A program made the position numbers and the translations under genes. From positions 62,001 through 126,000 of the forward strand of contig NZ_PYGD01000007.1 in the NCBI RefSeq assembly GCF_003014535.1: a stretch of 64,000 bases of DNA. Reading direction: 5' to 3'. The notes beneath the pieces were generated by a model, which was given only the letters and a program-made list of their open reading frames with translations, was not told where the DNA came from and did not search any database. Source of the DNA: Taibaiella chishuiensis. Lineage in GTDB: Bacteria; Bacteroidota; Bacteroidia; Chitinophagales; Chitinophagaceae. Positions 1-64,000 of the stretch are shown here, piece after piece (within the stretch, counting starts at the first letter, position 1; each line of letters starts with the position of its first letter).

Positions 1-165
1 GTGGGCGATTTTACCAGCAGGAAAGGCGCATCGGACCTGTACAATAAGGTATCCGGCTCTTTTAACCCCTGTATGATCGTGCCGGATATTGTCAATATCA
101 GCAACAAAAACAAACCTAAGGACAAGCCTAAAGAAACCACCGAAGAGGAAGATGATGATCAATAA
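1..165 (+). CDS. 3' end of an unidentified protein
   Basis: The first frame is open from base 1 to a TAA at 163-165, so this is the last 54 residues of a gene that begins outside the window. The tail ends in a charged run (KPKDKPKE, then TTEEEDDDQ) typical of a flexible C-terminus. I do not recognise a family. The stop overlaps the start of the amidohydrolase gene by about 11 bases, which suggests one transcript and coupled translation. Confidence 0.7.
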   Translation: MGDFTSRKGASDLYNKVSGSFNPCMIVPDIVNISNKNKPKDKPKETTEEEDDDQ

Positions 166-1345
166 AATAAAGACCCTGGCCCATGGCCTTCAACCGGAGC
201 TGCAGCGCATCCGTCATCATCTCCATGCTCATCCCGAGCTTTCTTTCGAAGAATATGAAACTGCTGCCTATGTGGCTGCTGAGCTCGACCGCATCGGCAT
301 TCCCTACCGCAAAGGCATTGCCGGCACCGGTATCGTGGCCCTGATCGAAGGCCGTAACCCGGACCGCAAATGTGTGGCCCTGCGCGCCGACATGGATGCA
401 TTGCCTATCGAAGAAGCCAATACTACCGCCTATCGTTCGCAACACAAAGGCGTGATGCATGCCTGCGGTCACGATGTACATACTACCTGCCTGCTGGGCG
501 CCGCTTCGATACTGCATGCGCTGAGGGAAGAATTTGAAGGCACGTTTAAACTTATTTTCCAACCCGGCGAAGAGAAAAGTCCCGGCGGCGCCAGCCTCAT
601 GATCGCCGAGGGCGTACTGGACAATCCCAAACCGGCAGCCATACTGGGTTTGCACGTCTACCCCAACCTGCCCGCCGGCACCGCGGGCTTCTGCCCCGGC
701 CAGTATATGGCCAGCGCCGACGAGATCTATATTACCGTAAAAGGCAAAGGCGGACATGCCGCATTGCCCCAGGAAACCATCGACCCTATCGCGATCGCCG
801 CCCTGATCATTACCGGCATGCAGCAGGTAGTGGCCCGGCGCAGTAACCCGCTATCGCCTTCGGTGCTTACCTTTGGTAAAATAGCCGGCGGCCATACCAC
901 CAATGTGATACCCGAAACCGTAGAACTCGAAGGCACCTTCCGTACATTCGACGAGGTATGGCGCAAAGAGGCCAAAACCCTGATCCGTAACATTGCGGAG
1001 CAGATCGCCTTGGCCTATGGCGCCGAAGCCATTGTAGATATTCCCGAAGGTTATCCTTCCTTATACAACAATCCAGAACTGACCGGCCAGGCCAGCAGCT
1101 TAGCGGCTGCCTACCTCGGCAACGAAAATGTACAGGCGCTGGATAAAAGAATGGGGGCGGAAGACTTCAGCTTTTATACCCACCATACCCCGGGTTGCTT
1201 TTACCGTATAGGCACCAACCACAACAATGAAACCTTTATGGCCCCGGTGCATAACTCCAGGTTCGACATCGACGAGCTGGCGCTCGAAACCGGCGCCGGG
1301 CTGATGAGCTGGCTGGGGCTTAATGTAATGAAGCAGGATAGCTAA
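155..1345 (+). CDS. M20D-family metal-dependent amidohydrolase
   Basis: Probable zinc amidohydrolase removing the acyl group from N-acyl amino acids (hippurate hydrolase / IAA-amino acid hydrolase group), acting in the cytoplasm. The M20D signatures are all visible: RADMDALPIEE, MHACGHDVHTT with the metal-binding Cys and His, FQPGEEKSPGGA with the catalytic Glu pair, GLHVYP, and near the C-terminus MGAEDFSFY. At 396 residues it has the usual family length. ATG codons at 152 and 155 follow the purine-rich AAGAGGAAG, and the family homology begins just after them; the open frame further upstream lies inside the preceding gene and is not expected to be translated. The substrate cannot be read from the sequence. 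Confidence 0.88.
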   Translation: MINKIKTLAHGLQPELQRIRHHLHAHPELSFEEYETAAYVAAELDRIGIPYRKGIAGTGIVALIEGRNPDRKCVALRADMDALPIEEANTTAYRSQHKGVMHACGHDVHTTCLLGAASILHALREEFEGTFKLIFQPGEEKSPGGASLMIAEGVLDNPKPAAILGLHVYPNLPAGTAGFCPGQYMASADEIYITVKGKGGHAALPQETIDPIAIAALIITGMQQVVARRSNPLSPSVLTFGKIAGGHTTNVIPETVELEGTFRTFDEVWRKEAKTLIRNIAEQIALAYGAEAIVDIPEGYPSLYNNPELTGQASSLAAAYLGNENVQALDKRMGAEDFSFYTHHTPGCFYRIGTNHNNETFMAPVHNSRFDIDELALETGAGLMSWLGLNVMKQDS

Positions 1346-1428
1346 CGCCGGATTGCAGTATTTAAAGTATTGTTTTATATTGCGCTGCATTTTATAACGG
1401 GCTTCACCATAACCGTTATGCGCAGTTT

Positions 1429-3333
1429 ATGAAATCCCTTTTACTCGTTAGTCTGAGCCTTATGCTATTATTGCATAAGGCTACAGCCCAGGTATGCAAC
1501 GGTGTACTGGGCGCCCCGATCCTTAACCTCACATTCGGCCAGGGCAATGCCTCGCAAAACGCTTACAGTCCTTTGTCGGCCTATGCCCCGGGTATGAGTT
1601 CCGGCACGATGTTCCAGTCAAGCGGCGTACTCGGCGCCGCCAATACCTCGGCACTGGTTAAAAATTCATCAACCTTTGGCCCCTTCCCTTATTGGGCGGC
1701 CTCGCCCGACCATACCGGCGATCCTTATGGCCTGTTTATGGGGCTCAATATGCCCGATAATGCCGGCGTGGTTGTTGTGGAGTACCTCATGAACGATCTC
1801 TGTCCCAATACAACACTCGAATATTCCATCTGGCTGCTTAACCTGATGGCGCCGACCAATCCCACGGTGGGTTCCAGCCTGTTGCAGTATCCTAATCTCA
1901 TCATGCGGATACTCGACCCGGCCAACAATATCCTGGCCCAGCAAACTACGGGCAATGTACCCATTGATGTTACCTGGCACCAATATTCAATGTTGTTTTC
2001 GAATGGCGCCAATACTTCGGTAAAGCTCCAACTGATCAACAATACGCAGGGTTCCAGTTATGGCAACGACCTGGCCCTGGACGACATTACCATCAGGCCC
2101 TGTGTGCCGGCCGCCGGTATCCAGCCCAAGCTCGATACCACGTTCTGCACCACCACAACCCGGACCTTCAATGCCACGCTTACGCCCGGCGTATACGCGG
2201 CGCCCGTCTACCAATGGCAATACAGTACTAACGGCGGCGGCACCTGGATAAATGCACCGGCAACAGGCAGCACCTTTACCTTTACATTTAATACCAGCGC
2301 CGCTCCTGCCGAATACCGCATCCGTTACCTGGTTGCACCGCAGGGGCCTGCCAACACGGGCAACTGCCACGCCATATCCGATACCACTATCGTAAGGATA
2401 GATACGATGGTACGCAACTTCCTGCCCAACGACACCGTAATCTGCAATGGTACGCCACTCGTACTGCAGGCAAATGCAACACACGCCGTAGGCTACCTGT
2501 GGAACACCGGCGCCACCACCCCTGCCATTACCATAAACGCCCCCGGCGTATACTGGGCAGAGGCCACTACGGCTATGGGCTGTACGGCTACCGACACGGT
2601 TCATATCAGGGCAAACGCAATAAGCAGTGCCGCGCTGGGAGCCGATACCACCCTTTGCGAAGGCCAGGCCCTGGAACTCGCCCCCACGGGCGTACCGGGC
2701 ACGACGCATTACCAGTGGAGCACCGGCAGTACGGCCTCCTCTATCGTGGTGCAACAAACCGGCACCTACTGGTTACGTTTGTATGAAGACGACTGCCAGT
2801 CTACCGACAGCATTACCGTTACCTTCGCTGCTATACCCCGGGCAGACCTGGGACCGGACCTTAAAGTGTGCGAGGCCGGCTCCGTTACGTTAAAAAACAG
2901 TACCGCCTATCCCGGCGCTGCTTACCGGTGGAGTACCGGTAGTACCGATCTGGAGCTGACGGTACCGGAAGGCACCTACTGGCTCAGCATAACCAACTAT
3001 CCCGATTGCAGGGCAAGTGATACCATCACCGTTACCAGCCACAGCTGCAACTGCACCCTGTACCTGCCCAATGCTTTTTCGCCCAACGGCGACGGCCTGA
3101 ACGATGAATTTTACCCGCTCAATGAGCCCTGTGCCTATAATGCCTACAGTATGCAGGTCTATAACCGCTGGGGACAGCGCGTGTTTTATACCAATACGCC
3201 CGGAGGAAGATGGGATGGCATGTTCCATATGCAGCCCTCCGAAACCGGCACTTATTTCTATTATATTAAACTGACCGAAACGGCCAGCGGAGCGGTAAAG
3301 AGTTATAAGGGAGATGTGATCCTGGTAAGATAA
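1429..3333 (+). CDS. secreted T9SS type B cargo protein with gliding-associated C-terminal domain
   Basis: This 634-residue protein has a signal peptide (MKSLLLVSLSLMLLLHKATAQ, cut after AQ). Several Ig-like or PKD-like repeats follow, each with a pattern such as WSTGSTxxSI...GTYWL (three to four copies between about residues 330 and 540). The last 90 residues are a CHU_C / gliding-motility-associated domain: LPNAFSPNGDGLNDEF, YNRWGQRVF, GRWDG, then KGDVILVR. That domain is the type B sorting signal for the type IX secretion system. The protein is probably an extracellular or surface adhesin-like protein. It stands alone, with a convergent barrel gene downstream. Confidence 0.9.
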   Translation: MKSLLLVSLSLMLLLHKATAQVCNGVLGAPILNLTFGQGNASQNAYSPLSAYAPGMSSGTMFQSSGVLGAANTSALVKNSSTFGPFPYWAASPDHTGDPYGLFMGLNMPDNAGVVVVEYLMNDLCPNTTLEYSIWLLNLMAPTNPTVGSSLLQYPNLIMRILDPANNILAQQTTGNVPIDVTWHQYSMLFSNGANTSVKLQLINNTQGSSYGNDLALDDITIRPCVPAAGIQPKLDTTFCTTTTRTFNATLTPGVYAAPVYQWQYSTNGGGTWINAPATGSTFTFTFNTSAAPAEYRIRYLVAPQGPANTGNCHAISDTTIVRIDTMVRNFLPNDTVICNGTPLVLQANATHAVGYLWNTGATTPAITINAPGVYWAEATTAMGCTATDTVHIRANAISSAALGADTTLCEGQALELAPTGVPGTTHYQWSTGSTASSIVVQQTGTYWLRLYEDDCQSTDSITVTFAAIPRADLGPDLKVCEAGSVTLKNSTAYPGAAYRWSTGSTDLELTVPEGTYWLSITNYPDCRASDTITVTSHSCNCTLYLPNAFSPNGDGLNDEFYPLNEPCAYNAYSMQVYNRWGQRVFYTNTPGGRWDGMFHMQPSETGTYFYYIKLTETASGAVKSYKGDVILVR

Positions 3334-3376
3334 AAGAAAAAACATACCAGGTAGTATGCACTGGTAAATCGGCAGA

Positions 3377-4069
3377 TCAGAACAAATAAGCCAACCGGAA
3401 AACGAACATATTATTGAGCTGGTTGCCGATACCCAGGCCTTGCGGCACATCCCAGGCTTTGCGCACCGGCGTTACCGAATACTGGTACCGGACCTGCAGC
3501 ATCAGGCCTTTGTACAGTTTCATACTGCCGCTGGCGACCAGGTCGATCTCGTACTTTTGAAAAGGGAAACGGTCCGGGTCGATATAAACCGGGTAAATGG
3601 TTTCGTAGGTTTCCTTGGCGCTGATGAGTGCATTGTAGGAAGCCCCTGCGCCGAACTGCCATTTGGGAGACACGATGTAATGCAGCAGCAACGGCACTTC
3701 CAGGTAATTGAGCCGCATGGTATACTTCTCGTAATACGTACCGGCATAAGGAGAGTTGGCCGTATTAACGCCCTTCGCGCCCTTTTGCGAAAAAAGCAGG
3801 TCGATGCTGAAGGCGAGTGGTGCTGCGAAATGCCAGTAAACAGTTGCACCGGCATTGAGCCCGGGTTGATGATAACCGCTGAAATTATCGCGTTGCACTG
3901 TACTTACATTGAGCCCGGCAACAAGACCGGCATAAAAGGGCTTGCTGCCGTCAAAATATCCCCGTTCACCGGATTCCGACGATTGTGCCCGTAGCGGCAC
4001 GGCAGGGCAACACAGGATAAGGCTTGCTATACCCAAAAGCATGAGGTAATATTTCTGGATCGGGCGCAT
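3377..4069 (-). CDS. outer-membrane beta-barrel protein (PorT / OMP_b-brl_2 like)
   Basis: The 230-residue product has an N-terminal signal peptide ending near LRAQS. Its alternating aromatic strands end in FVFRLAYLF, a C-terminal phenylalanine typical of a BAM-dependent barrel. Phrases such as FYAGLVAGLNVSTV, LAFSIDLLFSQKG and LNYLEVPLLLHYIVSPKWQFGAGASYN are characteristic of the Bacteroidota porin-family small barrels with a PorT-like fold. No specific function can be assigned. It is convergent with the T9SS cargo gene and divergent from the glycosyltransferase. Confidence 0.82.
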   Translation of the reverse strand: MRPIQKYYLMLLGIASLILCCPAVPLRAQSSESGERGYFDGSKPFYAGLVAGLNVSTVQRDNFSGYHQPGLNAGATVYWHFAAPLAFSIDLLFSQKGAKGVNTANSPYAGTYYEKYTMRLNYLEVPLLLHYIVSPKWQFGAGASYNALISAKETYETIYPVYIDPDRFPFQKYEIDLVASGSMKLYKGLMLQVRYQYSVTPVRKAWDVPQGLGIGNQLNNMFVFRLAYLF

Positions 4070-4169
4070 AGATTCCGGTTCTTTTCTGAAAGCAAATTAG
4101 GCAATAAAATTCATGTTCAGCCTTTTAATAGCTGGGTAAATTGTCGATATTCGCGCTTTAATCGAGACT

Positions 4170-5090
4170 ATGGCGCCTACACTCAGCATCCTGATCATCA
4201 CTTATAACCGCCCGGAAGATACGCTGGCATTGCTTCAGAACCTGGCAACACAGGAAGCGCTGCAACAGCACGTGCTGGAGATCCTGCTGCTTAATAATGC
4301 CTCCACTGTACCTTACGATATCGTTACCGCTTTTATACAAAAACGCAGCGACCTGCCCATAAATTATATCGATCATGATGAAAACCTGGGTGTAGCCAGG
4401 GGCCGCAATTTCCTGGTACAAAAAGCAAAGGCGCCCTACCTGCTCGTGCTGGACGATGATGTAGAATTTGCCAGCAACGACGCCATCGTTAAGGCGGCCG
4501 CCATTTTCGACAAACCGCACTTTAAAGAACATAATACCGCTATCGTTACGCTTAATATCTTTTACTTCGATACCAGAGCACGACAACGTACCGCATTCCC
4601 GCATAAACAAATGGAAGCGCTGCAGGACAAGCCCTGGTTCCTGACCTATTACTTTACGGGGGCGGCCCATATGATGCACCGGGCCCTGTTCGACAAGACC
4701 GGGCTGTACCCCGAAGATTTCTTTTATGGCATGGAGGAATACGACCTGAGCTATCGCGCTATAGACGCGGGATACACATTGGCGTACGATAATTCGGTAG
4801 TGGTATTACATAAAGAATCGGCTACGGGCAGGGTAACCAACAAACAGAAGCTGGCTATGATGTGGCTGAACAAATCCAAGGTAGCCTGGCGTTATCTTCC
4901 TAAAAAATACTTTTACAGCACCGTTGCCATGTGGGCACTGCAATACCTTAAAAAAACGGGCTTCGACCTGGGCGGCTTTTTCGGCACGCTGAAAAAGATA
5001 AGCGGCGTGCCCGCAAACAACAAGAGATCCGCCATCTCTGGCGGATCCCTGGATTACCTGCGTAAGGTGAAAGCGAGGCTTTGGTTTTAA
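4170..5090 (+). CDS. family 2 glycosyltransferase
   Basis: A 306-residue GT-A fold transferase. The N-terminus reads LSILIITYNRPEDTLALLQNL, the nucleotide-binding start of GT2 enzymes. The DxD-type metal site is in LVLDDDVEFA, and an acceptor-side motif is FYGMEEYDLSYR (the ED-like catalytic region). It probably adds a sugar to a cell-surface polysaccharide or lipid carrier. The ATG at 4170 is supported by homology starting at once. Two methyltransferase genes lie convergently downstream, so this may be a small glycan-decoration group. Donor and acceptor are unknown. Confidence 0.87.
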   Translation: MAPTLSILIITYNRPEDTLALLQNLATQEALQQHVLEILLLNNASTVPYDIVTAFIQKRSDLPINYIDHDENLGVARGRNFLVQKAKAPYLLVLDDDVEFASNDAIVKAAAIFDKPHFKEHNTAIVTLNIFYFDTRARQRTAFPHKQMEALQDKPWFLTYYFTGAAHMMHRALFDKTGLYPEDFFYGMEEYDLSYRAIDAGYTLAYDNSVVVLHKESATGRVTNKQKLAMMWLNKSKVAWRYLPKKYFYSTVAMWALQYLKKTGFDLGGFFGTLKKISGVPANNKRSAISGGSLDYLRKVKARLWF

Positions 5091-5100
5091 GTCGGGCTTT

Positions 5101-5853
5101 TTATCTTTCCTTAAAAAATTTCTTGATACGGTACAGCCTGTAGTGGATAAACTCACCCAGCTTACGTCTTTCATACAGCCTGAAATACTGTGTGGGGTGT
5201 ATACGCAGCAGGCAGGCCGGGTTTGTGTTTTCCTGGGCCTTGCGCAGTGGTTCGGGTAAGGAAGCAAGCCTGTCGCGCTTTACAAACAACAAGGTATTCT
5301 GCTTGTACCAGTACATCACTTCATCTTTGTTCCATACACGTTCCCGTACATAGTCGATGGGTACGTAGTCGAACTTCGCAAAGATCTCCGCCCAGTATTC
5401 CGGCATCTGTTCGTTGAGGTGGTACGTACCTTCCTGCCCGATCATAGCCGCTGAAAAAAGAATGATATCCGAAAGGGAAGTAAGCGACTTCACAAATGTT
5501 TCGGCACTGCCGGCAGGCAAATGCTCCGCCACTTCCATGGACATGGCCAGGTCGTATTTGCGCGGCATGATCAAAGGCTCCTTAAGGTCATGCTGCTGTA
5601 CGTATTCGATCGGTATATGCAACATTTTATCGTTTACATACATGCCTTCCACGCCTTTGATATCGGCTACCTGCAGCTCATCCTTCCATACTTTAAGCCA
5701 GAGACCGATGCCGCAACCCACGTCTATCACGGATTTAGGCTGCAACAGGTCGTTTATGAGCGGCAATATAGCTTTGGCGGAGTTATACGAACCCTGCTCA
5801 TGCCCTTTATAAAACGAGGAGGTGTAATGTTTGGTTTCTACACTATTGTCCAT
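5101..5853 (-). CDS. class I SAM-dependent methyltransferase
   Basis: The 250-residue protein contains the SAM motif SVIDVGCGIGLWLKVW (motif I, near residue 45) and AMSMEVAEHLPAG (post-motif II), as in methyltransferases of polysaccharide clusters. I start it at the ATG at 5853, which has AAGGTA about seven bases before it. Starting further upstream would overlap the previous gene in the same direction. The gap to that gene is 16 bases, so the two form an operon. The target is unknown; a glycan or lipid is likely from the context. Confidence 0.82.
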   Translation of the reverse strand: MDNSVETKHYTSSFYKGHEQGSYNSAKAILPLINDLLQPKSVIDVGCGIGLWLKVWKDELQVADIKGVEGMYVNDKMLHIPIEYVQQHDLKEPLIMPRKYDLAMSMEVAEHLPAGSAETFVKSLTSLSDIILFSAAMIGQEGTYHLNEQMPEYWAEIFAKFDYVPIDYVRERVWNKDEVMYWYKQNTLLFVKRDRLASLPEPLRKAQENTNPACLLRIHPTQYFRLYERRKLGEFIHYRLYRIKKFFKER

Positions 5854-5869
5854 TATAAATACCTTATTA

Positions 5870-6667
5870 TTATTTATTCTTTTTTGCAATGATCAGCAGG
5901 TCGTCGCATAAACCGAAACGCACATAATCTTCGGCAGAGAACTGCTTGCCATACCGTACGAGGTCTACCGAAAAGCCGGCTTCTTCAAAACGGTCTTTTA
6001 CATCGGTGCTGTACCAGCGTACGTGATCCCACTGACCAAAGTGTTTTTCCCGCTCTGCAGGCGCCGTGATGCTGAAATCTTCATAAGTCTCCTTGATGTT
6101 TTCGTCGATCGGAACGGTGATGATAGCCGTAGCACCGGGTTTCAATACCCGGTATATTTCGCTTATGGCTTTCCTGTCGTCGGGTATATGCTCCAGCACC
6201 TGGTTGCATAACAGGTAGTCGATGGTTCCGTCCTTGATTTTGAGATCGAGCAGGTCCATATAGGCTACCCCGCTTTGTTTGCCATAACCATCCACCATTT
6301 TATCACCCGGCATATAGTCCAGGTTCTTCAGGTCTTTCAGTTTTTGAAAATAGCAATGCTCCGGGGCGATATGCAGCAGGCTGCATTTGTCTTTGAAAAT
6401 ACCGGTCTCCCGTTTCAGGTAAAGCCATATCAGGCGATGCCTGCTCCTGGCGCCGTTCTCGGGTGATATCTGCGACGGCCATATATCATGCCGTTCGGGT
6501 ATAAAGCATTTATATTCTTTTTCCGCTATCGGACAGTAAACAGGCGCCTTTGCGGGGTGCAACATCGCTTCGGTCAGGTACCTCCGCCTCCAGTTCAACT
6601 TACGCAACTGTATCCTTAACGGGAATGGCAAAACACGTTTAAAAAAAATAACCAGGCTAGTCTTCAT
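5870..6667 (-). CDS. class I SAM-dependent methyltransferase (type 11)
   Basis: The 265-residue protein begins MKTSLVIFFKRVLPFP. It has a Cys-containing segment (VYCPIAEKEYKCFIP) typical of methyltransferases with a small N-terminal metal-binding stretch. The SAM core includes YLLCNQVLEHIPDDRKAISEIYRVLKPGATAIITVP, the classic type 11 motif. It is first in a two-gene leftward operon with the methyltransferase at 5101-5853. No substrate evidence is visible. Confidence 0.82.
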   Translation of the reverse strand: MKTSLVIFFKRVLPFPLRIQLRKLNWRRRYLTEAMLHPAKAPVYCPIAEKEYKCFIPERHDIWPSQISPENGARSRHRLIWLYLKRETGIFKDKCSLLHIAPEHCYFQKLKDLKNLDYMPGDKMVDGYGKQSGVAYMDLLDLKIKDGTIDYLLCNQVLEHIPDDRKAISEIYRVLKPGATAIITVPIDENIKETYEDFSITAPAEREKHFGQWDHVRWYSTDVKDRFEEAGFSVDLVRYGKQFSAEDYVRFGLCDDLLIIAKKNK

Positions 6668-6838
6668 CTCTATAATACAGCAACAGATGCGGTTTTACAA
6701 TCGCACCTGCTATTAACAGTAGTTGTTGTTCCCGCAAATGTATTTTTTTTAGTTTACATTTCCTTGTCACCGGTCAATTTCCCGGTCATTTTTTATGGAA
6801 ATAGTTGGGAGGCAGTGTTGTATGCCTGTAAATAACAG

Positions 6839-6867
6839 GATCCCCTGCATCATTCATGCAGGGGATC
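6839..6867 (-). terminator. hairpin downstream of the IgGFc-like T9SS gene
   Basis: A perfect 12-bp inverted repeat (GATCCCCTGCAT / ATGCAGGGGATC) with a 5-base loop. It lies 25 bases past the stop of the gene at 6892-9048. No strong T run follows, so it may also act to stabilise the mRNA end. The 224-base gap 6668-6891 holds nothing else convincing. Confidence 0.6.
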
Positions 6868-6891
6868 GAAGTTAAAGAACACCGGGAACGA

Positions 6892-9048
6892 TTACAATTT
6901 CACAAACTTCCGGCTCACTTTACGGCCGTCCGTATGGATTTCGCAGAGGTACATACCCGGTTGCAGGTTTTTGATATGGACCGGTATAATACCATCTTTA
7001 ACCTGCAGGTTATCCAGTTTCTGTACGGTTTTACCTTCCACGTTAAATAAGACGATGCTGTAACGCGCATCGGCGTTATGCTCTTTCACAGGGATATTAA
7101 TAAGCGTATTGGCAGGATTGGGATAGAGCTCACCGATATTTTCTGTAGCATCGGTTTCCTGGACACCAAGTCCCTGGTCACTGGCCGGCTTCGGAATAAC
7201 ATCGCGCGAAACGCATAACGGGAAGGCTTTGCTGCAGACCTGGCCGGAAGGGGTGGTAAAGACAACGGAAACATTATAGCTGCCGGCTCCGGGGAAGGTA
7301 TGGGCAATATTGCCATTGCCGGTTACATAGTTACCGCTGCCGTCGCCGAAGTTCCACACAAAGGTTCCGATAGACGGGCTAGTGTTGGCATAAAAATTAT
7401 AGGTGTAGGGATTATTCAGGTTTACGCAGTAGCCCACTTCGATAAGACACTCTTTCGGGCACTTAATTACCGAAACGTTTACGGAGCCGGAAGCCGTGCA
7501 TCCCGCGTTGCTGGCGGTAACGGTATAGGTTCCGGCATTCAGGTAGCCTGCACTGCTTATAGAAGGATTCTGCAGGGTGCTGCCAAAACCACCCGGACCG
7601 ATCCAGGTATAGGTACTACCCGGCTGGCTGGTAGCCTGCAACTGGATATTACTGCCCACACATACGGGGTTGGGCAATGCCGTTGCATTTACCGAAATGC
7701 CGCCATAGTTGCTGAAATAGCCGTAAGTGGTACCGGTATTATTGCCGCCATCAAGGGCGCCCATATGGAACTTTGAAACGGAATTAGCCACCTTTACCAC
7801 GCTGTTCTGCGGGTATTGGGCCAATGGCAGGTTAATGCTCGCCGCCATCCATTGATTGCCCGTTCCGGGCACGAATGAAAAACCAGCCCCGGAGATGGCT
7901 GTCCCGTTTATGGTAAAGCTATTTTGACCACCGGCGGGTACAGCCAGATTGATATACAATTGCAGATTGGTAGAACGTACATAGGATACCGTATCGCTGC
8001 CACTGCAATCGATAGTGGGTAATATGGTGCCACCCAGCTCGCAACCGATGCCGCTCAGCTGCCATACATATACCGGCGCCGAAGCTTCGATATAAGTAGA
8101 TACGGCGTTGGCTACATCAACGGTGAGCGTTTGCCCCGCATTGATGCTTCCGGCTGCAGTACCGTCTTTATTAACGGTCGTTCCGTTTTGCGTAGCAAGA
8201 ATAAACAGTTTGGAATTGGGACTGTTGAGGTAACCCTGGGTGGCGATATAACGGGTACCGATACGTTCGATGGGCACGATCTGGTCGCCGGCCATATCCG
8301 AGCAGGCGCCATATGGCGCACCGGACAACAGGTCGTCTTTTACCGTAATGGCCACCGGCTTATTGGAAGTCACTCTCGACCCGTCGAGATGCTGTGCTGC
8401 AGCCTGGCTGGTGGCTTGTGCAGAATATACCTGCCCGCGCTGAAGGGTAAGCGGAAAGGAAACACCCGCAGCATGCCCGGTTATATTGTGCGAAGGTCTG
8501 ATCTGTAATTCTGTATTATCTTCCGTGGCTATAATATCAAAGGAGTTATAGGGCAGCGGCGAGTAAATGCTGTTATTATTCATCAGGTTTTGCCCGGGTA
8601 TCCAGAATTCGGTGCCCAGCGCATTTTTGCCTTTCAGTACATAGGCTTCGGGGTTATTCTGGTATCCCGCATTCTGGCCGCTTACTACCTCGTAATAAGC
8701 CGATATAGGGCTGGTTGCCTGTATCCGTAGTCCATAGTTGAGCACGGCATTGGCCGGTTTGGTCTCCAGTAAATCGATCGAAGCAGTAAGGTCGATACTC
8801 TGCGTTGTATTTGCAGGTAGTGTTACGGTTTGTAAAAGCACATTGGTAGCCGCCTGGTATACATTTACCGTTGCCGCTGTGCTGTAGGCGGTCATACGGA
8901 GTGCAATGGGCCGGTCGGCATTATAAGGAGTGGCGATAGATACATCCGGTACGGCGAACCAGAATTCGGTGTCCTTTTGGGCTTTTACGGAGCCGGCGCA
9001 TAAGAGTATGCCTGCCAGCAACCCGGCAATTTTTTTTCTGTGTGACAT
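6892..9048 (-). CDS. secreted T9SS type A protein with IgGFc-binding-like N-terminal region and PKD domain
   Basis: This 718-residue protein has a signal peptide (to about residue 23, GSVKAQ). It continues with KDTEFWFAVPDVS and a long beta-rich region resembling the IgGFc-binding N-terminal domain found in Bacteroidota surface proteins. An Ig-like segment (PVCVGSNIQLQATSQPGSTYTW) follows, then a PKD domain (FVWNFGDGSGNYV...HTFPGAGSYNVSV). The last 75 residues are a type A sorting domain: ELYPNPANTLINI, GMYLCEIHTDGRKVSRKFVKL. It should be exported through T9SS and anchored or released. True IgG binding is not implied for a free-living organism. Confidence 0.88.
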   Translation of the reverse strand: MSHRKKIAGLLAGILLCAGSVKAQKDTEFWFAVPDVSIATPYNADRPIALRMTAYSTAATVNVYQAATNVLLQTVTLPANTTQSIDLTASIDLLETKPANAVLNYGLRIQATSPISAYYEVVSGQNAGYQNNPEAYVLKGKNALGTEFWIPGQNLMNNNSIYSPLPYNSFDIIATEDNTELQIRPSHNITGHAAGVSFPLTLQRGQVYSAQATSQAAAQHLDGSRVTSNKPVAITVKDDLLSGAPYGACSDMAGDQIVPIERIGTRYIATQGYLNSPNSKLFILATQNGTTVNKDGTAAGSINAGQTLTVDVANAVSTYIEASAPVYVWQLSGIGCELGGTILPTIDCSGSDTVSYVRSTNLQLYINLAVPAGGQNSFTINGTAISGAGFSFVPGTGNQWMAASINLPLAQYPQNSVVKVANSVSKFHMGALDGGNNTGTTYGYFSNYGGISVNATALPNPVCVGSNIQLQATSQPGSTYTWIGPGGFGSTLQNPSISSAGYLNAGTYTVTASNAGCTASGSVNVSVIKCPKECLIEVGYCVNLNNPYTYNFYANTSPSIGTFVWNFGDGSGNYVTGNGNIAHTFPGAGSYNVSVVFTTPSGQVCSKAFPLCVSRDVIPKPASDQGLGVQETDATENIGELYPNPANTLINIPVKEHNADARYSIVLFNVEGKTVQKLDNLQVKDGIIPVHIKNLQPGMYLCEIHTDGRKVSRKFVKL

Positions 9049-9190
9049 GTGTTTGTGTTTTTAAATGGTTTGGAATGATCCTATAACATTAAGACGCATC
9101 TTCCATATTAAAAAAAACAACCTTACGAACGGTATAAATATCTTTATAAACGACATTTATAAGCAGGTAAAAACAGGACACCCCTACACG

Positions 9191-9221
9191 ACAACAGGCC
9201 GGAATGGTTCCGGCCTGTTGT
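9191..9221 (-). terminator. terminator after kdsA
   Basis: A perfect 14-bp stem (ACAACAGGCCGGAA / TTCCGGCCTGTTGT) with a 3-base loop, 23 bases beyond the kdsA stop. It ends the rfbF-rfbG-miaE-kdsA transcript. Confidence 0.75.
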
Positions 9222-9243
9222 TGATGTTTATCTTAGTTTTTTA

Positions 9244-10056
9244 TTACAGCCTGATCACGGCTTCGCGTAAAATACACAGCTTCTCCATCAAGCCTTCCAG
9301 GCGATCGAGATGCAGCATATTGGCGCCATCCGATTGGGCATGGGCAGGATCGGGATGGGTCTCGATAAAGAGCCCATCGGCGCCTACGGCAATAGCCGCG
9401 CGGGCTATCGTCTCAATCATAGCCGGGTTACCACCCGTTACACCGCTGGTCTGGTTAGGCTGTTGCAGGGAGTGCGTACAATCCATTACCACCGGCACAT
9501 CCATGGCGCGCATGGTAGGTATGCCCCGGTAATCTACCACCAGGTCCTGGTAACCGAAGGTTGTGCCCCTGTCGGTAAGGATCACGCCGTTATTGCCGCT
9601 TTGCTGTATCTTATCAACGGCAAACTGCATCGACTCGGGCGCCAGGAATTGTCCTTTTTTCACATTGACATATTTACCGGTTTGAGCTGCTGCTACCAGG
9701 ATATCGGTCTGCCTGCAAAGGAATGCCGGTATCTGTAATACATCTACATATTCAGCGGCCATAGCGGCCTCATCGGCTGCATGGATATCGGTAACGACGG
9801 GTATACCAAAGGTGGTTTTTACCTTGGCCAGTACCTGCAGCGCCGCTTCGTCGCCTATACCGGTAAAGCTGTCAAGCCGGGTACGGTTGGCCTTGCGGTA
9901 CGAGCCCTTGAAGATAAGCGGGATGCCCAGCTTAGCGGTAATCTTAACGATACGCTCGGCAATACGCAGGGCTATATCTTCGCCCTCGATAGCACAGGGG
10001 CCTGCCATCAGGAAGAATTGTTGCGGGTTATATTGTTCTTTTAAAAGGTCTTTCAC
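9244..10056 (-). CDS. kdsA: 3-deoxy-8-phosphooctulonate synthase (Kdo-8-P synthase)
   Basis: Condenses phosphoenolpyruvate with arabinose 5-phosphate to Kdo-8-phosphate, the first committed step to the inner-core sugar of lipopolysaccharide, in the cytoplasm. Signatures: FLMAGPCAIEGED, FKGSYRKANRTRLDSFTGIGDEA (the family KAN motif), PVVTDIH, QIPAFLCRQTDIL and VNVKKGQFLAPE. The Cys in AGPC at about residue 21 marks the metal-dependent class, in which Cys replaces the Asn of the E. coli enzyme. Length 270 is normal. The likely start is GTG at 10056, as no ATG precedes the conserved core. It is the last gene of a four-gene leftward operon. Confidence 0.95.
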   Translation of the reverse strand: MKDLLKEQYNPQQFFLMAGPCAIEGEDIALRIAERIVKITAKLGIPLIFKGSYRKANRTRLDSFTGIGDEAALQVLAKVKTTFGIPVVTDIHAADEAAMAAEYVDVLQIPAFLCRQTDILVAAAQTGKYVNVKKGQFLAPESMQFAVDKIQQSGNNGVILTDRGTTFGYQDLVVDYRGIPTMRAMDVPVVMDCTHSLQQPNQTSGVTGGNPAMIETIARAAIAVGADGLFIETHPDPAHAQSDGANMLHLDRLEGLMEKLCILREAVIRL

Positions 10057-10090
10057 GTTGTCTTTATTGCTTCGTTATATAATGTACCGT

Positions 10091-10693
10091 TTAGTGCATC
10101 CGGTCGCCCCTGGGTTTCAGGTCTTTCAGGATGTTCTTTTCGATCTGCAGCCAGTCCAGCCAGGTTTTGCGCACCTGCTCCTCATCGAAGTACAGTTTGG
10201 CCAGGTCGAGGAAGAGGCGGTAATGGCCCGCTTCCGATACCATGAATTTATGGTAAAAATTACGCAGCGCTTCCTCTTCGATATGCAGGCTCAGCAGGCG
10301 GAAACGCTCACAGCTGCGGGCTTCGATCAGGGCGCAGATCATCAGTTTATGCAATAATCTTTCTTCGCTCGATATCGACTTCGGCTCGTGCTGCAGCAGC
10401 AGGTTCACATACTCGTCCTTGCGTTGCTTACCAAAGGTCAAGCCGCGTTTCTTCAGCTCGGCCAGTACCATACGAAAGTGGCCCCACTCTTCGGTTACAA
10501 CCGGGGCCAGCGCTTCTACCAGCTCTGTTTTATCGTGGTATTTCTGGATCAGGGAAATAAATTGCGTGGCGGCTTTCTGCTCGCAAAATGCGTGATCGGT
10601 AAGAATATCCTGCAGGGATATCGCTGCAATATCGACCCAGCGCGGGTCGGTAGGCAACTTCAGTCCCAGAATGGTATTTTCAGTTGAACTCAT
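10091..10693 (-). CDS. miaE: tRNA-(ms2io6A)-hydroxylase
   Basis: A non-haem di-iron enzyme that hydroxylates the isopentenyl side chain of ms2i6A at tRNA position 37. The 200-residue protein begins MSSTENTILGLKLPTDPRW. Di-iron ligand motifs are visible as VTEEWGHFRMVL and VSEAGHYRLFLDLA (two ExxH pairs), with EARSCERFRLL between them. The start at 10693 avoids overlap with the upstream rfbG gene and matches where homology begins. It sits between rfbG and kdsA in the operon, a metabolic mix that seems to be a shared transcript rather than a shared pathway. Confidence 0.92.
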   Translation of the reverse strand: MSSTENTILGLKLPTDPRWVDIAAISLQDILTDHAFCEQKAATQFISLIQKYHDKTELVEALAPVVTEEWGHFRMVLAELKKRGLTFGKQRKDEYVNLLLQHEPKSISSEERLLHKLMICALIEARSCERFRLLSLHIEEEALRNFYHKFMVSEAGHYRLFLDLAKLYFDEEQVRKTWLDWLQIEKNILKDLKPRGDRMH

Positions 10694-10727
10694 AATCGTT
10701 ATTGAAGGGATAAGTACAGCGTCCCCT

Positions 10728-11795
10728 TTATCGCTGACGGGCAAGGAAGCCCGTAATCTGCTCCATACATTTTTCCGTGGCGCTCCGCTCCTTATCAGCA
10801 TACCAACTGGCCGTCATCTTTATGGCCTCATCGGCATTGAAGCGGGGTTGCAGGCCTATGGCCTCTTTGATCCTGCTGTTGTCCAGCAACAACAATTGCG
10901 CCTCATGCGGCTGGCGGGCATTGCCTTCGATCTCGTATGTTCCTTTACCATAGTACCCGATAAACTTGCGCGTTACCGTTTCCACATCCAGTACATCTTC
11001 CGGCTCGGGCCCTATGTTGTAGGCTGTAGCCAGTTGCTGCGGTTCTTCGGTCATCTTAGCTGCAAGGGTAAGGTAGGCCATCAGCGGCTCCAGCACATGC
11101 TGCCAGGGCCTTACGGCGCCCGGGTTACGCAATACCACTGGCTGTTCGCGTTCGATAGACCGTACAATGTCCGGTATAATGCGGTCTACGGCATAGTCGC
11201 CGCCGCCGATCACATTACCGGCGCGCAGCGAGGCAATCGATTTATGATGCTGTTGGTATTTTTCGGGATGGAAAAAAGAATTACGGTACGAGGATATCGC
11301 GATCTCAGCCGCGGCCTTACTGGCGGAGTACGGATCGTAACCGCCCAGTTTATCGCCTTCGGCAAAAGGGGTACCCAGTTCGTGGTTCTCGTATACTTTA
11401 TCGGTCGTGATCATAATGCCCGCACAGGGTTTATCCAGGCTACGCATAGCTTCCAGCACATTGATCGTTCCCATTACATTAACGGCAAAGGTATCTACCG
11501 GATTTTCATAACTGGGACGTACCAGCGAACGCGCCGCCAGGTGAAACACGAAATCGGGCTCGAACCTTACCAGTTCACCTTTAAGCAGGTGGGCGTCCAG
11601 CACATCGCCGATCACGGAAGCATAACAGAGCTTATCGCCATTGATCTGGTTATAGAGGTCTTTGTCCGATTCGGGGGCCAACGCATAACCTTTTACATCG
11701 GCGCCCCAGTGCTGCAGGATTTGCAACAGCCAGGCCCCTTTAAACCCGGTATGACCGGTAAGAAAAACTCTTTTATTTTTGAATATCGATTCCAC
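10728..11795 (-). CDS. rfbG: CDP-glucose 4,6-dehydratase
   Basis: Converts CDP-glucose to CDP-4-keto-6-deoxyglucose, the branch point for 3,6-dideoxyhexoses and other CDP sugars of surface polysaccharide. It is an extended SDR of 355 residues. The Rossmann motif is VFLTGHTGFKGAWLL near the N-terminus, the catalytic YxxxK is in YDPYSASKAAAEIA, and MITTDKVYEN carries the Thr of the SDR site. The likely start is GTG at 11795. It follows rfbF by 30 bases, the usual pair order. Confidence 0.94.
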   Translation of the reverse strand: MESIFKNKRVFLTGHTGFKGAWLLQILQHWGADVKGYALAPESDKDLYNQINGDKLCYASVIGDVLDAHLLKGELVRFEPDFVFHLAARSLVRPSYENPVDTFAVNVMGTINVLEAMRSLDKPCAGIMITTDKVYENHELGTPFAEGDKLGGYDPYSASKAAAEIAISSYRNSFFHPEKYQQHHKSIASLRAGNVIGGGDYAVDRIIPDIVRSIEREQPVVLRNPGAVRPWQHVLEPLMAYLTLAAKMTEEPQQLATAYNIGPEPEDVLDVETVTRKFIGYYGKGTYEIEGNARQPHEAQLLLLDNSRIKEAIGLQPRFNADEAIKMTASWYADKERSATEKCMEQITGFLARQR

Positions 11796-11825
11796 GGTAT
11801 TGATTTATACAATTAAACGCCGGTT

Positions 11826-12599
11826 TTACCATTTCTTCCAGGGCGCCCCATGCTCCCACATCTGTTCCAGCTCTTCTTTATCGCGCATGGTATCCATACA
11901 TTTCCAGAAGTCGTGGTGGCGGTAAGCGGCAATCTGTCCGTCGGCAGCCATATCGTTCATCGGGTTGCGTTCCCACATGATATCGTCCATATCGCCTTCG
12001 AGATAGTTTTTAATTTCGGGGTTGATCACAAAGAAACCGCCATTGATCCAGGTGCCGCTGTCCTCGGGCTTTTCCTCGAAGGAGTTGATGGTGCCATCGT
12101 CCTGCATACGGATCACGCCGAAGCGGCTGGTGGCCTGTATGGCCGTCATGGTACATACCTTACCGGAAGCCTTATGGAACTCGAGCAGCTCGTTTATATT
12201 CACATCGCTTACGCCATCGCCGTAGGTCAGCATAAATGGTTCGTCGTTGGTATAGGGCAATACGCGTTTCAAACGGCCGGCTGTCATGGTATCCAGGCCG
12301 GTATCGATCAGCGATATCTTAAAGGGCTCTGCATTGTTCTGGTGGATCTCCATGGTATTGGTGCCCAGGTCTACCGTAAGGTCGGCATTATGCAGGAAGT
12401 AATTGGCAAAGTATTCTTTAATGAACCAGCCTTTATACCCCAGGCAGATAATAAATTCGGTATGCCCGTATACGGCATAACTCTTCATGATATGCCACAG
12501 GATGGGCTTACCGCCGATTTCGATCATGGGCTTGGGCCGCAACGCGGACTCTTCGGAAATGCGGGTTCCGCGACCGCCGGCAAAGATGACTACTTTCAT
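11826..12599 (-). CDS. rfbF: glucose-1-phosphate cytidylyltransferase
   Basis: Makes CDP-glucose from CTP and glucose 1-phosphate. The 257-residue protein starts MKVVIFAGGRGTRISEESALRPKPMIEIG, the nucleotidyltransferase signature (GGxGTR and the PKPM lysine). LTYGDGVSDV carries the metal-binding Asp. The C-terminal WERNPMNDMAADGQIAAYRHHDFWKCMDTMRDK is typical of RfbF. The ATG at 12599 is chosen because homology starts exactly there; the frame is open further upstream but without conserved sequence. It is the first gene of the operon. Confidence 0.95.
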   Translation of the reverse strand: MKVVIFAGGRGTRISEESALRPKPMIEIGGKPILWHIMKSYAVYGHTEFIICLGYKGWFIKEYFANYFLHNADLTVDLGTNTMEIHQNNAEPFKISLIDTGLDTMTAGRLKRVLPYTNDEPFMLTYGDGVSDVNINELLEFHKASGKVCTMTAIQATSRFGVIRMQDDGTINSFEEKPEDSGTWINGGFFVINPEIKNYLEGDMDDIMWERNPMNDMAADGQIAAYRHHDFWKCMDTMRDKEELEQMWEHGAPWKKW

Positions 12600-12634
12600 T
12601 GTACAGGGAAAAATGCGGGTTGAATAACAATGCG

Positions 12635-12642
12635 CAAATATA
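12635..12642 (-). promoter_or_regulatory. -7 element of the rfbF operon promoter
   Basis: Leftward TATATTTG fits the Bacteroidota consensus TAnnTTTG. It lies 36 bases upstream of the rfbF start. No clear TTTG -33 element was found. Confidence 0.45.
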
Positions 12643-12701
12643 GGATAAAGAAAGGGTTGTTGCTTTGTGGAAAAAGTAAAATAAATCGTCATGGTAATAC
12701 G

Positions 12702-12734
12702 TTCTGCGTATGTGACAGCATTTTGTTAGCTTTG
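12702..12734 (+). promoter_or_regulatory. promoter of the EnvC-like gene
   Basis: TTCTG, a 20-base spacer and TAGCTTTG match the Bacteroidota TTTG / TAnnTTTG promoter with one mismatch in the -33 box. Transcription would start near 12741, leaving a short leader of about 17 bases. Confidence 0.6.
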
Positions 12735-12757
12735 CGATTCTAGTCCTGAAATCATCC

Positions 12758-14266
12758 ATGCGTTTATATTATACTTTATTCCTCCTGCTGACCCTGGGCT
12801 GCGCCACCGTATACGGCCAGCAGCCTACACGCGGCGACCTTGAAAAAAGGAGGGCCAACCTGCTGAACGAGATTGCGGAGACCCAACAACAGCTCGAAGC
12901 CACTAAAAAGGACAAAAAGGCCACCATGGGCCAGCTTAATGCCCTTATGACCAAGCTCCGGACCCGCGAGAAGCTGATCGACAATATCAATTCCGAACTG
13001 ACCAATATCAACGGTAATATCAGCAACTCCACCCAGGAGATCCAGCAGTTGAATAAAAACCTCGATGGTTTACGTGCAGGCTATGCCCGCTCGATCCGTT
13101 ATGCCTACAAACACCGGGAAAGCCAGAATATGATGGCCTTCCTGTTTTCGGCCAACGACTTTAACGACGCCATACGCCGGATGCAATACCTGAAAAAATA
13201 CAGGGACTACCGGAAGGACCAGGCCGAAAAGATACGAACCACACAAGACCAGCTAAAGCAGAAAATAGGGGTGCTGAACACCCAGAAAACGCAGAAAGGC
13301 GCACTGCTCAAGGCCGAAGAGCTGCAGAAATCCGAGATCCAGGACGAGACCAAACAAACCAATGAAGTGGTGATGGAGCTGAAAGGCCGGGAAAAGGAAC
13401 TGGTATCGCAGATCCAGCAAAACCAGAAAACGGCGCGCAGGCTCGAAGCCACCATTAAAGACCAGATCAAGAAAGAAATAGAACTGGCCCGTAAAAAGGC
13501 CATCGAAGAAGCGCGCAAACGTGCGCTGGAAGAGCAGGCCCGTAAAAAAGCGGCCGAAGAGCTCGCCCGGCGCAAGGCTGCCGAAGATGAGGAACGGCGC
13601 AGAGCCGCAGCGGCCGCCAATAGCGGCAACGCGTATAAAGCGGGCAACCAGACCGTGACCCTCAATACGGGCAGCAACAACAAACCGGCCGCCAATACAC
13701 CCGCTACACAGCCGGCCGGTAACAATAAACCCGCAGCCAATAACCCGCCACCATCGCGGCCGGTATATACCGAGCCCGAAAGCAAACCCGCAGCGGCCGA
13801 TAAGACATCGTACAAGCTCAGCCTTACCCCCGAGGTACAGGCCGTGTCCAACAACTTTGCCGCCAACAGGGGCCGCCTGCCCTGGCCGGTAGAGAAAGGC
13901 TTTATTTCGGGCACCTATGGCCGTCATCCCCACCCGCTGTTCCCCAAGGTAATGCTGGACAATATGGGTATCGATATATCTACCGGTGAAGGCGCCCCGG
14001 TACGTGCCGTATTCGAAGGTACCGTTACCAAAATCGCCAATGTAAGCGGCATTATGGTTATGATCAGCCATGGCGAATACTTTACGATCTATACCAACCT
14101 GTCGGGAGCATCCGTAAAGGTCGGCGATCATGTAAGCGCCAAACAGATGATCGGTCGTGCCGGTAAAAACGATGAAGGCGATAATATGATGAACTTCCAG
14201 GTGTGGCGCGTAGGCGGCAACAGTAATATCAATACCGTAAACCCCGCCGACTGGATAGCCCGCTAA
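12758..14266 (+). CDS. EnvC/NlpD-like murein hydrolase activator with degenerate LytM (M23) domain
   Basis: The 502-residue exported protein has a signal peptide to about residue 21 and a long coiled coil at about 22-290, ending in an Ala/Lys/Arg-rich stretch. A low-complexity Asn/Pro/Ala linker and a C-terminal LytM fold at about 375-500 follow. The M23 zinc and catalytic histidines are replaced: HxGxD reads N402-M-G-I-D406, the YxHL histidine is N447, and the HxH pair is M477/N479. Only the Asp remains. This is the pattern of EnvC-type regulators that switch on amidases at the division septum rather than cutting peptidoglycan. It is monocistronic, with its own promoter and terminator. Confidence 0.88.
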   Translation: MRLYYTLFLLLTLGCATVYGQQPTRGDLEKRRANLLNEIAETQQQLEATKKDKKATMGQLNALMTKLRTREKLIDNINSELTNINGNISNSTQEIQQLNKNLDGLRAGYARSIRYAYKHRESQNMMAFLFSANDFNDAIRRMQYLKKYRDYRKDQAEKIRTTQDQLKQKIGVLNTQKTQKGALLKAEELQKSEIQDETKQTNEVVMELKGREKELVSQIQQNQKTARRLEATIKDQIKKEIELARKKAIEEARKRALEEQARKKAAEELARRKAAEDEERRRAAAAANSGNAYKAGNQTVTLNTGSNNKPAANTPATQPAGNNKPAANNPPPSRPVYTEPESKPAAADKTSYKLSLTPEVQAVSNNFAANRGRLPWPVEKGFISGTYGRHPHPLFPKVMLDNMGIDISTGEGAPVRAVFEGTVTKIANVSGIMVMISHGEYFTIYTNLSGASVKVGDHVSAKQMIGRAGKNDEGDNMMNFQVWRVGGNSNINTVNPADWIAR

Positions 14267-14298
14267 CCGGGCCGGCAAAGGGCAATAAGTTATGGATT

Positions 14299-14340
14299 GG
14301 CTTAAAGAAACAATATTTGTTTCTTTAAGCCATTTTTTTT
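14299..14340 (+). terminator. intrinsic terminator of the EnvC-like gene
   Basis: A 13-bp perfect stem (GGCTTAAAGAAAC / GTTTCTTTAAGCC), 7-base loop, then a run of eight T at 14333-14340: a textbook Rho-independent terminator. Confidence 0.88.
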
Positions 14341-14478
14341 TAAGCCTATCGCTCAGAGCAGGTGCATATATAAAACAGTAAAGCAACAGGCAAAAACATA
14401 GTTTTATTATTTTCTTATTGTAAATATTAATACTACTTTTACATTGTTTACAGCGTATGAATTAAGCAGGACAATAAG

Positions 14479-14509
14479 TTTGGGCAAGATTTTTGTATTA
14501 ATGTGTTTG
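14479..14509 (+). promoter_or_regulatory. promoter of aqpZ
   Basis: TTTG at 14479-14482, 19-base spacer, TGTGTTTG at 14502-14509. This is the Bacteroidota promoter form with one mismatch in the -7 element. The start would be near 14516, 37 bases before the ATG. Confidence 0.6.
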
Positions 14510-14552
14510 TTACCAGTTAAGTAATATTTTCTAACTAAAGCTTCATTAATTT

Positions 14553-15320
14553 ATGGAAATCAAAACGTCAACAAAATTCACCGCAGAGCTTATCGGAACA
14601 TTTGCTCTCGTATTGTTTGGATGCGGCGCTGCTGTAGTAGCCGGGGCAACGACCCAGGGCGGGCTTGCCGGGCTCGGCTTACTGGGCATTGCATTTGCCT
14701 TCGGTCTTTCGGTAGTCGTCATGGCCTATGCAATCGGCGGTATTTCCGGTTGCCACATTAACCCCGCTATTACCATAGCCATGCTGGTGGCGGGTAAGAT
14801 CAAAGCGACCGATGCGATGGCTTATATTGCAGCGCAACTGATCGGTGCAGTACTGGCATCCTTCGTGCTGATGCAGATCCAGGGCGGGCTTCCCGGCTTC
14901 CAGATGGGCGAATGGGCCCTGGGGGCCAATGGCTGGGGCGAAGGCTACCAGAATGCCTATAACACCACGTCCGCGTTCCTTACCGAAGCTGTATTGACTT
15001 TCCTCTTTCTCTTCGTTATCTTCGGTGTTACTTCCAAATGGGGCAACAGCACCATGGCCGGTCTTGCGATCGGTCTTACCCTGGTCCTCATCCACCTGGT
15101 AGCCATCCCGATTACCGGCACCTCCGTTAACCCCGCCCGTAGTTTCGGTCCCGCGCTGCTGGCCGGAGGCAAAGCCCTGCAACAATTATGGCTGTTTATT
15201 GCCGCACCCATTGTAGGCGCTGTCGCTGCTGCAGTAGTATGGCGTGTACTGGATAAAGCCAACCCCGCGCCGGCGATCAATATCCCGCTGCCGGTTTCGC
15301 TCGAAGAGGCCACGAATTAA
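14553..15320 (+). CDS. aqpZ: aquaporin Z-like MIP channel
   Basis: A 255-residue inner-membrane channel of the major intrinsic protein family with six membrane helices and two NPA boxes, SGCHINPAITIAM near residue 72 and GTSVNPARSFGPALL near 193. The His-rich first half and the Arg after the second NPA (NPAR) fit the narrow aromatic/arginine filter of water-selective AqpZ rather than glycerol facilitators. It has its own promoter and terminator. Confidence 0.92.
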   Translation: MEIKTSTKFTAELIGTFALVLFGCGAAVVAGATTQGGLAGLGLLGIAFAFGLSVVVMAYAIGGISGCHINPAITIAMLVAGKIKATDAMAYIAAQLIGAVLASFVLMQIQGGLPGFQMGEWALGANGWGEGYQNAYNTTSAFLTEAVLTFLFLFVIFGVTSKWGNSTMAGLAIGLTLVLIHLVAIPITGTSVNPARSFGPALLAGGKALQQLWLFIAAPIVGAVAAAVVWRVLDKANPAPAINIPLPVSLEEATN

Positions 15321-15358
15321 ACCATTTTAGCCGGTTCGTCAGGAACCGGAACTTCTAT

Positions 15359-15400
15359 AAAAAAGCTATAGGAAACGCAGTCGTTTTCTATAGCTTTTTT
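15359..15400 (+). terminator. intrinsic terminator of aqpZ
   Basis: An 18-bp stem with one G-U pair between 15359-15376 and 15383-15400, six-base loop, ending in a T run. Confidence 0.88.
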
Positions 15401-15504
15401 TGTTTATGGTCATGATGGAAAAATGGCTGGCTGCCCATCGCCGGGCGCAATTTGCAGCCGGAATATTTTTTATACAAATTATTGTAATAATGGATAAGTT
15501 TTTC

Positions 15505-15535
15505 TTTGTTTTAAGCGTTAGATTAAATATGTTTG
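15505..15535 (+). promoter_or_regulatory. promoter of the hybrid kinase regulator
   Basis: TTTG at 15505-15508, exactly 19 bases, then TATGTTTG at 15528-15535: a perfect match to the Bacteroidota housekeeping promoter. The transcript would start near 15542, with a leader of about 70 bases in AT-rich DNA. Confidence 0.75.
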
Positions 15536-15610
15536 TTCAGCCGCCTTTGTAAGAAATAGAATTTTGTTGCCGCCTTGCTCAACCGACAACTATATTAATT
15601 TCTTAATTCG

Positions 15611-17614
15611 ATGCTAAAAAAAAATTCAATTGTTAACCGAGCGGAACAATCCGTAATTGCAGGTTGGGTTGTAAAATATAAGTGGCATTTCCTGTTTTGG
15701 ATTTGTTATTTTATTTATGCCTTTATTACAGACTCCCTGCTTTATGGTAAATATGTATACTTTTCTAAAGAACTCCTGTTTTTTTCGACGCATAACCTGT
15801 TCCTATTTTATGCCTTTCTTTATGGTTTGAACAAGTTTTCAAACGAATCTCCGCTTACCATTTTTCATAGCTCACTTCGTATTGTTATCGCAATCTCTTG
15901 CTTCTGGGCTATCAGGGTTGTACTCAACTTCAGGATTTATCCTATTATGGATGCAGCCCGGGGAATAGAAAAAGAAACAATAGTTAATTATCAATTTGTA
16001 ATTAATGGTTGTTTTTGGGTTACAGAGTATTTTGTAAAAGCTCTTGCTTATTTTTTTGTGATAAAGTATGTCAACAAGGAACGCCAGCACAGGAAGGTTC
16101 TTGAAGAGAAAATGGAACAGGAGCGTCAGCTGATTGAAAAACGTATTGAACAACAGCAAGCGGAGCAGCAACAAAAGGAATATGAACAGCGGGAAGCCAT
16201 GTTCATTAACCTGGTTCATGAAACCAAAACGCCCATTACCCTCATCAATAATTATATCGCTGATCACATCGAGCTGCACGGTAGTTCCGATGAGTTGGAG
16301 ATCGTCAAAAACAATGTCGGTAAGCTTAGCCGGGATGTTACCAATCTCTTTGACCTGGAGCGATTCCGGCATGGTGTGGAAATGTTCGATCACGATCAGC
16401 GGGTCGATTTTTCGGCACTGCTGCATACCGCCTGTGCGCAATTTGCGCTATACAGCCAGAAGAAAGATATCCGGCTCTGCGGCGATATCGGGGATGGGGT
16501 TATCATCGCTGCTGACCCGGTAGCTTTAACCCGGATCGTTAATAACCTGGTTGAAAACGCCATCAAATATTCAACGGCGGGTACAGAAATCGTTTTGACC
16601 CTTACAGCAACCGAGGACTGTGCCGTACTCAGGGTTGCCGATCAGGGGCCGGGGATCGATCCGGGGAATCTGGCGGATATCTTTACCCCTTATCACCTGC
16701 TTAATAAGTACAAGAAAAACGACCAGGGCATGGGGCTGGGACTACCGATGGTGAGCAATATCGTAGATAGCCTGGATGGTGAGCTCTCCATAAAGAACGG
16801 AGCGCAGCGCGGTACGGTGGTAACGGTTACCCTACCGATCGGGGCAGATGCGCCCCTGGCAGCAATAACCGGGCAGGAACCTGGTCTGGGCATGATCGAA
16901 GAACGGGAGCCTGTTGGCCGTAACCTCCTTGCTGAAGACGCCCCCCTTTTACTGGTTGTGGAAGATAATGCCGACCTGAACAGTTACCTGGTCCGCAAGT
17001 TAAGACAGCACTACAGGGTCCGTGCTGCAGCAAATGGCGCAGACGCGATCAGCCAGTTCAGGGAAGAAGTACCCGACCTGGTTATCAGCGATGTGATGAT
17101 GGACCATATGGACGGCTTTGCCTTTGCAGAAACCTTGCAGCGCACACCCGCATGGTCGCATGTCCCGGTCATATTTCTTACAGCGCGGGCAACGGAAGTG
17201 GATAAAATGCGGGGTCTGTCTTTAGGCGCAATCGATTATATCGTAAAGCCCTTTGCCGTGGAGGAGTTGTTGAAAAAAGCCGGCGCATTGCTCCGCTATA
17301 CCAACCGCCAGGAGCAGCGCCTGATCGAGGATTTGTACCATACTGCGAAGCAGATGAAACGCAAAGGCCATTACAGCCAACCTGACGAATTGCCCCTTGA
17401 GCCGGCAACCGGTGTGTTTGAAACCAAATGCCGCGATGCCGGCCTCACAAAAAGGGAAGTCGAGATCACCCGGCTTTTGATCGAAGGAAAGACCAATAAG
17501 TTTATTGCAGAAACGATCTTTATATCACCCCGGACCGTGGAGACCCATATCAGAAATGTTTATGAAAAGCTGCAGGTATCCAACAAGGTAGCATTGCTCA
17601 AACAACTGCAGTAG
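15611..17614 (+). CDS. one-piece sensor kinase / receiver / LuxR-type DNA-binding regulator
   Basis: This 667-residue protein joins all parts of a two-component pathway in one chain. Residues 1-165 carry about four hydrophobic helices with no large periplasmic domain. A coiled coil rich in Glu/Gln/Arg follows (about 155-195). The kinase has H203 in FINLVHETKTPITL, an N box NLVENAIKYS, DQGPGID and GMGLGLPM. The receiver begins LLVVEDNADLN (about 447) with the phospho-acceptor D494 (ISDVMMDHMDG) and Lys in DYIVKPF. The last 60 residues are a LuxR helix-turn-helix (LTKREVEITRLLIEGKTNK...SPRTVETHI). The first third is AT-rich compared with the rest. It lies directly upstream of the RiPP locus on the same strand, so it is the probable local regulator. 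Confidence 0.9.
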   Translation: MLKKNSIVNRAEQSVIAGWVVKYKWHFLFWICYFIYAFITDSLLYGKYVYFSKELLFFSTHNLFLFYAFLYGLNKFSNESPLTIFHSSLRIVIAISCFWAIRVVLNFRIYPIMDAARGIEKETIVNYQFVINGCFWVTEYFVKALAYFFVIKYVNKERQHRKVLEEKMEQERQLIEKRIEQQQAEQQQKEYEQREAMFINLVHETKTPITLINNYIADHIELHGSSDELEIVKNNVGKLSRDVTNLFDLERFRHGVEMFDHDQRVDFSALLHTACAQFALYSQKKDIRLCGDIGDGVIIAADPVALTRIVNNLVENAIKYSTAGTEIVLTLTATEDCAVLRVADQGPGIDPGNLADIFTPYHLLNKYKKNDQGMGLGLPMVSNIVDSLDGELSIKNGAQRGTVVTVTLPIGADAPLAAITGQEPGLGMIEEREPVGRNLLAEDAPLLLVVEDNADLNSYLVRKLRQHYRVRAAANGADAISQFREEVPDLVISDVMMDHMDGFAFAETLQRTPAWSHVPVIFLTARATEVDKMRGLSLGAIDYIVKPFAVEELLKKAGALLRYTNRQEQRLIEDLYHTAKQMKRKGHYSQPDELPLEPATGVFETKCRDAGLTKREVEITRLLIEGKTNKFIAETIFISPRTVETHIRNVYEKLQVSNKVALLKQLQ

Positions 17615-17645
17615 TATTTATTTCCCATTGAAATTCAGTCTTTTT

Positions 17646-17684
17646 TAGAGAAAATACGGGTAATTACGTAGCGAAAATACGGGT
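17646..17684 (+). promoter_or_regulatory. direct-repeat candidate operator
   Basis: TAG[A/C]GAAAATACGGGT occurs twice, at 17646-17661 and 17669-17684, with 15 of 16 bases identical and a period of 23 bp, about two helical turns. The pair sits 32 bases after the regulator stop codon and just upstream of the -33 box of the RiPP promoter, where an activator would bind. Assignment to the adjacent LuxR protein is inference. Confidence 0.6.
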
Positions 17685-17693
17685 GTTTTGGTA

Positions 17694-17724
17694 TTGTGTT
17701 TTGTTCCGCAGGCGGCTACATTTG
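17694..17724 (+). promoter_or_regulatory. probable promoter of the RiPP locus
   Basis: A weak -33 box (TTG at 17694-17696), 20-base spacer, and a perfect -7 box TACATTTG at 17717-17724. Alternative TTTG boxes at 17687 and 17700 have poor spacing (26 and 13). A weak -33 box fits an activated promoter. The start would be near 17730. Confidence 0.6.
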
Positions 17725-18073
17725 TCGGGTCATATGATCGTTACGCCAGGTGTGATTGGCGTAACGGGATTATCGAAACAGCATCACACCTGGTTCGACG
17801 ATCCGCGGGTAATAGCTATACCCGATGCCTGTACAAACCTTATCTCCCGGCAGTAGCTTGCGTCATCCTGGCATGGTGGCATGGAATATTTGCAATGAGC
17901 AAGGCGGCTATTCCTTACAGCGCAGCGGCGCAAGCGGCCGGTGGTGCGGGTGATACAGGCGACAAAAGGTATTAAGACACCCTACATGCGGGCGCAACGG
18001 CATTTCAGGTTGGCAACACCAGCCCTGCGACCTTGCATCGTAACAATCGTTAACTCAAAAAAAAGAACAAAAG
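17725..18073 (+). promoter_or_regulatory. long structured 5' leader of the precursor peptide gene
   Basis: There is no convincing gene in these 349 bases. Close to the predicted start, hairpin A pairs 17739-17747 (CGTTACGCC) with 17758-17766 (GGCGTAACG), a perfect 9-bp stem with a 10-base loop. The loop is itself complementary to a downstream stretch: 17746-17756 (CCAGGTGTGAT) pairs perfectly with 17783-17793 (ATCACACCTGG), 11 bp. Loop-to-downstream pairing of this kind can form an H-type pseudoknot or an alternative fold. A further small stem pairs 17806-17811 with 17819-17824. The leader may be a cis-regulatory RNA; no known riboswitch class was recognised. The rest of the leader shows nothing clear. 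Confidence 0.45.
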
Positions 18074-18274
18074 ATGAAAGTTCAAGCATTGAATTTCCCG
18101 GCAATTGAAGCGCTTCCTAAAAGCGGTATGCAAAAAATAAACGGCGGAGCAATGTCCCGTAAGGAAACACCCGCGGGTGAACATTATGGGCAGGCCTACG
18201 AATGTGACTCCGAATTGTACGATAATGGCGTGTACCAGAACACCACCTATACCTTCAAAAAGAGGGTAAACTAA
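18074..18274 (+). CDS. GG-leader RiPP precursor peptide (grasp-with-spasm type)
   Basis: A 66-residue peptide with a short leader (residues 1-25) ending in KINGG, the double-glycine motif seen in Bacteroidota peptide precursors, and a 41-residue candidate core from A26. The core holds acidic residues E31, E36, E43, D45, E47, D50 and potential partners S28, K30, T32, S46, T57, T58, T60, K62, K63. It also has one Cys (C44) and five Tyr. ATP-grasp maturases of the graspetide type join Asp/Glu side chains to Ser/Thr/Lys, so the composition is suitable. The ATG at 18074 follows an A/G-rich stretch. It lies upstream of the maturase genes on the same strand. Which residues are joined, and whether cleavage is after GG, is inference. 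Confidence 0.75.
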   Translation: MKVQALNFPAIEALPKSGMQKINGGAMSRKETPAGEHYGQAYECDSELYDNGVYQNTTYTFKKRVN

Positions 18275-18286
18275 AAGAGAACAAAA

Positions 18287-18321
18287 ATCGGTTTAAGGTA
18301 GCCATGCTGCCTTAAACCGAT
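18287..18321 (+). terminator. strong hairpin just after the precursor gene (attenuator or mRNA stabiliser)
   Basis: A 16-bp stem with a single G-U pair (18287-18302 with 18306-18321) and a 3-base loop, 12 bases after the precursor stop. No T run follows, so it is probably a partial terminator or 3'-end protector that lets the peptide be made in excess over the enzymes. Confidence 0.65.
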
Positions 18322-18356
18322 CCCTTAAAATGATCCTTTAAAATTGATTCCTTATA

Positions 18357-19465
18357 ATGACCGGACTCATCTTATTCGCGCTTCTTTTTGCAGGCAATAT
18401 TGCCTTTGCTACGGATCATAATATTAAAGCCTATCTGACATTGGTCAATGAAGCGGAGCTGCTTATTTGCAATGATAAATTAAAGGAAGCGGTACAACAT
18501 TATGACAAGGCCTTCTCATTGAAAGCCTCGCCTGTTGGGAAAGATTTATTAAACGCCATATTATGCACTTATCAATTAGATGATACCGGAAGATTTAAAT
18601 CGTATGCTACCACTTTGCTGAAAAATGGTGCGTTTTCCAGTATCAGTAATTTCAGAAAATATATTGCGAAAGTTCCTGTTGGTCCGGACAAAGACAAGTA
18701 CGGAAAGATATGGGATGATCTCAGCCGTAAAATTATACCTGGATTAGATACGGCCTACCGCAACCAGCTGATCAGGCTCGTGCAAGCTGACCAGGATGTC
18801 AGGCATTTTTTTGTAGGAAAGTACTACGGCGACTATAACAACGGCGGGAAAGATTCATTTAACGTTTTTGATTCGTTGAATGTAATCAAACTAAAAAAAC
18901 TATTCGATACAAAAGGGTTCCTACGGAGGATAAAATCGGCTATGACCATAATTTTCCGGGCAACCCACCTTTATACGAATTAATTCTGCGGCACGACAGG
19001 GCCTGGACGAACAGGAAAACGCTGGATTCCATTTTCTATTTCGCAGTCGTCAACGGCGATTTCCCTGCACTGACCTATGGTTATTGGAAAGACCAGAGTT
19101 ATGGTAATACGCACGACACCATCGCTTCCTATCAACAAGAATCTTATTCCCGATTTGGCACGGATGATCTTATTGTAATAGATGAGGTGTTGTATGTCGA
19201 TCGCTTTAGCGAGTTAGATAAAAGCAAGATCAATAGGGCAAGAGCAGGTATAGCTATGAACTCGCTAGAAGAGGAAGTCGTAAAAGCCAGATTTCAAATG
19301 AAACACAAATACTACCGTTTCCTTGATGGAACAACTTTTCTTCAATGGGACGGCATGTCTCCAGAAGATCTGCAAAAGGTGAAAGACGAGTCTTATACTG
19401 ATAATGATATCTCGTCATTTAATACCATAGCAAATAAAAAATGTGCGTACGGGCTGCAACACTAA
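18357..19465 (+). pseudogene. frameshifted secreted protein, paralogue of the next gene
   Basis: The reading frame 18357-18983 encodes a signal peptide (MTGLILFALLFAGNIAFAT) and about 190 residues closely matching the downstream paralogue: ELLICN, LLKNGAFS, RLVQADQDVRHFF, then LKKLFDTKGF. At about 18918 the frame is lost; where the paralogue has TTTCC this copy has TTCC, a one-base deletion in a T run. Reading on in the other frame restores the match (PTEDKIGYDHNFPGNPP, LRHDRAWTNRKTLDSIF, YGYWKDQSY, WDGMSPE) to a stop at 19465. Restored length would be about 369 residues. It is either a recent pseudogene, a phase-variable site or a sequencing error. Confidence 0.85.
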
Positions 19466-19612
19466 ATCAGACCTTATGATTATTATCCATGCGCTGGATA
19501 AAGGATCCATGGCGTTGCGGGTAACTGAGCAGATTTCGTGTGCTTCGGCCCTGATAGCATAGGAAGGTTTAAAGTACGAAGAGCACTACAGCTCTTTATT
19601 ATCCTATTCTTT

Positions 19613-20710
19613 ATGAAAAAACTTATTCTTTTGTTCAGCCTTGTGCTCATCATGGCAAACCGATCGGCCGCCGGCGTGGCTATGTATTCGGGCCTTATTC
19701 ATGAAGCAGAATTGCTTATTTGCATGGAAAAGCCGGGATTGGCTTTGGAGCGCTTTAAGCGGGCCTTTTCCCTAGAAACACCATTAGGCAAAGACCTGCT
19801 CAATGCGCTGATCTGCGCTTACCAGGCTGGCGATACGGTTGCCTTTGCAACCATGGCAACCGCACTCCTTAAAAACGGGGCTTTTAGTGATGGCTGCGAC
19901 TTTTATCGGTTTTTTGATAAAATAGACGGGCCCGAAAATAAAGAGTCGTATAAACAGATTTGGAAACGGCTGGTACAGGTAACACCAGTGCACATCGACC
20001 TTTCATACAGGCAAGCAGTGAAACAGCTCGTCCAGGCCGACCAGGATGTACGACATTACTTTATGGATAAACAAACCGGGAATTATAATGCTGTAGGAAG
20101 GGACTCACTTAACACTTTCGATTCCCTGAATACATTAAGGCTAAAGCGGCTTTTTGAGACCAGGGGCTTTCCAACAGAAGAAAAAATTGGTTATGATTAC
20201 AGTTTTCCCGGCAACCCTGCTATCTATGAGATAATCATTCGTCATGACCGCTCCTGGACCAACAGGAAAGTATTAGATTCGTTTTTTTACCAGGCGACAC
20301 GCGAAGGAAAGCTTTCCCCTACACATTACGGCTATTGGAAAGATCAGTCTTACTGGGCATTCGACGATTCCGCTTCTTCCTATCAGCAAACTCCATTCAG
20401 TCATTACGGAACAGACGCACTTGTTGTTATTAACGACACACTATACATTCATAAATACAATGGAACAGAAAAAGATAGGATCAATGCTGCAAGAAAGGAA
20501 ATCTACGCGGATGCTCTCGACGAAATGGCAATGAAAGCAAATTACCAGTTTACGCATAAATATTTTAGAATCATTGATGGCACTTATGGTGTTTGGGACG
20601 GAATGCCGGATGAAGAGACCCGGAAGATCAGGCAGGAAGCCTACACAACAACTGATTTAAAAGCTTTACGGTATCAACTCGCTAAAAAATACGGATTAAA
20701 ACACGATTAA
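19613..20710 (+). CDS. secreted protein of unknown function (DUF6624-like), RiPP locus
   Basis: A 365-residue protein with a signal peptide (MKKLILLFSLVLIMANRSAAG). An N-terminal helical, TPR-like part (AELLICMEKPGLALERFKRAFSL...LLKNGAFS) is followed by a C-terminal region from about residue 135: QLVQADQDVRHYF, FDSLNTLRLKRLFETRGFP, EIIIRHDRSWTNRKVL, THYGYWKDQ, SHYGTDAL, RINAARKEIY. The order DQxxR, GFP, xxHD, YGT and final INxxR resembles DUF6624, but this needs a profile search. The ATG at 19613 is preferred because the signal peptide starts there. It ends 14 bases before gwsG, so co-transcription is likely. It may sense, bind or protect against the peptide; the function is unknown. Confidence 0.75.
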   Translation: MKKLILLFSLVLIMANRSAAGVAMYSGLIHEAELLICMEKPGLALERFKRAFSLETPLGKDLLNALICAYQAGDTVAFATMATALLKNGAFSDGCDFYRFFDKIDGPENKESYKQIWKRLVQVTPVHIDLSYRQAVKQLVQADQDVRHYFMDKQTGNYNAVGRDSLNTFDSLNTLRLKRLFETRGFPTEEKIGYDYSFPGNPAIYEIIIRHDRSWTNRKVLDSFFYQATREGKLSPTHYGYWKDQSYWAFDDSASSYQQTPFSHYGTDALVVINDTLYIHKYNGTEKDRINAARKEIYADALDEMAMKANYQFTHKYFRIIDGTYGVWDGMPDEETRKIRQEAYTTTDLKALRYQLAKKYGLKHD

Positions 20711-20724
20711 CCTCGCGACCTGTT

Positions 20725-21714
20725 ATGATAGCTATTCAATCACACAGTGACGAAGCGAGCACCGATGATGTCATAGACTGGCTACTTTATCTCGGCGCGG
20801 ATCGTATTAAGCGGCTGAACGGTAATGTATCGCTCAATAAGGAAACATTGAGGATCAATAACGATTCGGGACACAGCAGTCTTTTCGGCGAGCTTCAGGC
20901 TTATTGGTACCGGCGGGGCTACTTTACGCTCGACATACCCGATACCGGCAATCCATATCCGGCGGTAACCACCTATTTCGAAAAAGAGTATGAATATTAT
21001 ACCAATGGTACAGCGCATTTCCTGTCAAAACAACACAGCATTAATTCATTTTGCGATAATCATACCAACAAAATAACCAACCTGGTCGAAGCGGCTCGTG
21101 CAGGCCTATTGATCCCGGATACTTTAATCACAGCCGATGTAAAGGAAATAAAAGCCTTTGCCGCTTTATATCCCAGGATCATTACCAAGGCCATTGCCCA
21201 TAATCGCATAGCGGCAACGATAGATAGCGATACCTATATCAACATTGCTGTCGACACCGCTATTTTTGACCGGGATATGATCGATGCGCTTTCAGCGGAG
21301 CAGCACTTTTTGCCCGCCGTTTTCCAGGAATACCTGGAGAAAAAGTATGAGTTGCGTATCTTCTATTTTCATGGCCGGTTGTACAGCATGGCTATATTTT
21401 CACAGTTAAATGAAGCGACCCGGATCGACTTCCGGAAACATGACCGGGAAACCCCCAACCGTTGTGTCCCTTATCAGCTGCCGGATGACCTGGAAAATAA
21501 ATTGCGGTCGTTTATGCAACGTATAGCCATGAATAGCGGCTCCATTGATATGGTGGTAACGCCTTCCGATGACTATGTATTTTTAGAAGTCAACCCGGTA
21601 GGACAACTGCAATGGTTGTCGGGAAATTGTAACTATCCCGTTGAACGGGAAATTGCTAAATTTTTATTGCATGATCAGGAGACCGGAAACCGAACGACAG
21701 AAAATCATCGATGA
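20725..21714 (+). CDS. gwsG: grasp-with-spasm system ATP-grasp peptide maturase
   Basis: An ATP-grasp ligase of 329 residues, expected to activate Asp/Glu side chains of the precursor as acyl phosphates and close ester or amide links. An N-terminal pre-grasp region contains NNDSGHSSLFGELQAYWYRRG. The ATP-grasp core has RIITKAIAHN (ATP-binding Lys), FQEYLEKKYELRIFYFHGRLY, and the metal-binding end SIDMVVTPSDDYVFLEVNPVGQ, where the D...E.N residues bind magnesium. The LEVNPxGQ ending is typical of MvdD/GwsG-type maturases. It follows the secreted protein by 14 bases and overlaps the next small gene. Name assigned from motif and context, not a search. Confidence 0.85.
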   Translation: MIAIQSHSDEASTDDVIDWLLYLGADRIKRLNGNVSLNKETLRINNDSGHSSLFGELQAYWYRRGYFTLDIPDTGNPYPAVTTYFEKEYEYYTNGTAHFLSKQHSINSFCDNHTNKITNLVEAARAGLLIPDTLITADVKEIKAFAALYPRIITKAIAHNRIAATIDSDTYINIAVDTAIFDRDMIDALSAEQHFLPAVFQEYLEKKYELRIFYFHGRLYSMAIFSQLNEATRIDFRKHDRETPNRCVPYQLPDDLENKLRSFMQRIAMNSGSIDMVVTPSDDYVFLEVNPVGQLQWLSGNCNYPVEREIAKFLLHDQETGNRTTENHR

Positions 21715-21898
21715 ATTCCTGGATTGGCTGGATGCCCATCGCCACAACTTACCCGTAAACGCGTCGACCTGGACCTTTCAACTGGTCGAAAAACGAACCG
21801 TTGCGGAGCAGGAGCTTGTTACATTAGGAAAGTACAATGCTCAAAAAGCCCGTTCCATCCCGTTTTACAAACCCTATACCAAGATTTTTAAATTCTGA
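21671..21898 (+). CDS. 75-residue protein between gwsG and gwsS
   Basis: An open frame starting with ATG inside the last 44 bases of gwsG and stopping one base before the gwsS ATG, so the three would be translationally coupled. The product is basic, with a helical first part (RQKIIDEFLDWLDAHRHNLP) and a Lys/Tyr/Phe-rich end (SIPFYKPYTKIFKF). There is no signal peptide, GG leader or Cys. No family recognised. It could be a recognition or adaptor protein for the maturases, or a second peptide substrate. The tight packing supports it being real. Confidence 0.6.
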   Translation: MIRRPETERQKIIDEFLDWLDAHRHNLPVNASTWTFQLVEKRTVAEQELVTLGKYNAQKARSIPFYKPYTKIFKF

Positions 21899-21899
21899 C

Positions 21900-22967
21900 A
21901 TGGACTATTTGTTGTTGTACAGTAATTGCGTCCTGGTTAAAGGGGCGAACCGGGCTACCATCTGCGATCTGCAAAAAGGTGATATTTACCCTGTCCCTAA
22001 ATTGCTTGCAGACCTGTTCCAGGAGGATCGCGCCCTGGACCTTGCACTGTTAAAAGAGCAGGTACAAGATGAAACTGCCTCCTGGCTGCTGCAGCTTATC
22101 GATACTTTAGTCGCAAGTCAGCTGGCATTTTATTGTAACCGGCAGGAACGGAAGCGTTTTCCTGCATTACACACCGAATGGCTTTTCCCCGCCCATGTAT
22201 CGCATTGTATTCTGGACTCTGCAACGGGCCGGTTAGATTATTTTACGGAGTCCTTTATCGCACAGCTGGGTAAGCTGTGCTGCAATTTCCTGCAACTCCG
22301 TTTCTTTGGTACTCCCGCCATAACCCATTTGGAGCATATATTAAGACTGATAAAAGACGCGCAGATTAAGTCGGTAGAGATCCTCGTGCCCTGGAATGCG
22401 GCATACGAAAATGCGCATACTTATGCGAAATGGATCAACGAATATAAAAAGATAAGCAGCCTCATATGCTGGGGCGCACCCTCGACCCATGTGGTAATAC
22501 CCGGTGTGGAAGCTATGGGATACCTCCTGTATACCGGCGAGCAGATCAATACCGCAACACATTGCGGTATCATCAACCAGGGGCTGTTTTCAACAAATAT
22601 AACCACCTATACGGAATCGCTTCATTTCAATAGCTGCTTAAACAGGAAGATCAGTATAGATGTACAGGGGAATATCAAAAACTGTCCTTCGATGACCGAT
22701 AGCTTTGGGCATATAACAGACACTTCCCTTTCCGAAGCGCTCAACAAACCCGGCTTTAAAAGGTATTGGCATATTACCAAAGACCAGATCGCTGTTTGCA
22801 AAGATTGCGAGTTCCGCCATGTATGTACCGATTGCCGGGCCTACCTGGAAGATCCGGAAGATGCCTGCAGCAAGCCGTTAAAATGTGGATACGATCCCTA
22901 TACGGGTGAATGGGAGGAATGGAGCCAACATCCCATGAAGCAAAAAGCGATCGCGTATTATTTTTAA
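21900..22967 (+). CDS. gwsS: grasp-with-spasm system SPASM-domain peptide maturase
   Basis: A 355-residue protein with a C-terminal SPASM-type cysteine cluster: C246, C262 (in GNIKNC), C300, C303, C309, C312, C323 and C329, suited to auxiliary Fe-S clusters. The middle region (FLQLRFFGTPAITHLEHILRLI, ILVPWNA) fits a TIM-barrel-like scaffold as in radical SAM enzymes. No CxxxCxxC motif for the SAM-cleaving 4Fe-4S cluster is present anywhere, so ordinary radical SAM chemistry looks unlikely. The ATG at 21900 begins right after the stop of the 75-residue gene. It probably works with GwsG on the precursor. Confidence 0.83.
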   Translation: MDYLLLYSNCVLVKGANRATICDLQKGDIYPVPKLLADLFQEDRALDLALLKEQVQDETASWLLQLIDTLVASQLAFYCNRQERKRFPALHTEWLFPAHVSHCILDSATGRLDYFTESFIAQLGKLCCNFLQLRFFGTPAITHLEHILRLIKDAQIKSVEILVPWNAAYENAHTYAKWINEYKKISSLICWGAPSTHVVIPGVEAMGYLLYTGEQINTATHCGIINQGLFSTNITTYTESLHFNSCLNRKISIDVQGNIKNCPSMTDSFGHITDTSLSEALNKPGFKRYWHITKDQIAVCKDCEFRHVCTDCRAYLEDPEDACSKPLKCGYDPYTGEWEEWSQHPMKQKAIAYYF

Positions 22968-23160
22968 GCAGGACCAGTTTCTTTCCCCAAAAACATCATT
23001 CATCATGCGTTTGTGGTTACCTTAGCCGGCGGCAAATACCTGGGCGAAGGCAACGCCGCAGCCACCCTGCGGTGTATAAAGGCACACCTGCCGCTAGACA
23101 CCTGCCGCTAGACATCGGACCGGCAAGGCCGGGCACAGCAGATCGGTCCGGATAAAATCT
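22968..23160 (+). other. open but interrupted coding remnant after gwsS
   Basis: In the same frame as gwsS, codons after its stop stay open to a TAG at 23109 and read KNIIHHAFVVTLAGGKYLG, then EGNAAATLRCIKAHLP. After the TAG the frame is open again into the next gene at 23199. The text is protein-like but has no start codon or ribosome-binding site I can support. It may be the eroded N-terminal part of a longer gene. A 14-bp tandem duplication lies just before the stop. Confidence 0.4.
23086..23113 (+). repeat. perfect 14-bp tandem duplication
   Basis: ACCTGCCGCTAGAC occurs twice head-to-tail (23086-23099 and 23100-23113). The second copy supplies the in-frame TAG at 23109. A unit of 14 is not a multiple of three, so the event shifted the frame of whatever was read through it. 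Confidence 0.85.
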
Positions 23161-23198
23161 TTGATGAATACAATGAAAAATCAACTCCCCCCTGCCTT

Positions 23199-23849
23199 AT
23201 GATGACCCACCAGGATTTAGAAAGACAACTGAGCGACCGGTGTGAAAAGCTGGACCTTAAACAACAGGCCTTCGATGGATTGGCAGCCCTATTGGCCGAT
23301 GAACAAAACAGGGTAGAAGATGTTTTTGCCGGCTTTGACCCCAGGGACATAAAGCCGGTGTTTGAAGGCTTTAAATACGTGATTGATCAGCCACACCGGC
23401 CCGCGGTGATCAGGACAAGAATCAGGCTTTATGGCCCGCATGGGACAGACAGTTTTCCACCTATCGGGTATTATGAACTTGAAACAGATTTTGAGGGTAA
23501 TATACTCGATGATTTTTTCGTGATGGAAAAGGAGCGATACGTCGACGACCTTGCCATCATCAGCCATTTCCGGGATATGAACCAGGTACTTCCGCCCGGG
23601 TACCTTAAAAGAAATTATATCCAATACGAATATGTGGCCTATGTTTCGCTGATCGGGACCCTGTTTGCCAGTAAGCAGTTTAATGCAGCCTACCGGTTTG
23701 TACAAAGGGCCCGGGTTTACCTGCAACATACCGATCCTGCAAAGTTCGACCAGCAATACCTGCAAAAAAGCCGTCACTTTATAAAAATGGTAGCGGATTA
23801 CCTGGAAAAAAACAACCTGGCAGACACCGCATGGCCGGACAAAAGATAA
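23199..23849 (+). CDS. protein of unknown function at the end of the RiPP island
   Basis: A 216-residue product, acidic at the N-terminus (LERQLSDRCEKLD). Its middle has FKYVIDQPHRPAVIRTRIRLYGPHG and IGYYELETDFEGNILDDFFVME, and its end is helical (FVQRARVYLQHTDPAKFDQQYL). No signal peptide or membrane segment. No known family recognised. The frame is open upstream to 23112, so the true start is uncertain; ATG at 23199 or 23202 is the earliest available. It is the last rightward gene before a shared terminator and may belong to the RiPP locus, for instance in self-protection, which is only a guess. Confidence 0.6.
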   Translation: MMTHQDLERQLSDRCEKLDLKQQAFDGLAALLADEQNRVEDVFAGFDPRDIKPVFEGFKYVIDQPHRPAVIRTRIRLYGPHGTDSFPPIGYYELETDFEGNILDDFFVMEKERYVDDLAIISHFRDMNQVLPPGYLKRNYIQYEYVAYVSLIGTLFASKQFNAAYRFVQRARVYLQHTDPAKFDQQYLQKSRHFIKMVADYLEKNNLADTAWPDKR

Positions 23850-23860
23850 CCCAAACGACA

Positions 23861-23885
23861 CAGGCCCGGCATCACGCCGGGCCTG
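23861..23885. terminator. shared terminator between the RiPP island and terC
   Basis: A perfect 10-bp GC-rich stem (CAGGCCCGGC / GCCGGGCCTG) with a 5-base loop, between convergent genes. On the + strand it is followed by GGGTTTTAT. Confidence 0.75.
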
Positions 23886-23913
23886 GGGTTTTATAAAAGT
23901 TTTACCGGTCAGA

Positions 23914-24936
23914 TCAGGCCGCTTTTTCTTCTTCTTTTTTCTCTGGCACCGCCAGCGATATGATCACCGACAACAGCAATACCCCGCCTACAATCGCCAG
24001 CGACAGCGGCGAAGAGATGTGTACAAAAGGGGAAATGACCATTTTTACACCGATAAAGGTGAGGATAACAGCCAGGCCATATTTCAGGAAGCGGAACATA
24101 TGGATAAAGTTGGCCAGCAGGAAATACAGGGCCCTTAAACCCAGGATAGCAAAGATATTGGAGGTATAAAGAATAAACGGATCGTCGGATATGGCGAAGA
24201 TGGCCGGGATGGAATCGACGGCAAACAACAGGTCGGTAAACTCGATTACGCCTACTACCACGAGCAGCGGTGTCGCCATTTTGATCCCGTTCTCGATCGT
24301 AAAGAATTTATCGCCATCGAAATTGCGGCTTACTTTAAAGAAGCGGTGCACGATACGCGCGCCTGGACTTTTGGTAAAGTCTTTCTCCTCGTCGTCGTCC
24401 TCGCCGGCAAATGCAGATTTGATACCGGCATAGATCAGGAACAGGCCAAAGAGCAGTAAGACCACATTGATCCGCATACTCATACCAAACAGGGTCATGG
24501 TAGGCAGGTAAGTAACATTGATAAGGCCTACCCCGGCAAAGATAAAGATGGCCCGCATGACCAGGGCGCCTATAATACCCCAGAACAGCACTTTATGGTG
24601 CACCTCCTTGGGCACATTAAAGAATCCGAATACCAGGATGAATACAAAGAGGTTGTCGACCGACAGGGCTTTCTCGATCCAGTAGGCGGATTGGAACTGG
24701 GTAAATTTCTCGAAAGCGATCTCGGGCGAATCGGCTCGGAATACCAGGTAGATCACGCCGCTGAAGAGCATGGAGAGCGAGATCCAAACGAGTGACCAGA
24801 CCAGCGCTTCCTTATTGGAAACCGCATGACTTTTTTTATTGAACACGCCGAGATCGAGCAACAACATGATTAATACCACTACGGCAAATCCGGCGATAAT
24901 ACCGGGATGGCTAAGCATCGAGACCTTTTTATCCAT
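23914..24936 (-). CDS. terC: TerC/Alx family integral membrane protein
   Basis: A 340-residue inner-membrane protein with about eight to nine helices, beginning with GIIAGFAVVVLIMLLLDLGVF. The family motif is EKALSVDNLFVFILVFGFF (conserved Asp/Asn in the first membrane core), repeated later as VGVIEFTDLLFAVDSIPAIFAIS. TerC/Alx proteins handle metal ions (Mn2+ export has been shown for Alx) and belong to tellurium-resistance systems. A charged cytoplasmic loop (GEDDDEEKDF) lies near residue 175. It is the most distal gene of the leftward Ter cluster. Confidence 0.92.
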   Translation of the reverse strand: MDKKVSMLSHPGIIAGFAVVVLIMLLLDLGVFNKKSHAVSNKEALVWSLVWISLSMLFSGVIYLVFRADSPEIAFEKFTQFQSAYWIEKALSVDNLFVFILVFGFFNVPKEVHHKVLFWGIIGALVMRAIFIFAGVGLINVTYLPTMTLFGMSMRINVVLLLFGLFLIYAGIKSAFAGEDDDEEKDFTKSPGARIVHRFFKVSRNFDGDKFFTIENGIKMATPLLVVVGVIEFTDLLFAVDSIPAIFAISDDPFILYTSNIFAILGLRALYFLLANFIHMFRFLKYGLAVILTFIGVKMVISPFVHISSPLSLAIVGGVLLLSVIISLAVPEKKEEEKAA

Positions 24937-24969
24937 TTTTGTTTTTTATTAATTTGATTTATAGGTTAC

Positions 24970-26478
24970 TTATTTATTCGCCATGGTGACGATCACTACC
25001 CTGCCCCCTTCCTCTTTGGAAAGCAGCAGTTTTTTACCATCGGTCAGCTCGACCATACTGCCCAAAGGTATTTCTTTATCTTCTGTAATGTCCTTTAAGG
25101 AATCTAATTTTTGATTGACCAGCACCCAGCGGCCCTGGTGGAAGGTAAAATAGCCCACCGGCACCTTTTGTTCCTGCGTCAGCTTCTCATTACGGATCAC
25201 ATTCCGGTTGGCATGCCACTGGAAAAGATATTGATTGCTGTAGACCATCAACCGCTGGTTCTCGGGCTTCCATACCGATTCGCGGAACTGGTAGTAGAGG
25301 TCCAGCACCGGCAGGGTACCTTTATGCGGCGTGCCGCAAAACGGGCAAGCCGGCCTGTTGGTATTATCGAACACATACCACTTCTGGTCGCAGGCCGCAT
25401 TACTGCAGGGCTGCATCAGGTCGGTCGTTTTCAGCAGGGCATCTTCCCATTCATTGGCCGTGGGCCGTTGCATCGGGTTATGCAGCCCGTCTATAAAAGC
25501 ACGGTCAAACAAGGCTTTCAGGTAAGGTCCCGTAATGGTATAGGGCACTTTAGTCACATCGGCCCAGGGCAATTCTTTCGGATTAAGCTGGTTGAGTTTC
25601 GGCCTGTTGCTTTTATCGGTCGGGTGTTCGATAAACAAGGCCCGTTCTCCCATCGCCAGCAGGTCGTCTTTTTCGGTATCCAGGTCGTGTATCTTGCCGC
25701 CTTTAAGCGGGTGCCGGTACAGGAGGTACATATAGATCATTACTGCCAGGGCATGCAGATCGGTAAGCCTGTTGGGCAGTTTGCGGTTGGGATCCTTTAC
25801 ATCGAGGTGCTTGGACGATAGTACTTCGGGGGCGATAAAATCGGCGGTGCCGATCACATCGGGCGGGAACAAACCCGGTACTACCAGGCCATCGATATCG
25901 ATAATGGCGGCCGTGCGGCTTACGGGATCTACCAGCACATTTTTATACGACAGGTCGGAATGCGCCAGGCCCGCGGCATGCAGCCGTTTTACCCCCCGGG
26001 CGATATTCACGCAGACCTGGAAATAGCTGAGCCAGTTGCCCAGCTCCGATTCGTCGAGGCGCAGGGGAAATTGCTTATTCCGGAACTTGGGCGAGGCAAA
26101 CCATTTGCCTTCTTTTTCCTTACCCCGGATCAGGTCGCTGGTGGCATAACCTTTCCGGAAAAAAAAGTTCTGGTTATAGGTCGGGACTACGATCCCGATC
26201 TTACGGTCCAGCTCCACCACATCGGTAGGCCAGGAGTACAGGTCTTTATAATAATTGCCGCCTTCTTTGTTGAAGAAACTGTCGTAGTACTGCGTCACAA
26301 TCTTGATCAGCCGTTCGCGCGAGTTAAAGTCCTGTACATCGCGGTAAAAAGCGACCACATACGAACGGTCGGGGCTGAAGTAAACATCCTTCATGCCGCC
26401 GCGCATAGGCTCGCCATTGTCTACGTACTGGTAGGTACGGCCTTTGGTTATAATAGAACCTGCTGTTCTTGTAATCAT
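24970..26478 (-). CDS. Ter-associated protein kinase with zinc ribbon
   Basis: This 502-residue protein carries an N-terminal kinase-like fold. The catalytic loop is HSDLSYKNVLVD (near residue 165, in place of HRDxKxxN), the metal loop is DIDG in place of DFG, and GTADFIAPEVL is the activation-segment end. A zinc ribbon follows at about 375-405 (CSNAACDQKW...CPFCG), then a beta-rich C-terminus of about 100 residues. Together with the PP2C phosphatase and the TerY protein upstream it forms the TerY-P triad, a phosphorylation switch in Ter systems. ATG at 26478 is taken over upstream TTG/GTG codons. Confidence 0.82.
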   Translation of the reverse strand: MITRTAGSIITKGRTYQYVDNGEPMRGGMKDVYFSPDRSYVVAFYRDVQDFNSRERLIKIVTQYYDSFFNKEGGNYYKDLYSWPTDVVELDRKIGIVVPTYNQNFFFRKGYATSDLIRGKEKEGKWFASPKFRNKQFPLRLDESELGNWLSYFQVCVNIARGVKRLHAAGLAHSDLSYKNVLVDPVSRTAAIIDIDGLVVPGLFPPDVIGTADFIAPEVLSSKHLDVKDPNRKLPNRLTDLHALAVMIYMYLLYRHPLKGGKIHDLDTEKDDLLAMGERALFIEHPTDKSNRPKLNQLNPKELPWADVTKVPYTITGPYLKALFDRAFIDGLHNPMQRPTANEWEDALLKTTDLMQPCSNAACDQKWYVFDNTNRPACPFCGTPHKGTLPVLDLYYQFRESVWKPENQRLMVYSNQYLFQWHANRNVIRNEKLTQEQKVPVGYFTFHQGRWVLVNQKLDSLKDITEDKEIPLGSMVELTDGKKLLLSKEEGGRVVIVTMANK

Positions 26479-26530
26479 AGGTACGAATATTGTCACCTGC
26501 AACGGTATACGGGCTGCGGTGTATATCTTT

Positions 26531-27934
26531 TTAGAATATGATGACCAGGGTACGGTCGTCGTGGTTACCAGGGCTCCAGAAGTCCATCCATACCGACAGT
26601 TCGGTAGCGATATCCGGGTTATCCGCGTCCAGGTTTACCCTTGCCAGGTCGGCATTATCGCCTTCCAGGTCACGCAGGAAACCATCCCATTTGCTGACCT
26701 GCTCGAGGTTGGCTTCTACTTCGAATTTCGGGTCGTAGATGCCGTCGGTCATCAGCATCAATGCGGTAAAGTCTTCGACAAACTTAAAGCCGAACCGGCC
26801 CGACAGGTCGTCCCGGAAGATCTCCGGCATCGTGATAAATCTTGTTCCACCGCCAAACTCGCCTACATCCAGCTTATTCATGAGGTGCACAGCCGACCGG
26901 TCTTTGCTGATCAGCCCAATGGGGCAATCGCCTACGCCGAAGGTCAGCACGGCATAACCGGATTTATACTTTTTAACCAGGGCAAAAATAAGTGTTGCAT
27001 GAAAGTCGCGGATCCCGGCGCCCTGTTCTTTGGCAAAGGCCTCGATCTCCTTGTAGGCCTGCTGCGCAGCGCCACCCAGCGCCTGGTAAATGTGCAGGCT
27101 TATCTTCTTTTGCAGGTCGGTGCCGGTATTTGTGTTATACGCTTCGAGCAAGGTGTCGAGTTCGGCAAAGTCGCCGCCTTCGGCCTTATTGCCCAGGTAT
27201 TGCACCACGGTATCGCAGGCGATACGGGAACCCTGCCGGGAAAACTTTGCACTGCCTGCGCCATCCGATACGGCCACTACGCTCCAGCCGCTTGTTGCAA
27301 AATGGGCAAAGGCAAAATCATCGTCGCGGAAGGCGCCGGTATTGGCATGGGAGCGCCCGCGCTTGGAGGCCGCTACGATATGCCGGTCGCCCAAAGGCGC
27401 CGAAACTGCCGTCTCGTCGGCCTTCCAGAAAGGATCTGTATTATCGGAAGGCGTAGTTTTCCACAACGACTTCGGATCAGGATTAATGATCAGCGGGATC
27501 AGTTTTTCATTCGGTACCGCATCCTCCGCTTCGCCGGTTACTTTAAATTTCAACTTCAGTTTAAAATCACCGTTCTGTTCGGGTATGCCCCGGATCTGTT
27601 GTGTTTCGGGATCGTAGGCAAGCCCGATCGCTTCCAGGCCCTCCAGTTCGAGCAGCACGAGGTCCTGCCAACCCCAGCCGGTTGTATCCAGCTGTGCGCC
27701 GTATACCTTGCCCACCGTGCCATTGGGTATCATTACCTGCTGTCGCTTTATATCGTTGATCCGGTTGTTTAATGACCATGCATCCATAAGTAACTGTTGC
27801 TTGCGCAGGATGTCGGTAGCGGCTTCAAGATAAGATGCATTGCTGCAAAATTCCTCAAAAAGCGCGGCCTGGTGCGGCGCCACGGGCATCTGCTTGACTT
27901 CGAAAAGCTTTTCTATATATAATTTCGGATCCAT
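26531..27934 (-). CDS. PP2C-family Ser/Thr protein phosphatase of the TerY-P triad
   Basis: This 467-residue protein starts with a helical region (1-70) and an Ig-like putative domain (about 85-160, with AIGLAYDPETQQIRGIPEQNGDF, the He_PIG pattern). A PP2C domain follows at about 200-467: VVAVSDGAGSAKFSRQGSRIA with metal-binding Asp, then VLTFGVGDCPIGLI and ALMLMTDGIYDP. It would reverse phosphorylation by the kinase gene 52 bases downstream. It lies 7 bases after the TerY gene. Confidence 0.85.
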   Translation of the reverse strand: MDPKLYIEKLFEVKQMPVAPHQAALFEEFCSNASYLEAATDILRKQQLLMDAWSLNNRINDIKRQQVMIPNGTVGKVYGAQLDTTGWGWQDLVLLELEGLEAIGLAYDPETQQIRGIPEQNGDFKLKLKFKVTGEAEDAVPNEKLIPLIINPDPKSLWKTTPSDNTDPFWKADETAVSAPLGDRHIVAASKRGRSHANTGAFRDDDFAFAHFATSGWSVVAVSDGAGSAKFSRQGSRIACDTVVQYLGNKAEGGDFAELDTLLEAYNTNTGTDLQKKISLHIYQALGGAAQQAYKEIEAFAKEQGAGIRDFHATLIFALVKKYKSGYAVLTFGVGDCPIGLISKDRSAVHLMNKLDVGEFGGGTRFITMPEIFRDDLSGRFGFKFVEDFTALMLMTDGIYDPKFEVEANLEQVSKWDGFLRDLEGDNADLARVNLDADNPDIATELSVWMDFWSPGNHDDRTLVIIF

Positions 27935-27941
27935 ATTGTTG

Positions 27942-28994
27942 TTACCCCTGTGTCCTGTTTACATCAAAACCACCTTCGCCGATACCGTAAGTACCCTGTG
28001 TACCGCACCAGGGGCAAGTACTTACCTGTTCTGCACCGATACAGTGTATCTTGCCGCAACTGCACATCGCAAAACCGATCTGGTTACCACAACAAGGACA
28101 GGTAGGACTGCCGATCAGTTCGTCGCTATTGATCCTGGCGCTGCCGGCGCTCTCGTCGGAAAGCTCGTAATAAACCTGGTCTACCTCGAAAGCCCCGACC
28201 AGCCTGTAGGCCAGCGTATCGAACTCCATACCGTCGAAACCCGAAGGGTTAAGGCTTTTGCGGTATTTCATCAGGTAAGGCCGTTTACTGTTCTGGCATT
28301 TGGCGGCCAGCACCACGTAGTTATTATCGGTATAGTGGTTGCCGTAGGCAGGCTCTACCGGGTCTATTTTGCTGAGGGTCGAGTCATCCAGTTTGGCCAG
28401 TTCAAAGCCCGATCCGTTCTGGTCTACCCTTTCGCTGGAGGTCTTGATGGAATCGGTTACCCATTTAAAGAACTGTTTATAGGCAGCCGCATCGGTATTG
28501 TGAAACAGCAATACATAATCCGTAAGCTCGCGCAGCACGCGGGTATCGGTTTCGCTGCCAAAAGAAACGGCAACCATATTGGCCGTACGCTGCCAGTTCT
28601 GTTTCCATTCGGTAATGGCCTGTCGCGTATCGTCGGTTGGCACACCGTCGGTAAACAAAAAAACGATGGGCTTCCAGTCGCCTTTCTGCTCGTAGGTGGT
28701 CTTCACGATATTACGCCGGAGCTCATACATCAGGTGGCCCAGGCCCTTGCTCAGGGCCGTTCCGCCACCAATGGGGAACCGCGGCGGATAAAAGTTGATG
28801 ATCTCCTGCAGGGGCACCAGCGTTTTGGCCTGTCCTGCAAATACGATAATCGATACCCATACGGTCTCTATCGCATAAGGGTCTGTTTTAAGCGCCTGTA
28901 TAATGGTAGCCAGGCCTTCTTCGACCTGTCGGATCGGTTCGCCGACCATGGATTCGGAAACATCGATCAGGAAATAAATCGGAAGTCTTCTCAT
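27942..28994 (-). CDS. TerY-type von Willebrand A protein with C-terminal metal-binding domain
   Basis: This 350-residue protein has a vWA domain at about 1-200 with MIDAS motif DVSES (residues 8-12), GGGTALSKGL and FLFTDGVPTDD. A C-terminal TerY-C-like cysteine-rich part follows, CPCCGNQIGFAMCSCGKIHC then CPWCGTQG, able to bind zinc. TerY is the central sensor or scaffold of the TerY-P triad. The stop is 7 bases before the PP2C gene. The other two vWA proteins in this cluster lack the Cys-rich tail. Confidence 0.87.
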   Translation of the reverse strand: MRRLPIYFLIDVSESMVGEPIRQVEEGLATIIQALKTDPYAIETVWVSIIVFAGQAKTLVPLQEIINFYPPRFPIGGGTALSKGLGHLMYELRRNIVKTTYEQKGDWKPIVFLFTDGVPTDDTRQAITEWKQNWQRTANMVAVSFGSETDTRVLRELTDYVLLFHNTDAAAYKQFFKWVTDSIKTSSERVDQNGSGFELAKLDDSTLSKIDPVEPAYGNHYTDNNYVVLAAKCQNSKRPYLMKYRKSLNPSGFDGMEFDTLAYRLVGAFEVDQVYYELSDESAGSARINSDELIGSPTCPCCGNQIGFAMCSCGKIHCIGAEQVSTCPWCGTQGTYGIGEGGFDVNRTQG

Positions 28995-28995
28995 G

Positions 28996-29625
28996 TTATC
29001 CCATATTTACAGAGTGCAGGTACACCGTACCCGGACCCGTGATTTTAAGCATACTAAAGCCTTCTCCACCCAACAGGTTTTTACCCGAAAAGTGAGCATC
29101 CATGCGGGATTGCATATCGGCGTTCATAGCGATAAAACTTTTTTCATCCACATAAATAGTTTCGCCCGGCTTCAGGTCGAGGTTAACGGGCGAACCCAGC
29201 ACATCGAGGAATACGGTGCAAAAGCCGGTTATCTTTTGCAGCACGGGGCCATTGCCACCGATAAACGATGCGATGTTTAACTTGAAATCGATATCTACCT
29301 TATCGGAGGAGGCCACGTAATAGCCGGCCCTGCAGATAATGCCGTTGTTCAATAATTTGAGGTTCACGGGCAACAGGCCTACCTTTCCGCCCAGCATCAG
29401 CTTTTTAGGACTGTTGTGTCGGTTCTGCAATTCCACCTGGAACATGCTCTCGCCCGACAGCTTGCGCTTGATCAGGCCCGCCACACCTTTATCGAGCACG
29501 TTAAGCGTCGATACGATCCCTTCTTCATAATAGATCAATGCGCCCTTTTCACAATAGAAACGTTCCTGGGGCTCCAGCTCCACCTGCAGGCTTTTATAGT
29601 CATGCCCGATTAGTTTTACATTCAT
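28996..29625 (-). CDS. AIM24 / TIGR00266 family protein
   Basis: A 209-residue all-beta protein matching the AIM24 family by KLIGHDYKSLQVELEPQERFYCEKGALIYYEEG, LQKITGFCTVFLDVLGSPVNLDLKPGETIYVDEKSFIAM and the ending ITGPGTVYLHS. Family function is unclear; members occur near Ter and stress genes. It is packed against its neighbours, 1 base before the TerY gene and 12 bases after the preceding vWA gene. Confidence 0.8.
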   Translation of the reverse strand: MNVKLIGHDYKSLQVELEPQERFYCEKGALIYYEEGIVSTLNVLDKGVAGLIKRKLSGESMFQVELQNRHNSPKKLMLGGKVGLLPVNLKLLNNGIICRAGYYVASSDKVDIDFKLNIASFIGGNGPVLQKITGFCTVFLDVLGSPVNLDLKPGETIYVDEKSFIAMNADMQSRMDAHFSGKNLLGGEGFSMLKITGPGTVYLHSVNMG

Positions 29626-29637
29626 ATCCGGCTGCCG

Positions 29638-30273
29638 TTAAATAACAAGATGTACTTCGGTGGGCGGCGGCGGCAAGGCCACGCTTTCCACGGTGCCCAT
29701 ACTTTTGTTGCCTTGTTCGATCGTATCGGATACCCATTTAAAGAACTGGCGCAACGTATTGGTATCGGCAGTATCGAGATGTACTACCGTGCCGGTAAGT
29801 TCCTTGAGCATCGAATCGTCGGCCAGCTGGCCTGCGGCACAGCCTACCATAGCGCCGAAGTGCAACGATTTTATTTTAGGTATCATCTCGCGGTACAACT
29901 GTATATCCGAAGGTTTGCCATCGGTAAAGAGGAAGAACAGTGGCCGCCAGTCGCCTTTTTGCGTATCGGTTCCTTTTCTTACCTCGGCTGTTACTTTCTG
30001 GTAAATAAGTTCGAGCCCTTTACCGGTATTGGTAGGGCCGCTTTGCGGACAGGTGATCTCGGGCAACTGGAAGTTGACCAGCTCAGTAAGCGGCACCAGC
30101 TCTTTCACTTCACGATCGAAGGTCACGATACTGATCCAGAGCGAATCCAGGGCTTGCGCATCGCTGCGTAAAGTATTGATCATACCGCTCAGGGCATTGT
30201 TCAAAGCCTGTATCGGCTCGCCGAACATAGATCCTGAAGTATCCAGTAAAAAATAAACAGGTAATCGTCTCAT
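29638..30273 (-). CDS. short von Willebrand A protein (TerY-like, no zinc tail), copy 2
   Basis: A 211-residue single-domain vWA protein: LLDTSGSMFGEPIQAL (MIDAS DxSxS), SGPTNTGKGLELI and FLFTDGKPSD. A short tail ends PPPPTEVHLVI. Similar to the vWA protein at 30286-30924, so a tandem duplication. These likely bind Mg2+-dependent partners within the Ter complex. Confidence 0.85.
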   Translation of the reverse strand: MRRLPVYFLLDTSGSMFGEPIQALNNALSGMINTLRSDAQALDSLWISIVTFDREVKELVPLTELVNFQLPEITCPQSGPTNTGKGLELIYQKVTAEVRKGTDTQKGDWRPLFFLFTDGKPSDIQLYREMIPKIKSLHFGAMVGCAAGQLADDSMLKELTGTVVHLDTADTNTLRQFFKWVSDTIEQGNKSMGTVESVALPPPPTEVHLVI

Positions 30274-30285
30274 GTTGTAAAAGGC

Positions 30286-30924
30286 TTAAACCACGATATT
30301 TAATTCAGAAGGCGGTGGCGGCAATTCGTCGAGGCCGGCCACTTCCTTACCACTGTGTTCGATTTTGGTGGAGCTTACCCCGATCGATGCGCTAACCCAG
30401 GTAAAGAACTTACCGATGGTGTGGGTATCAGCGGTATCCAATCTTACCACGTTATCGGTAACCTGTTTCAGCACACCGGTATCGGCTTTAGGGCCTGCTG
30501 CGCAAGCCACGGTGAGGGCTGTTTTACGCTTCCTGAATTCGGCCAGGCCGCTTTGCCAGTCGTCGGTAGGCATGCCGTCGGTCATCAGGAATACCAGGGG
30601 TTTCCAGTCGCCTTTCTGCTCCATGGTAGTACGTGCTACTTCGTTATCGATACAGGTTGCGGTGAGGCGCAGCGCTTCGCCAAGCGCCGTAGTGCCGGTA
30701 ACCCTGATATCGGGTACCTGGAACGATGCCAGGTCGGTAAGCGGCACCAATTGACGGGCCGCACTATCGAAGGTAATGATACTGATAAACGCGGTCTCTA
30801 TCGCCTGCGGGTTCTGGCGCAGCGAACTGATCATCAGTTGTACGCCGTTCTTTACCGCCTCTATAGGTTCGCCGTTCATTGAACCTGAAGTGTCCAATAA
30901 AACGTATACCGGTAGTCTTCTCAT
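30286..30924 (-). CDS. short von Willebrand A protein (TerY-like, no zinc tail), copy 1
   Basis: A 212-residue vWA protein: LLDTSGSMNGEPIEAV, VTGTTALGEALRL and FLMTDGMPTDDWQ, with tail PPPPSELNIVV almost the same as in the next copy. First of the five-gene block vWA-vWA-AIM24-TerY-PP2C. It is separated from the rest of the Ter cluster by a 451-base repeat tract upstream. Confidence 0.85.
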   Translation of the reverse strand: MRRLPVYVLLDTSGSMNGEPIEAVKNGVQLMISSLRQNPQAIETAFISIITFDSAARQLVPLTDLASFQVPDIRVTGTTALGEALRLTATCIDNEVARTTMEQKGDWKPLVFLMTDGMPTDDWQSGLAEFRKRKTALTVACAAGPKADTGVLKQVTDNVVRLDTADTHTIGKFFTWVSASIGVSSTKIEHSGKEVAGLDELPPPPSELNIVV

Positions 30925-31375
30925 ATTTTGGATGTTAGGGGTTAGATGTTGGATGCTAGGTTTTAGATGTTAGGTGTCAGATGTTAGATTGAGTATCAGG
31001 TATCAGGATGTTGCTGTTAGGCTTTAGATGTTAGTTATCAGATGTTAGATGTTAGATGGAGCAAAGCCGGCTAATCGGGGAGCCCCTTCGCTGCGTGGTG
31101 TTACTCCACTAAAGCCGGCTAACCGATGAGATCCTTCGCTTCGCTCCCGATGACACCCGCCTACTCCATACTCACTACTTCACTACTCACTACTTCACTA
31201 CTCACTACTCACTACTCACTACTCACTACTTCACTACTCACTACTCAATACTCAATATTCAAAATTCAAAATTTAAAACTATCAACCTACTCAATTCAAA
31301 ACTCAAAATTTAAAACTCAAAATTCAAAACTATCCCACGCTCAATTCAAAACTCAAAATTCAAAATTCAAAACTC
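30925..31375. repeat. mosaic of 7-bp tandem repeats inside the Ter cluster
   Basis: No gene fits this 451-base stretch. From left to right: about 130 bases of drifting TTAGATG-like heptamers (30928-31056); two inverted copies of a dispersed 45-bp repeat (31062-31156); about 90 bases of CACTACT heptamers (about 31160-31250); then AAAATTC / AAAACTC heptamers up to the stop of the next gene. Read on the - strand the last units are GAATTTT, GAGTTTT, GAGTATT and GAGTAGT, suggesting stepwise drift of one 7-bp unit. The block lies between two leftward genes of the cluster. Confidence 0.85.
31062..31156 (-). repeat. two copies of the GTCATCCTGAGC-type dispersed repeat
   Basis: On the - strand, 31156-31110 reads GTGTCATCGGGAGCGAAGCG, AAGGATCTCATCGGTTAGCC, GGCTTTA; a second, more diverged copy covers 31100-31062. 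Both match the three copies at 51829-52022 in the opposite orientation (core GCGAAGGAnCTCATnnGTTAGCnGGCTTT). Confidence 0.8.
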
Positions 31376-32338
31376 CTAAAGCGCATCCGTATTCAGCATG
31401 GCTTTCAGGATATTGGCCTGCACATCGAAATCATTCATAAAGTCCATAAAGTCCATGCCATCTACTTTTTCGTGGTACTCGGCCAACAGCTTCAGGATAT
31501 CTCCGGGTATATGCGTCTTCATCTTTGGCGCCTGCTGTTCCAGTTGCAGGTTCTTTTCGGAAAGGTCCTGCACCGTACGGGCTCTTTTGGAATAAGCCTG
31601 TGAAAGATCAATGCCACTTATCTTTTCCTCATCGCATTCCAGGAACAGGTTACGCGCCGGGTAAAAAATAAAATAAACCGCTTCCTCCGCCATCCGGTAT
31701 ACCTCGGCCGTCATACTGCCGGCTTTCAGTCCGCAGTAGAACAAATTGCTGAAGTTGTGACGGCATTGCAGTCCCATCAGTTTCTTCCCGATAATGCCGT
31801 AACCGTTTTTGTATACCGCATCCGGATCGAAGGCAATAAGTTCGTAAAAGAAATCAATACCGACTTCGTAAAAGAAATCGCCGGCATAACGGGCACTGAA
31901 CTGGCTTATATTTTTTCCGAAAGGAAAGTCGGTCGACAAGTCGGAAAGATTCTGGTACAGCTTGTTCAGCGACAGGTTGATCTTTGCCGTTTGCTTTTGC
32001 TGCGCAAACTCGAAGCTTTGTTCCGTGCGCATGGCATCGTTGATCTTTATGATCAGCTCTTTGTTCAACTCGATCTCGTCGAATACCAGGCTTACATTTT
32101 TCTCGTTGGTCTTTTTGATCTTACGCAACAGGTCGAGCACACTTTCAGTAAACTGCAGGTGAAAAAGCTCCAGTTTATGGATATCCAGCTCTGGGTTATG
32201 CTCAAACATTTTATGGATAACCTGCGTACGGATATAAATCTTAAAAATAACCTCCTCTTCAAAAAAGGCGGCAAGCAATTGCAGCTTGCTGATTACTTTT
32301 AAGGAATCACTCAATATCTTCTTCTGGTTATCGTCCAT
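31376..32338 (-). CDS. Ter-cluster protein of unknown function
   Basis: A 320-residue mostly helical soluble protein, with no signal peptide or membrane helix. It has aromatic-rich stretches YAGDFFYEVGIDFFYELIAF and AEEAVYFIFYPARNLFLEC. The C-terminus (GDILKLLAEYHEKVDGMDFMDFMNDFDVQ) could be a short acidic interaction tail. No family recognised. Its gene is 19 bases after telA, so it is probably a partner of TelA. Confidence 0.7.
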   Translation of the reverse strand: MDDNQKKILSDSLKVISKLQLLAAFFEEEVIFKIYIRTQVIHKMFEHNPELDIHKLELFHLQFTESVLDLLRKIKKTNEKNVSLVFDEIELNKELIIKINDAMRTEQSFEFAQQKQTAKINLSLNKLYQNLSDLSTDFPFGKNISQFSARYAGDFFYEVGIDFFYELIAFDPDAVYKNGYGIIGKKLMGLQCRHNFSNLFYCGLKAGSMTAEVYRMAEEAVYFIFYPARNLFLECDEEKISGIDLSQAYSKRARTVQDLSEKNLQLEQQAPKMKTHIPGDILKLLAEYHEKVDGMDFMDFMNDFDVQANILKAMLNTDAL

Positions 32339-32357
32339 CAGGGTCCATCAGGGTTTA

Positions 32358-33452
32358 CTAGTTGGTCCGGGTAACATTCTTCTTCAGTTCCGATTCCAGG
32401 TTCTGGAGTTCGGTACTCAACACTTTACGGTTCTGCGTACCTTCTTCATGAATCCGTTTTACTTCGTTCAGCGTTTCGATCAGCGACTGCGTCGTTTTCT
32501 TCAATGTGTCGAGCGACACCACGGTTTTCTCATTCTCGCGGGCCACATCGATACTATTCTGTTTCAGCAGCTCGGCATTTTTTTCAAGAATGGTATTCGT
32601 CGTTTCGGATATCTTTTTCTGCATCTCCACGTTGGCCTTCTGCCTTTGCAGGGCCACAGCAATGGTCAGCTGGTTTTTCCATACCGGTATGGTAGTCGAT
32701 ACAATGGATTGCGCTTTTTCGGCGATCGATGTATTGTTGTGTTGCACCACGCGGATCTGTGCCAGCGACTGCAACATAATAAAACGGACCACCTTCATAT
32801 CGGCCAGCCGTTTATCAAGCCGGTTTACGAAATCGCGCATATCGGAAATCTCGTAATCGTTGTAGTTCGCAGGGTTAGCGTCCATTTCAGCCAGCTTTGC
32901 ACTCAGTTCCTGGTGTTTCAGGTGTGCCGAAATAATCAGGTCTTCCATCTGTGCGATATAAGCCACATTGCTGTCGAACATGGTTTGCAGCGAACTGTTG
33001 TCCTTAATGGAATTGAGCCTGCCGGCCTTGATCTTATTCGTGATCTTATCGATATTGCCGACAACGGTATCGTATTTCTGGAATAGTTTTTTGGTATCGA
33101 ATACCAGGCGTTTCAGGAAAGGTATTTTAGACAGGAACTGCTGAAAGCCGCTCTGGTTCAGCTCATCCACATCTATATAGTTCAATTCGGTAAGCAGGTT
33201 ATTGATTTCGGTGCCTACTTCGCCGGAGTTGAAAGTACGTACCGATGTCAGGAATTCGTTACTGTACTTCTCCATAGACTGTTGCACCTCTACGCCAAAA
33301 TTAAGGATAGAGTTGGTATCGCCGGGCACGAGGCTTTTGTTGAGCTCGCCGAATTTGCGGGCTTGTTCCGGGGTCATGGCCGACACATCTACGTTGCCGT
33401 CCTTGTCTACCTTTGCCAGTGCGGTATTCGTACTGTTATTACTTGTTTCCAT
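32358..33452 (-). CDS. telA: toxic anion resistance protein TelA family
   Basis: A 364-residue helical, coiled-coil protein of the TelA (PF05816) family: MTPEQARKFGELNKSLVPGD near the start, LSKIPFLKRLVFDTKKLFQKY, and IPVWKNQLTIAVALQRQKANVEMQKKISETTNTILEKNAELLKQ near 260-300, which is the most conserved family segment. TelA takes part in tellurite and colicin/phage resistance through an unresolved mechanism, often with TerD-type proteins. Confidence 0.9.
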   Translation of the reverse strand: METSNNSTNTALAKVDKDGNVDVSAMTPEQARKFGELNKSLVPGDTNSILNFGVEVQQSMEKYSNEFLTSVRTFNSGEVGTEINNLLTELNYIDVDELNQSGFQQFLSKIPFLKRLVFDTKKLFQKYDTVVGNIDKITNKIKAGRLNSIKDNSSLQTMFDSNVAYIAQMEDLIISAHLKHQELSAKLAEMDANPANYNDYEISDMRDFVNRLDKRLADMKVVRFIMLQSLAQIRVVQHNNTSIAEKAQSIVSTTIPVWKNQLTIAVALQRQKANVEMQKKISETTNTILEKNAELLKQNSIDVARENEKTVVSLDTLKKTTQSLIETLNEVKRIHEEGTQNRKVLSTELQNLESELKKNVTRTN

Positions 33453-33526
33453 AGCTTAATGCTGATTAGGGAATAAAGTTATCATTTATTGTCTATTTAA
33501 CGGGTAATAAAACCGTTAATTACAGG

Positions 33527-33553
33527 AAGAGGCCGGTTGGGTACCGGCCTCTT
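33527..33553 (-). terminator. hairpin after the last terD gene
   Basis: A perfect 11-bp stem (AAGAGGCCGGT / ACCGGCCTCTT) with a 5-base loop, 54 bases beyond the TerD stop, separating the TerD-PRTase-HAD unit from telA. No T run. Confidence 0.6.
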
Positions 33554-33606
33554 ATCTTGTGCCGCAATGCCCCGGCAGCGCATCACCTGCCCGCCGGGTT
33601 TGCCTG

Positions 33607-34158
33607 CTAGTTATATTTGTTCAGGTATTCCTGTAAACCACCTTTCATACCCATACCTACCGCTTCGAATTTCCACTGACCGTTGCGGTTATAGATACGT
33701 CCGAATTCTACAGCGGTTTCGATCGAGAAATCTTCGTCCAGCTCATATTTCACCATCTCGTTGTTCTGTTCGTCGAAGATGCGGATAAAAGAGTTGCGCA
33801 CCATACCGAAGTTCTGCCGGCGGGCTTCGGCTTCGTGGATAGTAACCACGATGCAGAGTTCGCGGGCTGCAGGACTGATTTTGGTAAGGTCGACCTTTAC
33901 CTGTTCATCGTCGCCATCGCCTTCACCGGTAAGGTTATCGCCGGTATGTACGACCGCCTCGTCGGGCGATTGGGTATTGTTGTAGAATACGAAATGCGCA
34001 TCGCTTACCAGCTTGCCGTTTTCGCCCAGGATAAAGATAGAAGCATCCAGGTCGAAACCTTCGCCGGTGCTGGTGTTATTGGTATCCCAGCCGAGACCTA
34101 CGGTAAATTTAGGCGCGTTCAGGTTTTCACGCTGGCCTTTTTGCAGATTAATTGCCAT
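33607..34158 (-). CDS. terD: TerD-family calcium-binding stress protein (copy 3)
   Basis: A 183-residue single TerD domain: MAINLQKGQRENL, VGLGWDTNN, FDLDASIFIL, HTGDNLTGEGDGDDEQVKVDL (Asp-rich calcium site), VVTIHEA, and VRNSFIRIFDEQNN. TerD proteins bind Ca2+ and form cytoplasmic assemblies in the response to tellurite and other stresses. The start overlaps the end of the PRTase gene by 11 bases. Confidence 0.94.
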   Translation of the reverse strand: MAINLQKGQRENLNAPKFTVGLGWDTNNTSTGEGFDLDASIFILGENGKLVSDAHFVFYNNTQSPDEAVVHTGDNLTGEGDGDDEQVKVDLTKISPAARELCIVVTIHEAEARRQNFGMVRNSFIRIFDEQNNEMVKYELDEDFSIETAVEFGRIYNRNGQWKFEAVGMGMKGGLQEYLNKYN

Positions 34159-34969
34159 AGTTGATATGTTTCGTTATTTGAGTTAGGTTTTGGGTATAAT
34201 CTTCCATCAGGTGATAATTGTTACCGATGGCATAATGCACCATTTCGGGGAGCCGCTCTTCCTTAAGCGCAGCAATAAATGCCATCAGGTCGGCCGATTC
34301 AGACTTCAGGATGTATTTGATGATGCGGGTGTTCATGATAAAGTTATCGTCATTGATCACGGCTACCAGGTCGTTGCGTTCCTTGATGGAATAATAGTTC
34401 AGGTAATTTTCAAAATTGGCGGGGATCTCTTTGTTCGTCAGCTGCGCATAATATACAAACATAAAACGGCCCTGGATCTGCTCCTGCTCCAATTGTTTTT
34501 TAATAATAAATTCATGCCCGCCGGTGATCTTGATATCGTCGATAAACAACACCATCCGGTTCTCCAGGAAACGCCGGTCGAGGTGGTAGGTGTCGGACGA
34601 GATCAGGCGGATGCGTTCCTCATGATCGAGGTTACCATAGTCCACGCTATAGGTCTTATAACGATGGATCTTGGATTGCAACAGGGCTTTCTTTTTATGT
34701 TTGAAAAGAAAACGGTTTACCTCTTCCATGAAAAACAGGGACATGGCATTGGAAGCCGTCGGTATGGCATTGTAAGGACTCGGTGCAAAGACGATATCCT
34801 CCTCAGCAAGCAGCGCATCGCCGTGCGTAGCTACAAAATGCCTGCCCAGCTCACATCCGAAGTCTTTGGCGATGACGCCATCGCCGAACTTGAACCGGCT
34901 ATACTGCGCAGCATCAAATGGCAATTCCTCGGGATTGCTGATATCGTGTCTTGCAAAAACGGAATACAT
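34148..34969 (-). CDS. Ter-linked phosphoribosyltransferase-like protein
   Basis: This 273-residue protein contains MVLFIDDIKITGGHEF at about residue 137, the PRPP-binding loop of type I phosphoribosyltransferases (hydrophobic strand, DD, then TG). Upstream it has EDIVFAPSPYNAIPTASNA and downstream a helical C-terminus. Ter gene neighbourhoods that combine PRTase, HAD phosphatase and other enzymes have been proposed (Anantharaman, Iyer and Aravind) to make a nucleotide-like metabolite. Start and stop are coupled on both sides: TAATG overlap with the HAD gene and 11-base overlap with terD. Confidence 0.78.
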   Translation of the reverse strand: MYSVFARHDISNPEELPFDAAQYSRFKFGDGVIAKDFGCELGRHFVATHGDALLAEEDIVFAPSPYNAIPTASNAMSLFFMEEVNRFLFKHKKKALLQSKIHRYKTYSVDYGNLDHEERIRLISSDTYHLDRRFLENRMVLFIDDIKITGGHEFIIKKQLEQEQIQGRFMFVYYAQLTNKEIPANFENYLNYYSIKERNDLVAVINDDNFIMNTRIIKYILKSESADLMAFIAALKEERLPEMVHYAIGNNYHLMEDYTQNLTQITKHINYGN

Positions 34970-35664
34970 TAATTTGAAAATAAATTACTCAATAGGTTAT
35001 GTTGGGTATCGACCAGTACAGAACGGAACCCGAACTGCTGTGCCCCGTTATAGTCAGCTATCGCATTGTCGCCCACATGCAGTACCTCTTCTTTTACTAC
35101 CGTTCCGTATTGTTTTACGCGGGTCCATACCTGGTCGTACATATCGGCCGACGGTTTGGAACAACCCGTTTCGTCGGAGTAAACCTGGAAATCGAAATAA
35201 GATCCGATGCCCAGTACCGGCAACAATTGCCGCAGGGTACTGCCTAAAATGAAACCGGTATTGCTCAGTATGTTTACCGAACAGCCCTGGTCCTTTATAG
35301 CCTGCAATACGGTAACGGTGCCCTTATCGATCAGTTGCGGATGATGCCGGAAAAAGAGTTGTTCCATTTCGTGGTAATAACCCTGCATATCGCCTGCCGT
35401 AATGGTTTCGATCGATACGCCCAGGTGATCCAGTATCAGGTACAGCATTTCGGTTTGCTGCAGGTTGCCACCCGTTTTTTCGTTGATGCGGTTAAACAAC
35501 AGGTCGAAATACCGGAAGGCCTGCGTAACGGTTTCTGCAGGTCGACTGATGTCGAAGTAACGGGCAAACAGTTGGTTCCTGAGGGGCTTAAACACAGGAT
35601 CGGATTTGATCAGCGTAAGCCACAGATCAAACGATACGTGCTTAAGCCCTCGTAATAATTCCAT
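34969..35664 (-). CDS. HAD-superfamily phosphatase of the Ter module
   Basis: A 231-residue HAD hydrolase: HVSFDLWLTLIKSDP (DxW/DxD-type nucleophile region), INILSNTGFI-like motif II (VNILSNTGFILGS), DETGCSKPSADMYD (motif III Lys) and LHVGDNAIADYNGAQQFG (motif IV). It would dephosphorylate a small metabolite, plausibly the PRTase product. ATG at 35664 overlaps the stop of the upstream terD gene by one base (TAATG). Confidence 0.85.
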   Translation of the reverse strand: MELLRGLKHVSFDLWLTLIKSDPVFKPLRNQLFARYFDISRPAETVTQAFRYFDLLFNRINEKTGGNLQQTEMLYLILDHLGVSIETITAGDMQGYYHEMEQLFFRHHPQLIDKGTVTVLQAIKDQGCSVNILSNTGFILGSTLRQLLPVLGIGSYFDFQVYSDETGCSKPSADMYDQVWTRVKQYGTVVKEEVLHVGDNAIADYNGAQQFGFRSVLVDTQHNLLSNLFSN

Positions 35665-36344
35665 TACTGGTAGGTGTAAGAAGATTTCAGGATGTCCACG
35701 AAGCTGTCTGTAGCCTCTGCATTGCCCAGGGCACGGAACTTCCAGCCGTTGTCCTTGCGGTACACTTCTGCAAATACCATACTGCACATATTGTTATAGG
35801 TAGCGTCGCCCGACATGGAGAACCGTGCTATTTCCTTACCCCTGGCGTCGACCGCGCGGATAAAGGCATTGTCTACCATACCAAAATGCTGGCCGTTCTG
35901 GCGGCCCTGGTAAATGGTTACCAGGAATACGATTTTCTGGTATTTCTGATCCAGTGCATCCAGCTTTACGATCACCTGTTCGTCATCGCCTTCGCCTGCA
36001 CCGGTACGGTTGTCGCCGGTAAGCCATACATGGCCGGAAGGGTGTTTCATGGAATTGAAGAAGATCACATCTCCCTGGTAAAGGCCCATGGAACGGCCAT
36101 CATTGGTTTGCACCGTACGGCCCAGGTCGGCCACCTTACCGTTGGCATCCAGCAGGAAGGCTACCGCATCCAGGTCATAATCCGCTTCCTTGTTACCGCC
36201 CATAAGCTTACCCAGGAAACCGCCGCTCTTTTTCTGGCGGATATCCCAGCCCAGGCCGACAGTTACCTGTGAAAGATCAAACTCTTCTCCTTTATCATTT
36301 TTGCGCAGGTCGATCGTCTGACCTTTAACTAAATTAATTGCCAT
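35664..36344 (-). CDS. terD: TerD-family protein (copy 2, with extended insert)
   Basis: A 226-residue TerD domain: MAINLVKGQTIDLRKND, VGLGWDIRQKKSGGFLGKLMGG (a longer Gly/Lys-rich insert than its paralogues), DYDLDAVAFLLD, LTGDNRTGAGEGDDEQVIVKL and VDNAFIRAVDARG. ATG at 36344 matches the conserved MAIN start of the paralogues. A 28-base gap separates it from copy 1. Confidence 0.93.
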   Translation of the reverse strand: MAINLVKGQTIDLRKNDKGEEFDLSQVTVGLGWDIRQKKSGGFLGKLMGGNKEADYDLDAVAFLLDANGKVADLGRTVQTNDGRSMGLYQGDVIFFNSMKHPSGHVWLTGDNRTGAGEGDDEQVIVKLDALDQKYQKIVFLVTIYQGRQNGQHFGMVDNAFIRAVDARGKEIARFSMSGDATYNNMCSMVFAEVYRKDNGWKFRALGNAEATDSFVDILKSSYTYQ

Positions 36345-36372
36345 AATGTATTTTGTTGAATAGTGATAGTGA

Positions 36373-36948
36373 TTATTTGATAACCTGGCCGGTAAAATAT
36401 TTGGATACGAAAAATGCGAGGTCTTCTTTATAACCAACGCCGGAGGCTTCGAATTTCCATTGATTTTCGCGCCGGTACAGGCGGCCGAATTCTACCGCGG
36501 TCTCGATCGAGAAGTCTTCGCCGAGCTCGTATTTAGCGATCTCCTCACCGGTACCGTCGTCCACGATACGGATATAGGAATTGCGTACCTGGCCGAAGTT
36601 CTGCTTGCGTTGTGCCGCTTCATGGATCGTTACCACGAAAAGAATTTCTTTAATACTGCTATCCACCTTTGACAGGTCTACGATCAGCGATTCGTCATCG
36701 CCATCGGCACTGTTGCCACCGGTAGGATCGTCGCCGGTATGATGCAGGGCTGCATCGGGCGAGTCGGTATTGCCATAAAAGATAAAATATTCTTCGGCAG
36801 GGATGAGCCGTTGCTCATTGATCATAAATGCCGAGGCGTCGAGATCGAAGGCATAGCCGGTACCTTCATTAGGATTCCAGCCCAGGCCCACGGTCATTTT
36901 GAGCAGGCCGATATCGATCTTCTGGCCTTTTTGCAGGTTGATTGCCAT
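36373..36948 (-). CDS. terD: TerD-family protein (copy 1)
   Basis: A 191-residue TerD domain: MAINLQKGQKIDIG, VGLGWNPNEGTGYAFDLDASAF, HTGDDPTGGNSADGDDESLIVDL (calcium-binding Asp cluster) and VRNSYIRIVDDGTG. It is closest to copy 3. It is the first gene of the TerD-TerD-HAD-PRTase-TerD unit; no clear promoter was found in the region before it. Confidence 0.93.
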   Translation of the reverse strand: MAINLQKGQKIDIGLLKMTVGLGWNPNEGTGYAFDLDASAFMINEQRLIPAEEYFIFYGNTDSPDAALHHTGDDPTGGNSADGDDESLIVDLSKVDSSIKEILFVVTIHEAAQRKQNFGQVRNSYIRIVDDGTGEEIAKYELGEDFSIETAVEFGRLYRRENQWKFEASGVGYKEDLAFFVSKYFTGQVIK

Positions 36949-37576
36949 GATTGTTTTCTAGGGTTTAAGACCTTGTAAAAATAGGGAATTTTCGCGCGCG
37001 AAGCAGCAAGATAAATCAGTACAAAAGTCTGGTTAGGTATCTATTGCTGCAATAATAACGGAATTGAAATAATGCGGCAAAAAACTTCTGTTAATATTTA
37101 GGTCGATTTTAAGCAGATAGCCCCGCAACCCGGATGATCGCCGGATCCATATGTCCCTAAGTGCTGCTTGTAGCGTCCCAATACTATTCGTTGTATCTCG
37201 CTACGAATCTACCTAGCTTAGCAGTTACTATCATTTGCAGCAGTGGAATACGTTTTTTTCTCGCAGCGATACGGCGACGCAGCGAACGACTTTATATTGG
37301 TCGTAACATCTGGCTACCAATCGCGTAGACATGCTTTGCTCAACACCGGTTACATACACTGCCAGGACGTCAAGCCAGGAAACAACCAAACATACCGACC
37401 TTTAGAAAAAGGGCGTTAATAAAATGCTGCAGGACGCCGTATAGAAAGAAATACAGTTCCCACAGTCTGGCCCTGTACTTTAGTTCGTTCGTCATTCCTT
37501 AGTCCATTTTTAACTACCGCCCGGACTTATTTCTTTTAGGCGTACAAGGCATTTTTAGCACTTTTTCTACAGTCTT

Positions 37577-37620
37577 GATTTTTGCTTCTTTGTATTAAGA
37601 CAAAGAAGAATAAAAAAATC
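37577..37620. repeat. inverted repeat in the gene-free region
   Basis: CTTCTTTGT (37585-37593) pairs with ACAAAGAAG (37600-37608) with a 6-base loop; the stem extends outward through A/T bases (GATTTTT / AAAAAAATC) with a few gaps. It could be a terminator-like structure. Confidence 0.55.
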
Positions 37621-37710
37621 AGGGTAGGTATACCGGTGTCCCTCAACTTTGCCGCTTGCCCCACAACAGCAGCCAATGGGCTGTATTACAAGCCGGGCAA
37701 TAGACAGCGC

Positions 37711-37731
37711 TCGTAGCGAGACGCTACAAGC
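37711..37731. repeat. palindromic intergenic repeat (with split copy at 37166-37206)
   Basis: TCGTAGCGAGACGCTACAAGC contains the hairpin GTAGCG-AGA-CGCTAC. Its reverse complement is found split at 37166-37176 (GCTTGTAGCGT) and 37197-37206 (CTCGCTACGA), separated by 20 bases. This looks like a short REP-type element and a decayed partner in opposite orientation. Confidence 0.6.
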
Positions 37732-37753
37732 AAGTATGTGTACCGGTAAAAAC

Positions 37754-37787
37754 AAAGACCGTCCCCCGGTGAAGGAGAACGGTCTTT
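37754..37787 (-). terminator. terminator of the rplM-rpsI-rpsB operon
   Basis: AAAGACCGT (37754-37762) pairs with ACGGTCTTT (37779-37787), with further inner pairing; leftward it is followed by GTTTTT. It lies 32 bases after the rpsB stop. Confidence 0.85.
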
Positions 37788-37819
37788 TATAAAAATTTGA
37801 ACGATTGGCCTTGTATTGT

Positions 37820-38728
37820 TTACTTTTTAGCGCCACCGCCGGCAGGCTTGCGGCCACCCGCACCACCTTGTCCGGGGCCACCAGGACCACGACGACGTGC
37901 ACCAGCTGCACCAGCGCCACCGCCAGGTTTACCAGCGCCACGTTTGTCTTTTTTATCATCTTCGTCCATATCCAGGCCGCGCATACGCTCTGTTACTTCC
38001 TCCTCAGTTTCTTCAACTTCGAGTTCTTTATTCTGAGCGCGCTCTTCGATACCTTCGATGATCGCAGCGATCAGGTAGTTGGTAACGATAGCGATAGATT
38101 TGGTAGCATCATCATTCGCAGGGATAGAGAAATCTACTTTTGTAGGATCGCTGTTGGTATCCACCATAGCGAAAGTAGTGATGCCCAGGCGTTTTGCTTC
38201 AGCCAGTGCAATGTGCTCGTGGCTGATATCCACGATGAACAGTGCAGCAGGAGTACGGCCCATCTGTGCGATACCACCCAGTACTTTTTCCATTTTCTGC
38301 TTGCTGCGGTCCAGGGTCAGGCGCTCCTTTTTAGTTACGCTGTCCAGGGTACCGTCGTTCAGCATTTTTTCGATGCTCTGCATTTTCTTAACGCTCTTAC
38401 GGATCGTCTGGAAGTTGGTCAGCATACCACCTAACCAACGCTCGGTAACGTAAGGCATATTTGCTTTGGTAGCCGCTTCAGCAACGATTTCCTTAGCTTG
38501 TTTTTTAGTAGCAACGAACATGATTTTCTTACCGCTTTTAGCGATAGATTTCAGTGCTGCTGCGGATTCCTGCAGACCATCGATCGTTTTGTTCAGGTCG
38601 ATGATATGAATGCCGTTTTTCTCCGTGAAGATATAAGGCAGCATTTTAGGATTCCATTTTTTCTTTTGGTGTCCGAAGTGAACGCCTGCTTCCAGCAACT
38701 GCTGATGTAATGATTTATTTTCTTCCAT
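37820..38728 (-). CDS. rpsB: 30S ribosomal protein S2 with Gly/Arg-rich C-terminal extension
   Basis: Small-subunit protein S2 of 302 residues. Family motifs: LLEAGVHFGHQKKKWNPKM, YIFTEKNGIHIIDLNKT, WLGGMLTNFQTIRKS and DPTKVDFSIPANDDATKSI. The core ends near residue 245. The remaining about 55 residues are acidic (ELEVEETEEEVTERM) and then rich in Gly, Ala, Arg and Pro (RRRGPGGPGQGGAGGRKP). Such tails are common in Bacteroidota S2 but not in E. coli. It is the last gene of the rplM-rpsI-rpsB operon. Confidence 0.96.
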   Translation of the reverse strand: MEENKSLHQQLLEAGVHFGHQKKKWNPKMLPYIFTEKNGIHIIDLNKTIDGLQESAAALKSIAKSGKKIMFVATKKQAKEIVAEAATKANMPYVTERWLGGMLTNFQTIRKSVKKMQSIEKMLNDGTLDSVTKKERLTLDRSKQKMEKVLGGIAQMGRTPAALFIVDISHEHIALAEAKRLGITTFAMVDTNSDPTKVDFSIPANDDATKSIAIVTNYLIAAIIEGIEERAQNKELEVEETEEEVTERMRGLDMDEDDKKDKRGAGKPGGGAGAAGARRRGPGGPGQGGAGGRKPAGGGAKK

Positions 38729-38809
38729 TTTTTGGAAAATTGAATGAGTTGATAATAATTTGAAAATAAGCTTATCCTCATTACTGCTGCCGGGGCAGCA
38801 ATAACCGGA

Positions 38810-39199
38810 TTAACGTTTAGAGAACTGGAAGCTACGACGTGCTTTAGCTTTACCGAATTTCTTACGTTCAACCACACGTGGGTCACGACGCAGTAAGCCT
38901 TGTTTTTTCAATGCAGGACGGAAGTCTGCGTTTGCTTCGCACAGTGCGCGGGCAATACCCAGTTTAATTGCTTCAGCCTGTCCTTTTGGACCACCACCTT
39001 GCACATTGATCACGATATCGTACTGATCAGTGCCTTCAATAGTTTTCAAAGGAAGTTCAACCTGGTTTTGTAAGTATATCAGCGGGAAGTATGCTTTATA
39101 TTCTTTGTCGTTCACCTTGATATCGCCGGTACCTTTAGTCAGGTATACGCGGGCAACAGCTTCTTTACGACGACCGACAGCATTTTTCTGTTTTTCCAT
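38810..39199 (-). CDS. rpsI: 30S ribosomal protein S9
   Basis: A 129-residue protein: AVGRRKEAVARVYLTKGTG at the start, VQGGGPKGQAEAIKLGIARAL in the middle, and the basic C-terminus LLRRDPRVVERKKFGKAKAR..FSKR that reaches the P-site tRNA. It stands between rplM and rpsB as usual. Confidence 0.97.
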   Translation of the reverse strand: MEKQKNAVGRRKEAVARVYLTKGTGDIKVNDKEYKAYFPLIYLQNQVELPLKTIEGTDQYDIVINVQGGGPKGQAEAIKLGIARALCEANADFRPALKKQGLLRRDPRVVERKKFGKAKARRSFQFSKR

Positions 39200-39239
39200 T
39201 TAATTAGAAAGTTATTATGCCCCTAAAAGGGCTTAGGGG

Positions 39240-39689
39240 TTAATATTTGAATTCTTTGGGTTGTTGAGCTTTATGTCCGTGTTCTGCACCTTCGTATACA
39301 AACAGTTTTTTGTACATCGCACGACCCAGGCGGTTTTTAGGCAGCATGCCTTTTACAGCGCGCTCGATCACAACGTTAGGACGACGGTTGATCAGGTTTT
39401 TAGCGCTTTCGTGCTTCTGACCACCAGGATAACCAGTTACGTGCTGGTAATCTTTATCTTCCAGTTTGTTACCGGTCAGAACGATCTTACCGGAGTTGAC
39501 AACGATTACATAATCTCCGCAATCAAAGTGAGGAGTATAGTAAGGTTTGTTTTTACCACGTAAAACAGCGGCAATTTTGGAGCTGAAGCGACCTAATGTC
39601 TGATTGGTTGCATCTGCCACCCACCACTCACGCTTTACGATACTGTCGTTAGCCGACTTTGTTCTGTAGCTCAATTGATTAAGAGACAT
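39240..39689 (-). CDS. rplM: 50S ribosomal protein L13
   Basis: A 149-residue protein: REWWVADATNQTLGRFSSKIA, LRGKNKPYYTPHFDCGDYVIV, HVTGYPGG and VKGMLPKNRLGRAMYKKLFVYEG. It is the first gene of the operon with its own promoter 80 bases upstream. Confidence 0.97.
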   Translation of the reverse strand: MSLNQLSYRTKSANDSIVKREWWVADATNQTLGRFSSKIAAVLRGKNKPYYTPHFDCGDYVIVVNSGKIVLTGNKLEDKDYQHVTGYPGGQKHESAKNLINRRPNVVIERAVKGMLPKNRLGRAMYKKLFVYEGAEHGHKAQQPKEFKY

Positions 39690-39768
39690 TGTAAATTTGC
39701 TTTTTTCTTAAGGATTAATGATCCGACTCCAAATGTTTTACAACATTAAATTTCAGTGAATCGGAGCG

Positions 39769-39800
39769 CAAAGGTAAATCTAAGGTTCAGTTCCGCCAAA
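39769..39800 (-). promoter_or_regulatory. promoter of the rplM-rpsI-rpsB operon
   Basis: Leftward TTTG (39800-39797), 20-base spacer, TACCTTTG (39776-39769), matching the Bacteroidota consensus. The transcript would start near 39762, about 72 bases before the rplM ATG. The rest of the 430-base gap 39690-40119 holds only this and the hairpin at 40065-40094. Confidence 0.75.
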
Positions 39801-40064
39801 TAATTCATTAACTTTTTTCAGGACACCTCTGTAACAAATTGATTTTCAATAAAGTTTTTGAACATTAATTTACAAAGGATCATAAAAGTACCGGTTTTAA
39901 AGGTATCTACGGCTTGCAATCACCTGCAGCCCGATGCAGTATTGCATTTTCCCGGCATGATCCGGCCTGTTTTCTGCCCACTATCACAAAGCCCCATTAC
40001 AGTATTCGATGTTTAAGGGAAAAATTATTTGCAAACTTTTACTTCCACCACCCTGCTATATACA

Positions 40065-40094
40065 ACAAGTCCGGCGCCTGTGCGCCGGACTTGT
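40065..40094 (-). terminator. hairpin after the desaturase gene
   Basis: A perfect 13-bp stem (ACAAGTCCGGCGC / GCGCCGGACTTGT) with a 4-base loop, 26 bases past the stop. Confidence 0.7.
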
Positions 40095-40119
40095 CCGTTC
40101 AAATATGATACTTATGATG

Positions 40120-41247
40120 TTAAGCAACAACTTTGGCCGTAGCCAGCGGGCGCTTCTGTATCGCCACCGGGTTTTCGGGACGTTTACCCAGTTCGCGCAG
40201 GAAACGGAAATGCGAGTTTACCGCGGTCATCATATTGGGCATACTGTGATAAGCAATACCGAACTCACGGCACTTGGCTTCTACAATCTTGCTGATGGCT
40301 GGATAATGCACATGGCTGATACGCGGGAACAGGTGGTGTTCGATCTGGAAATTCAGACCGCCTACATACCAGGAGATCAGCTTGCTTTTCGGGGAAAAGT
40401 TAGCCGTCGTTTTGATCTGGTGTATAGCCCATTCGTTCTCGATATGTTTGAAATCAGAAGCGTCTACAAATTCAAATTCGGTTTCTTCTACCACATGCGC
40501 CAGCTGGAACACGATGGTAAGCGTAAAGCCCATTGCAGCATGCATACACAGGAAGCCAACCAGCCAGGGCAGGAAGCCTACGGCCAGGATCGGTACCACC
40601 ATATAAAACACGACATACAGCGCCTTGCTCGCCCAGAAAATGACATGCTCCTTACGATCCATCTTTGGCATAGGCGTGGTATACACCTTTTGTGTGGCAT
40701 ACTTTACCGGGTCGGATACGAATACCCAGAAAATAGAAGCCAGCATGTATAAGAAAGGCAGGTAAAGATGCTGGTACTTATGCGCAGGCACCCAACGCTG
40801 GGTATTGCACATACGGATAAAGGGACTGCGGGCAATATCATCGTCCACCCCGTCCACATTGGTATAGGTATGATGGATGATATTGTGTTTCTGTTTCCAG
40901 AAGAAAGCATTACCGCCCAGGGCGTTGAGGGTAAGGCCCATCAGTTCGTTCACCCATTTTTTACTGGAATAACTGCCGTGGCAGCCATCATGCATCACAT
41001 CAAAACCAATACCGGCCGATATCATGCCCAATGCGATACAGGACAGGATAGCCGTCCATACCGGCATAGCCACCAGCAGCAGGCTCAGGTAGAGCGCCAG
41101 GGCTGAACCGATCAGCACCAGTGTTTTGAGATGGAGTTTCCAGTTACCCGTTTTTTTAAGCTGGTTGGTAGTGAAATAGTCTTCCACAGCCTTTTTCAGC
41201 GCGGGGAAAAAAACGGCGTTTTTATTGTTATACGTTACTTTCGGCAT
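40120..41247 (-). CDS. membrane fatty acid desaturase (acyl-CoA / linoleoyl-CoA desaturase type)
   Basis: A 375-residue di-iron membrane desaturase with the three histidine boxes: HDGCHGSYS (about residue 96), HNIIHHTYTNVDG (about 130) and QIEHHLFPRISHVHY (about 310). The QxEHH form of the last box is typical of front-end (delta-5/6-like) desaturases, although there is no fused cytochrome b5. About four membrane helices. It would put double bonds into membrane acyl chains, perhaps for cold adaptation. It lies between two ribosomal operons, with hairpins on both sides. ATG at 41247 is preferred by homology. Confidence 0.9.
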   Translation of the reverse strand: MPKVTYNNKNAVFFPALKKAVEDYFTTNQLKKTGNWKLHLKTLVLIGSALALYLSLLLVAMPVWTAILSCIALGMISAGIGFDVMHDGCHGSYSSKKWVNELMGLTLNALGGNAFFWKQKHNIIHHTYTNVDGVDDDIARSPFIRMCNTQRWVPAHKYQHLYLPFLYMLASIFWVFVSDPVKYATQKVYTTPMPKMDRKEHVIFWASKALYVVFYMVVPILAVGFLPWLVGFLCMHAAMGFTLTIVFQLAHVVEETEFEFVDASDFKHIENEWAIHQIKTTANFSPKSKLISWYVGGLNFQIEHHLFPRISHVHYPAISKIVEAKCREFGIAYHSMPNMMTAVNSHFRFLRELGKRPENPVAIQKRPLATAKVVA

Positions 41248-41375
41248 TGATGTTTGGATTAAAAATTTACACACACAAAGTCCTGCTGCACAATTTCCAT
41301 TTTACGATGCGGGATCGGACAAAGGTAAGAAAAACAAACCATACAACAGAGGCGCCAATAGGGCTATAAAAAGAA

Positions 41376-41399
41376 AAACCCTCGCCGGAGCGAGGGTTT
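41376..41399 (-). terminator. intrinsic terminator directly after rplL
   Basis: A perfect 10-bp stem (AAACCCTCGC / GCGAGGGTTT), 4-base loop, then TTTTTCTTTTT leftward: strong Rho-independent terminator 25 bases past rplL. Confidence 0.9.
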
Positions 41400-41424
41400 C
41401 AGGAATATTGATGGATACGTGAAA

Positions 41425-41799
41425 TTAAGCGATTTCAACTTCAGCACCAGCTTCTTTCAGTTTGCCAGCCAGATCGTCAGCTTCAGCTTTAGTTACACCG
41501 GTTTTAACCGCTTTAGGAGCGCCGTCTACCAGTTCTTTAGCTTCTTTCAGACCCAGACCGGTCAGATCTTTAACGATCTTAACAACGTTCAGTTTAGAAG
41601 CACCTGGGCTCTTCAGGATAACGTCGAATGCAGTTTTTTCTTCTGCTGCTGCTGCGCCACCACCGTCGCCGGCAGCTACCACTACTGCTGCTGCTGCTGG
41701 TTCGATACCATATTCTGCTTTCAGAACGTCAGCCAGTTCCTGAACTTCTTTAACGGTTAAGTTTACTAATGATTCGGCTAATGATTTTACGTCTGCCAT
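41425..41799 (-). CDS. rplL: 50S ribosomal protein L7/L12
   Basis: A 124-residue stalk protein: N-terminal dimerisation part ([20 protein letters not shown]), Ala/Gly-rich hinge, and the C-terminal factor-binding domain [41 protein letters not shown]. It is the last gene of rplKAJL and is followed by a terminator rather than rpoB. Confidence 0.97.
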
Positions 41800-41908
41800 T
41801 TTTATAATTTTTTAAAATGTTTTTGAAATTTTGTTACTTGAAATATATGTGGACTTGGAAGCCGTTGTTAAGGGGCAGCCCCGGGCCAGCCGGGATTGCC
41901 GGGAAAAA

Positions 41909-42490
41909 TTACTCTGCTGCAGGAGCGTCTGTAGCTGGAGCATCTGTAGCCGGAGCTTCAGGTGCTTCTGGAGCAGTTTCGGTAGCTGCTTCGGCACCAC
42001 CCTCTGGGTTCTGGTTCTGGAGGGCAGCGATTACGCGGCTGATCGGAGACTGCAACAGGCCGATAACTTCGCCGATGAGTTCGTTTTTGGTTTTGATGTT
42101 TTTCAGCGCAGTCAGCTGGTTGTCGCCAACGAACAGGTCTTCGCCGATGAAGGCAGCTTTCAGTACAGGTTTTTCACCTTTTGATTCGGTACGGAAAGCG
42201 CTCAGGATTACCGCAGGCTCTTTAGGAGACTCGGAGAACATCAGGGCGGTTACGCCATGCAGTGAATCGTAGATACCGGCATATTTTTCGCCGTTCAGAC
42301 TTTCCAGTGCTTTTTTGATCAGGGTATTTTTCGCCACTTTCATTTCCACGTTCTTCTCGAAGCACACACGGCGCAGTTTGCTGATTTGCGCAACGGTGAG
42401 TGATTCCGTATTGGTAACGTAGAAGTTACTGTACTGGCTGAATTTATCTTTCAAAAGCTCAATTGCTTCTGATTTTTGAGCAGGTGTCAT
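41909..42490 (-). CDS. rplJ: 50S ribosomal protein L10
   Basis: Stalk base protein: VAQISKLRRVCFEKNVEMKVAKNTLIKKAL and YAGIYDSLHGVTALMFSESPKEPA. The 193 residues include an Ala/Pro/Thr-rich tail (last 25 residues, PATDAPATDAPAAE) beyond the usual core. It is coupled with rplL as in other bacteria. Confidence 0.96.
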   Translation of the reverse strand: MTPAQKSEAIELLKDKFSQYSNFYVTNTESLTVAQISKLRRVCFEKNVEMKVAKNTLIKKALESLNGEKYAGIYDSLHGVTALMFSESPKEPAVILSAFRTESKGEKPVLKAAFIGEDLFVGDNQLTALKNIKTKNELIGEVIGLLQSPISRVIAALQNQNPEGGAEAATETAPEAPEAPATDAPATDAPAAE

Positions 42491-42577
42491 TGCTTAATTT
42501 TTTTTGGGACCCTTGTGTCGGGTGGTTATACAAATTTCGTTTCTCTCTGCCACATCCCATGGGGATCAGGAGGCTTA

Positions 42578-43273
42578 CTAGTGCGTTACGGATTTAGTAT
42601 CGATAGACAGACCCGGGCTCATAGTAGCAGCCATGCTTACGCCTTTTACATAGATACCTTTCGCAGTGGAAGGTTTCATACGGATCAGGGTATTGATCAG
42701 CTCCTGAGCATTTTCAGCAATCTTATTCGGTTCGAAAGAGACACGTCCGATGGAAGCGTGGATGATGCCTGCTTTATCTACTTTGAATGCAATTTTACCA
42801 CCTTTAACATCATTAACAGCTGCTGCTACATCGTTGGTAACAGTACCTGTTTTAGGGTTGGGCATAAGGTTACGAGGACCGAGCACTTTACCCAGTTTAC
42901 CGATCTTAGGCATTACGGAAGGAGTAGCAACGATTACGTCTACACCAGTCCAGCCGCCTTCGATCTTCTGGATGAACTCGTCCAGGCCTACGAAATCAGC
43001 ACCGGCAGCTTTTGCTTCTGCTTCTTTATCTGCAGGGCAAAGTACCAGAACGGTTTTGGTTTTACCGGTACCGTGTGGCAGGGTTACTGTACCACGCAGC
43101 GCCTGGTCTGCTTTCTTAGGGTCGATACCGAGACGAACGTGAACGTCTACAGAGCTATCGAATTTTGTACAGTTTATTTCTTTAACCAACTGAGCAGCCT
43201 CAGCCAGTGTATATACTTTATTTTTGTCGAGTTTAGCTTCTACTGCTTTTCTCTTTTTATTTAAAGATGCCAT
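42578..43273 (-). CDS. rplA: 50S ribosomal protein L1
   Basis: A 231-residue protein: [52 protein letters not shown] and [16 protein letters not shown], the L1 signature. It often represses its own operon by binding mRNA; the leader of rplK was not seen to hold an obvious site. Confidence 0.97.
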
Positions 43274-43313
43274 TGCAACTAAAATTTAAATAAGGTGAAC
43301 CAATTTGGGGGGA

Positions 43314-43757
43314 TTAATTTTGCCAGGGAGCGTTACCTTCTACAGTAAGACCCATGCTGCGTGCTGTACCGGCAACCATTTTCATGGCGCTATCGAGCGT
43401 GAAGCAGTTCAGATCAGCCATTTTATCTTTAGCGATCTCTTCTACCTGTTCCCAGGTTACTTTACCAACTTTGTTACGGTTAGGCTCTTTAGAACCTTTT
43501 TTGATCTTGGAAAGCTCCATCAGCTGAACCGCTGCAGGAGGCGTTTTGATAACGAATTCGAAAGATTTGTCAGTGAAAACGGTGATCAGTACAGGCAATA
43601 CTTTACCTGGTTTGTCCTGGGTACGTGCGTTGAACTGTTTGCAGAATTCCATGATGTTTACACCTTTGGAACCTAACGCTGGACCGATTGGTGGAGCCGG
43701 ATTGGCCTGGCCACCTTTACATTGGAGCTTTACATAGCCCGAAATTTCTTTAGCCAT
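43314..43757 (-). CDS. rplK: 50S ribosomal protein L11
   Basis: A 147-residue protein: [39 protein letters not shown] (thiostrepton-loop Pro-rich motif) and [19 protein letters not shown]. It is the first gene of rplK-rplA-rplJ-rplL. The usual upstream genes nusG and secE are not here. Confidence 0.97.
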
Positions 43758-43844
43758 TGCTTTAATTTTTGGTATTATCGAGTTGATTTAACTTCTCTCC
43801 CAAATACAAGAATAAGATAAGAGCAGTCTTTAAATTTAAGGGTG

Positions 43845-43852
43845 CAAAAGTA
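43845..43852 (-). promoter_or_regulatory. -7 element of the rplKAJL promoter
   Basis: Leftward TACTTTTG matches TAnnTTTG, 88 bases before the rplK ATG. The best TTTG -33 candidate (43868-43871) has a short 15-base spacer, so the -33 box is uncertain. Confidence 0.5.
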
Positions 43853-44036
43853 GGACATTTTTTAATACAAAAATAATTTTTTCAAAAAAAAGCCCTGAAA
43901 CCTGCATTTTTCCTGGATCGCCCCGCAAAGAAAGCCCTGCCCTGGCTGTTTTGCGGGAAAATAACATCTACTATTTATTTGTTAATCATTGTGATACAAT
44001 ACCCTATTGCCGTATTTTCGTGAAAATAACCGGGAT

Positions 44037-44966
44037 ATGCAAAAGATACTGATCGCAGGCGGCAGCGGTATGGTAGGCGCCAGGCTTAACGAATTGCTGG
44101 TGCAACAAGGCTACGAAACTATTATACTCGGCCGCAGGCTACCGGAAAAACAGCCCAAAGATACGAAAACCACCTATGCAACCTGGGATGTGAACCGTGG
44201 CACGATCGACCGCGACGCCATTGCCCGGGCCGACTATATCGTAAACCTGGCAGGCGCCGGCGTAGCCGAAAAACGCTGGACCGCCGACCGCCGCCGGGAA
44301 ATTATCGACAGCCGTGTAAAAAGCAGCGCCCTGCTGGTAAAAGCACTGCAGGAAACCGACAACCAGGTAAAAGCGGTAGTATCCGCCTCTGCAGCTGGTT
44401 ATTATGGCGCCGACAGGAGCATACCACCCGAAACCGGCTTCCGCGAAGGCGATCCGCCGGCCGGCGACTTCCTGGGGGAAACCTGCCGCTTATGGGAAAA
44501 CAGTATCAGCCCTGTAACCGAGCTGAACAAGCGCCTGGTGATTGTCCGGATCGGCATTGTACTGAGCGGTACCGGCGGCGCACTGGCTGAATTTCGCAAA
44601 CCCCTTAAATTCGGCCTGGCAACAATATTGGGTAGCGGCAGGCAGATCGTGAGCTGGGTCCACATCGACGACCTTTGCCGCCTGATCCTTTATGCAATCG
44701 AACAGGAAGAATTATCGGGCGTATACAATGCTGTGGCGCCCGCCCCGGTAAGCAACAAGACCCTGACCCTGCAACTGGCACGTAACCGCGGCGGGTTTTA
44801 TATACCGGTACGCGTACCGGCTTTTGCCCTTAAAATAGCCATGGGCGCCATGTCGGCCGAGGTATTGAAAAGCGCCACGCTGAGCGCCGACAAAACCTTA
44901 AGCACCGGGTTTTCGTTTAAATACCCCGATATCGACAGCGCCCTGAAACAATTACTGGGACGTTAA
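44037..44966 (+). CDS. TIGR01777 family NAD(P)-binding epimerase-like SDR
   Basis: A 309-residue atypical SDR (SDR39U1 / YfcH-like): N-terminal Rossmann motif ILIAGGSGMVGARLNELL, ADYIVNLAGAGVAEKRW, VKAVVSASAAGYYG, and the C-terminal GGRQIVSWVHIDDLCRLILYAIE. The role of the family is not settled. ATG at 44037 is chosen because homology begins there. It is the first of four closely spaced rightward genes. Confidence 0.88.
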   Translation: MQKILIAGGSGMVGARLNELLVQQGYETIILGRRLPEKQPKDTKTTYATWDVNRGTIDRDAIARADYIVNLAGAGVAEKRWTADRRREIIDSRVKSSALLVKALQETDNQVKAVVSASAAGYYGADRSIPPETGFREGDPPAGDFLGETCRLWENSISPVTELNKRLVIVRIGIVLSGTGGALAEFRKPLKFGLATILGSGRQIVSWVHIDDLCRLILYAIEQEELSGVYNAVAPAPVSNKTLTLQLARNRGGFYIPVRVPAFALKIAMGAMSAEVLKSATLSADKTLSTGFSFKYPDIDSALKQLLGR

Positions 44967-45072
44967 ATGCCCGGCTGCAACCCGCATACGTTTTCCATAC
45001 ACCGGGCCGGTCGTGGTTCCTGTCGTTTGTTTTTATATCTTTCGGGCACGATTCAAGACCAGCGGCATTATC

Positions 45073-45993
45073 ATGGACCCTACCCTTTGTATCTTATTCT
45101 GCGAAAACCCATTGCAACCCGGGGTACCAGATCCCGACTTTACAGCCGAATCTGTAGCCGCGGCAGCGAGTGGTTATAACCTGCTCCTGTTCAGCTACGA
45201 AGCGCTGACGGGCACTTCACCTGCTGAAGCCACCCGGGAAATACAACCGGCGGCTGGCCCGGTACCCCTCATCTACCGGGGCTGGATGCTGACACCGCAA
45301 CAGTATACCTTACTCTATGTCGCATTGAAGGCCAAAAACTATTTCCTGGTCAATACCCCGCAACAATACCGGCATTGCCATTACCTGCCCGATAGCCTGG
45401 AACGGATTAAAGACCTGACACCGGCAACGGTGTTTGAAAAGCTGGAAGATGAAAACAGCATCTCCAGGCTTATCGGCAAGGCCGCCGTATTCGGAGACCG
45501 CCCCGTTGTCGTAAAAGACTTTGTAAAATCAGAAAAGCACGACTGGGCAAGGGCTTGTTTTGTGCCCCGGGCATCCGATACCGCTGCGCTACGGCAGGTA
45601 ATCGATACCCTGCTGCAACTCCGGGGCAAATACCTGAACGAAGGCCTCGTGATCCGGGAATTTATGGACCTTAGCCCTTTGACGCTGCATACGAAAAGTG
45701 GTATGCCACTTACCGAAGAATACCGCCTGTTTTTTCTCCAAAAGCAACTCCTGGGTATCTATAACTATTGGGAAGAAGGCGGGTACCGGCCGGGACTGCC
45801 CGATACCACCATTTTTGAAGCCATCGCACAAAAGATAGACAGCAATTTCTTTACTATGGACATTGCCCGCAAAACAGATGGCGCCTTTATAATTATGGAG
45901 CTTGGCGATGGTCAGGTTGCCGGTCTGCCGGAAGCAACCGACATTCCCCTGTTTTATCATACCCTGAAGAAATACCTGGTAACCGCAACCTAA
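45073..45993 (+). CDS. ATP-grasp domain protein (DUF4343-like)
   Basis: A 306-residue protein with an N-terminal alpha/beta part and a C-terminal ATP-grasp-like region: VVVKDFVKSEKHDWARACFVP (ATP-binding Lys), GLVIREFMDLSPL, EYRLFFLQKQLLGIYNYWEEGGY, and FFTMDIARKTDGAFIIMELGDGQVAGLP (metal-binding Asp/Glu end). This pattern matches ATP-grasp proteins of the DUF4343 group, whose substrate is unknown. It is not closely similar to GwsG. The next gene starts 9 bases after its stop. Confidence 0.78.
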   Translation: MDPTLCILFCENPLQPGVPDPDFTAESVAAAASGYNLLLFSYEALTGTSPAEATREIQPAAGPVPLIYRGWMLTPQQYTLLYVALKAKNYFLVNTPQQYRHCHYLPDSLERIKDLTPATVFEKLEDENSISRLIGKAAVFGDRPVVVKDFVKSEKHDWARACFVPRASDTAALRQVIDTLLQLRGKYLNEGLVIREFMDLSPLTLHTKSGMPLTEEYRLFFLQKQLLGIYNYWEEGGYRPGLPDTTIFEAIAQKIDSNFFTMDIARKTDGAFIIMELGDGQVAGLPEATDIPLFYHTLKKYLVTAT

Positions 45994-46002
45994 AACAATC
46001 CT

Positions 46003-46821
46003 ATGAAAAAATACCTCTTCCTGTTATGGGCACTGCCTGCTTGCTCCATGCCGGCAAAAGAAGATCCGACGGAGCTGGCGCAACCGATCGTTGAAGAAGG
46101 CAAAATGTTATACAGGTCCGAAATGGCCTCCTGGTACGGCACAGACCTGTTCCGGGATTTTTACCGCGAACAGGATAAGATAGGCGGCTACTTCTCCTAT
46201 GCCGACAAGGATAAAACGAAATGTATTTTCTTTTCCAACGCTGATACGCCCGAAGTGATCGGCACCATTACCTTCGATAGCACTTTTATCCCGGACAAGG
46301 CCACCATCGAACTGGCCGTAAGACCCTTTACCGATACCGAAGAAGAGCTGTACACAATCCGTACCCGGGCCTTATATGCCATGGTGAACGACAGTTTTTT
46401 CAGGCGGTACGAAAAGACGGACTGGAACCTGGTGCCACTGATCAGCAACAACGAGAAAAAGGTGTATGTACTGACCGGGCCCGCGGAAGACGGCGTTGTG
46501 ATCCTGGGCAACGATTACCTGCTTACCTTTGACAAGGCCTACGCGCTCGTGGATCAAAAACGGCTGCATAAAAGCATGCTTACCCTGCCCTATGAGCCCG
46601 GTACCACAAGCGAGGGCGGCATGCACACACACCTGCCCGAAACCGGCGATTTCATTACGGCAACGGATATCTGTACCTTGATGTTGTATGGGAAATATAC
46701 CGGCTGGAAACAGCATATTGTCGTTTCAGATAAATACGTCAACATCTGGGATTGCACCACCAACAAGCTTACGGTAATACCCGCAGCCCAATACAATAAG
46801 ACCAAAGAAGGCCGGAAATAA
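46003..46821 (+). CDS. putative lipoprotein of unknown function
   Basis: A 272-residue protein with a short signal and lipobox-like LPAC at residues 12-15, so probably lipid-anchored. The body is beta-rich (SYADKDKTKCIFFSNADTPEVIGTITFDSTF; KVYVLTGPAEDGVVILGNDYLLTF) and the end has HIVVSDKYVNIWDCTTN. No family recognised. Probably in one transcript with the ATP-grasp gene and the next secreted protein. Confidence 0.75.
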   Translation: MKKYLFLLWALPACSMPAKEDPTELAQPIVEEGKMLYRSEMASWYGTDLFRDFYREQDKIGGYFSYADKDKTKCIFFSNADTPEVIGTITFDSTFIPDKATIELAVRPFTDTEEELYTIRTRALYAMVNDSFFRRYEKTDWNLVPLISNNEKKVYVLTGPAEDGVVILGNDYLLTFDKAYALVDQKRLHKSMLTLPYEPGTTSEGGMHTHLPETGDFITATDICTLMLYGKYTGWKQHIVVSDKYVNIWDCTTNKLTVIPAAQYNKTKEGRK

Positions 46822-46877
46822 GGACTGGCGGAACAACCGGCAGGTCCCGCCCCCCTTTACAGGCGCAACCAAAGAAC

Positions 46878-47522
46878 ATGATAACACGAACAAGAAAGCA
46901 TCGCTACGCCAAAACGGGCCTGGCCATCCTGGCCCTCTTTGCCGCAGTCACAACAAGCTCCGCACAGGCCCCGCTTAAAAACAGGGACACCCTCGTACTT
47001 AAAGAAAGCCGCAGTACAGACGATATACCGGTAAACGAATACCTGCAGGAACAGTTGCAGGCCACGAGGCAGAACTTTAAAAAGATCAATTCGACTACCC
47101 GGTGGACCCGGGTAAAGGAGCGGTCCCTGACCGAAACGACAGAAGGTGGTTATGCCTTGTTTTATTACCAGGGCCAGCTATTACAAAAGATCGTGGCGCG
47201 GCAATACGGGGAAATGTTCCAGCAACTGGATGAGTATTACCTGCTCAACGGACAGCTTTCCTTTGTACTGGAACGCACCTACCGCTACAACCGGCCTATC
47301 TATTACGACAGTGCCGCCATGAAGGCCAACCAGGATACCGAAGCCTTCGACTTCGACAGTTCCAAAATCGAGGAGAACCGCTGTTATTTCTTACATGGCC
47401 GGCTCGCCCACCTGCTCAACAACCAGGATTGCGGTGCGCCTTTTGCCGCCGATTTTCTGCAGGAAGAAGAAAAAAGAATAAAAGCTGCTTACAGCGACCT
47501 GCTGCGCCTCGGTAAAAAGTAA
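46878..47522 (+). CDS. secreted protein of unknown function
   Basis: A 214-residue protein with a signal peptide (GLAILALFAAVTTSSAQA). The mature part is charged and helical, with LNGQLSFVLERTYRYNRPIYYD and the ending FLQEEEKRIKAAYSDLLRLGKK. No family recognised. It is last in the group, before a strong shared terminator. Confidence 0.72.
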   Translation: MITRTRKHRYAKTGLAILALFAAVTTSSAQAPLKNRDTLVLKESRSTDDIPVNEYLQEQLQATRQNFKKINSTTRWTRVKERSLTETTEGGYALFYYQGQLLQKIVARQYGEMFQQLDEYYLLNGQLSFVLERTYRYNRPIYYDSAAMKANQDTEAFDFDSSKIEENRCYFLHGRLAHLLNNQDCGAPFAADFLQEEEKRIKAAYSDLLRLGKK

Positions 47523-47585
47523 TACCATCCGGCCGCCCTACAGGTTATCGATAAGCATTACCGAAAAACATAGTTATAAAATACA

Positions 47586-47622
47586 AAAGGCGAAACCCGG
47601 TCCAGGACCGGGTTTCGCCTTT
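47586..47622. terminator. bidirectional terminator between the secreted-protein group and clpC
   Basis: An almost perfect palindrome: 18-base arms (47586-47603 and 47605-47622, AAAGGCGAAACCCGGTCC and its complement) around a single base. In practice a 16-bp stem with a 5-base loop. It serves the convergent genes on both sides. Confidence 0.88.
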
Positions 47623-47639
47623 ATGACTATTCAAAAAAC

Positions 47640-50195
47640 TTAGTCTTTTGTTTCTGTCTTTTCTTTTTTGTCTTTTCCTTTCGACACGGTAAACACGATC
47701 TTCTCCTGCTCTTTATCGTAGTCGGCCACAGCTTTGTCGCCTTCTTTGATATTGTGGTTCAGGATCTCTTCGGCCAGCGGATCTTCGAGGTATTTCTGGA
47801 TCGCCCTGTGCAACGGCCTTGCACCGAACTGGACATCATAACCTTTCTCCGAAATAAACTTCTTGGCTTCGGGGGTAAGTTCCAGCGAGAAGCCGAGGGT
47901 ATTCATCCGTTTCATCACATCTTTCATAATGATGTCGATGATCAGGTTGATATGTTCTTCGGTCAGCGAGTTGAAGATGATCACATCGTCGAGCCTGTTC
48001 AGGAATTCCGGGCTGAAAGTGCGTTTCAGCGCCCTTTCGATCACCGCCCTGTTGTTTTCTTCTGAAGTAGACACTTTCGCTGCGGTAGCAAAACCTACAC
48101 CATCACCAAAGTCTTTCAACTGGCGTGCACCGATATTGGACGTCATGATGATGATCGAGTTTTTAAAGTCGACTTTACGACCCAGGCCATCGGTAAGCTG
48201 TCCGTCGTCGAGCACCTGCAACAGAATATTGAAGATATCGGGGTGTGCTTTTTCGATCTCATCGAGCAGGATTACGGAGTAAGGTTTACGGCGTACTTTC
48301 TCGGTCAGCTGTCCGCCTTCTTCATAACCCACATAACCCGGAGGTGCACCGATCAGTCGGCTCAGAGAGAATTTCTCCATGTACTCACTCATATCGATAC
48401 GGATCAGCGCATCTTCGCTGTCGAACAGGTAGCGGGCCAGGGCCTTGGTCAGCTCTGTTTTACCCACACCGGTAGGTCCGAGGAAGATAAAGGAGCCGAT
48501 CGGTTTTTTCGGATCTTTCAGGCCCACCCTGTTCCTTTGAATGGCTTTCACCACTTTCTGGATGGCTTCGTCCTGGCCGATTACCATGCCTTTCAGGTCT
48601 TCGCTCATACGGCGCAGCTTCTCGCTTTCGGCTTCCACCATACGCATTACCGGGATACCGGTCATCATGCTCACTACTTCAGCGATATCTTCGTCGTGGA
48701 TCGGGTAGCGTTTGTGTTTCACTTCTTCTTCCCAATCGCTTTTGGCTTTTTCCAGTTCTTCACCGAGGCGTTTTTCTTTATCGCGCAGTGCGGCTGCTTC
48801 TTCGAAGCGCTGGCTCTTCACGACTTTGTTTTTTTCCAGTTTGATATCTTCGATGCTCTTTTCGAGATCCAGGATATTCTTCGGTACATTGATGTTTTTG
48901 AGGTGCACCCTGGCGCCTACTTCATCCATTACGTCGATCGCTTTATCGGGCAGAAGGCGGTCGGTCATATACCGGTCGCTCAGCTTCACACAAGCCTCCA
49001 CGGCATCCTTATCGTAAGTTACATTGTGGAACTCTTCGTACTTGGTACGGATGTTGTTGAGGATCGCGATGGTTTCGTCCACGCTAGGCGGTTCGATCAG
49101 CACTTTCTGGAAGCGGCGGTCAAGGGCTCCGTCTTTCTCGATGTACATACGGTACTCGTCGAGGGTAGAGGCGCCGATACACTGCAGCTCACCACGGGAC
49201 AGTGCCGGTTTGAAAATATTGGAGGCATCGAGCGAACCGGAAGCGCCACCTGCGCCAACAATCGTGTGGATCTCATCGATAAACAGGATCACGTCCCTGT
49301 TTTTCTCCAGCTCGTTCATGATCGCCTTCATACGTTCTTCGAACTGGCCACGGTATTTGGTACCGGCTACCAGTGCTGCAAGATCCAGGCTGATGACGCG
49401 TTTGTCGAACAGGATACGGGAAACTTTTCTTTGCACGATACGCAGGGCAAGGCCTTCCACGATCGCGGTTTTACCCACGCCCGGCTCACCGATCAGGATC
49501 GGGTTATTCTTTTTACGGCGCGACAGGATCTGGCTTACCCTTTCGATCTCTTGCTCGCGGCCTACGATCGGGTCAAGGTTGCCCAGTTCGGCCATGCGCG
49601 TAATGTCGCGGCCGAAATTGTCCAGTACCGGGGTTTTTGATTTTACATTACCGGCCGCTGCGCCACCCTGGCGCTGACGTTGCTGGTATTGACGGCGTTC
49701 TTCGTCCTCGAATTCTTCGGAACCCTGGTCGCCGGTATATTCTGCACCGGGCATATCGCCCTGGAGAATGCTTAATTCATTTTTAAAGCGCTCATAATCC
49801 ACATCATGGTTGTGCAGGATCTGCGCTGCGGGATTTTCTTTATTTTTCAAGATAGAAAGCATTAAATGTTCAGACTCCACAGTACGGCTCTTCAGCGTTT
49901 TCGCCTCCAGCACCGTAATGCGTATTACTTTTTCTGCCTGCCGGGTTAAGGGCAAACTGTTCGGGGTGGTTACCGTACGATTGTTTTTGTCTTTAATAAC
50001 AACCTCCACTTCTTTCCGTAAATCAAACAAATCGATCTGGAAAGATTGCAGGATACGCATGGCCATACTTTCTCCTTCGCGGATGAGGCCGAGTAACAAA
50101 TGTTCCGTTCCTATAAAATCATTGCCTAATCGGAGTGCTTCTTCGCGGCTGTAAGAAATGATCTCTTTTACTTTTGGTGAGAAATTAGAATCCAT
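47640..50195 (-). CDS. clpC: ATP-dependent Clp protease ATP-binding subunit ClpC
   Basis: An 851-residue Hsp100 unfoldase that feeds proteins to ClpP. Order: two ClpN repeats ([10 protein letters not shown] near residue 32 and SEHLMLSIL near 110), AAA1 with [15 protein letters not shown] (about 240), a UVR-type linker domain ([25 protein letters not shown], about 450), and AAA2 with [15 protein letters not shown] (about 575). The UVR domain between the modules marks ClpC rather than ClpB or ClpA. ATG at 50195 starts [11 protein letters not shown]; the frame opens earlier only with a TTG. Confidence 0.96.
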
Positions 50196-50308
50196 ATCGG
50201 GATGTTTCAAAAATTGAATTCGTTAAAAACAAAGGAAAGACTTAATAGTAAAAGATCAAACATTATGCCAGTGTCGCTGCTGTTTAATCCGTCTATCCTA
50301 TAAACGGT

Positions 50309-50316
50309 CAAAAGTA
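50309..50316 (-). promoter_or_regulatory. -7 element, probable clpC promoter
   Basis: Leftward TACTTTTG matches TAnnTTTG, 114 bases before the clpC ATG. No clear -33 box. The 287-base gap to the STAS gene holds divergent promoters. Confidence 0.4.
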
Positions 50317-50435
50317 ATTTCTGGTTTAAAACGAACGGGAATATTTTATAAAATGCTAAGTTAGATAAATTTGATAATTATTGAAAATGCATTATTCTTG
50401 TATATGGACAAGAGCGTTCAATACGTTTTTTACGC

Positions 50436-50443
50436 TAATTTTG
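50436..50443 (+). promoter_or_regulatory. -7 element of the STAS-rnz promoter
   Basis: TAATTTTG matches TAnnTTTG, 54 bases before the ATG at 50498. The -33 box is unclear. Confidence 0.5.
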
Positions 50444-50497
50444 AACCTTTTAGCTTTTACACTGTCAAAGTACCAATAAATTTATCCGCTTAATACA

Positions 50498-50872
50498 ATG
50501 GAATTCAAAATTGATACCAAACCAACTTACACTGTAATTACGCCGGAAACCGGCGCATTAAGTGCTAATTTGGCAGAGGAGATACGACAAAAGATAGCAG
50601 AACTTACCATAACAGGCAGTCACAACTTCATCGTCAACTTACATAATTGCAGTGATATGGAAATTGCTGCCGGTAACCAGCTTATCGAGCTTCACCAATC
50701 CCTGTATAACCAGGATTCTTCCCTGGTGTTTACCGAAGTGCCGGAATGTGTATTGCAGACCATGAAACAACAGCAATTTCACCTGAGCCTGAACCTGACG
50801 CCTTCCATGCAGGAAGCCGTGGATATTATCAGTATGGAAGTATTGGAAAGAGACCTCTTTAAAGAATTATGA
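50498..50872 (+). CDS. STAS-domain protein (anti-anti-sigma-like)
   Basis: A 124-residue protein with an alpha/beta pattern of STAS domains: EFKIDTKPTYTVITPETGAL, IVNLHNCSDMEIAAGNQLIELHQSL, SSLVFTEVPECVLQTM. In place of the usual DLS phosphorylation site it reads NLHNCSDME, so control by serine phosphorylation is uncertain. The stop overlaps the rnz ATG (ATGA), showing coupled translation. It may not be part of a sigma-factor switch. Confidence 0.7.
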   Translation: MEFKIDTKPTYTVITPETGALSANLAEEIRQKIAELTITGSHNFIVNLHNCSDMEIAAGNQLIELHQSLYNQDSSLVFTEVPECVLQTMKQQQFHLSLNLTPSMQEAVDIISMEVLERDLFKEL

Positions 50873-51777
50873 TCCGGGTTACCATTTTAGGCAACAATTC
50901 GGCACTGCCGGCGTATGACCGTCACCCCACGGCCCAGATTATAGAATTGAGGGAACAGCTGCTGCTTATGGATTGCGGCGAAGGTACCCAGATCCAGCTG
51001 CAACGGTATAACATCCGCCGCAGAAGAATCAACTACATATTTATCAGCCATTTACATGGCGATCATTACTTTGGTCTTATCGGCCTGCTTACCAGTATGG
51101 GCCTGCTCGGACGTACCGCACCCCTGTGCATCTATGGTCCGCCCGCACTCAAGGACATTATTGACCTGCACCTGGCAGTTGCCGGCACTACCCTGCCCTA
51201 TGTACTTCATTTCGAGGGTCTTGAAGAAGGTGTAGTGCGCGACCTGGTCGATACGCCCCATTTTAAGGTAAGCTGTTTCCCCGTCATTCACCGTATACCT
51301 TGCCACGGCTTTGTGTTTACGCTTAAAGGCAGTGGTCGTAAACTGCTCCCGGAAAAATGTAAGGAGCTGGAAATACCGGCCGCCTACTACAACCAGTTGA
51401 AACAGGGCGAAGACTACCTGCGCCGCGATGGCCGCCTGATCAAAAACGAAGAGGTAACGACAGAAGGCAATCCCGACAAACGGTACGCCTATGCCGCCGA
51501 TACCCTGTACACGGAGTCCATCCTGCCTTTTATCCGTAATGCCGATGCCCTTTACCACGAAAGCACCTACCTGGACGACAACCGGGAACGGGCTTTCGAC
51601 CGCTTTCACAGTACCGCCGCCCAGGCCGCTGAATTAGCGGGCAAGGCAGCGGTAAAACGTCTCCTGCTCGGGCATTTCTCCTCCAAGTACCAGGACCTTT
51701 CCCCTTTTTATACCGAAGCCAGCGCCATCTTCCCCGATGTGGAAATTACCACGGAAGGAACAACGTATGAGATATAG
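50869..51777 (+). CDS. rnz: ribonuclease Z (tRNA 3'-end endonuclease)
   Basis: A 302-residue metallo-beta-lactamase-fold enzyme that cuts tRNA precursors after the discriminator base. MRVTILGNNSALPAYDRHPTAQ-type start, LMDCGEGTQIQLQRY, the zinc motif SHLHGDHYFGLIGLL (HxHxDH), FTLKGSGRKLLPEK exosite region, YAADTLY and LLLGHFSSKYQD with downstream His. Start overlaps the STAS gene by four bases. Confidence 0.95.
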   Translation: MIRVTILGNNSALPAYDRHPTAQIIELREQLLLMDCGEGTQIQLQRYNIRRRRINYIFISHLHGDHYFGLIGLLTSMGLLGRTAPLCIYGPPALKDIIDLHLAVAGTTLPYVLHFEGLEEGVVRDLVDTPHFKVSCFPVIHRIPCHGFVFTLKGSGRKLLPEKCKELEIPAAYYNQLKQGEDYLRRDGRLIKNEEVTTEGNPDKRYAYAADTLYTESILPFIRNADALYHESTYLDDNRERAFDRFHSTAAQAAELAGKAAVKRLLLGHFSSKYQDLSPFYTEASAIFPDVEITTEGTTYEI

Positions 51778-52115
51778 GGGGAGATGTGAGATGTGAGATA
51801 TTAGATTTTAGATATTAGATGTTAGATGTCATCCTGAGCGCAGCGAAGGATCTCATTAGTTAGCTGGCTTTGTTAGCATGTAAAGCATGAAGAATTAAGA
51901 GGGTGATTGTCATCCTGAGCATCGCGAAGGAGCTCATTAGTTAGCTGGCTTTGTTTGAGTGATGCGATAAAGGGTTGTTGTCATCCTGAGCATAGCGAAG
52001 GAACTCATTAGTTAGCTGGCTTTATAAGCGTGTAAAGCATGAAGTATCAAGAGGATGGTTGTCATCCGGCTCTTATCAATACTCACATCCCAATACCCAA
52101 TACCCAATACCCACC
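51778..52115. repeat. mosaic repeat region: heptamers and a 71-81-bp repeated unit
   Basis: No gene here. Left: drifting GTGAGAT / TTAGATG heptamers (51783-51828). Middle: three copies of a 45-bp unit (GTCATCCTGAGC, then GCGAAGGAnCTCATTAGTTAGCTGGCTTT) starting at 51829, 51909 and 51980, plus a cut-off fourth at 52061, spaced 80, 71 and 81 bases. Spacers share GTAAAGCATGAAG-type text. Right: ACCCAAT heptamers (about 52076-52110), abutting the stop of the next gene. Same architecture as 30925-31375. Confidence 0.85.
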
Positions 52116-54542
52116 CTACCTAATCCTGCTGGATTCGCTGTCGGAAGCGGTTTTGCGCTGACGGGCCTCCCGGATCTCGTTGCTGCCAAAACGGTAGCTG
52201 AAGTTGATGCGGACCGAAGTAGGATCATTGCGCTGAACGATATCAAGCCGGGTGCCGCCATAGTCGGTAAGCGCACGGAAACGCATAGTACGGAACACAT
52301 CGGTAACCGTAACCTTAACCGTTGCCCGGTCGTCCAGGAATTTTTTACGGAAACCTACGTCTACCGTGCCCAGCGACTTCCGCTTCCAGGTGCCTTCGAG
52401 CGTTTTGCCGTCGTACCAGCTGCTCAGTTCGGCGGAGTACCCTTTGCCCAACTGGAACGTGTGCTGCATATAAATGCCGTAACCCGGCGACTTCATATCC
52501 AGGCTGATGTTGTTAAAGCTGCCTTCTATAGCCCTGTAGTTAAACCATACATTTACATAACCGGTCCACCATTTGGCAATAGGTAAAGACGAGCCGAGTT
52601 CAAGTCCCAGGATGCGTTGCGAGGCAATATTATGCTCCTGCAGGTAAGAGGCATTACCGTTGATCGTATCGGCAACCTTTACCGCGTAATCTTTAACATG
52701 GCTATAGCTAAGACTGGCCGTGAACAAGGATTTGAAGGCATAATTCAATTCAATGTTATCGGTATACTGCGGTTTCAGGAAGGCATTACCTTTCTCAAAC
52801 GTAAGCTGGTCGATCTTTATCTCGAAGGGGTTCAGGTCCTGGTAGTCGGGACGGTCGATACGCCTGCTGTACACCAGGCCGAAGCTATTGGCCTCGTTAA
52901 GTTTATAATGCAACGCCGCACTCGGAAAGAAGTCGAGGTAATCCCGCTTCACCACGTTATCCGCCTGTACCTTACCATCGGCGCGGTCCAGCGATCCTTT
53001 GCTGCCCGTATGCTCCATACGCAATCCGGCCTTCAGGTTCCATTGCTTGCCCAGGGGCCGCTCGTAGCTGGCATAGGCCGCATTTACATTTTCCGTATAC
53101 ACAAAACTGTTGCTCATACCCAGGTCCCTTATTGGTTGGTCGTCACCATTGTAGTTGTAAAAGTCAAAAGCATTGTTGGTCCTGACATAGGCCGTTTTAA
53201 GCCCGTAGCCGAGTTTTCCTTTGCCCAGTTTATGTTCGATATCCAGTTTGGCCGTATAGATGTCGATATCCGTAGGCATGCGGTTGCCGTTGATTACCGA
53301 ATACAGGTAATTATTGCCTGCATCGTAATACTGGTTGGGCTGATAGCTGCGGGATGTGCCGCGGTAGAGGCCATAATCGCCGTCGAAACTGATTACCGTA
53401 CCATTCGTATCCGCATAACGGTAGTTGAGGTTGAAGTTCGCATTGGTACTGCTTTGCGGCATATCGTTCGTGGAACGTATGGTTTTCAGCAACTGGCCCG
53501 TAACCGGCAATTCGATGTCTGTAGCGCCGCCACTGCCAAAGGAGCCGCCCGCGAAATTGGTATTGACGAGTACGCCCAGCGTATTTTTACTATCGAGGAA
53601 ATAATCGGCGCCCGCCTTGATGTTGAGGCTCTTCCGGTCTTTATACATAACCGTTTGCTGGTTATACACCGTATCTTTTTGCGTACGGTAGATGCGCAGA
53701 TCATTTTCGTACTTATTGGCTGCCCCGCTTATATTGCTGAAGACATTGAGCTTCTTGTTGCGGTAGTTCAGGCTCAGGGAGCCATTCTTGCGCCAGTCCT
53801 TACCCCGGCCCAGGCCCAGTTCGGCCATACCGTTGGTACCAAATTTCTTATTCTTCTTCAGCCGGATATTGATGATGCCCGCATTACCGCTGGCGTCGAA
53901 TTTAGCGCCGGGATTGGCGATCAGCTCGATAGCCTCGACATCGCTACTGTTGATGCTTTTCAGGTAATCGGCCAGGCTCTTGCTGTCCAGCTGCGTCATT
54001 TTACCATCGATATAAACCTTAACGCCATTCTTGCCCCGCAGGGTAATGTTCTCGTTGTTATCGACCATTACGCCCGGGCTTTTCTGGAGCAGTTCGAGCG
54101 CATTGCTACCCGTGGCATTGATGCTGTTCTCGACGTTAAACACGAGTTTATCGCCATGCGATTCGATCATGGGTTTGGCCGAGGTGATCACCACATCCTT
54201 GATTTGTTTGCTTTCGCTCTGCAAGCGCAGCAACGGAGCATTATAACCGGCGCCTGGTCCGGCGGTAAAGACTGCCGTATAGGCCGGTTTATAACCGATC
54301 ATGGTGTATCCGAGTAAGAAGCGGCCCTCTTTATCGGCTGTCAATTCAAAATTACCGGCCGAATCAGTAATCGATGCCCGCACCAGGTTGCTATCTGCTG
54401 CCTGGAGCAGGGAAACCGTTACGACCTCGAGCGGCTGGTCGTAGGCGTCGATAACCCGGCCTGCTATTTGTCCTGCCGTTTGTGCCTGCGCCATAAGCGC
54501 GCCGGCCAGGACGAGGATACTTGTTAAAATTTTTGTTTTCAT
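52116..54542 (-). CDS. TonB-receptor-like outer-membrane protein with carboxypeptidase-regulatory N-terminal domain
   Basis: An 808-residue protein: signal peptide to about residue 21 (LVLAGALMAQAQ), a CarboxypepD_reg-like beta domain (AGQIAGRVIDAYDQPLEVVTVSLLQA), a plug domain (NATGSNALELLQKSPGVMVDNNENITLRGKNGVKVYIDGK) and a long barrel of the outer-membrane beta-barrel_3 family. There is no obvious SusD partner next to it, so it belongs to the unpaired TonB-like receptors of Bacteroidota. ATG at 54542 is chosen because the signal peptide starts there. Confidence 0.88.
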   Translation of the reverse strand: MKTKILTSILVLAGALMAQAQTAGQIAGRVIDAYDQPLEVVTVSLLQAADSNLVRASITDSAGNFELTADKEGRFLLGYTMIGYKPAYTAVFTAGPGAGYNAPLLRLQSESKQIKDVVITSAKPMIESHGDKLVFNVENSINATGSNALELLQKSPGVMVDNNENITLRGKNGVKVYIDGKMTQLDSKSLADYLKSINSSDVEAIELIANPGAKFDASGNAGIINIRLKKNKKFGTNGMAELGLGRGKDWRKNGSLSLNYRNKKLNVFSNISGAANKYENDLRIYRTQKDTVYNQQTVMYKDRKSLNIKAGADYFLDSKNTLGVLVNTNFAGGSFGSGGATDIELPVTGQLLKTIRSTNDMPQSSTNANFNLNYRYADTNGTVISFDGDYGLYRGTSRSYQPNQYYDAGNNYLYSVINGNRMPTDIDIYTAKLDIEHKLGKGKLGYGLKTAYVRTNNAFDFYNYNGDDQPIRDLGMSNSFVYTENVNAAYASYERPLGKQWNLKAGLRMEHTGSKGSLDRADGKVQADNVVKRDYLDFFPSAALHYKLNEANSFGLVYSRRIDRPDYQDLNPFEIKIDQLTFEKGNAFLKPQYTDNIELNYAFKSLFTASLSYSHVKDYAVKVADTINGNASYLQEHNIASQRILGLELGSSLPIAKWWTGYVNVWFNYRAIEGSFNNISLDMKSPGYGIYMQHTFQLGKGYSAELSSWYDGKTLEGTWKRKSLGTVDVGFRKKFLDDRATVKVTVTDVFRTMRFRALTDYGGTRLDIVQRNDPTSVRINFSYRFGSNEIREARQRKTASDSESSRIR

Positions 54543-54574
54543 AGCTATAGTATTTGTTTTCACATATTACATTG

Positions 54575-54582
54575 CAAATGTA
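54575..54582 (-). promoter_or_regulatory. -7 element upstream of the TonB-like gene
   Basis: Leftward TACATTTG, 33 bases before the ATG at 54542. A TTTG is present upstream (54597-54600) but spaced only 14 bases. Confidence 0.45.
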
Positions 54583-54722
54583 GGTACCTTGCAATACAAA
54601 GTACATGGTTTAACATTTATTTGTGAAAAAGAAAGGGATAGGCAGGGAAAGGAGAAAACTATAAGACTATTGTAAGGGCTGATACCCTTGCAAGCTTTAT
54701 ACATTATTATCCGAATTATTGC

Positions 54723-54730
54723 TAATTTTG
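54723..54730 (+). promoter_or_regulatory. -7 element of the gcvP promoter
   Basis: TAATTTTG matches TAnnTTTG and lies 31 bases before the gcvP ATG at 54761, giving a short leader of about 24 bases. No clear TTTG was found at -33. Confidence 0.55.
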
Positions 54731-54760
54731 CACATTCTTTTACCTTTCTTACTAATTGAT

Positions 54761-57649
54761 ATGAACCTTTTTGCTCAGTTGCAGCACGAATTTCTCCAAC
54801 GCCATGTTGGTCCTGATGAACAGGAAACCCGCGAAATGCTTGATACGATCGGCATCGACAGTCTTGATGAACTGATCGACAAAACGGTACCGAAGGCCAT
54901 CCGCCTGCCCAGGCCCCTTGAACTTCCTGCTGCTGTAAGCGAGGCAGAATATCTTCGTCAGCTTAAGAATATTTCCCTGGGTAATAAAGTGTCCAAAACT
55001 TATATCGGCCAGGGTTATTATGATACCCATACCCCCAGCGTTATTCTCCGTAACGTTTTTGAAAACCCGGGTTGGTATACCCAATACACGCCTTACCAGG
55101 CCGAGATCGCCCAGGGCCGTCTCGAAAGCCTGCTGAATTTCCAGACCATTGTAAGCGATCTTACTGCATTGCCGATTGCCAATGCATCGCTGCTGGACGA
55201 GGCTACCGCCGCTGCAGAAGCTATGGCGATGTTCTTCAACCTGCTGAACAGGAGCCACGACAAACTGGACCGTCCGAAAATGTTTGTGGACCAGGAAATG
55301 TACCCGCAAACCAAAGACGTACTGGTAACACGCGCCGAGCCCCTGAATATCGAGCTGGTATTCGGCGATTATAAAACAGCCGTAATCGACGACCAGTACT
55401 TCGGTGCACTGGTACAATATCCCAACGATAAAGGTTCCGTAGAAGACTACCGTGCATTTATCGAGCAGGTACATGCAGCCGGCGCTTATGTGGGTATGGC
55501 TACCGACCTGCTGGCGCTTACCCTGCTCACCGCTCCCGGCGAACTGGGCGCTGACGCGGCTTTCGGTAACTCCCAGCGATTTGGCGTACCCCTCGGTTTC
55601 GGTGGTCCGCACGCTGCGTTCTTTACCTGCAAGGACGAATTCAAACGTCATATCCCCGGCCGTATTATCGGCGTAAGCGTGGATGCCAATGGCAACCGTG
55701 CGCTGCGCATGGCGCTGCAAACCCGCGAGCAGCACATCAAACGCGAAAAAGCAACTTCCAATATCTGTACCGCACAGGCGCTGCTGGCGAATATGGCTGC
55801 TATGTATGCCGTTTTCCACGGTCCACAGGGCCTGAAAAACATCGCCTCCCGCATCAATGTGCTGACCCAGACCCTGGCCGACGCCCTCACTGCTGCAGGT
55901 CAGGAACTGGTTTCTTCTTCGTTCTTCGATACTATCGTAATCAAAACCGATAAGGTAGCAGCGATTAAAGAAAAAGCCCTGGCGTTCAACATCAATTTCC
56001 GTTACTTCCCCGGCAACCTGATCGGTATAGCGCTCGACGAGACCACAACATTCGAAGACCTTGCCGATATCATCAATGCGGTAAACCTGGTGGAAGGCGC
56101 AGTATCGTACAGCCTCGAAGAAGAGAAAGTACTGCACGGCGTTCCGGCCGAACTGGTACGTACCTCTGATTACCTGACCCACGAAGTGTTTAACAAGCAC
56201 CACAGCGAAACGCAGATGATGCGTTATATCAAATTCCTGGAGAACAAGGACCTGAGCCTTAACACCAGTATGATCTCCCTGGGCAGCTGCACCATGAAAT
56301 TGAATGCCGCTACCGAAATGATCCCGCTGAGCTGGGGCCATTGGAGCAAGATCCACCCGTTTACCCCGGTAGACCAGGCCAAAGGTTACCTGCAGATCGT
56401 AAAAGAACTGGAGCAATACCTGAGCGAGATTACCGGTTTTGCCGCCTGCAGCCTGCAGCCCAACAGTGGCGCTTCCGGCGAGTATGCCGGTCTGCTGGCG
56501 ATACGCGGTTACCATGAAAGCCGTAACGAAGGCCACCGTAACATCATCCTGATCCCGATCTCTGCACACGGCACCAATCCTGCCTCTGCAGTAATGGCGG
56601 GTTATAAGGTAGTAGTGGTTAAGGCACTCGAAAACGGTAATATCGATGTGGAAGATCTGAAGGCAAAAGCCGAGCAACACGCGGCCAACCTTGCCGGTGT
56701 GATGATCACCTACCCTTCTACTTACGGTATCTACGAAGAAAGCGTAAAAGACATTATCGACATCATTCATGCCAACGGCGGCCAGGTATATATGGACGGC
56801 GCCAACATGAATGCACAGGTAGGCCTTACTGCCCCCGGTTATATCGGTGCGGATGTATGTCACCTCAACCTGCATAAAACCTTTGCAATCCCGCATGGCG
56901 GTGGCGGTCCCGGCATGGGTCCCATCTGTGTGGCTGCACACCTCGAGCCATTCCTGCCCGGACACGTATTCGGAAAGGATACCACCGGCGACAGCAACTG
57001 GCAGCATGGTGTTTCTGCAGCGCCATTCGGTTCTGCTTCTATCCTGCTGATCAGCTATGCTTATATCCGTATGCTGGGCCCCGATGGCCTGGAAGCCGCA
57101 ACCCGCTACGCGATCCTGAATGCCAACTACATGAAGGCCCGCCTGCAGAACGACTATCCTATCCTTTACTCCGGCGCCAACGGCACCTGCGCACACGAGT
57201 TTATCGTAGACCTCCGTCCGTTTAAGAAAACAGCCGAGATCGAAGCGGAAGATATCGCCAAACGCCTTATGGACTATGGCTTCCACGCACCAACCATGAG
57301 CTTCCCGGTTGCCGGGACGATCATGATCGAGCCTACCGAAAGTGAGGACAAGAGCGAACTGGACCGTTTCTGCGAAGCCCTGTTATCCATAAGGGAAGAG
57401 ATCAAAGCGATTGAAGACGGCCATGCCGACACCAAAAACAACCCGCTGAAAAATGCACCGCATACCCAGATGGCCGTGATCACTTCTGATTGGGATAAGC
57501 CTTATACCCGCGAGACAGCAGCGTTCCCGCTGACGTATATCCTGTCCAGCAAGTTCTGGCCTTCTGTTGCCCGTGTAAACAATACCGTAGGCGACCGTAA
57601 CCTGATCTGTACCTGCGAACCTACTGAATCGTATATGCAGGAAGCATAA
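54761..57649 (+). CDS. gcvP: glycine dehydrogenase (aminomethyl-transferring), P protein
   Basis: A 962-residue single-chain P protein of the glycine cleavage system, decarboxylating glycine with pyridoxal phosphate and passing the aminomethyl group to lipoyl-H protein. It contains both halves (fused type): the N-terminal half has [38 protein letters not shown], and the C-terminal half has [20 protein letters not shown], the PLP lysine in [20 protein letters not shown], and VAPFGSAS. Start at 54761 ([22 protein letters not shown]) is where homology begins. GcvT and GcvH are not in the window. Confidence 0.96.
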
Positions 57650-57673
57650 TACCGGCGATAGCCACAACAATAT

Positions 57674-57708
57674 AAAAAGGGTACAGGTTATAAACCTGTA
57701 CCCTTTTT
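57674..57708 (+). terminator. intrinsic terminator of gcvP
   Basis: A 16-bp perfect stem (57674-57689 / 57693-57708) with a 3-base loop, arms AAAAAGGGTACAGGTT and complement, ending in TTTTT. Confidence 0.88.
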
Positions 57709-58316
57709 CGTTTGCTATAAAATTATCTTGGCTGCCTATGCGGCACAGGTAAAATGCCGGGTAAAATTGGGATCAAGCGGAAAAGCTGGGGCAGATCAAG
57801 ATGCCTTGTATTTCATCTTATTTCTTCTATACAGGGACGCTTTATAAATTTGAACCCTAAAGAATAGCATAGTCGATGACCTAGGACAACAGGGAGCAAT
57901 GGACAGATGCCCGTGAAGGATTTAAGATAGATTAAAGCCCAGATCCATGTCCGTCATGCTCTGCGCAACGACCTTCGCCAAATAGGTCGCGGGGAAGAGT
58001 GCCTTTTACCGACACATCCGATCAGGCAAAAGACAAAGAAGCATATGGGAGCCGACAAAGCGATCCGGTTAATCTAACTCTATTTTTTTCTCGCTGCGAC
58101 GCCGCGCTCGCTGCGAGAAAAATGAAATTCGCGGGATCCCATTCGCCCGCCAGAACCTGGTATTGCAGTATATTTATCTATCCAGGATAGCATAAGCGAT
58201 CCCTATTAATTTTCCTTGAATAAATAATAGAGGAACAGATCTGCAGGCTCAATTTTTAATCCCCCCAGAAATTCTGCCTGATCCTAAAATTGTGTGGGTA
58301 GTAAGGTTATCGCTTT
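57709..58316. other. 608-base gene-free region
   Basis: No convincing coding sequence; the longest frame (57999-58190) lacks a start with a ribosome site and looks random. It holds one palindrome at 58085-58122: TTTTTCTCGC (58085-58094) and GCGAGAAAAA (58113-58122), with a GC-rich centre. A related unpaired motif occurs at 37253-37284. Confidence 0.6.
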
Positions 58317-59468
58317 CTATTTTTTCCCAGTGAAATAGGCATAAGCCCTTTCGGGAAAATCGCCGCCCGGGCGGGCAAAATTGCATTCGGTGTACAACAT
58401 CACGATCCAGTCCGACCGCATCACCTCGGCCATGGGGTCGATATCCTTGATATTTTTCTTATCCGGCCATTCAGAGGACCATACATCATAAAAATACGAC
58501 CAGAACTGGTACCGGCTGTTCAGGCGCTGCGGGATGCCGATGTCGCTCCACATCCACATATAACTGTCGGCAATGTAAATAGCGGCGGGCTTTGGCTGTT
58601 TATCATCCGAACGGACTTCCAGGTAAGGGTGAAAAAACGTGTTATCCGAAATGGGCACGATAAGATTCAATAATTTGCCCAGGTCGTCTTCCGCCCCTTG
58701 CGGTCCCGAAGTAACGCCTTCCTGTGCATCGTTCCAGATCAGCTCCGGGAGCGCGAAACGGCGATGCGGCAATGCATTCATAAAATTACGGAAACTGTCG
58801 GCGGCCAGTAAGGCGCCATACTCCGTCCAGTGTATACCGGGCCGGCCGTATACAGGATGTTTCATTTTCCTGCCTGCATCCCGGAACCATGCATTAAAAT
58901 CGATCTGCCGCAATCCTGCTGCTTCGCCGTATTTTTTATAAACATCATAATTGGTCGGACCCGTCCGGGTCTCGTCGTAAGCCTGGCGGGGCAGGTTCTC
59001 CGGCATAAACCGCGCCTTATTCGGTGCATAAATAAACACCAGTGTTTTGCCCAGCTTGTCCAGGGTATCCTGCACGTACCTGAGCGTACGTACCCTTTCC
59101 TGTATAGCTTCGCTGCCGGCAAAGTCGCGGCCAAAATAAGCGTCGATATAAGCCTGCTCGAAAAGATTGTCGTTCCTGCCGACCACCACCTGCGCATTTA
59201 CCTTTCTGAACAGCGTATAATCGAGCTGGTTGCGGAGCCGTATAAAATCGGGGCGAAAGCCGGTATTTACCTGCGCCTTCTCATTGACAGCCTGCTGAAA
59301 AGAGCCGTCCAGCCAGCGTTCCAGGGTAAACTGCGTTGTTGTGCTATCGGCGGCTACCATACCCGAAAGCGTGCCGCTGTTAACGATCTTAAGCTGCCCC
59401 TGCAATAAGGGAAGCCACAACAGCAGGGCCAGGAAACCCAACAACAGGTATAAAGGTTTTTCTTTCAT
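58317..59468 (-). CDS. AlgJ/AlgX-like SGNH-family acetyltransferase-associated protein
   Basis: A 383-residue protein with an N-terminal membrane anchor (LYLLLGFLALLLWLPLLQGQ). The periplasmic domain resembles AlgJ/AlgX: NQLDYTLFRKVNAQVVVGRNDNLFEQAYIDAYFGRDF, TLVFIYAPNKARFMPENLP, HPVYGRPGIHWTEYGALLAADSF (DHHW-like His-Trp) and YIADSYMWMWSDIGIPQ (Asp-Ser nucleophile). The Ser, His and Asp would transfer an acetyl group to a polysaccharide. It lies 5 bases after the MBOAT gene. Confidence 0.82.
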   Translation of the reverse strand: MKEKPLYLLLGFLALLLWLPLLQGQLKIVNSGTLSGMVAADSTTTQFTLERWLDGSFQQAVNEKAQVNTGFRPDFIRLRNQLDYTLFRKVNAQVVVGRNDNLFEQAYIDAYFGRDFAGSEAIQERVRTLRYVQDTLDKLGKTLVFIYAPNKARFMPENLPRQAYDETRTGPTNYDVYKKYGEAAGLRQIDFNAWFRDAGRKMKHPVYGRPGIHWTEYGALLAADSFRNFMNALPHRRFALPELIWNDAQEGVTSGPQGAEDDLGKLLNLIVPISDNTFFHPYLEVRSDDKQPKPAAIYIADSYMWMWSDIGIPQRLNSRYQFWSYFYDVWSSEWPDKKNIKDIDPMAEVMRSDWIVMLYTECNFARPGGDFPERAYAYFTGKK

Positions 59469-59473
59469 CGCGA

Positions 59474-60892
59474 TTAAAACCTGAAATAAATAAAGGGGTT
59501 AAAACTACTGGTCAGCAGTGTGCCTACACTCAACACGAACAGGCAAACCGTAACCGCGAACAGGATATAATGCCGGCGCATGCTGTAAGGGTTATTGTAG
59601 ACTTTGTCCTGCAGGGATTGCCCGTAAGGCAACAACGTAAAACAGGAAAAAAAGCCGGCAATAAACAAGGTCGTCCAGAAAAGCGGCTCCCCTTCTATCA
59701 ATCCGGGATTAAAGCTAAACATGCGACGCAGGTAAGCCACGGAAGGCCCCCAATGTTCCAAACGGAAAAATACCCAGCCGATCAACACCACGAAAAAAGT
59801 ATAGACCGCGGCAAACTGTTTGAGCCGTTGTAATCCTTTTTGTAAAAACATCCGCTCCAGCACAAGAAACAAACCGTGATAAGCTCCCCAGATAATAAAT
59901 CCCCAGGCGGCCCCATGCCATAATCCCGAGGCCAGGAATACGATCCATAAATTAAAGTAAAGCCTGCCCTTATTGCCGGTCCGGTTACCCCCCAAAGGAA
60001 TGTACAGGTAATTGCGCATCCAGGCGCCCAGGGTCATATGCCACCTTCGCCAGAAATCAGTAATGGAAAAAGCGGTATAGGGATTATTAAAGTTTTCCGG
60101 CAACCGGAAACCCATCATGAGCGCAAGACCGATAGCCATATCCGAGTAACCCGAAAAATCGAAATAAATCTCGAACGTATAAGCGAGGGCGCCCAGCCAG
60201 GCATGCATCGTACCCAACTCCTGTACCGGCATGGTAAAGGCCTTATCGGCATAACTCCCCAGCACATTGGCAATAAGTACTTTTTTACCCAGGCCGATAA
60301 AGAAGCGGTATAATCCCCGGAGCCGGTACTCTACCCCGCTATAGGCCGAACGGTCGTAGACCTGGCCGGCAATATCGTGGTACCGCACAATGGGGCCCGC
60401 AATGAGTTTGGGAAAGAAGAGGATGTACAACTGGTAATCCCAGAATTTTTTCAAAGGGGCATGTACCTTACGGTAGACGTCGACCACGTAAGTGAGCGAT
60501 TCAAAGGTGTAAAAGGAAATACCGATCGGCAACACCAGCTTTAGCCAGGGTATAGTACCCATCCCCATTGCCTTTAAGGCTACATTGACATTATCGACAA
60601 AAAAGTTGCTGTACTTGAAATAGACAAGCAGGCCCAGGTTGATACAGACCGACAGGAACAGCAGTAATTTTCTCCTGCCGGCAGTCTGCTGCCGGTCCAT
60701 ATACTGCACCAGGAAGAAATCGACAGCCGTAGTACCAAGGATCACAAAAATAAACCGCGGCGCCCCCCAGGCATAGAAAATAATACTCCCCAGCAGGATC
60801 GCAGTATTCTTCCATTTGCCGGGTACCAGGTAGTATACCGTAAAGAACAGGGGCAGGAAATAAAGCACGAAAACAACGCTGCTAAAAACCAT
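59474..60892 (-). CDS. MBOAT-family O-acyltransferase (AlgI-like)
   Basis: A 472-residue multi-helix membrane protein: MVFSSVVFVLYFLPLFFTVYY at the start, FYTFESLTYVVDVYRKV, PKLIAGPIVRYHDI, FWRRWHMTLGAWMRNYLYIPLGGNR and the catalytic His in ASGLWHGAAWGFIIWGAYHG. Such proteins carry acyl groups across the membrane for partner SGNH proteins. Paired with the AlgJ-like gene in one transcript. There are no alginate genes nearby, so the target is another surface glycan. Confidence 0.92.
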   Translation of the reverse strand: MVFSSVVFVLYFLPLFFTVYYLVPGKWKNTAILLGSIIFYAWGAPRFIFVILGTTAVDFFLVQYMDRQQTAGRRKLLLFLSVCINLGLLVYFKYSNFFVDNVNVALKAMGMGTIPWLKLVLPIGISFYTFESLTYVVDVYRKVHAPLKKFWDYQLYILFFPKLIAGPIVRYHDIAGQVYDRSAYSGVEYRLRGLYRFFIGLGKKVLIANVLGSYADKAFTMPVQELGTMHAWLGALAYTFEIYFDFSGYSDMAIGLALMMGFRLPENFNNPYTAFSITDFWRRWHMTLGAWMRNYLYIPLGGNRTGNKGRLYFNLWIVFLASGLWHGAAWGFIIWGAYHGLFLVLERMFLQKGLQRLKQFAAVYTFFVVLIGWVFFRLEHWGPSVAYLRRMFSFNPGLIEGEPLFWTTLFIAGFFSCFTLLPYGQSLQDKVYNNPYSMRRHYILFAVTVCLFVLSVGTLLTSSFNPFIYFRF

Positions 60893-61198
60893 AGCTTACC
60901 GTTGTATTTTGTGCATCAGGACATGATAACATTACTATGCGGCAGACATGCTGACAGAACCGCGTAGAGCAAATAAGGAGCATAAACAATCAATAAATTA
61001 AAAACGTCTCGTGCGTATCTCGGCATGCCGCGGACAGGTGCTACCCGCTCTACATACCTTGCTCATCTTTATCAATCGGGATATTCGGCTGTCGTAACGA
61101 CTTTGGTTTACGGTCAATAGATACCCGTGTAATGAAGCCGTTTGCTCCAGGACTCCCTGCTATTGCCGGCAATACCCGACACGGTGGTTATATAGCTT
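60893..61198. other. gene-free stretch upstream of the AlgI/AlgJ-like pair
   Basis: 306 bases between the MBOAT gene and the hairpin at 61199. I see no coding frame, repeat or clear promoter motif. Confidence 0.5.
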
Positions 61199-61244
61199 AA
61201 AATACCGGTGTACGAACTCTTACAAGCCGACACACCGGTATTTT
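61199..61244 (-). terminator. terminator of the small Lys-rich secreted protein
   Basis: A perfect 13-bp stem (AAAATACCGGTGT / ACACCGGTATTTT, 61199-61211 with 61232-61244), 20-base loop, 17 bases past the stop. Arms with A/T ends can serve both directions. Confidence 0.7.
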
Positions 61245-61261
61245 TGAAGCAATTAAAAAAC

Positions 61262-61468
61262 TCAGGATTTTTTAACCGCGGTAGCTTTAGGTTCTGCTTT
61301 TTTAGCATCTGCCTGTGCGGTACCTTTCTTTTCGTCTTTTTTATCTTTAGAAGCATGGCAGGCCTCTTTTTTGCCTTTAGCGCAGCAGCCTTCTTTCTTA
61401 CCGTCGCCTGCGAAAGCAGCCGAACCCATGATCAGGGCAGCGCCGAGCAATAATGTTATTTTTTTCAT
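61262..61468 (-). CDS. small secreted Lys-rich protein with Cys/His cluster
   Basis: A 68-residue protein: signal peptide MKKITLLLGAALIMGSAAFA, mature part almost half Lys/Ala/Asp/Glu. A compact cluster GCCAKGKKEACHAS holds three Cys and one His that could bind a metal. The tail is basic and unstructured. Periplasmic or exported; function unknown. Confidence 0.72.
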   Translation of the reverse strand: MKKITLLLGAALIMGSAAFAGDGKKEGCCAKGKKEACHASKDKKDEKKGTAQADAKKAEPKATAVKKS

Positions 61469-61596
61469 CGTTACCTGTTTTTAAGATAGCCAAAGATAAG
61501 GATAAATCGTATACGCAACATCGCATGAAACGCGCATCATAACTATTAACCTTACAAAAACATTTATTATCTTACCCCTGAAAACCCTACAACTAC

Positions 61597-62205
61597 ATGA
61601 ACCGTTTTTTCATCTTTAGCGGCGCCCTGATGCTGCTCTCCTTTGCAGGCCGGGCACAGGACGCAACAGAGGAGCCCCGCGCCGGCTACAGCACCGAAGG
61701 CTATGGCAACAATATTATTTCCGTGATCCCCGTAGCCGCCCAGAACGAAGGTTACGCCGCCGGTATAACCTACGAACGCTTCCTGGACCCGCGTGCCAGG
61801 ATCAGCCTGTATGTGCCCCTTACGATCAATGTACAGGATGAGGCCTGGCATTACCGCTCCCAATACAAAACCGTGACGACAGGCGGTCTTATTGGTTTTA
61901 AGTTCTACCCTACTTCCAGCCGCGGCGTAGTACGTTACGCCCTGGGCCTGTCGGTGGGCGTGTACGACCTGGCACGCACTTATTCAAAGGGCTATAGCCC
62001 TGTAGGCCCGGCCTACGAGGATAAAAGAAAAGAGCATTATCTCAGGGCAGGTTTCCTGATGAATAACTCGGTCAATTTCACCCTGTCGCGCAAAGTAAGC
62101 CTGGGCCTGGACCTGCACCTGGGCGTGGGACAAAACGGCGACCCGGACCAGGACGATACCATGCCCATGCTACTGGCCCTGTTCCGTGCGGGTTACCGTT
62201 TTTAA
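61597..62205 (+). CDS. small outer-membrane barrel-like secreted protein
   Basis: A 202-residue protein with signal peptide ([21 protein letters not shown]). The mature part alternates aromatic and small residues: [55 protein letters not shown], and ends [11 protein letters not shown] with a C-terminal Phe, as outer-membrane barrels do. No specific family assigned. It stands alone before valS. Confidence 0.78.
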
Positions 62206-62259
62206 AACATGCATGTACGGGTTACAACAGCGCCGCTTCCGGCTTTGACCACAAATCAT

Positions 62260-62267
62260 TACATTTG
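62260..62267 (+). promoter_or_regulatory. -7 element of the valS promoter
   Basis: TACATTTG matches TAnnTTTG, 18 bases before the ATG at 62286, giving a very short leader. The TTTG at 62244 has a spacer of only 12. Confidence 0.5.
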
Positions 62268-62285
62268 CATCCTTATTTTTTAGCA

Positions 62286-64000
62286 ATGGAACTGAGCAAA
62301 AATTACGTACCCCAGGCTACCGAGCAAAAGTGGTACGATTACTGGAATACCAAAGGATACTTTCATAGTGTACCCGACGAGCGCCCTGCCTATACAATTG
62401 TAATGCCTCCGCCCAATGTAACCGGTGTGCTGCACATGGGTCATGCGCTTAACAATACGGTCCAGGACATCCTGCTGCGCCGCGCCCGTATGCAGGGCTA
62501 TAATACCTGCTGGGTGCCGGGTACCGACCATGCCTCTATTGCTACCGAAGCCAAAGTCGTAAATATGCTGCGCGAAATGGGCATTGATAAAAATAAGCTC
62601 AGCCGCGAGGAGTTCCTGAAATATGCCTGGGAGTGGAAAGAGAAATATGGCGGCATCATCCTGCAGCAGCTCAAGAAACTGGGCTGTTCGCTCGACTGGG
62701 AACGCACGCACTTTACCATGGATGAAGGATACTACAAAGCCGTAATCAACGTGTTTGTAGACCTGTACCGCAAAGGCAATATTTACCGGGGTGTAAAAAT
62801 GATCAACTGGGATCCGCAGGCGCTTACCGCCCTCAGCGATGAAGAGGTGATCCATAAAGAAACCAATTCCAAACTGACTTATGTACGCTATCGCATCGAC
62901 AGCGATACGGAAGAATATATAACCATTGCCACCGTACGCCCCGAAACGATCCTGGGCGATACCGCGGTATGCGTTCACCCCGACGATGAACGTTATGCCC
63001 ACCTTAAAGGCAAATACTGCTTCGTGCCCCTGATCAACCGCCGCATCCCGATCATCTTCGACGATTATATCGACAAGGAATTCGGCACCGGCGCGCTGAA
63101 AGTAACACCGGCGCACGATATCAACGACTACAACCTGGGCCAGAAGCATAACCTGGAGGTAATCGATACGCTGAATGCCAACGGCACCCTCAGCGAAGCG
63201 GCACAGCTCTATATCGGCGAAGACCGTTTTGCCGTACGTAAAAAGATCGTGGAAGACCTGAAAACCTCCGGCAATTTTGTAAAACAGGAAGACTATACCA
63301 ACCAGGTAGGCGTTTCGGAAAGGACCAACGCGGTAATCGAACCGCGCCTGTCGATGCAATGGTGGTGCAATATGGACCGTATGGCCCAGCCCGCGCTGGA
63401 AGCGGTAATGAACGACGATATCCGGTTCTACCCCTCCAAGTTCAAAAACTTGTACCGCCACTGGATGAGCAATATCAAAGACTGGTGTATCAGCCGCCAG
63501 CTCTGGTGGGGACAGCGCATACCGGCCTGGTACGACAAACAGGGCAATATTTATGTAGCGCCCACCGAAGCCGAAGCGAAGGCAGCTTATAAAGCCGCCT
63601 TCCCCGATGGCGCCGACGAGCTGCGCCAGGAAGAAGATGTATTCGATACCTGGTTTTCGGCATGGCTGTGGCCGATGGAAGTATTCGACTGGGATAAAGA
63701 TCATAACAATAAAGAACTGGCTTATTATTACCCGACCAGCACACTGGTTACGGCTCCCGACATCATCTTCTTCTGGGTAGCCAGGATGATCATGTCCGGT
63801 TACGAATACCAGGGCAAACTGCCTTTCGAACAAGTATACTTTACCGGCCTGATCCGCGATAAACAAGGCCGGAAGATGAGTAAGCAATTGGGCAACTCGC
63901 CCGATTTGCTGCAGCTGATCGAAGACTACGGCGCCGATATCGTACGTTTCAGCGTATTGATCTCATCGCCTGCCGGTAACGATATCCTGTATGATGAATC
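62286..64000 (+). CDS. valS: valyl-tRNA synthetase (3' end outside the window)
   Basis: Open from ATG at 62286 to the window edge without a stop, 571 residues visible of about 870-880 expected. It attaches valine to tRNA-Val. Signatures: [16 protein letters not shown] (the HIGH motif as HMGH), [17 protein letters not shown], editing domain around [13 protein letters not shown] and [16 protein letters not shown], and [11 protein letters not shown] (the KMSKS motif with Gln in place of the last Ser) near the right edge. Rightward; the anticodon domain and coiled-coil tail lie outside. Confidence 0.96.

Follow-up and report, generated by a model that had tools for sequence, protein, structure and literature searches.

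A grasp-with-spasm locus of Taibaiella chishuiensis with a graspetide synthetase, a putative precursor-holding SPASM protein, a small LPL protein and a neighbouring kinase

Which peptide-modifying system does this stretch of Taibaiella chishuiensis DNA encode, and how might its proteins share the work? In the window, the whole 64,000-nucleotide stretch that was analysed, positions 18074 to 22967 almost certainly constitute a grasp-with-spasm (GwS) locus, a class that is already known. The locus and its regulator comprise the following features.

15611-17614, + strand: hybrid sensor histidine kinase-receiver-LuxR-type regulator, 667 aa (HATPase_c 302-410, Response_reg 448-556, GerE 612-662)
15665-16111, + strand: N-terminal sensor domain of this kinase, with four hydrophobic stretches recognised by eye
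18074-18274, + strand: precursor peptide of 66 aa (residues 1-25 leader, with KINGG at its end; residues 26-66 core)
18357-19465, + strand: first DUF6624-like exported protein, with a frameshift near 18,920 and the second half readable in another frame
19613-20710, + strand: second DUF6624-like exported protein, intact, 365 aa, of a family found in GwS loci
20725-21714, + strand: gwsG, ATP-grasp graspetide synthetase, 329 aa (TIGR04192, 247.4 bits, cut-off 230)
21671-21898, + strand: small protein of the LPL family, 75 aa, with a reading frame that overlaps the gwsG end (motifs LPVNASTW and, C-terminal, FYKPYTK)
21900-22967, + strand, 21900 being the likely start: gwsS, about 190 bases downstream of gwsG (TIGR04193, 318.7 bits, cut-off 175), with an RRE-like part at about residues 1-85, a predicted radical-SAM-type barrel without CxxxCxxC at about 93-245 and a SPASM part at about 246-340

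The GwsG and GwsS profile matches, a check set beforehand, both lie above their cut-offs, which bears out the ATP-grasp protein with LEVNPxGQ (LEVNPVGQ in GwsG) and the SPASM-type protein that an earlier note had read here. The genome carries six GwsG/GwsS pairs, five of them besides that of the window, and the order precursor, GwsG, GwsS recurs in sister loci. The window locus is a further member of an already classified kind of graspetide cluster. Branch 5 graspetide loci, in the available text of Makarova et al. 2022 (PMC8939145), share with it an ATP-grasp protein, a TIGR04193 SPASM protein, GG-leader precursors and occurrence in Bacteroidetes, as well as an exported cluster-23 protein and, in almost all loci, an LPL gene directly upstream of the SPASM gene. 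The same text calls the SPASM protein a radical SAM enzyme, whereas GwsS here has no SAM motif and has a putative RRE-like domain; it also calls other small proteins in the place of LPL unrelated, whereas we found an LPL-type candidate in 93 of 93 loci. Group 14 of Carter et al. 2026 (PMC13097080) is probably the same group. In the available text of that paper we found no characterised group 14 member, and the partner-dependent examples there belong to other groups (rosaritide, group 21; corallotide, group 15). We likewise found no characterised product of the GwS class in the open-access literature, including the available part of PMC9576775.

We compared 93 distinct GwsS loci, obtained from 99 sequences after removal of L122 (no GwsS), L114 (too short) and four duplicates; a few of the GwsS sequences are partial, e.g. 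L065 and L112. A gwsG match was found upstream of gwsS in all 93. The first-pass LPL, LPL-overlap, DUF6624-like, leader-profile and core-signature counts and positions given below predate the re-reading of eight GwsG translations. Downstream of gwsS, the open reading frame at 23199-23849 matched no NCBIfam or Pfam family, tblastn against the other 92 loci gave no relative, and we did not count it as part of the locus. Two sister genomes share a ter-like gene cluster as far as TerC, where the match stops, so that the GwS locus sits at a synteny break; an empty insertion site could not be demonstrated from the synteny with these two genomes.

The account that best explains the locus as a whole, and which we regard as probable, is a graspetide linked by GwsG, with GwsS as precursor holder, LPL as helper and the adjacent kinase in control. 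It would replace the vague label of a SPASM radical enzyme plus an ATP-grasp protein by specific, testable roles for GwsS, LPL and the core. We infer a cross-linked product from the family to which the locus belongs. GwsG, with ATP, would activate an Asp or Glu side chain of the core and join it to a Thr or Ser side chain as an omega-ester or to a Lys side chain as an omega-amide.

The 66-aa peptide with a leader ending in KINGG, as first read, is present at the head of the locus. It had no NCBIfam or Pfam match, and in branch 5 precursors without a known model are usual (8 known against 79 further precursor clusters in the available text of PMC8939145). A second locus in this genome, L119, likewise has a 66-aa peptide upstream of its own gwsG, almost identical to the window precursor in the leader and matching it in core pattern, which indicates that the window precursor is no chance open reading frame. 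For the unmodified 41-residue core of the window precursor, the monoisotopic mass was computed as 4763.17. Both of the patterns that we used to find precursors miss most of the 93 loci: the leader profile detected precursors in only 34, and a core signature, composed after inspecting the sequences, was present in only 19 and is common to several genera. Among small open reading frames upstream of gwsG, the core signature matched 20 of 583 in the forward direction and none of 735 on the reverse strand. Within the window core, Thr32 and Asp45 are the predicted key residues and form the most conserved candidate link pair. Thr32 lies N-terminal of Asp45, the same nucleophile-then-acid order as in microviridins, plesiocin and thuringinins (available text of PMC7823629).

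Solved structures related to GwsG include the microviridin-type ligases 5ig9 (MdnC, E 3.6e-31), 7m4s and 5ig8 as well as CdnC (7mgv), and the microviridin and chryseoviridin ligases MdnB, MdnC and CdnC are its homologues. The window GwsG retains the family-conserved residues. The NPxGQ motif has Q in 86 of 87 GwsG rows (six short translations were excluded) and E in both microviridin-type enzymes of the same genome. The systems differ in their partners and leaders: GwS loci have a SPASM partner, and all 41 GwS precursors that the leader profile detected, that of the window included, lack a PFFARFL-type leader motif, which is present, as PFFAHFL, in the genome's separate microviridin-type locus.

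The LPL gene between gwsG and gwsS was absent from the earlier reading. The window protein matched no NCBIfam or Pfam family. In the 93 loci, searched between gwsG and gwsS, a first pass detected LPL in 86, and the other seven also gave a candidate. In a search of whole genomes with an LPL profile, all seven matches lay directly upstream of a GwsS gene; the profile is insensitive, finding three of the six loci of this genome and matching in five of 15 genomes with a GwsS match (at most 15 candidates scored per genome). Equating this LPL with the LPL family in the available text of PMC8939145 rests on place and motif. That text places the branch 5 LPL gene in every case immediately before the SPASM gene and describes LPL, tentatively, as PqqD-like, favouring a role as chaperone for the SPASM protein, which would leave LPL unrelated to GwsG. 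The position upstream of the SPASM gene, which our seven matches repeat, agrees with this role, and the near-invariant C-terminal Lys of LPL within a KPISK motif may need a partner. However, GwsS already has a predicted RRE-like (PqqD-type) domain of its own, the LPL gene adjoins or overlaps gwsG in much the same way as gwsS, and LPL carries a motif, LPxxF(Q/R)F, that resembles the ATP-grasp leader helix PFFARFL of microviridins and that none of the 41 detected precursors contains. We therefore consider the chaperone role doubtful.

The resemblance to the microviridin leader helix was quantified in two ways. A regular expression for the LP motif, composed after viewing the LPL alignment, matched 42 of 86 LPL sequences, with 4.3 expected and a maximum of 12 in 500 shuffles. 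With 56 non-redundant peptides, an order test against PFFARFLE was positive relative to shuffled ones (z 6.6), but the true PFFARFLE order ranked only 38th of 840 reference orders, or 56th of 840 with all 75 peptides. This modest rank suggests that general amphipathic spacing accounts for part of the likeness. No charge covariation was found between LPL position 5 and those residues of GwsG that correspond to MdnC Glu191, Asp192 and their neighbours (of five site choices, four gave a Fisher p of 1 and the fifth 0.26); mean net acidity was 2.1 in the 14 loci with Arg or Lys versus 1.4 in the 56 others. An alignment of joined LPL-GwsS proteins was dropped, its LPL-only rows being misplaced.

LPL would dock on GwsG, on GwsS or on both, and its likeliest function would be to help turn on GwsG, a role that we put forward tentatively. 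A further-reaching version, possible yet less likely, is a split-leader system in which the ligase-activating helix is supplied in trans by LPL as a separate gene, the RRE of GwsS, a dead radical-SAM enzyme, recognises the precursor leader, and the LPL KPISK motif ties the ligase to GwsS, giving a three-protein machine with interchangeable precursors. If LPL does act as a leader in trans, one could apply this class of graspetide enzymes to free cores, supplying the activator separately.

The SPASM cysteines of GwsS (C246, C262, C300, C303, C309, C312 and C329) are individually conserved in 90-92 of 93 sequences, and Pfam SPASM was found in 64 of 80 GwsS members. The SAM-binding motif CxxxCxxC of radical-SAM/SPASM maturases is missing from the barrel in all 93; 92 lack the motif altogether, and the sole match in the remaining one lies inside the SPASM part. 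Radical_SAM did not occur among the 25 Pfam families listed, out of 46, for GwsS members. The missing barrel motif led us to file GwsS as a radical-SAM relative by fold; it is very probably not a member of that family and not a radical-SAM enzyme. C10, C128 (84 of 93) and C222 (91 of 93) are conserved outside the SPASM set, which a mere scaffold role does not explain.

The predicted GwsS model has a pLDDT of 94.5 and a pTM of 0.88. Foldseek gave no match to the PDB at E <= 0.001, and a search of PDB sequences with the GwsS alignment profile gave only two weak, unrelated matches; the similarities described here come from VIA-align comparison of Foldseek's candidates, and those over nearly the whole length have a high rmsd. 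These were CteB (5wgg, Z 11.5, rmsd 6.3, 270 aligned) and TigE (8vpo, Z 11.2, rmsd 7.0, 306 aligned); SuiB also gave a Z of about 11. Residues 2-81 of the model were aligned with the RRE protein TbiB1 (5v1v, Z 8.3, rmsd 3.0, 78 aligned of 88), and TruD (4bs9) gave Z 7.5. The radical-SAM/SPASM maturases CteB, SuiB and TigE have an N-terminal RRE, and the GwsS model appears to resemble them in domain order and fold. The N-terminal part of GwsS is predicted to have an RRE (PqqD-like) fold and is a putative leader-binding domain.

On balance, we lean towards GwsS as the holder of the precursor. Its N-terminal domain would hold the KINGG leader, and the barrel, having lost the SAM cluster while the iron-sulphur SPASM part was kept, would serve as carrier or scaffold. 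GwsS could instead be an active iron-sulphur enzyme of an unusual type, performing for example redox or thiol chemistry on a core Cys or forming thioethers. All SPASM ligands are conserved together with C222 and C128, the single Cys of the window core is also kept in the L119 paralogue, and Cys occurs in 23 of the 41 cores found. We regard this as unlikely: between about residues 90 and 245 only C128 and C222 are conserved, with no CxxxCxxC in the barrel, and the cores of 12 of the 34 loci with a detected precursor contain no Cys at all, which makes a cysteine reaction unlikely as the general role of GwsS.

The one-chain sensor/receiver/LuxR protein described earlier upstream of the precursor was found as read, with HATPase_c, Response_reg and GerE all above Pfam cut-offs. 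The genome encodes only three close copies of the full protein; all three adjoin a GwS locus, and the other three of its six GwS loci lack this kinase. The sensor domain gave five hits across four genomes of the genus group; each lies no more than about 5 kb from a graspetide synthetase gene, and the synthetase genes are of two types. Over 196 relatives there were two further weak hits, neither beside a graspetide synthetase gene (at most 20 candidates scored per genome), and the sensor domain is practically confined to the genus. Within the genus, the kinase is a real neighbour of graspetide loci. This linkage supports the proposal, made previously, that the adjacent regulator controls the locus, and its position suggests that it does so; the kinase would then offer a handle on the timing of peptide production beside several graspetide loci of the genus. 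The recurrence of the sensor domain near synthetase genes would also agree with autoinduction, the peptide being a signal that is secreted and then perceived by the adjacent kinase, not a protease inhibitor or toxin. This is improbable, as half of the GwS loci of the genome lack the kinase, the sensor is so nearly restricted to one genus, and the kinase could equally sense envelope stress or the target.

Two paralogous secreted proteins had been reported; the second is intact, whereas the first is split by a frameshift, which may be real or an error of the draft assembly, and L119 holds an intact counterpart of it. The DUF6624-like family occurs in 66 of the 93 loci. PF20329 (DUF6624) matched 11 of 42 aligned relatives (best 4.7e-21) and not the window protein itself. 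The model of the second protein (pLDDT 88.7) is mostly helical. Foldseek gave nothing at E <= 0.001, and we claim no fold or function, the best VIA-align score (Z 6.7, with a mostly helical model) being too low to count. The exported protein would act outside the cytoplasm, perhaps in protection or maturation. Export and leader cleavage of the peptide would probably occur in trans, because the only strong C39 peptidase in the genome is encoded away from the window locus. The frameshift might also suggest a decaying locus that makes nothing, which is very unlikely, since the second copy is intact, the break may be an assembly error, and the precursor, gwsG, LPL and gwsS are all open and retain the residues conserved in their families.

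The earlier note had named the window locus a grasp-with-spasm (GwS) peptide system, and profile searches confirmed this. The ATP-grasp graspetide synthetase GwsG scored 247.4 bits against TIGR04192 (cut-off 230) and the SPASM maturase GwsS 318.7 bits against TIGR04193 (cut-off 175). The two secreted paralogues described in that note were both found, but only the second is intact, and a third protein beside GwsG and GwsS, encoded by a 75-aa gene (LPL), had been overlooked.

15611-17614, rightward, kinase-receiver-LuxR gene
18074-18274, rightward, precursor, 66 aa
18357-19465, rightward, exported paralogue 1, broken
19613-20710, rightward, exported paralogue 2, intact
20725-21714, rightward, gwsG
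21671-21898, rightward, 75-aa gene (LPL)
21900-22967, rightward, gwsS

The locus is a further member of a known graspetide class whose chemistry is undescribed. In the accessible text of Makarova et al. (PMC8939145), branch 5 comprises 190 such loci with a SPASM protein, diverse GG precursors and exported cluster-23 proteins, and an LPL protein lies directly upstream of the SPASM gene in almost all of them. Carter et al. (PMC13097080) state, in the part available, that a SPASM protein always accompanies group 14 graspetides; that part yielded no characterised group 14 graspetide. The phrase "grasp-with-spasm" was not found in the open-access literature searched. The T. chishuiensis genome contains six GwsG and six GwsS matches over cut-off. 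GwsS was found over cut-off in 12 of 196 genomes, this one included, and the number of copies is highest here. A GG peptide was located upstream of gwsG at all six loci, four by the leader profile and two (loci L117 and L118) by eye.

The window precursor matched no family and was confirmed by a paralogue at locus L119 of the same genome, with near-identical leader and core. Comparison of precursors gave a core pattern of approximately [T/S]-x-[AG]-G ... [YWF]-x-x-D-x(3-8)-[DN]-G, with examples in the window (ETPAGEHYGQAYECDSELYDNG), L119 (ETSAGVLNGMEYECDSALYDDG) and the Winogradskyella locus L069 (GTPGGTFQGMEYSSDVFIDKNG). The pattern was derived from the same sequences in which it was counted; of the small ORFs upstream of gwsG, it is carried by 20 of 583 on the forward strand, spread over 19 of 93 loci, and by 0 of 735 on the reverse strand. 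It singles out Thr32 and Asp45 in the window precursor, placing the nucleophile ahead of the acid as in other graspetides covered by the available text of PMC7823629. The exported-protein family was present in 66 of 93 GwS loci. D143, Q144, G185, H211 and R294 were invariant or nearly so across 34 aligned members, and 11 of 42 members matched DUF6624, which is frequent in other graspetide groups according to the accessible part of PMC13097080.

We analyzed GwsS in 93 distinct sequences (window included, a few partial). The barrel contained no CxxxCxxC motif in any of the 93; the sole instance anywhere, at locus L108, falls within the SPASM region. Each of the SPASM cysteines (C246, C262, C300, C303, C309, C312 and C329) was conserved in 90-92 of 93 sequences. 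Outside this ligand set, C222 was found in 91 and C128 in 84, and residue 10 is another family-conserved cysteine. A predicted model (pLDDT 94.5, pTM 0.88, 80 sequences) was compared using VIA-align. Residues 1-85, consisting of strands and helices, aligned with the PqqD-like leader-binding domain (RRE) TbiB1 (Z 8.3, rmsd 3.0, 78 aligned), and the model aligned with CteB (Z 11.5, rmsd 6.3, 270 aligned), SuiB (Z 11.4, rmsd 4.9, 216 aligned), TigE (Z 11.2, rmsd 7.0, 306 aligned) and PqqE (Z 10.9, rmsd 5.1, 194 aligned). Foldseek alone gave no match at E <= 0.001. The branch 5 SPASM protein is called a radical SAM enzyme in the available text of PMC8939145. On sequence and model, our reading of GwsS is a radical-SAM relative in which the SAM cluster would have been lost and leader binding and SPASM retained, a corrected view of this protein. 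A general thioether role is disfavoured because the detected cores lack cysteine in 12 of 34 loci. Internally stopped or shortened GwsS copies in other genomes (contigs G117:C28, G067:C2, G334:C14 and G278:C1; loci L065 and L112) reflect either locus decay or assembly errors.

Searching the interval from gwsG to gwsS with iterated HMMs identified LPL in 86 of 93 loci, and the remaining seven had a candidate at the same place (E 3.7e-14 to 0.012). Across 395 genomes of the phylum, seven matches were found in five genomes, each lying immediately upstream of a GwsS match and none within a reading frame long enough to indicate a fusion; this profile was insensitive, since GwsS is present in 15 of these genomes. 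The window LPL matched no NCBIfam or Pfam family, and no two of 22 members matched the same one. The consensus has a variable N-terminus, then LP(L/V/I/F)(N/T/F)(F/Y)(Q/R/H), and a C-terminal F-Y/H-K-P-I-S-K. The LP part resembles PFFARFL, the microviridin leader helix, which binds MdnC via Glu191, Asp192 and Asn195 and belongs to a leader that is also functional in trans (PMC7823629, available part). The likeness reached z 6.6 against order shuffles, and an LP pattern written post hoc occurred in 42 of 86 LPL (4.3 expected) and, in the same post hoc search, in 0 of 41 precursors. Against this, the true reference order ranked only 38 of 840, and no charge covariation between LPL and GwsG was found. 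The accessible text of PMC8939145 favours a PqqD-like role; one sentence allows that LPL may work together with the ATP-grasp synthetase instead, as its motif recalls a leader motif absent from branch 5 precursors. Judged from motifs, LPL might be a detached ATP-grasp leader helix acting in trans, an idea we retain while regarding it as less likely than not.

The genome has two C39 peptidase matches, only one of them strong. The strong one has an adjacent HlyD gene and lies away from the GwS loci, about 14 kb from a microviridin-type locus.

L161:4243-7828, minus, HlyD-type adaptor and C39-peptidase ABC transporter (same genome, contig C1)
L122:8514-10914, minus, microviridin/chryseoviridin-type locus (same genome, contig C1)

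The leader of GwS peptides is probably removed in trans, and the L161 transporter is a possible shared exporter for the GG-leader peptides of the genome. The L122 ligases are MvdD-like (429.9 bits) and MvdC-like (374.7 bits), both under NCBI cut-offs. In the precursor of this locus, K(Y/V)PSD occurs as three repeats and the leader is PFFAHFLEDQ. An adjoining 1052-aa protein matches TIGR03891 (thiopeptide-type bacteriocin biosynthesis) in its C-terminal part.

For the full protein of the regulator that the earlier note placed in control of the locus, the genome encodes three close copies, namely the protein itself and two at 46% and 42% identity, which adjoin three of six GwS loci. The next best matches were 28% (86.8 bits) in the same genome and 27% (101.5 bits) in sister genomes. 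The sensor domain alone had four matches in the genome, the fourth adjoining the microviridin-type locus. By our own arithmetic, the chance of all four lying beside graspetide loci is about 4e-8, taking seven loci with 6 kb either side as about 1.4% of the genome. Genome G001 of the genus group has one match, adjoining a GwS locus; G002 and G003, which likewise carry graspetide genes, have none. Over 196 genomes, two more weak matches were among those listed, neither beside a graspetide gene. The kinase link is therefore one at genus level, and within the genus it is real.

Downstream of gwsS, an ORF of 216 aa (23199-23849) matched no family and has no relative in other GwS loci. A ter-like cluster on the minus strand (23914-30924) encodes TerC, a kinase-like protein, a PP2C phosphatase, TerY-C, AIM24 and two VWA proteins, and is syntenic in two sister genomes as far as TerC.
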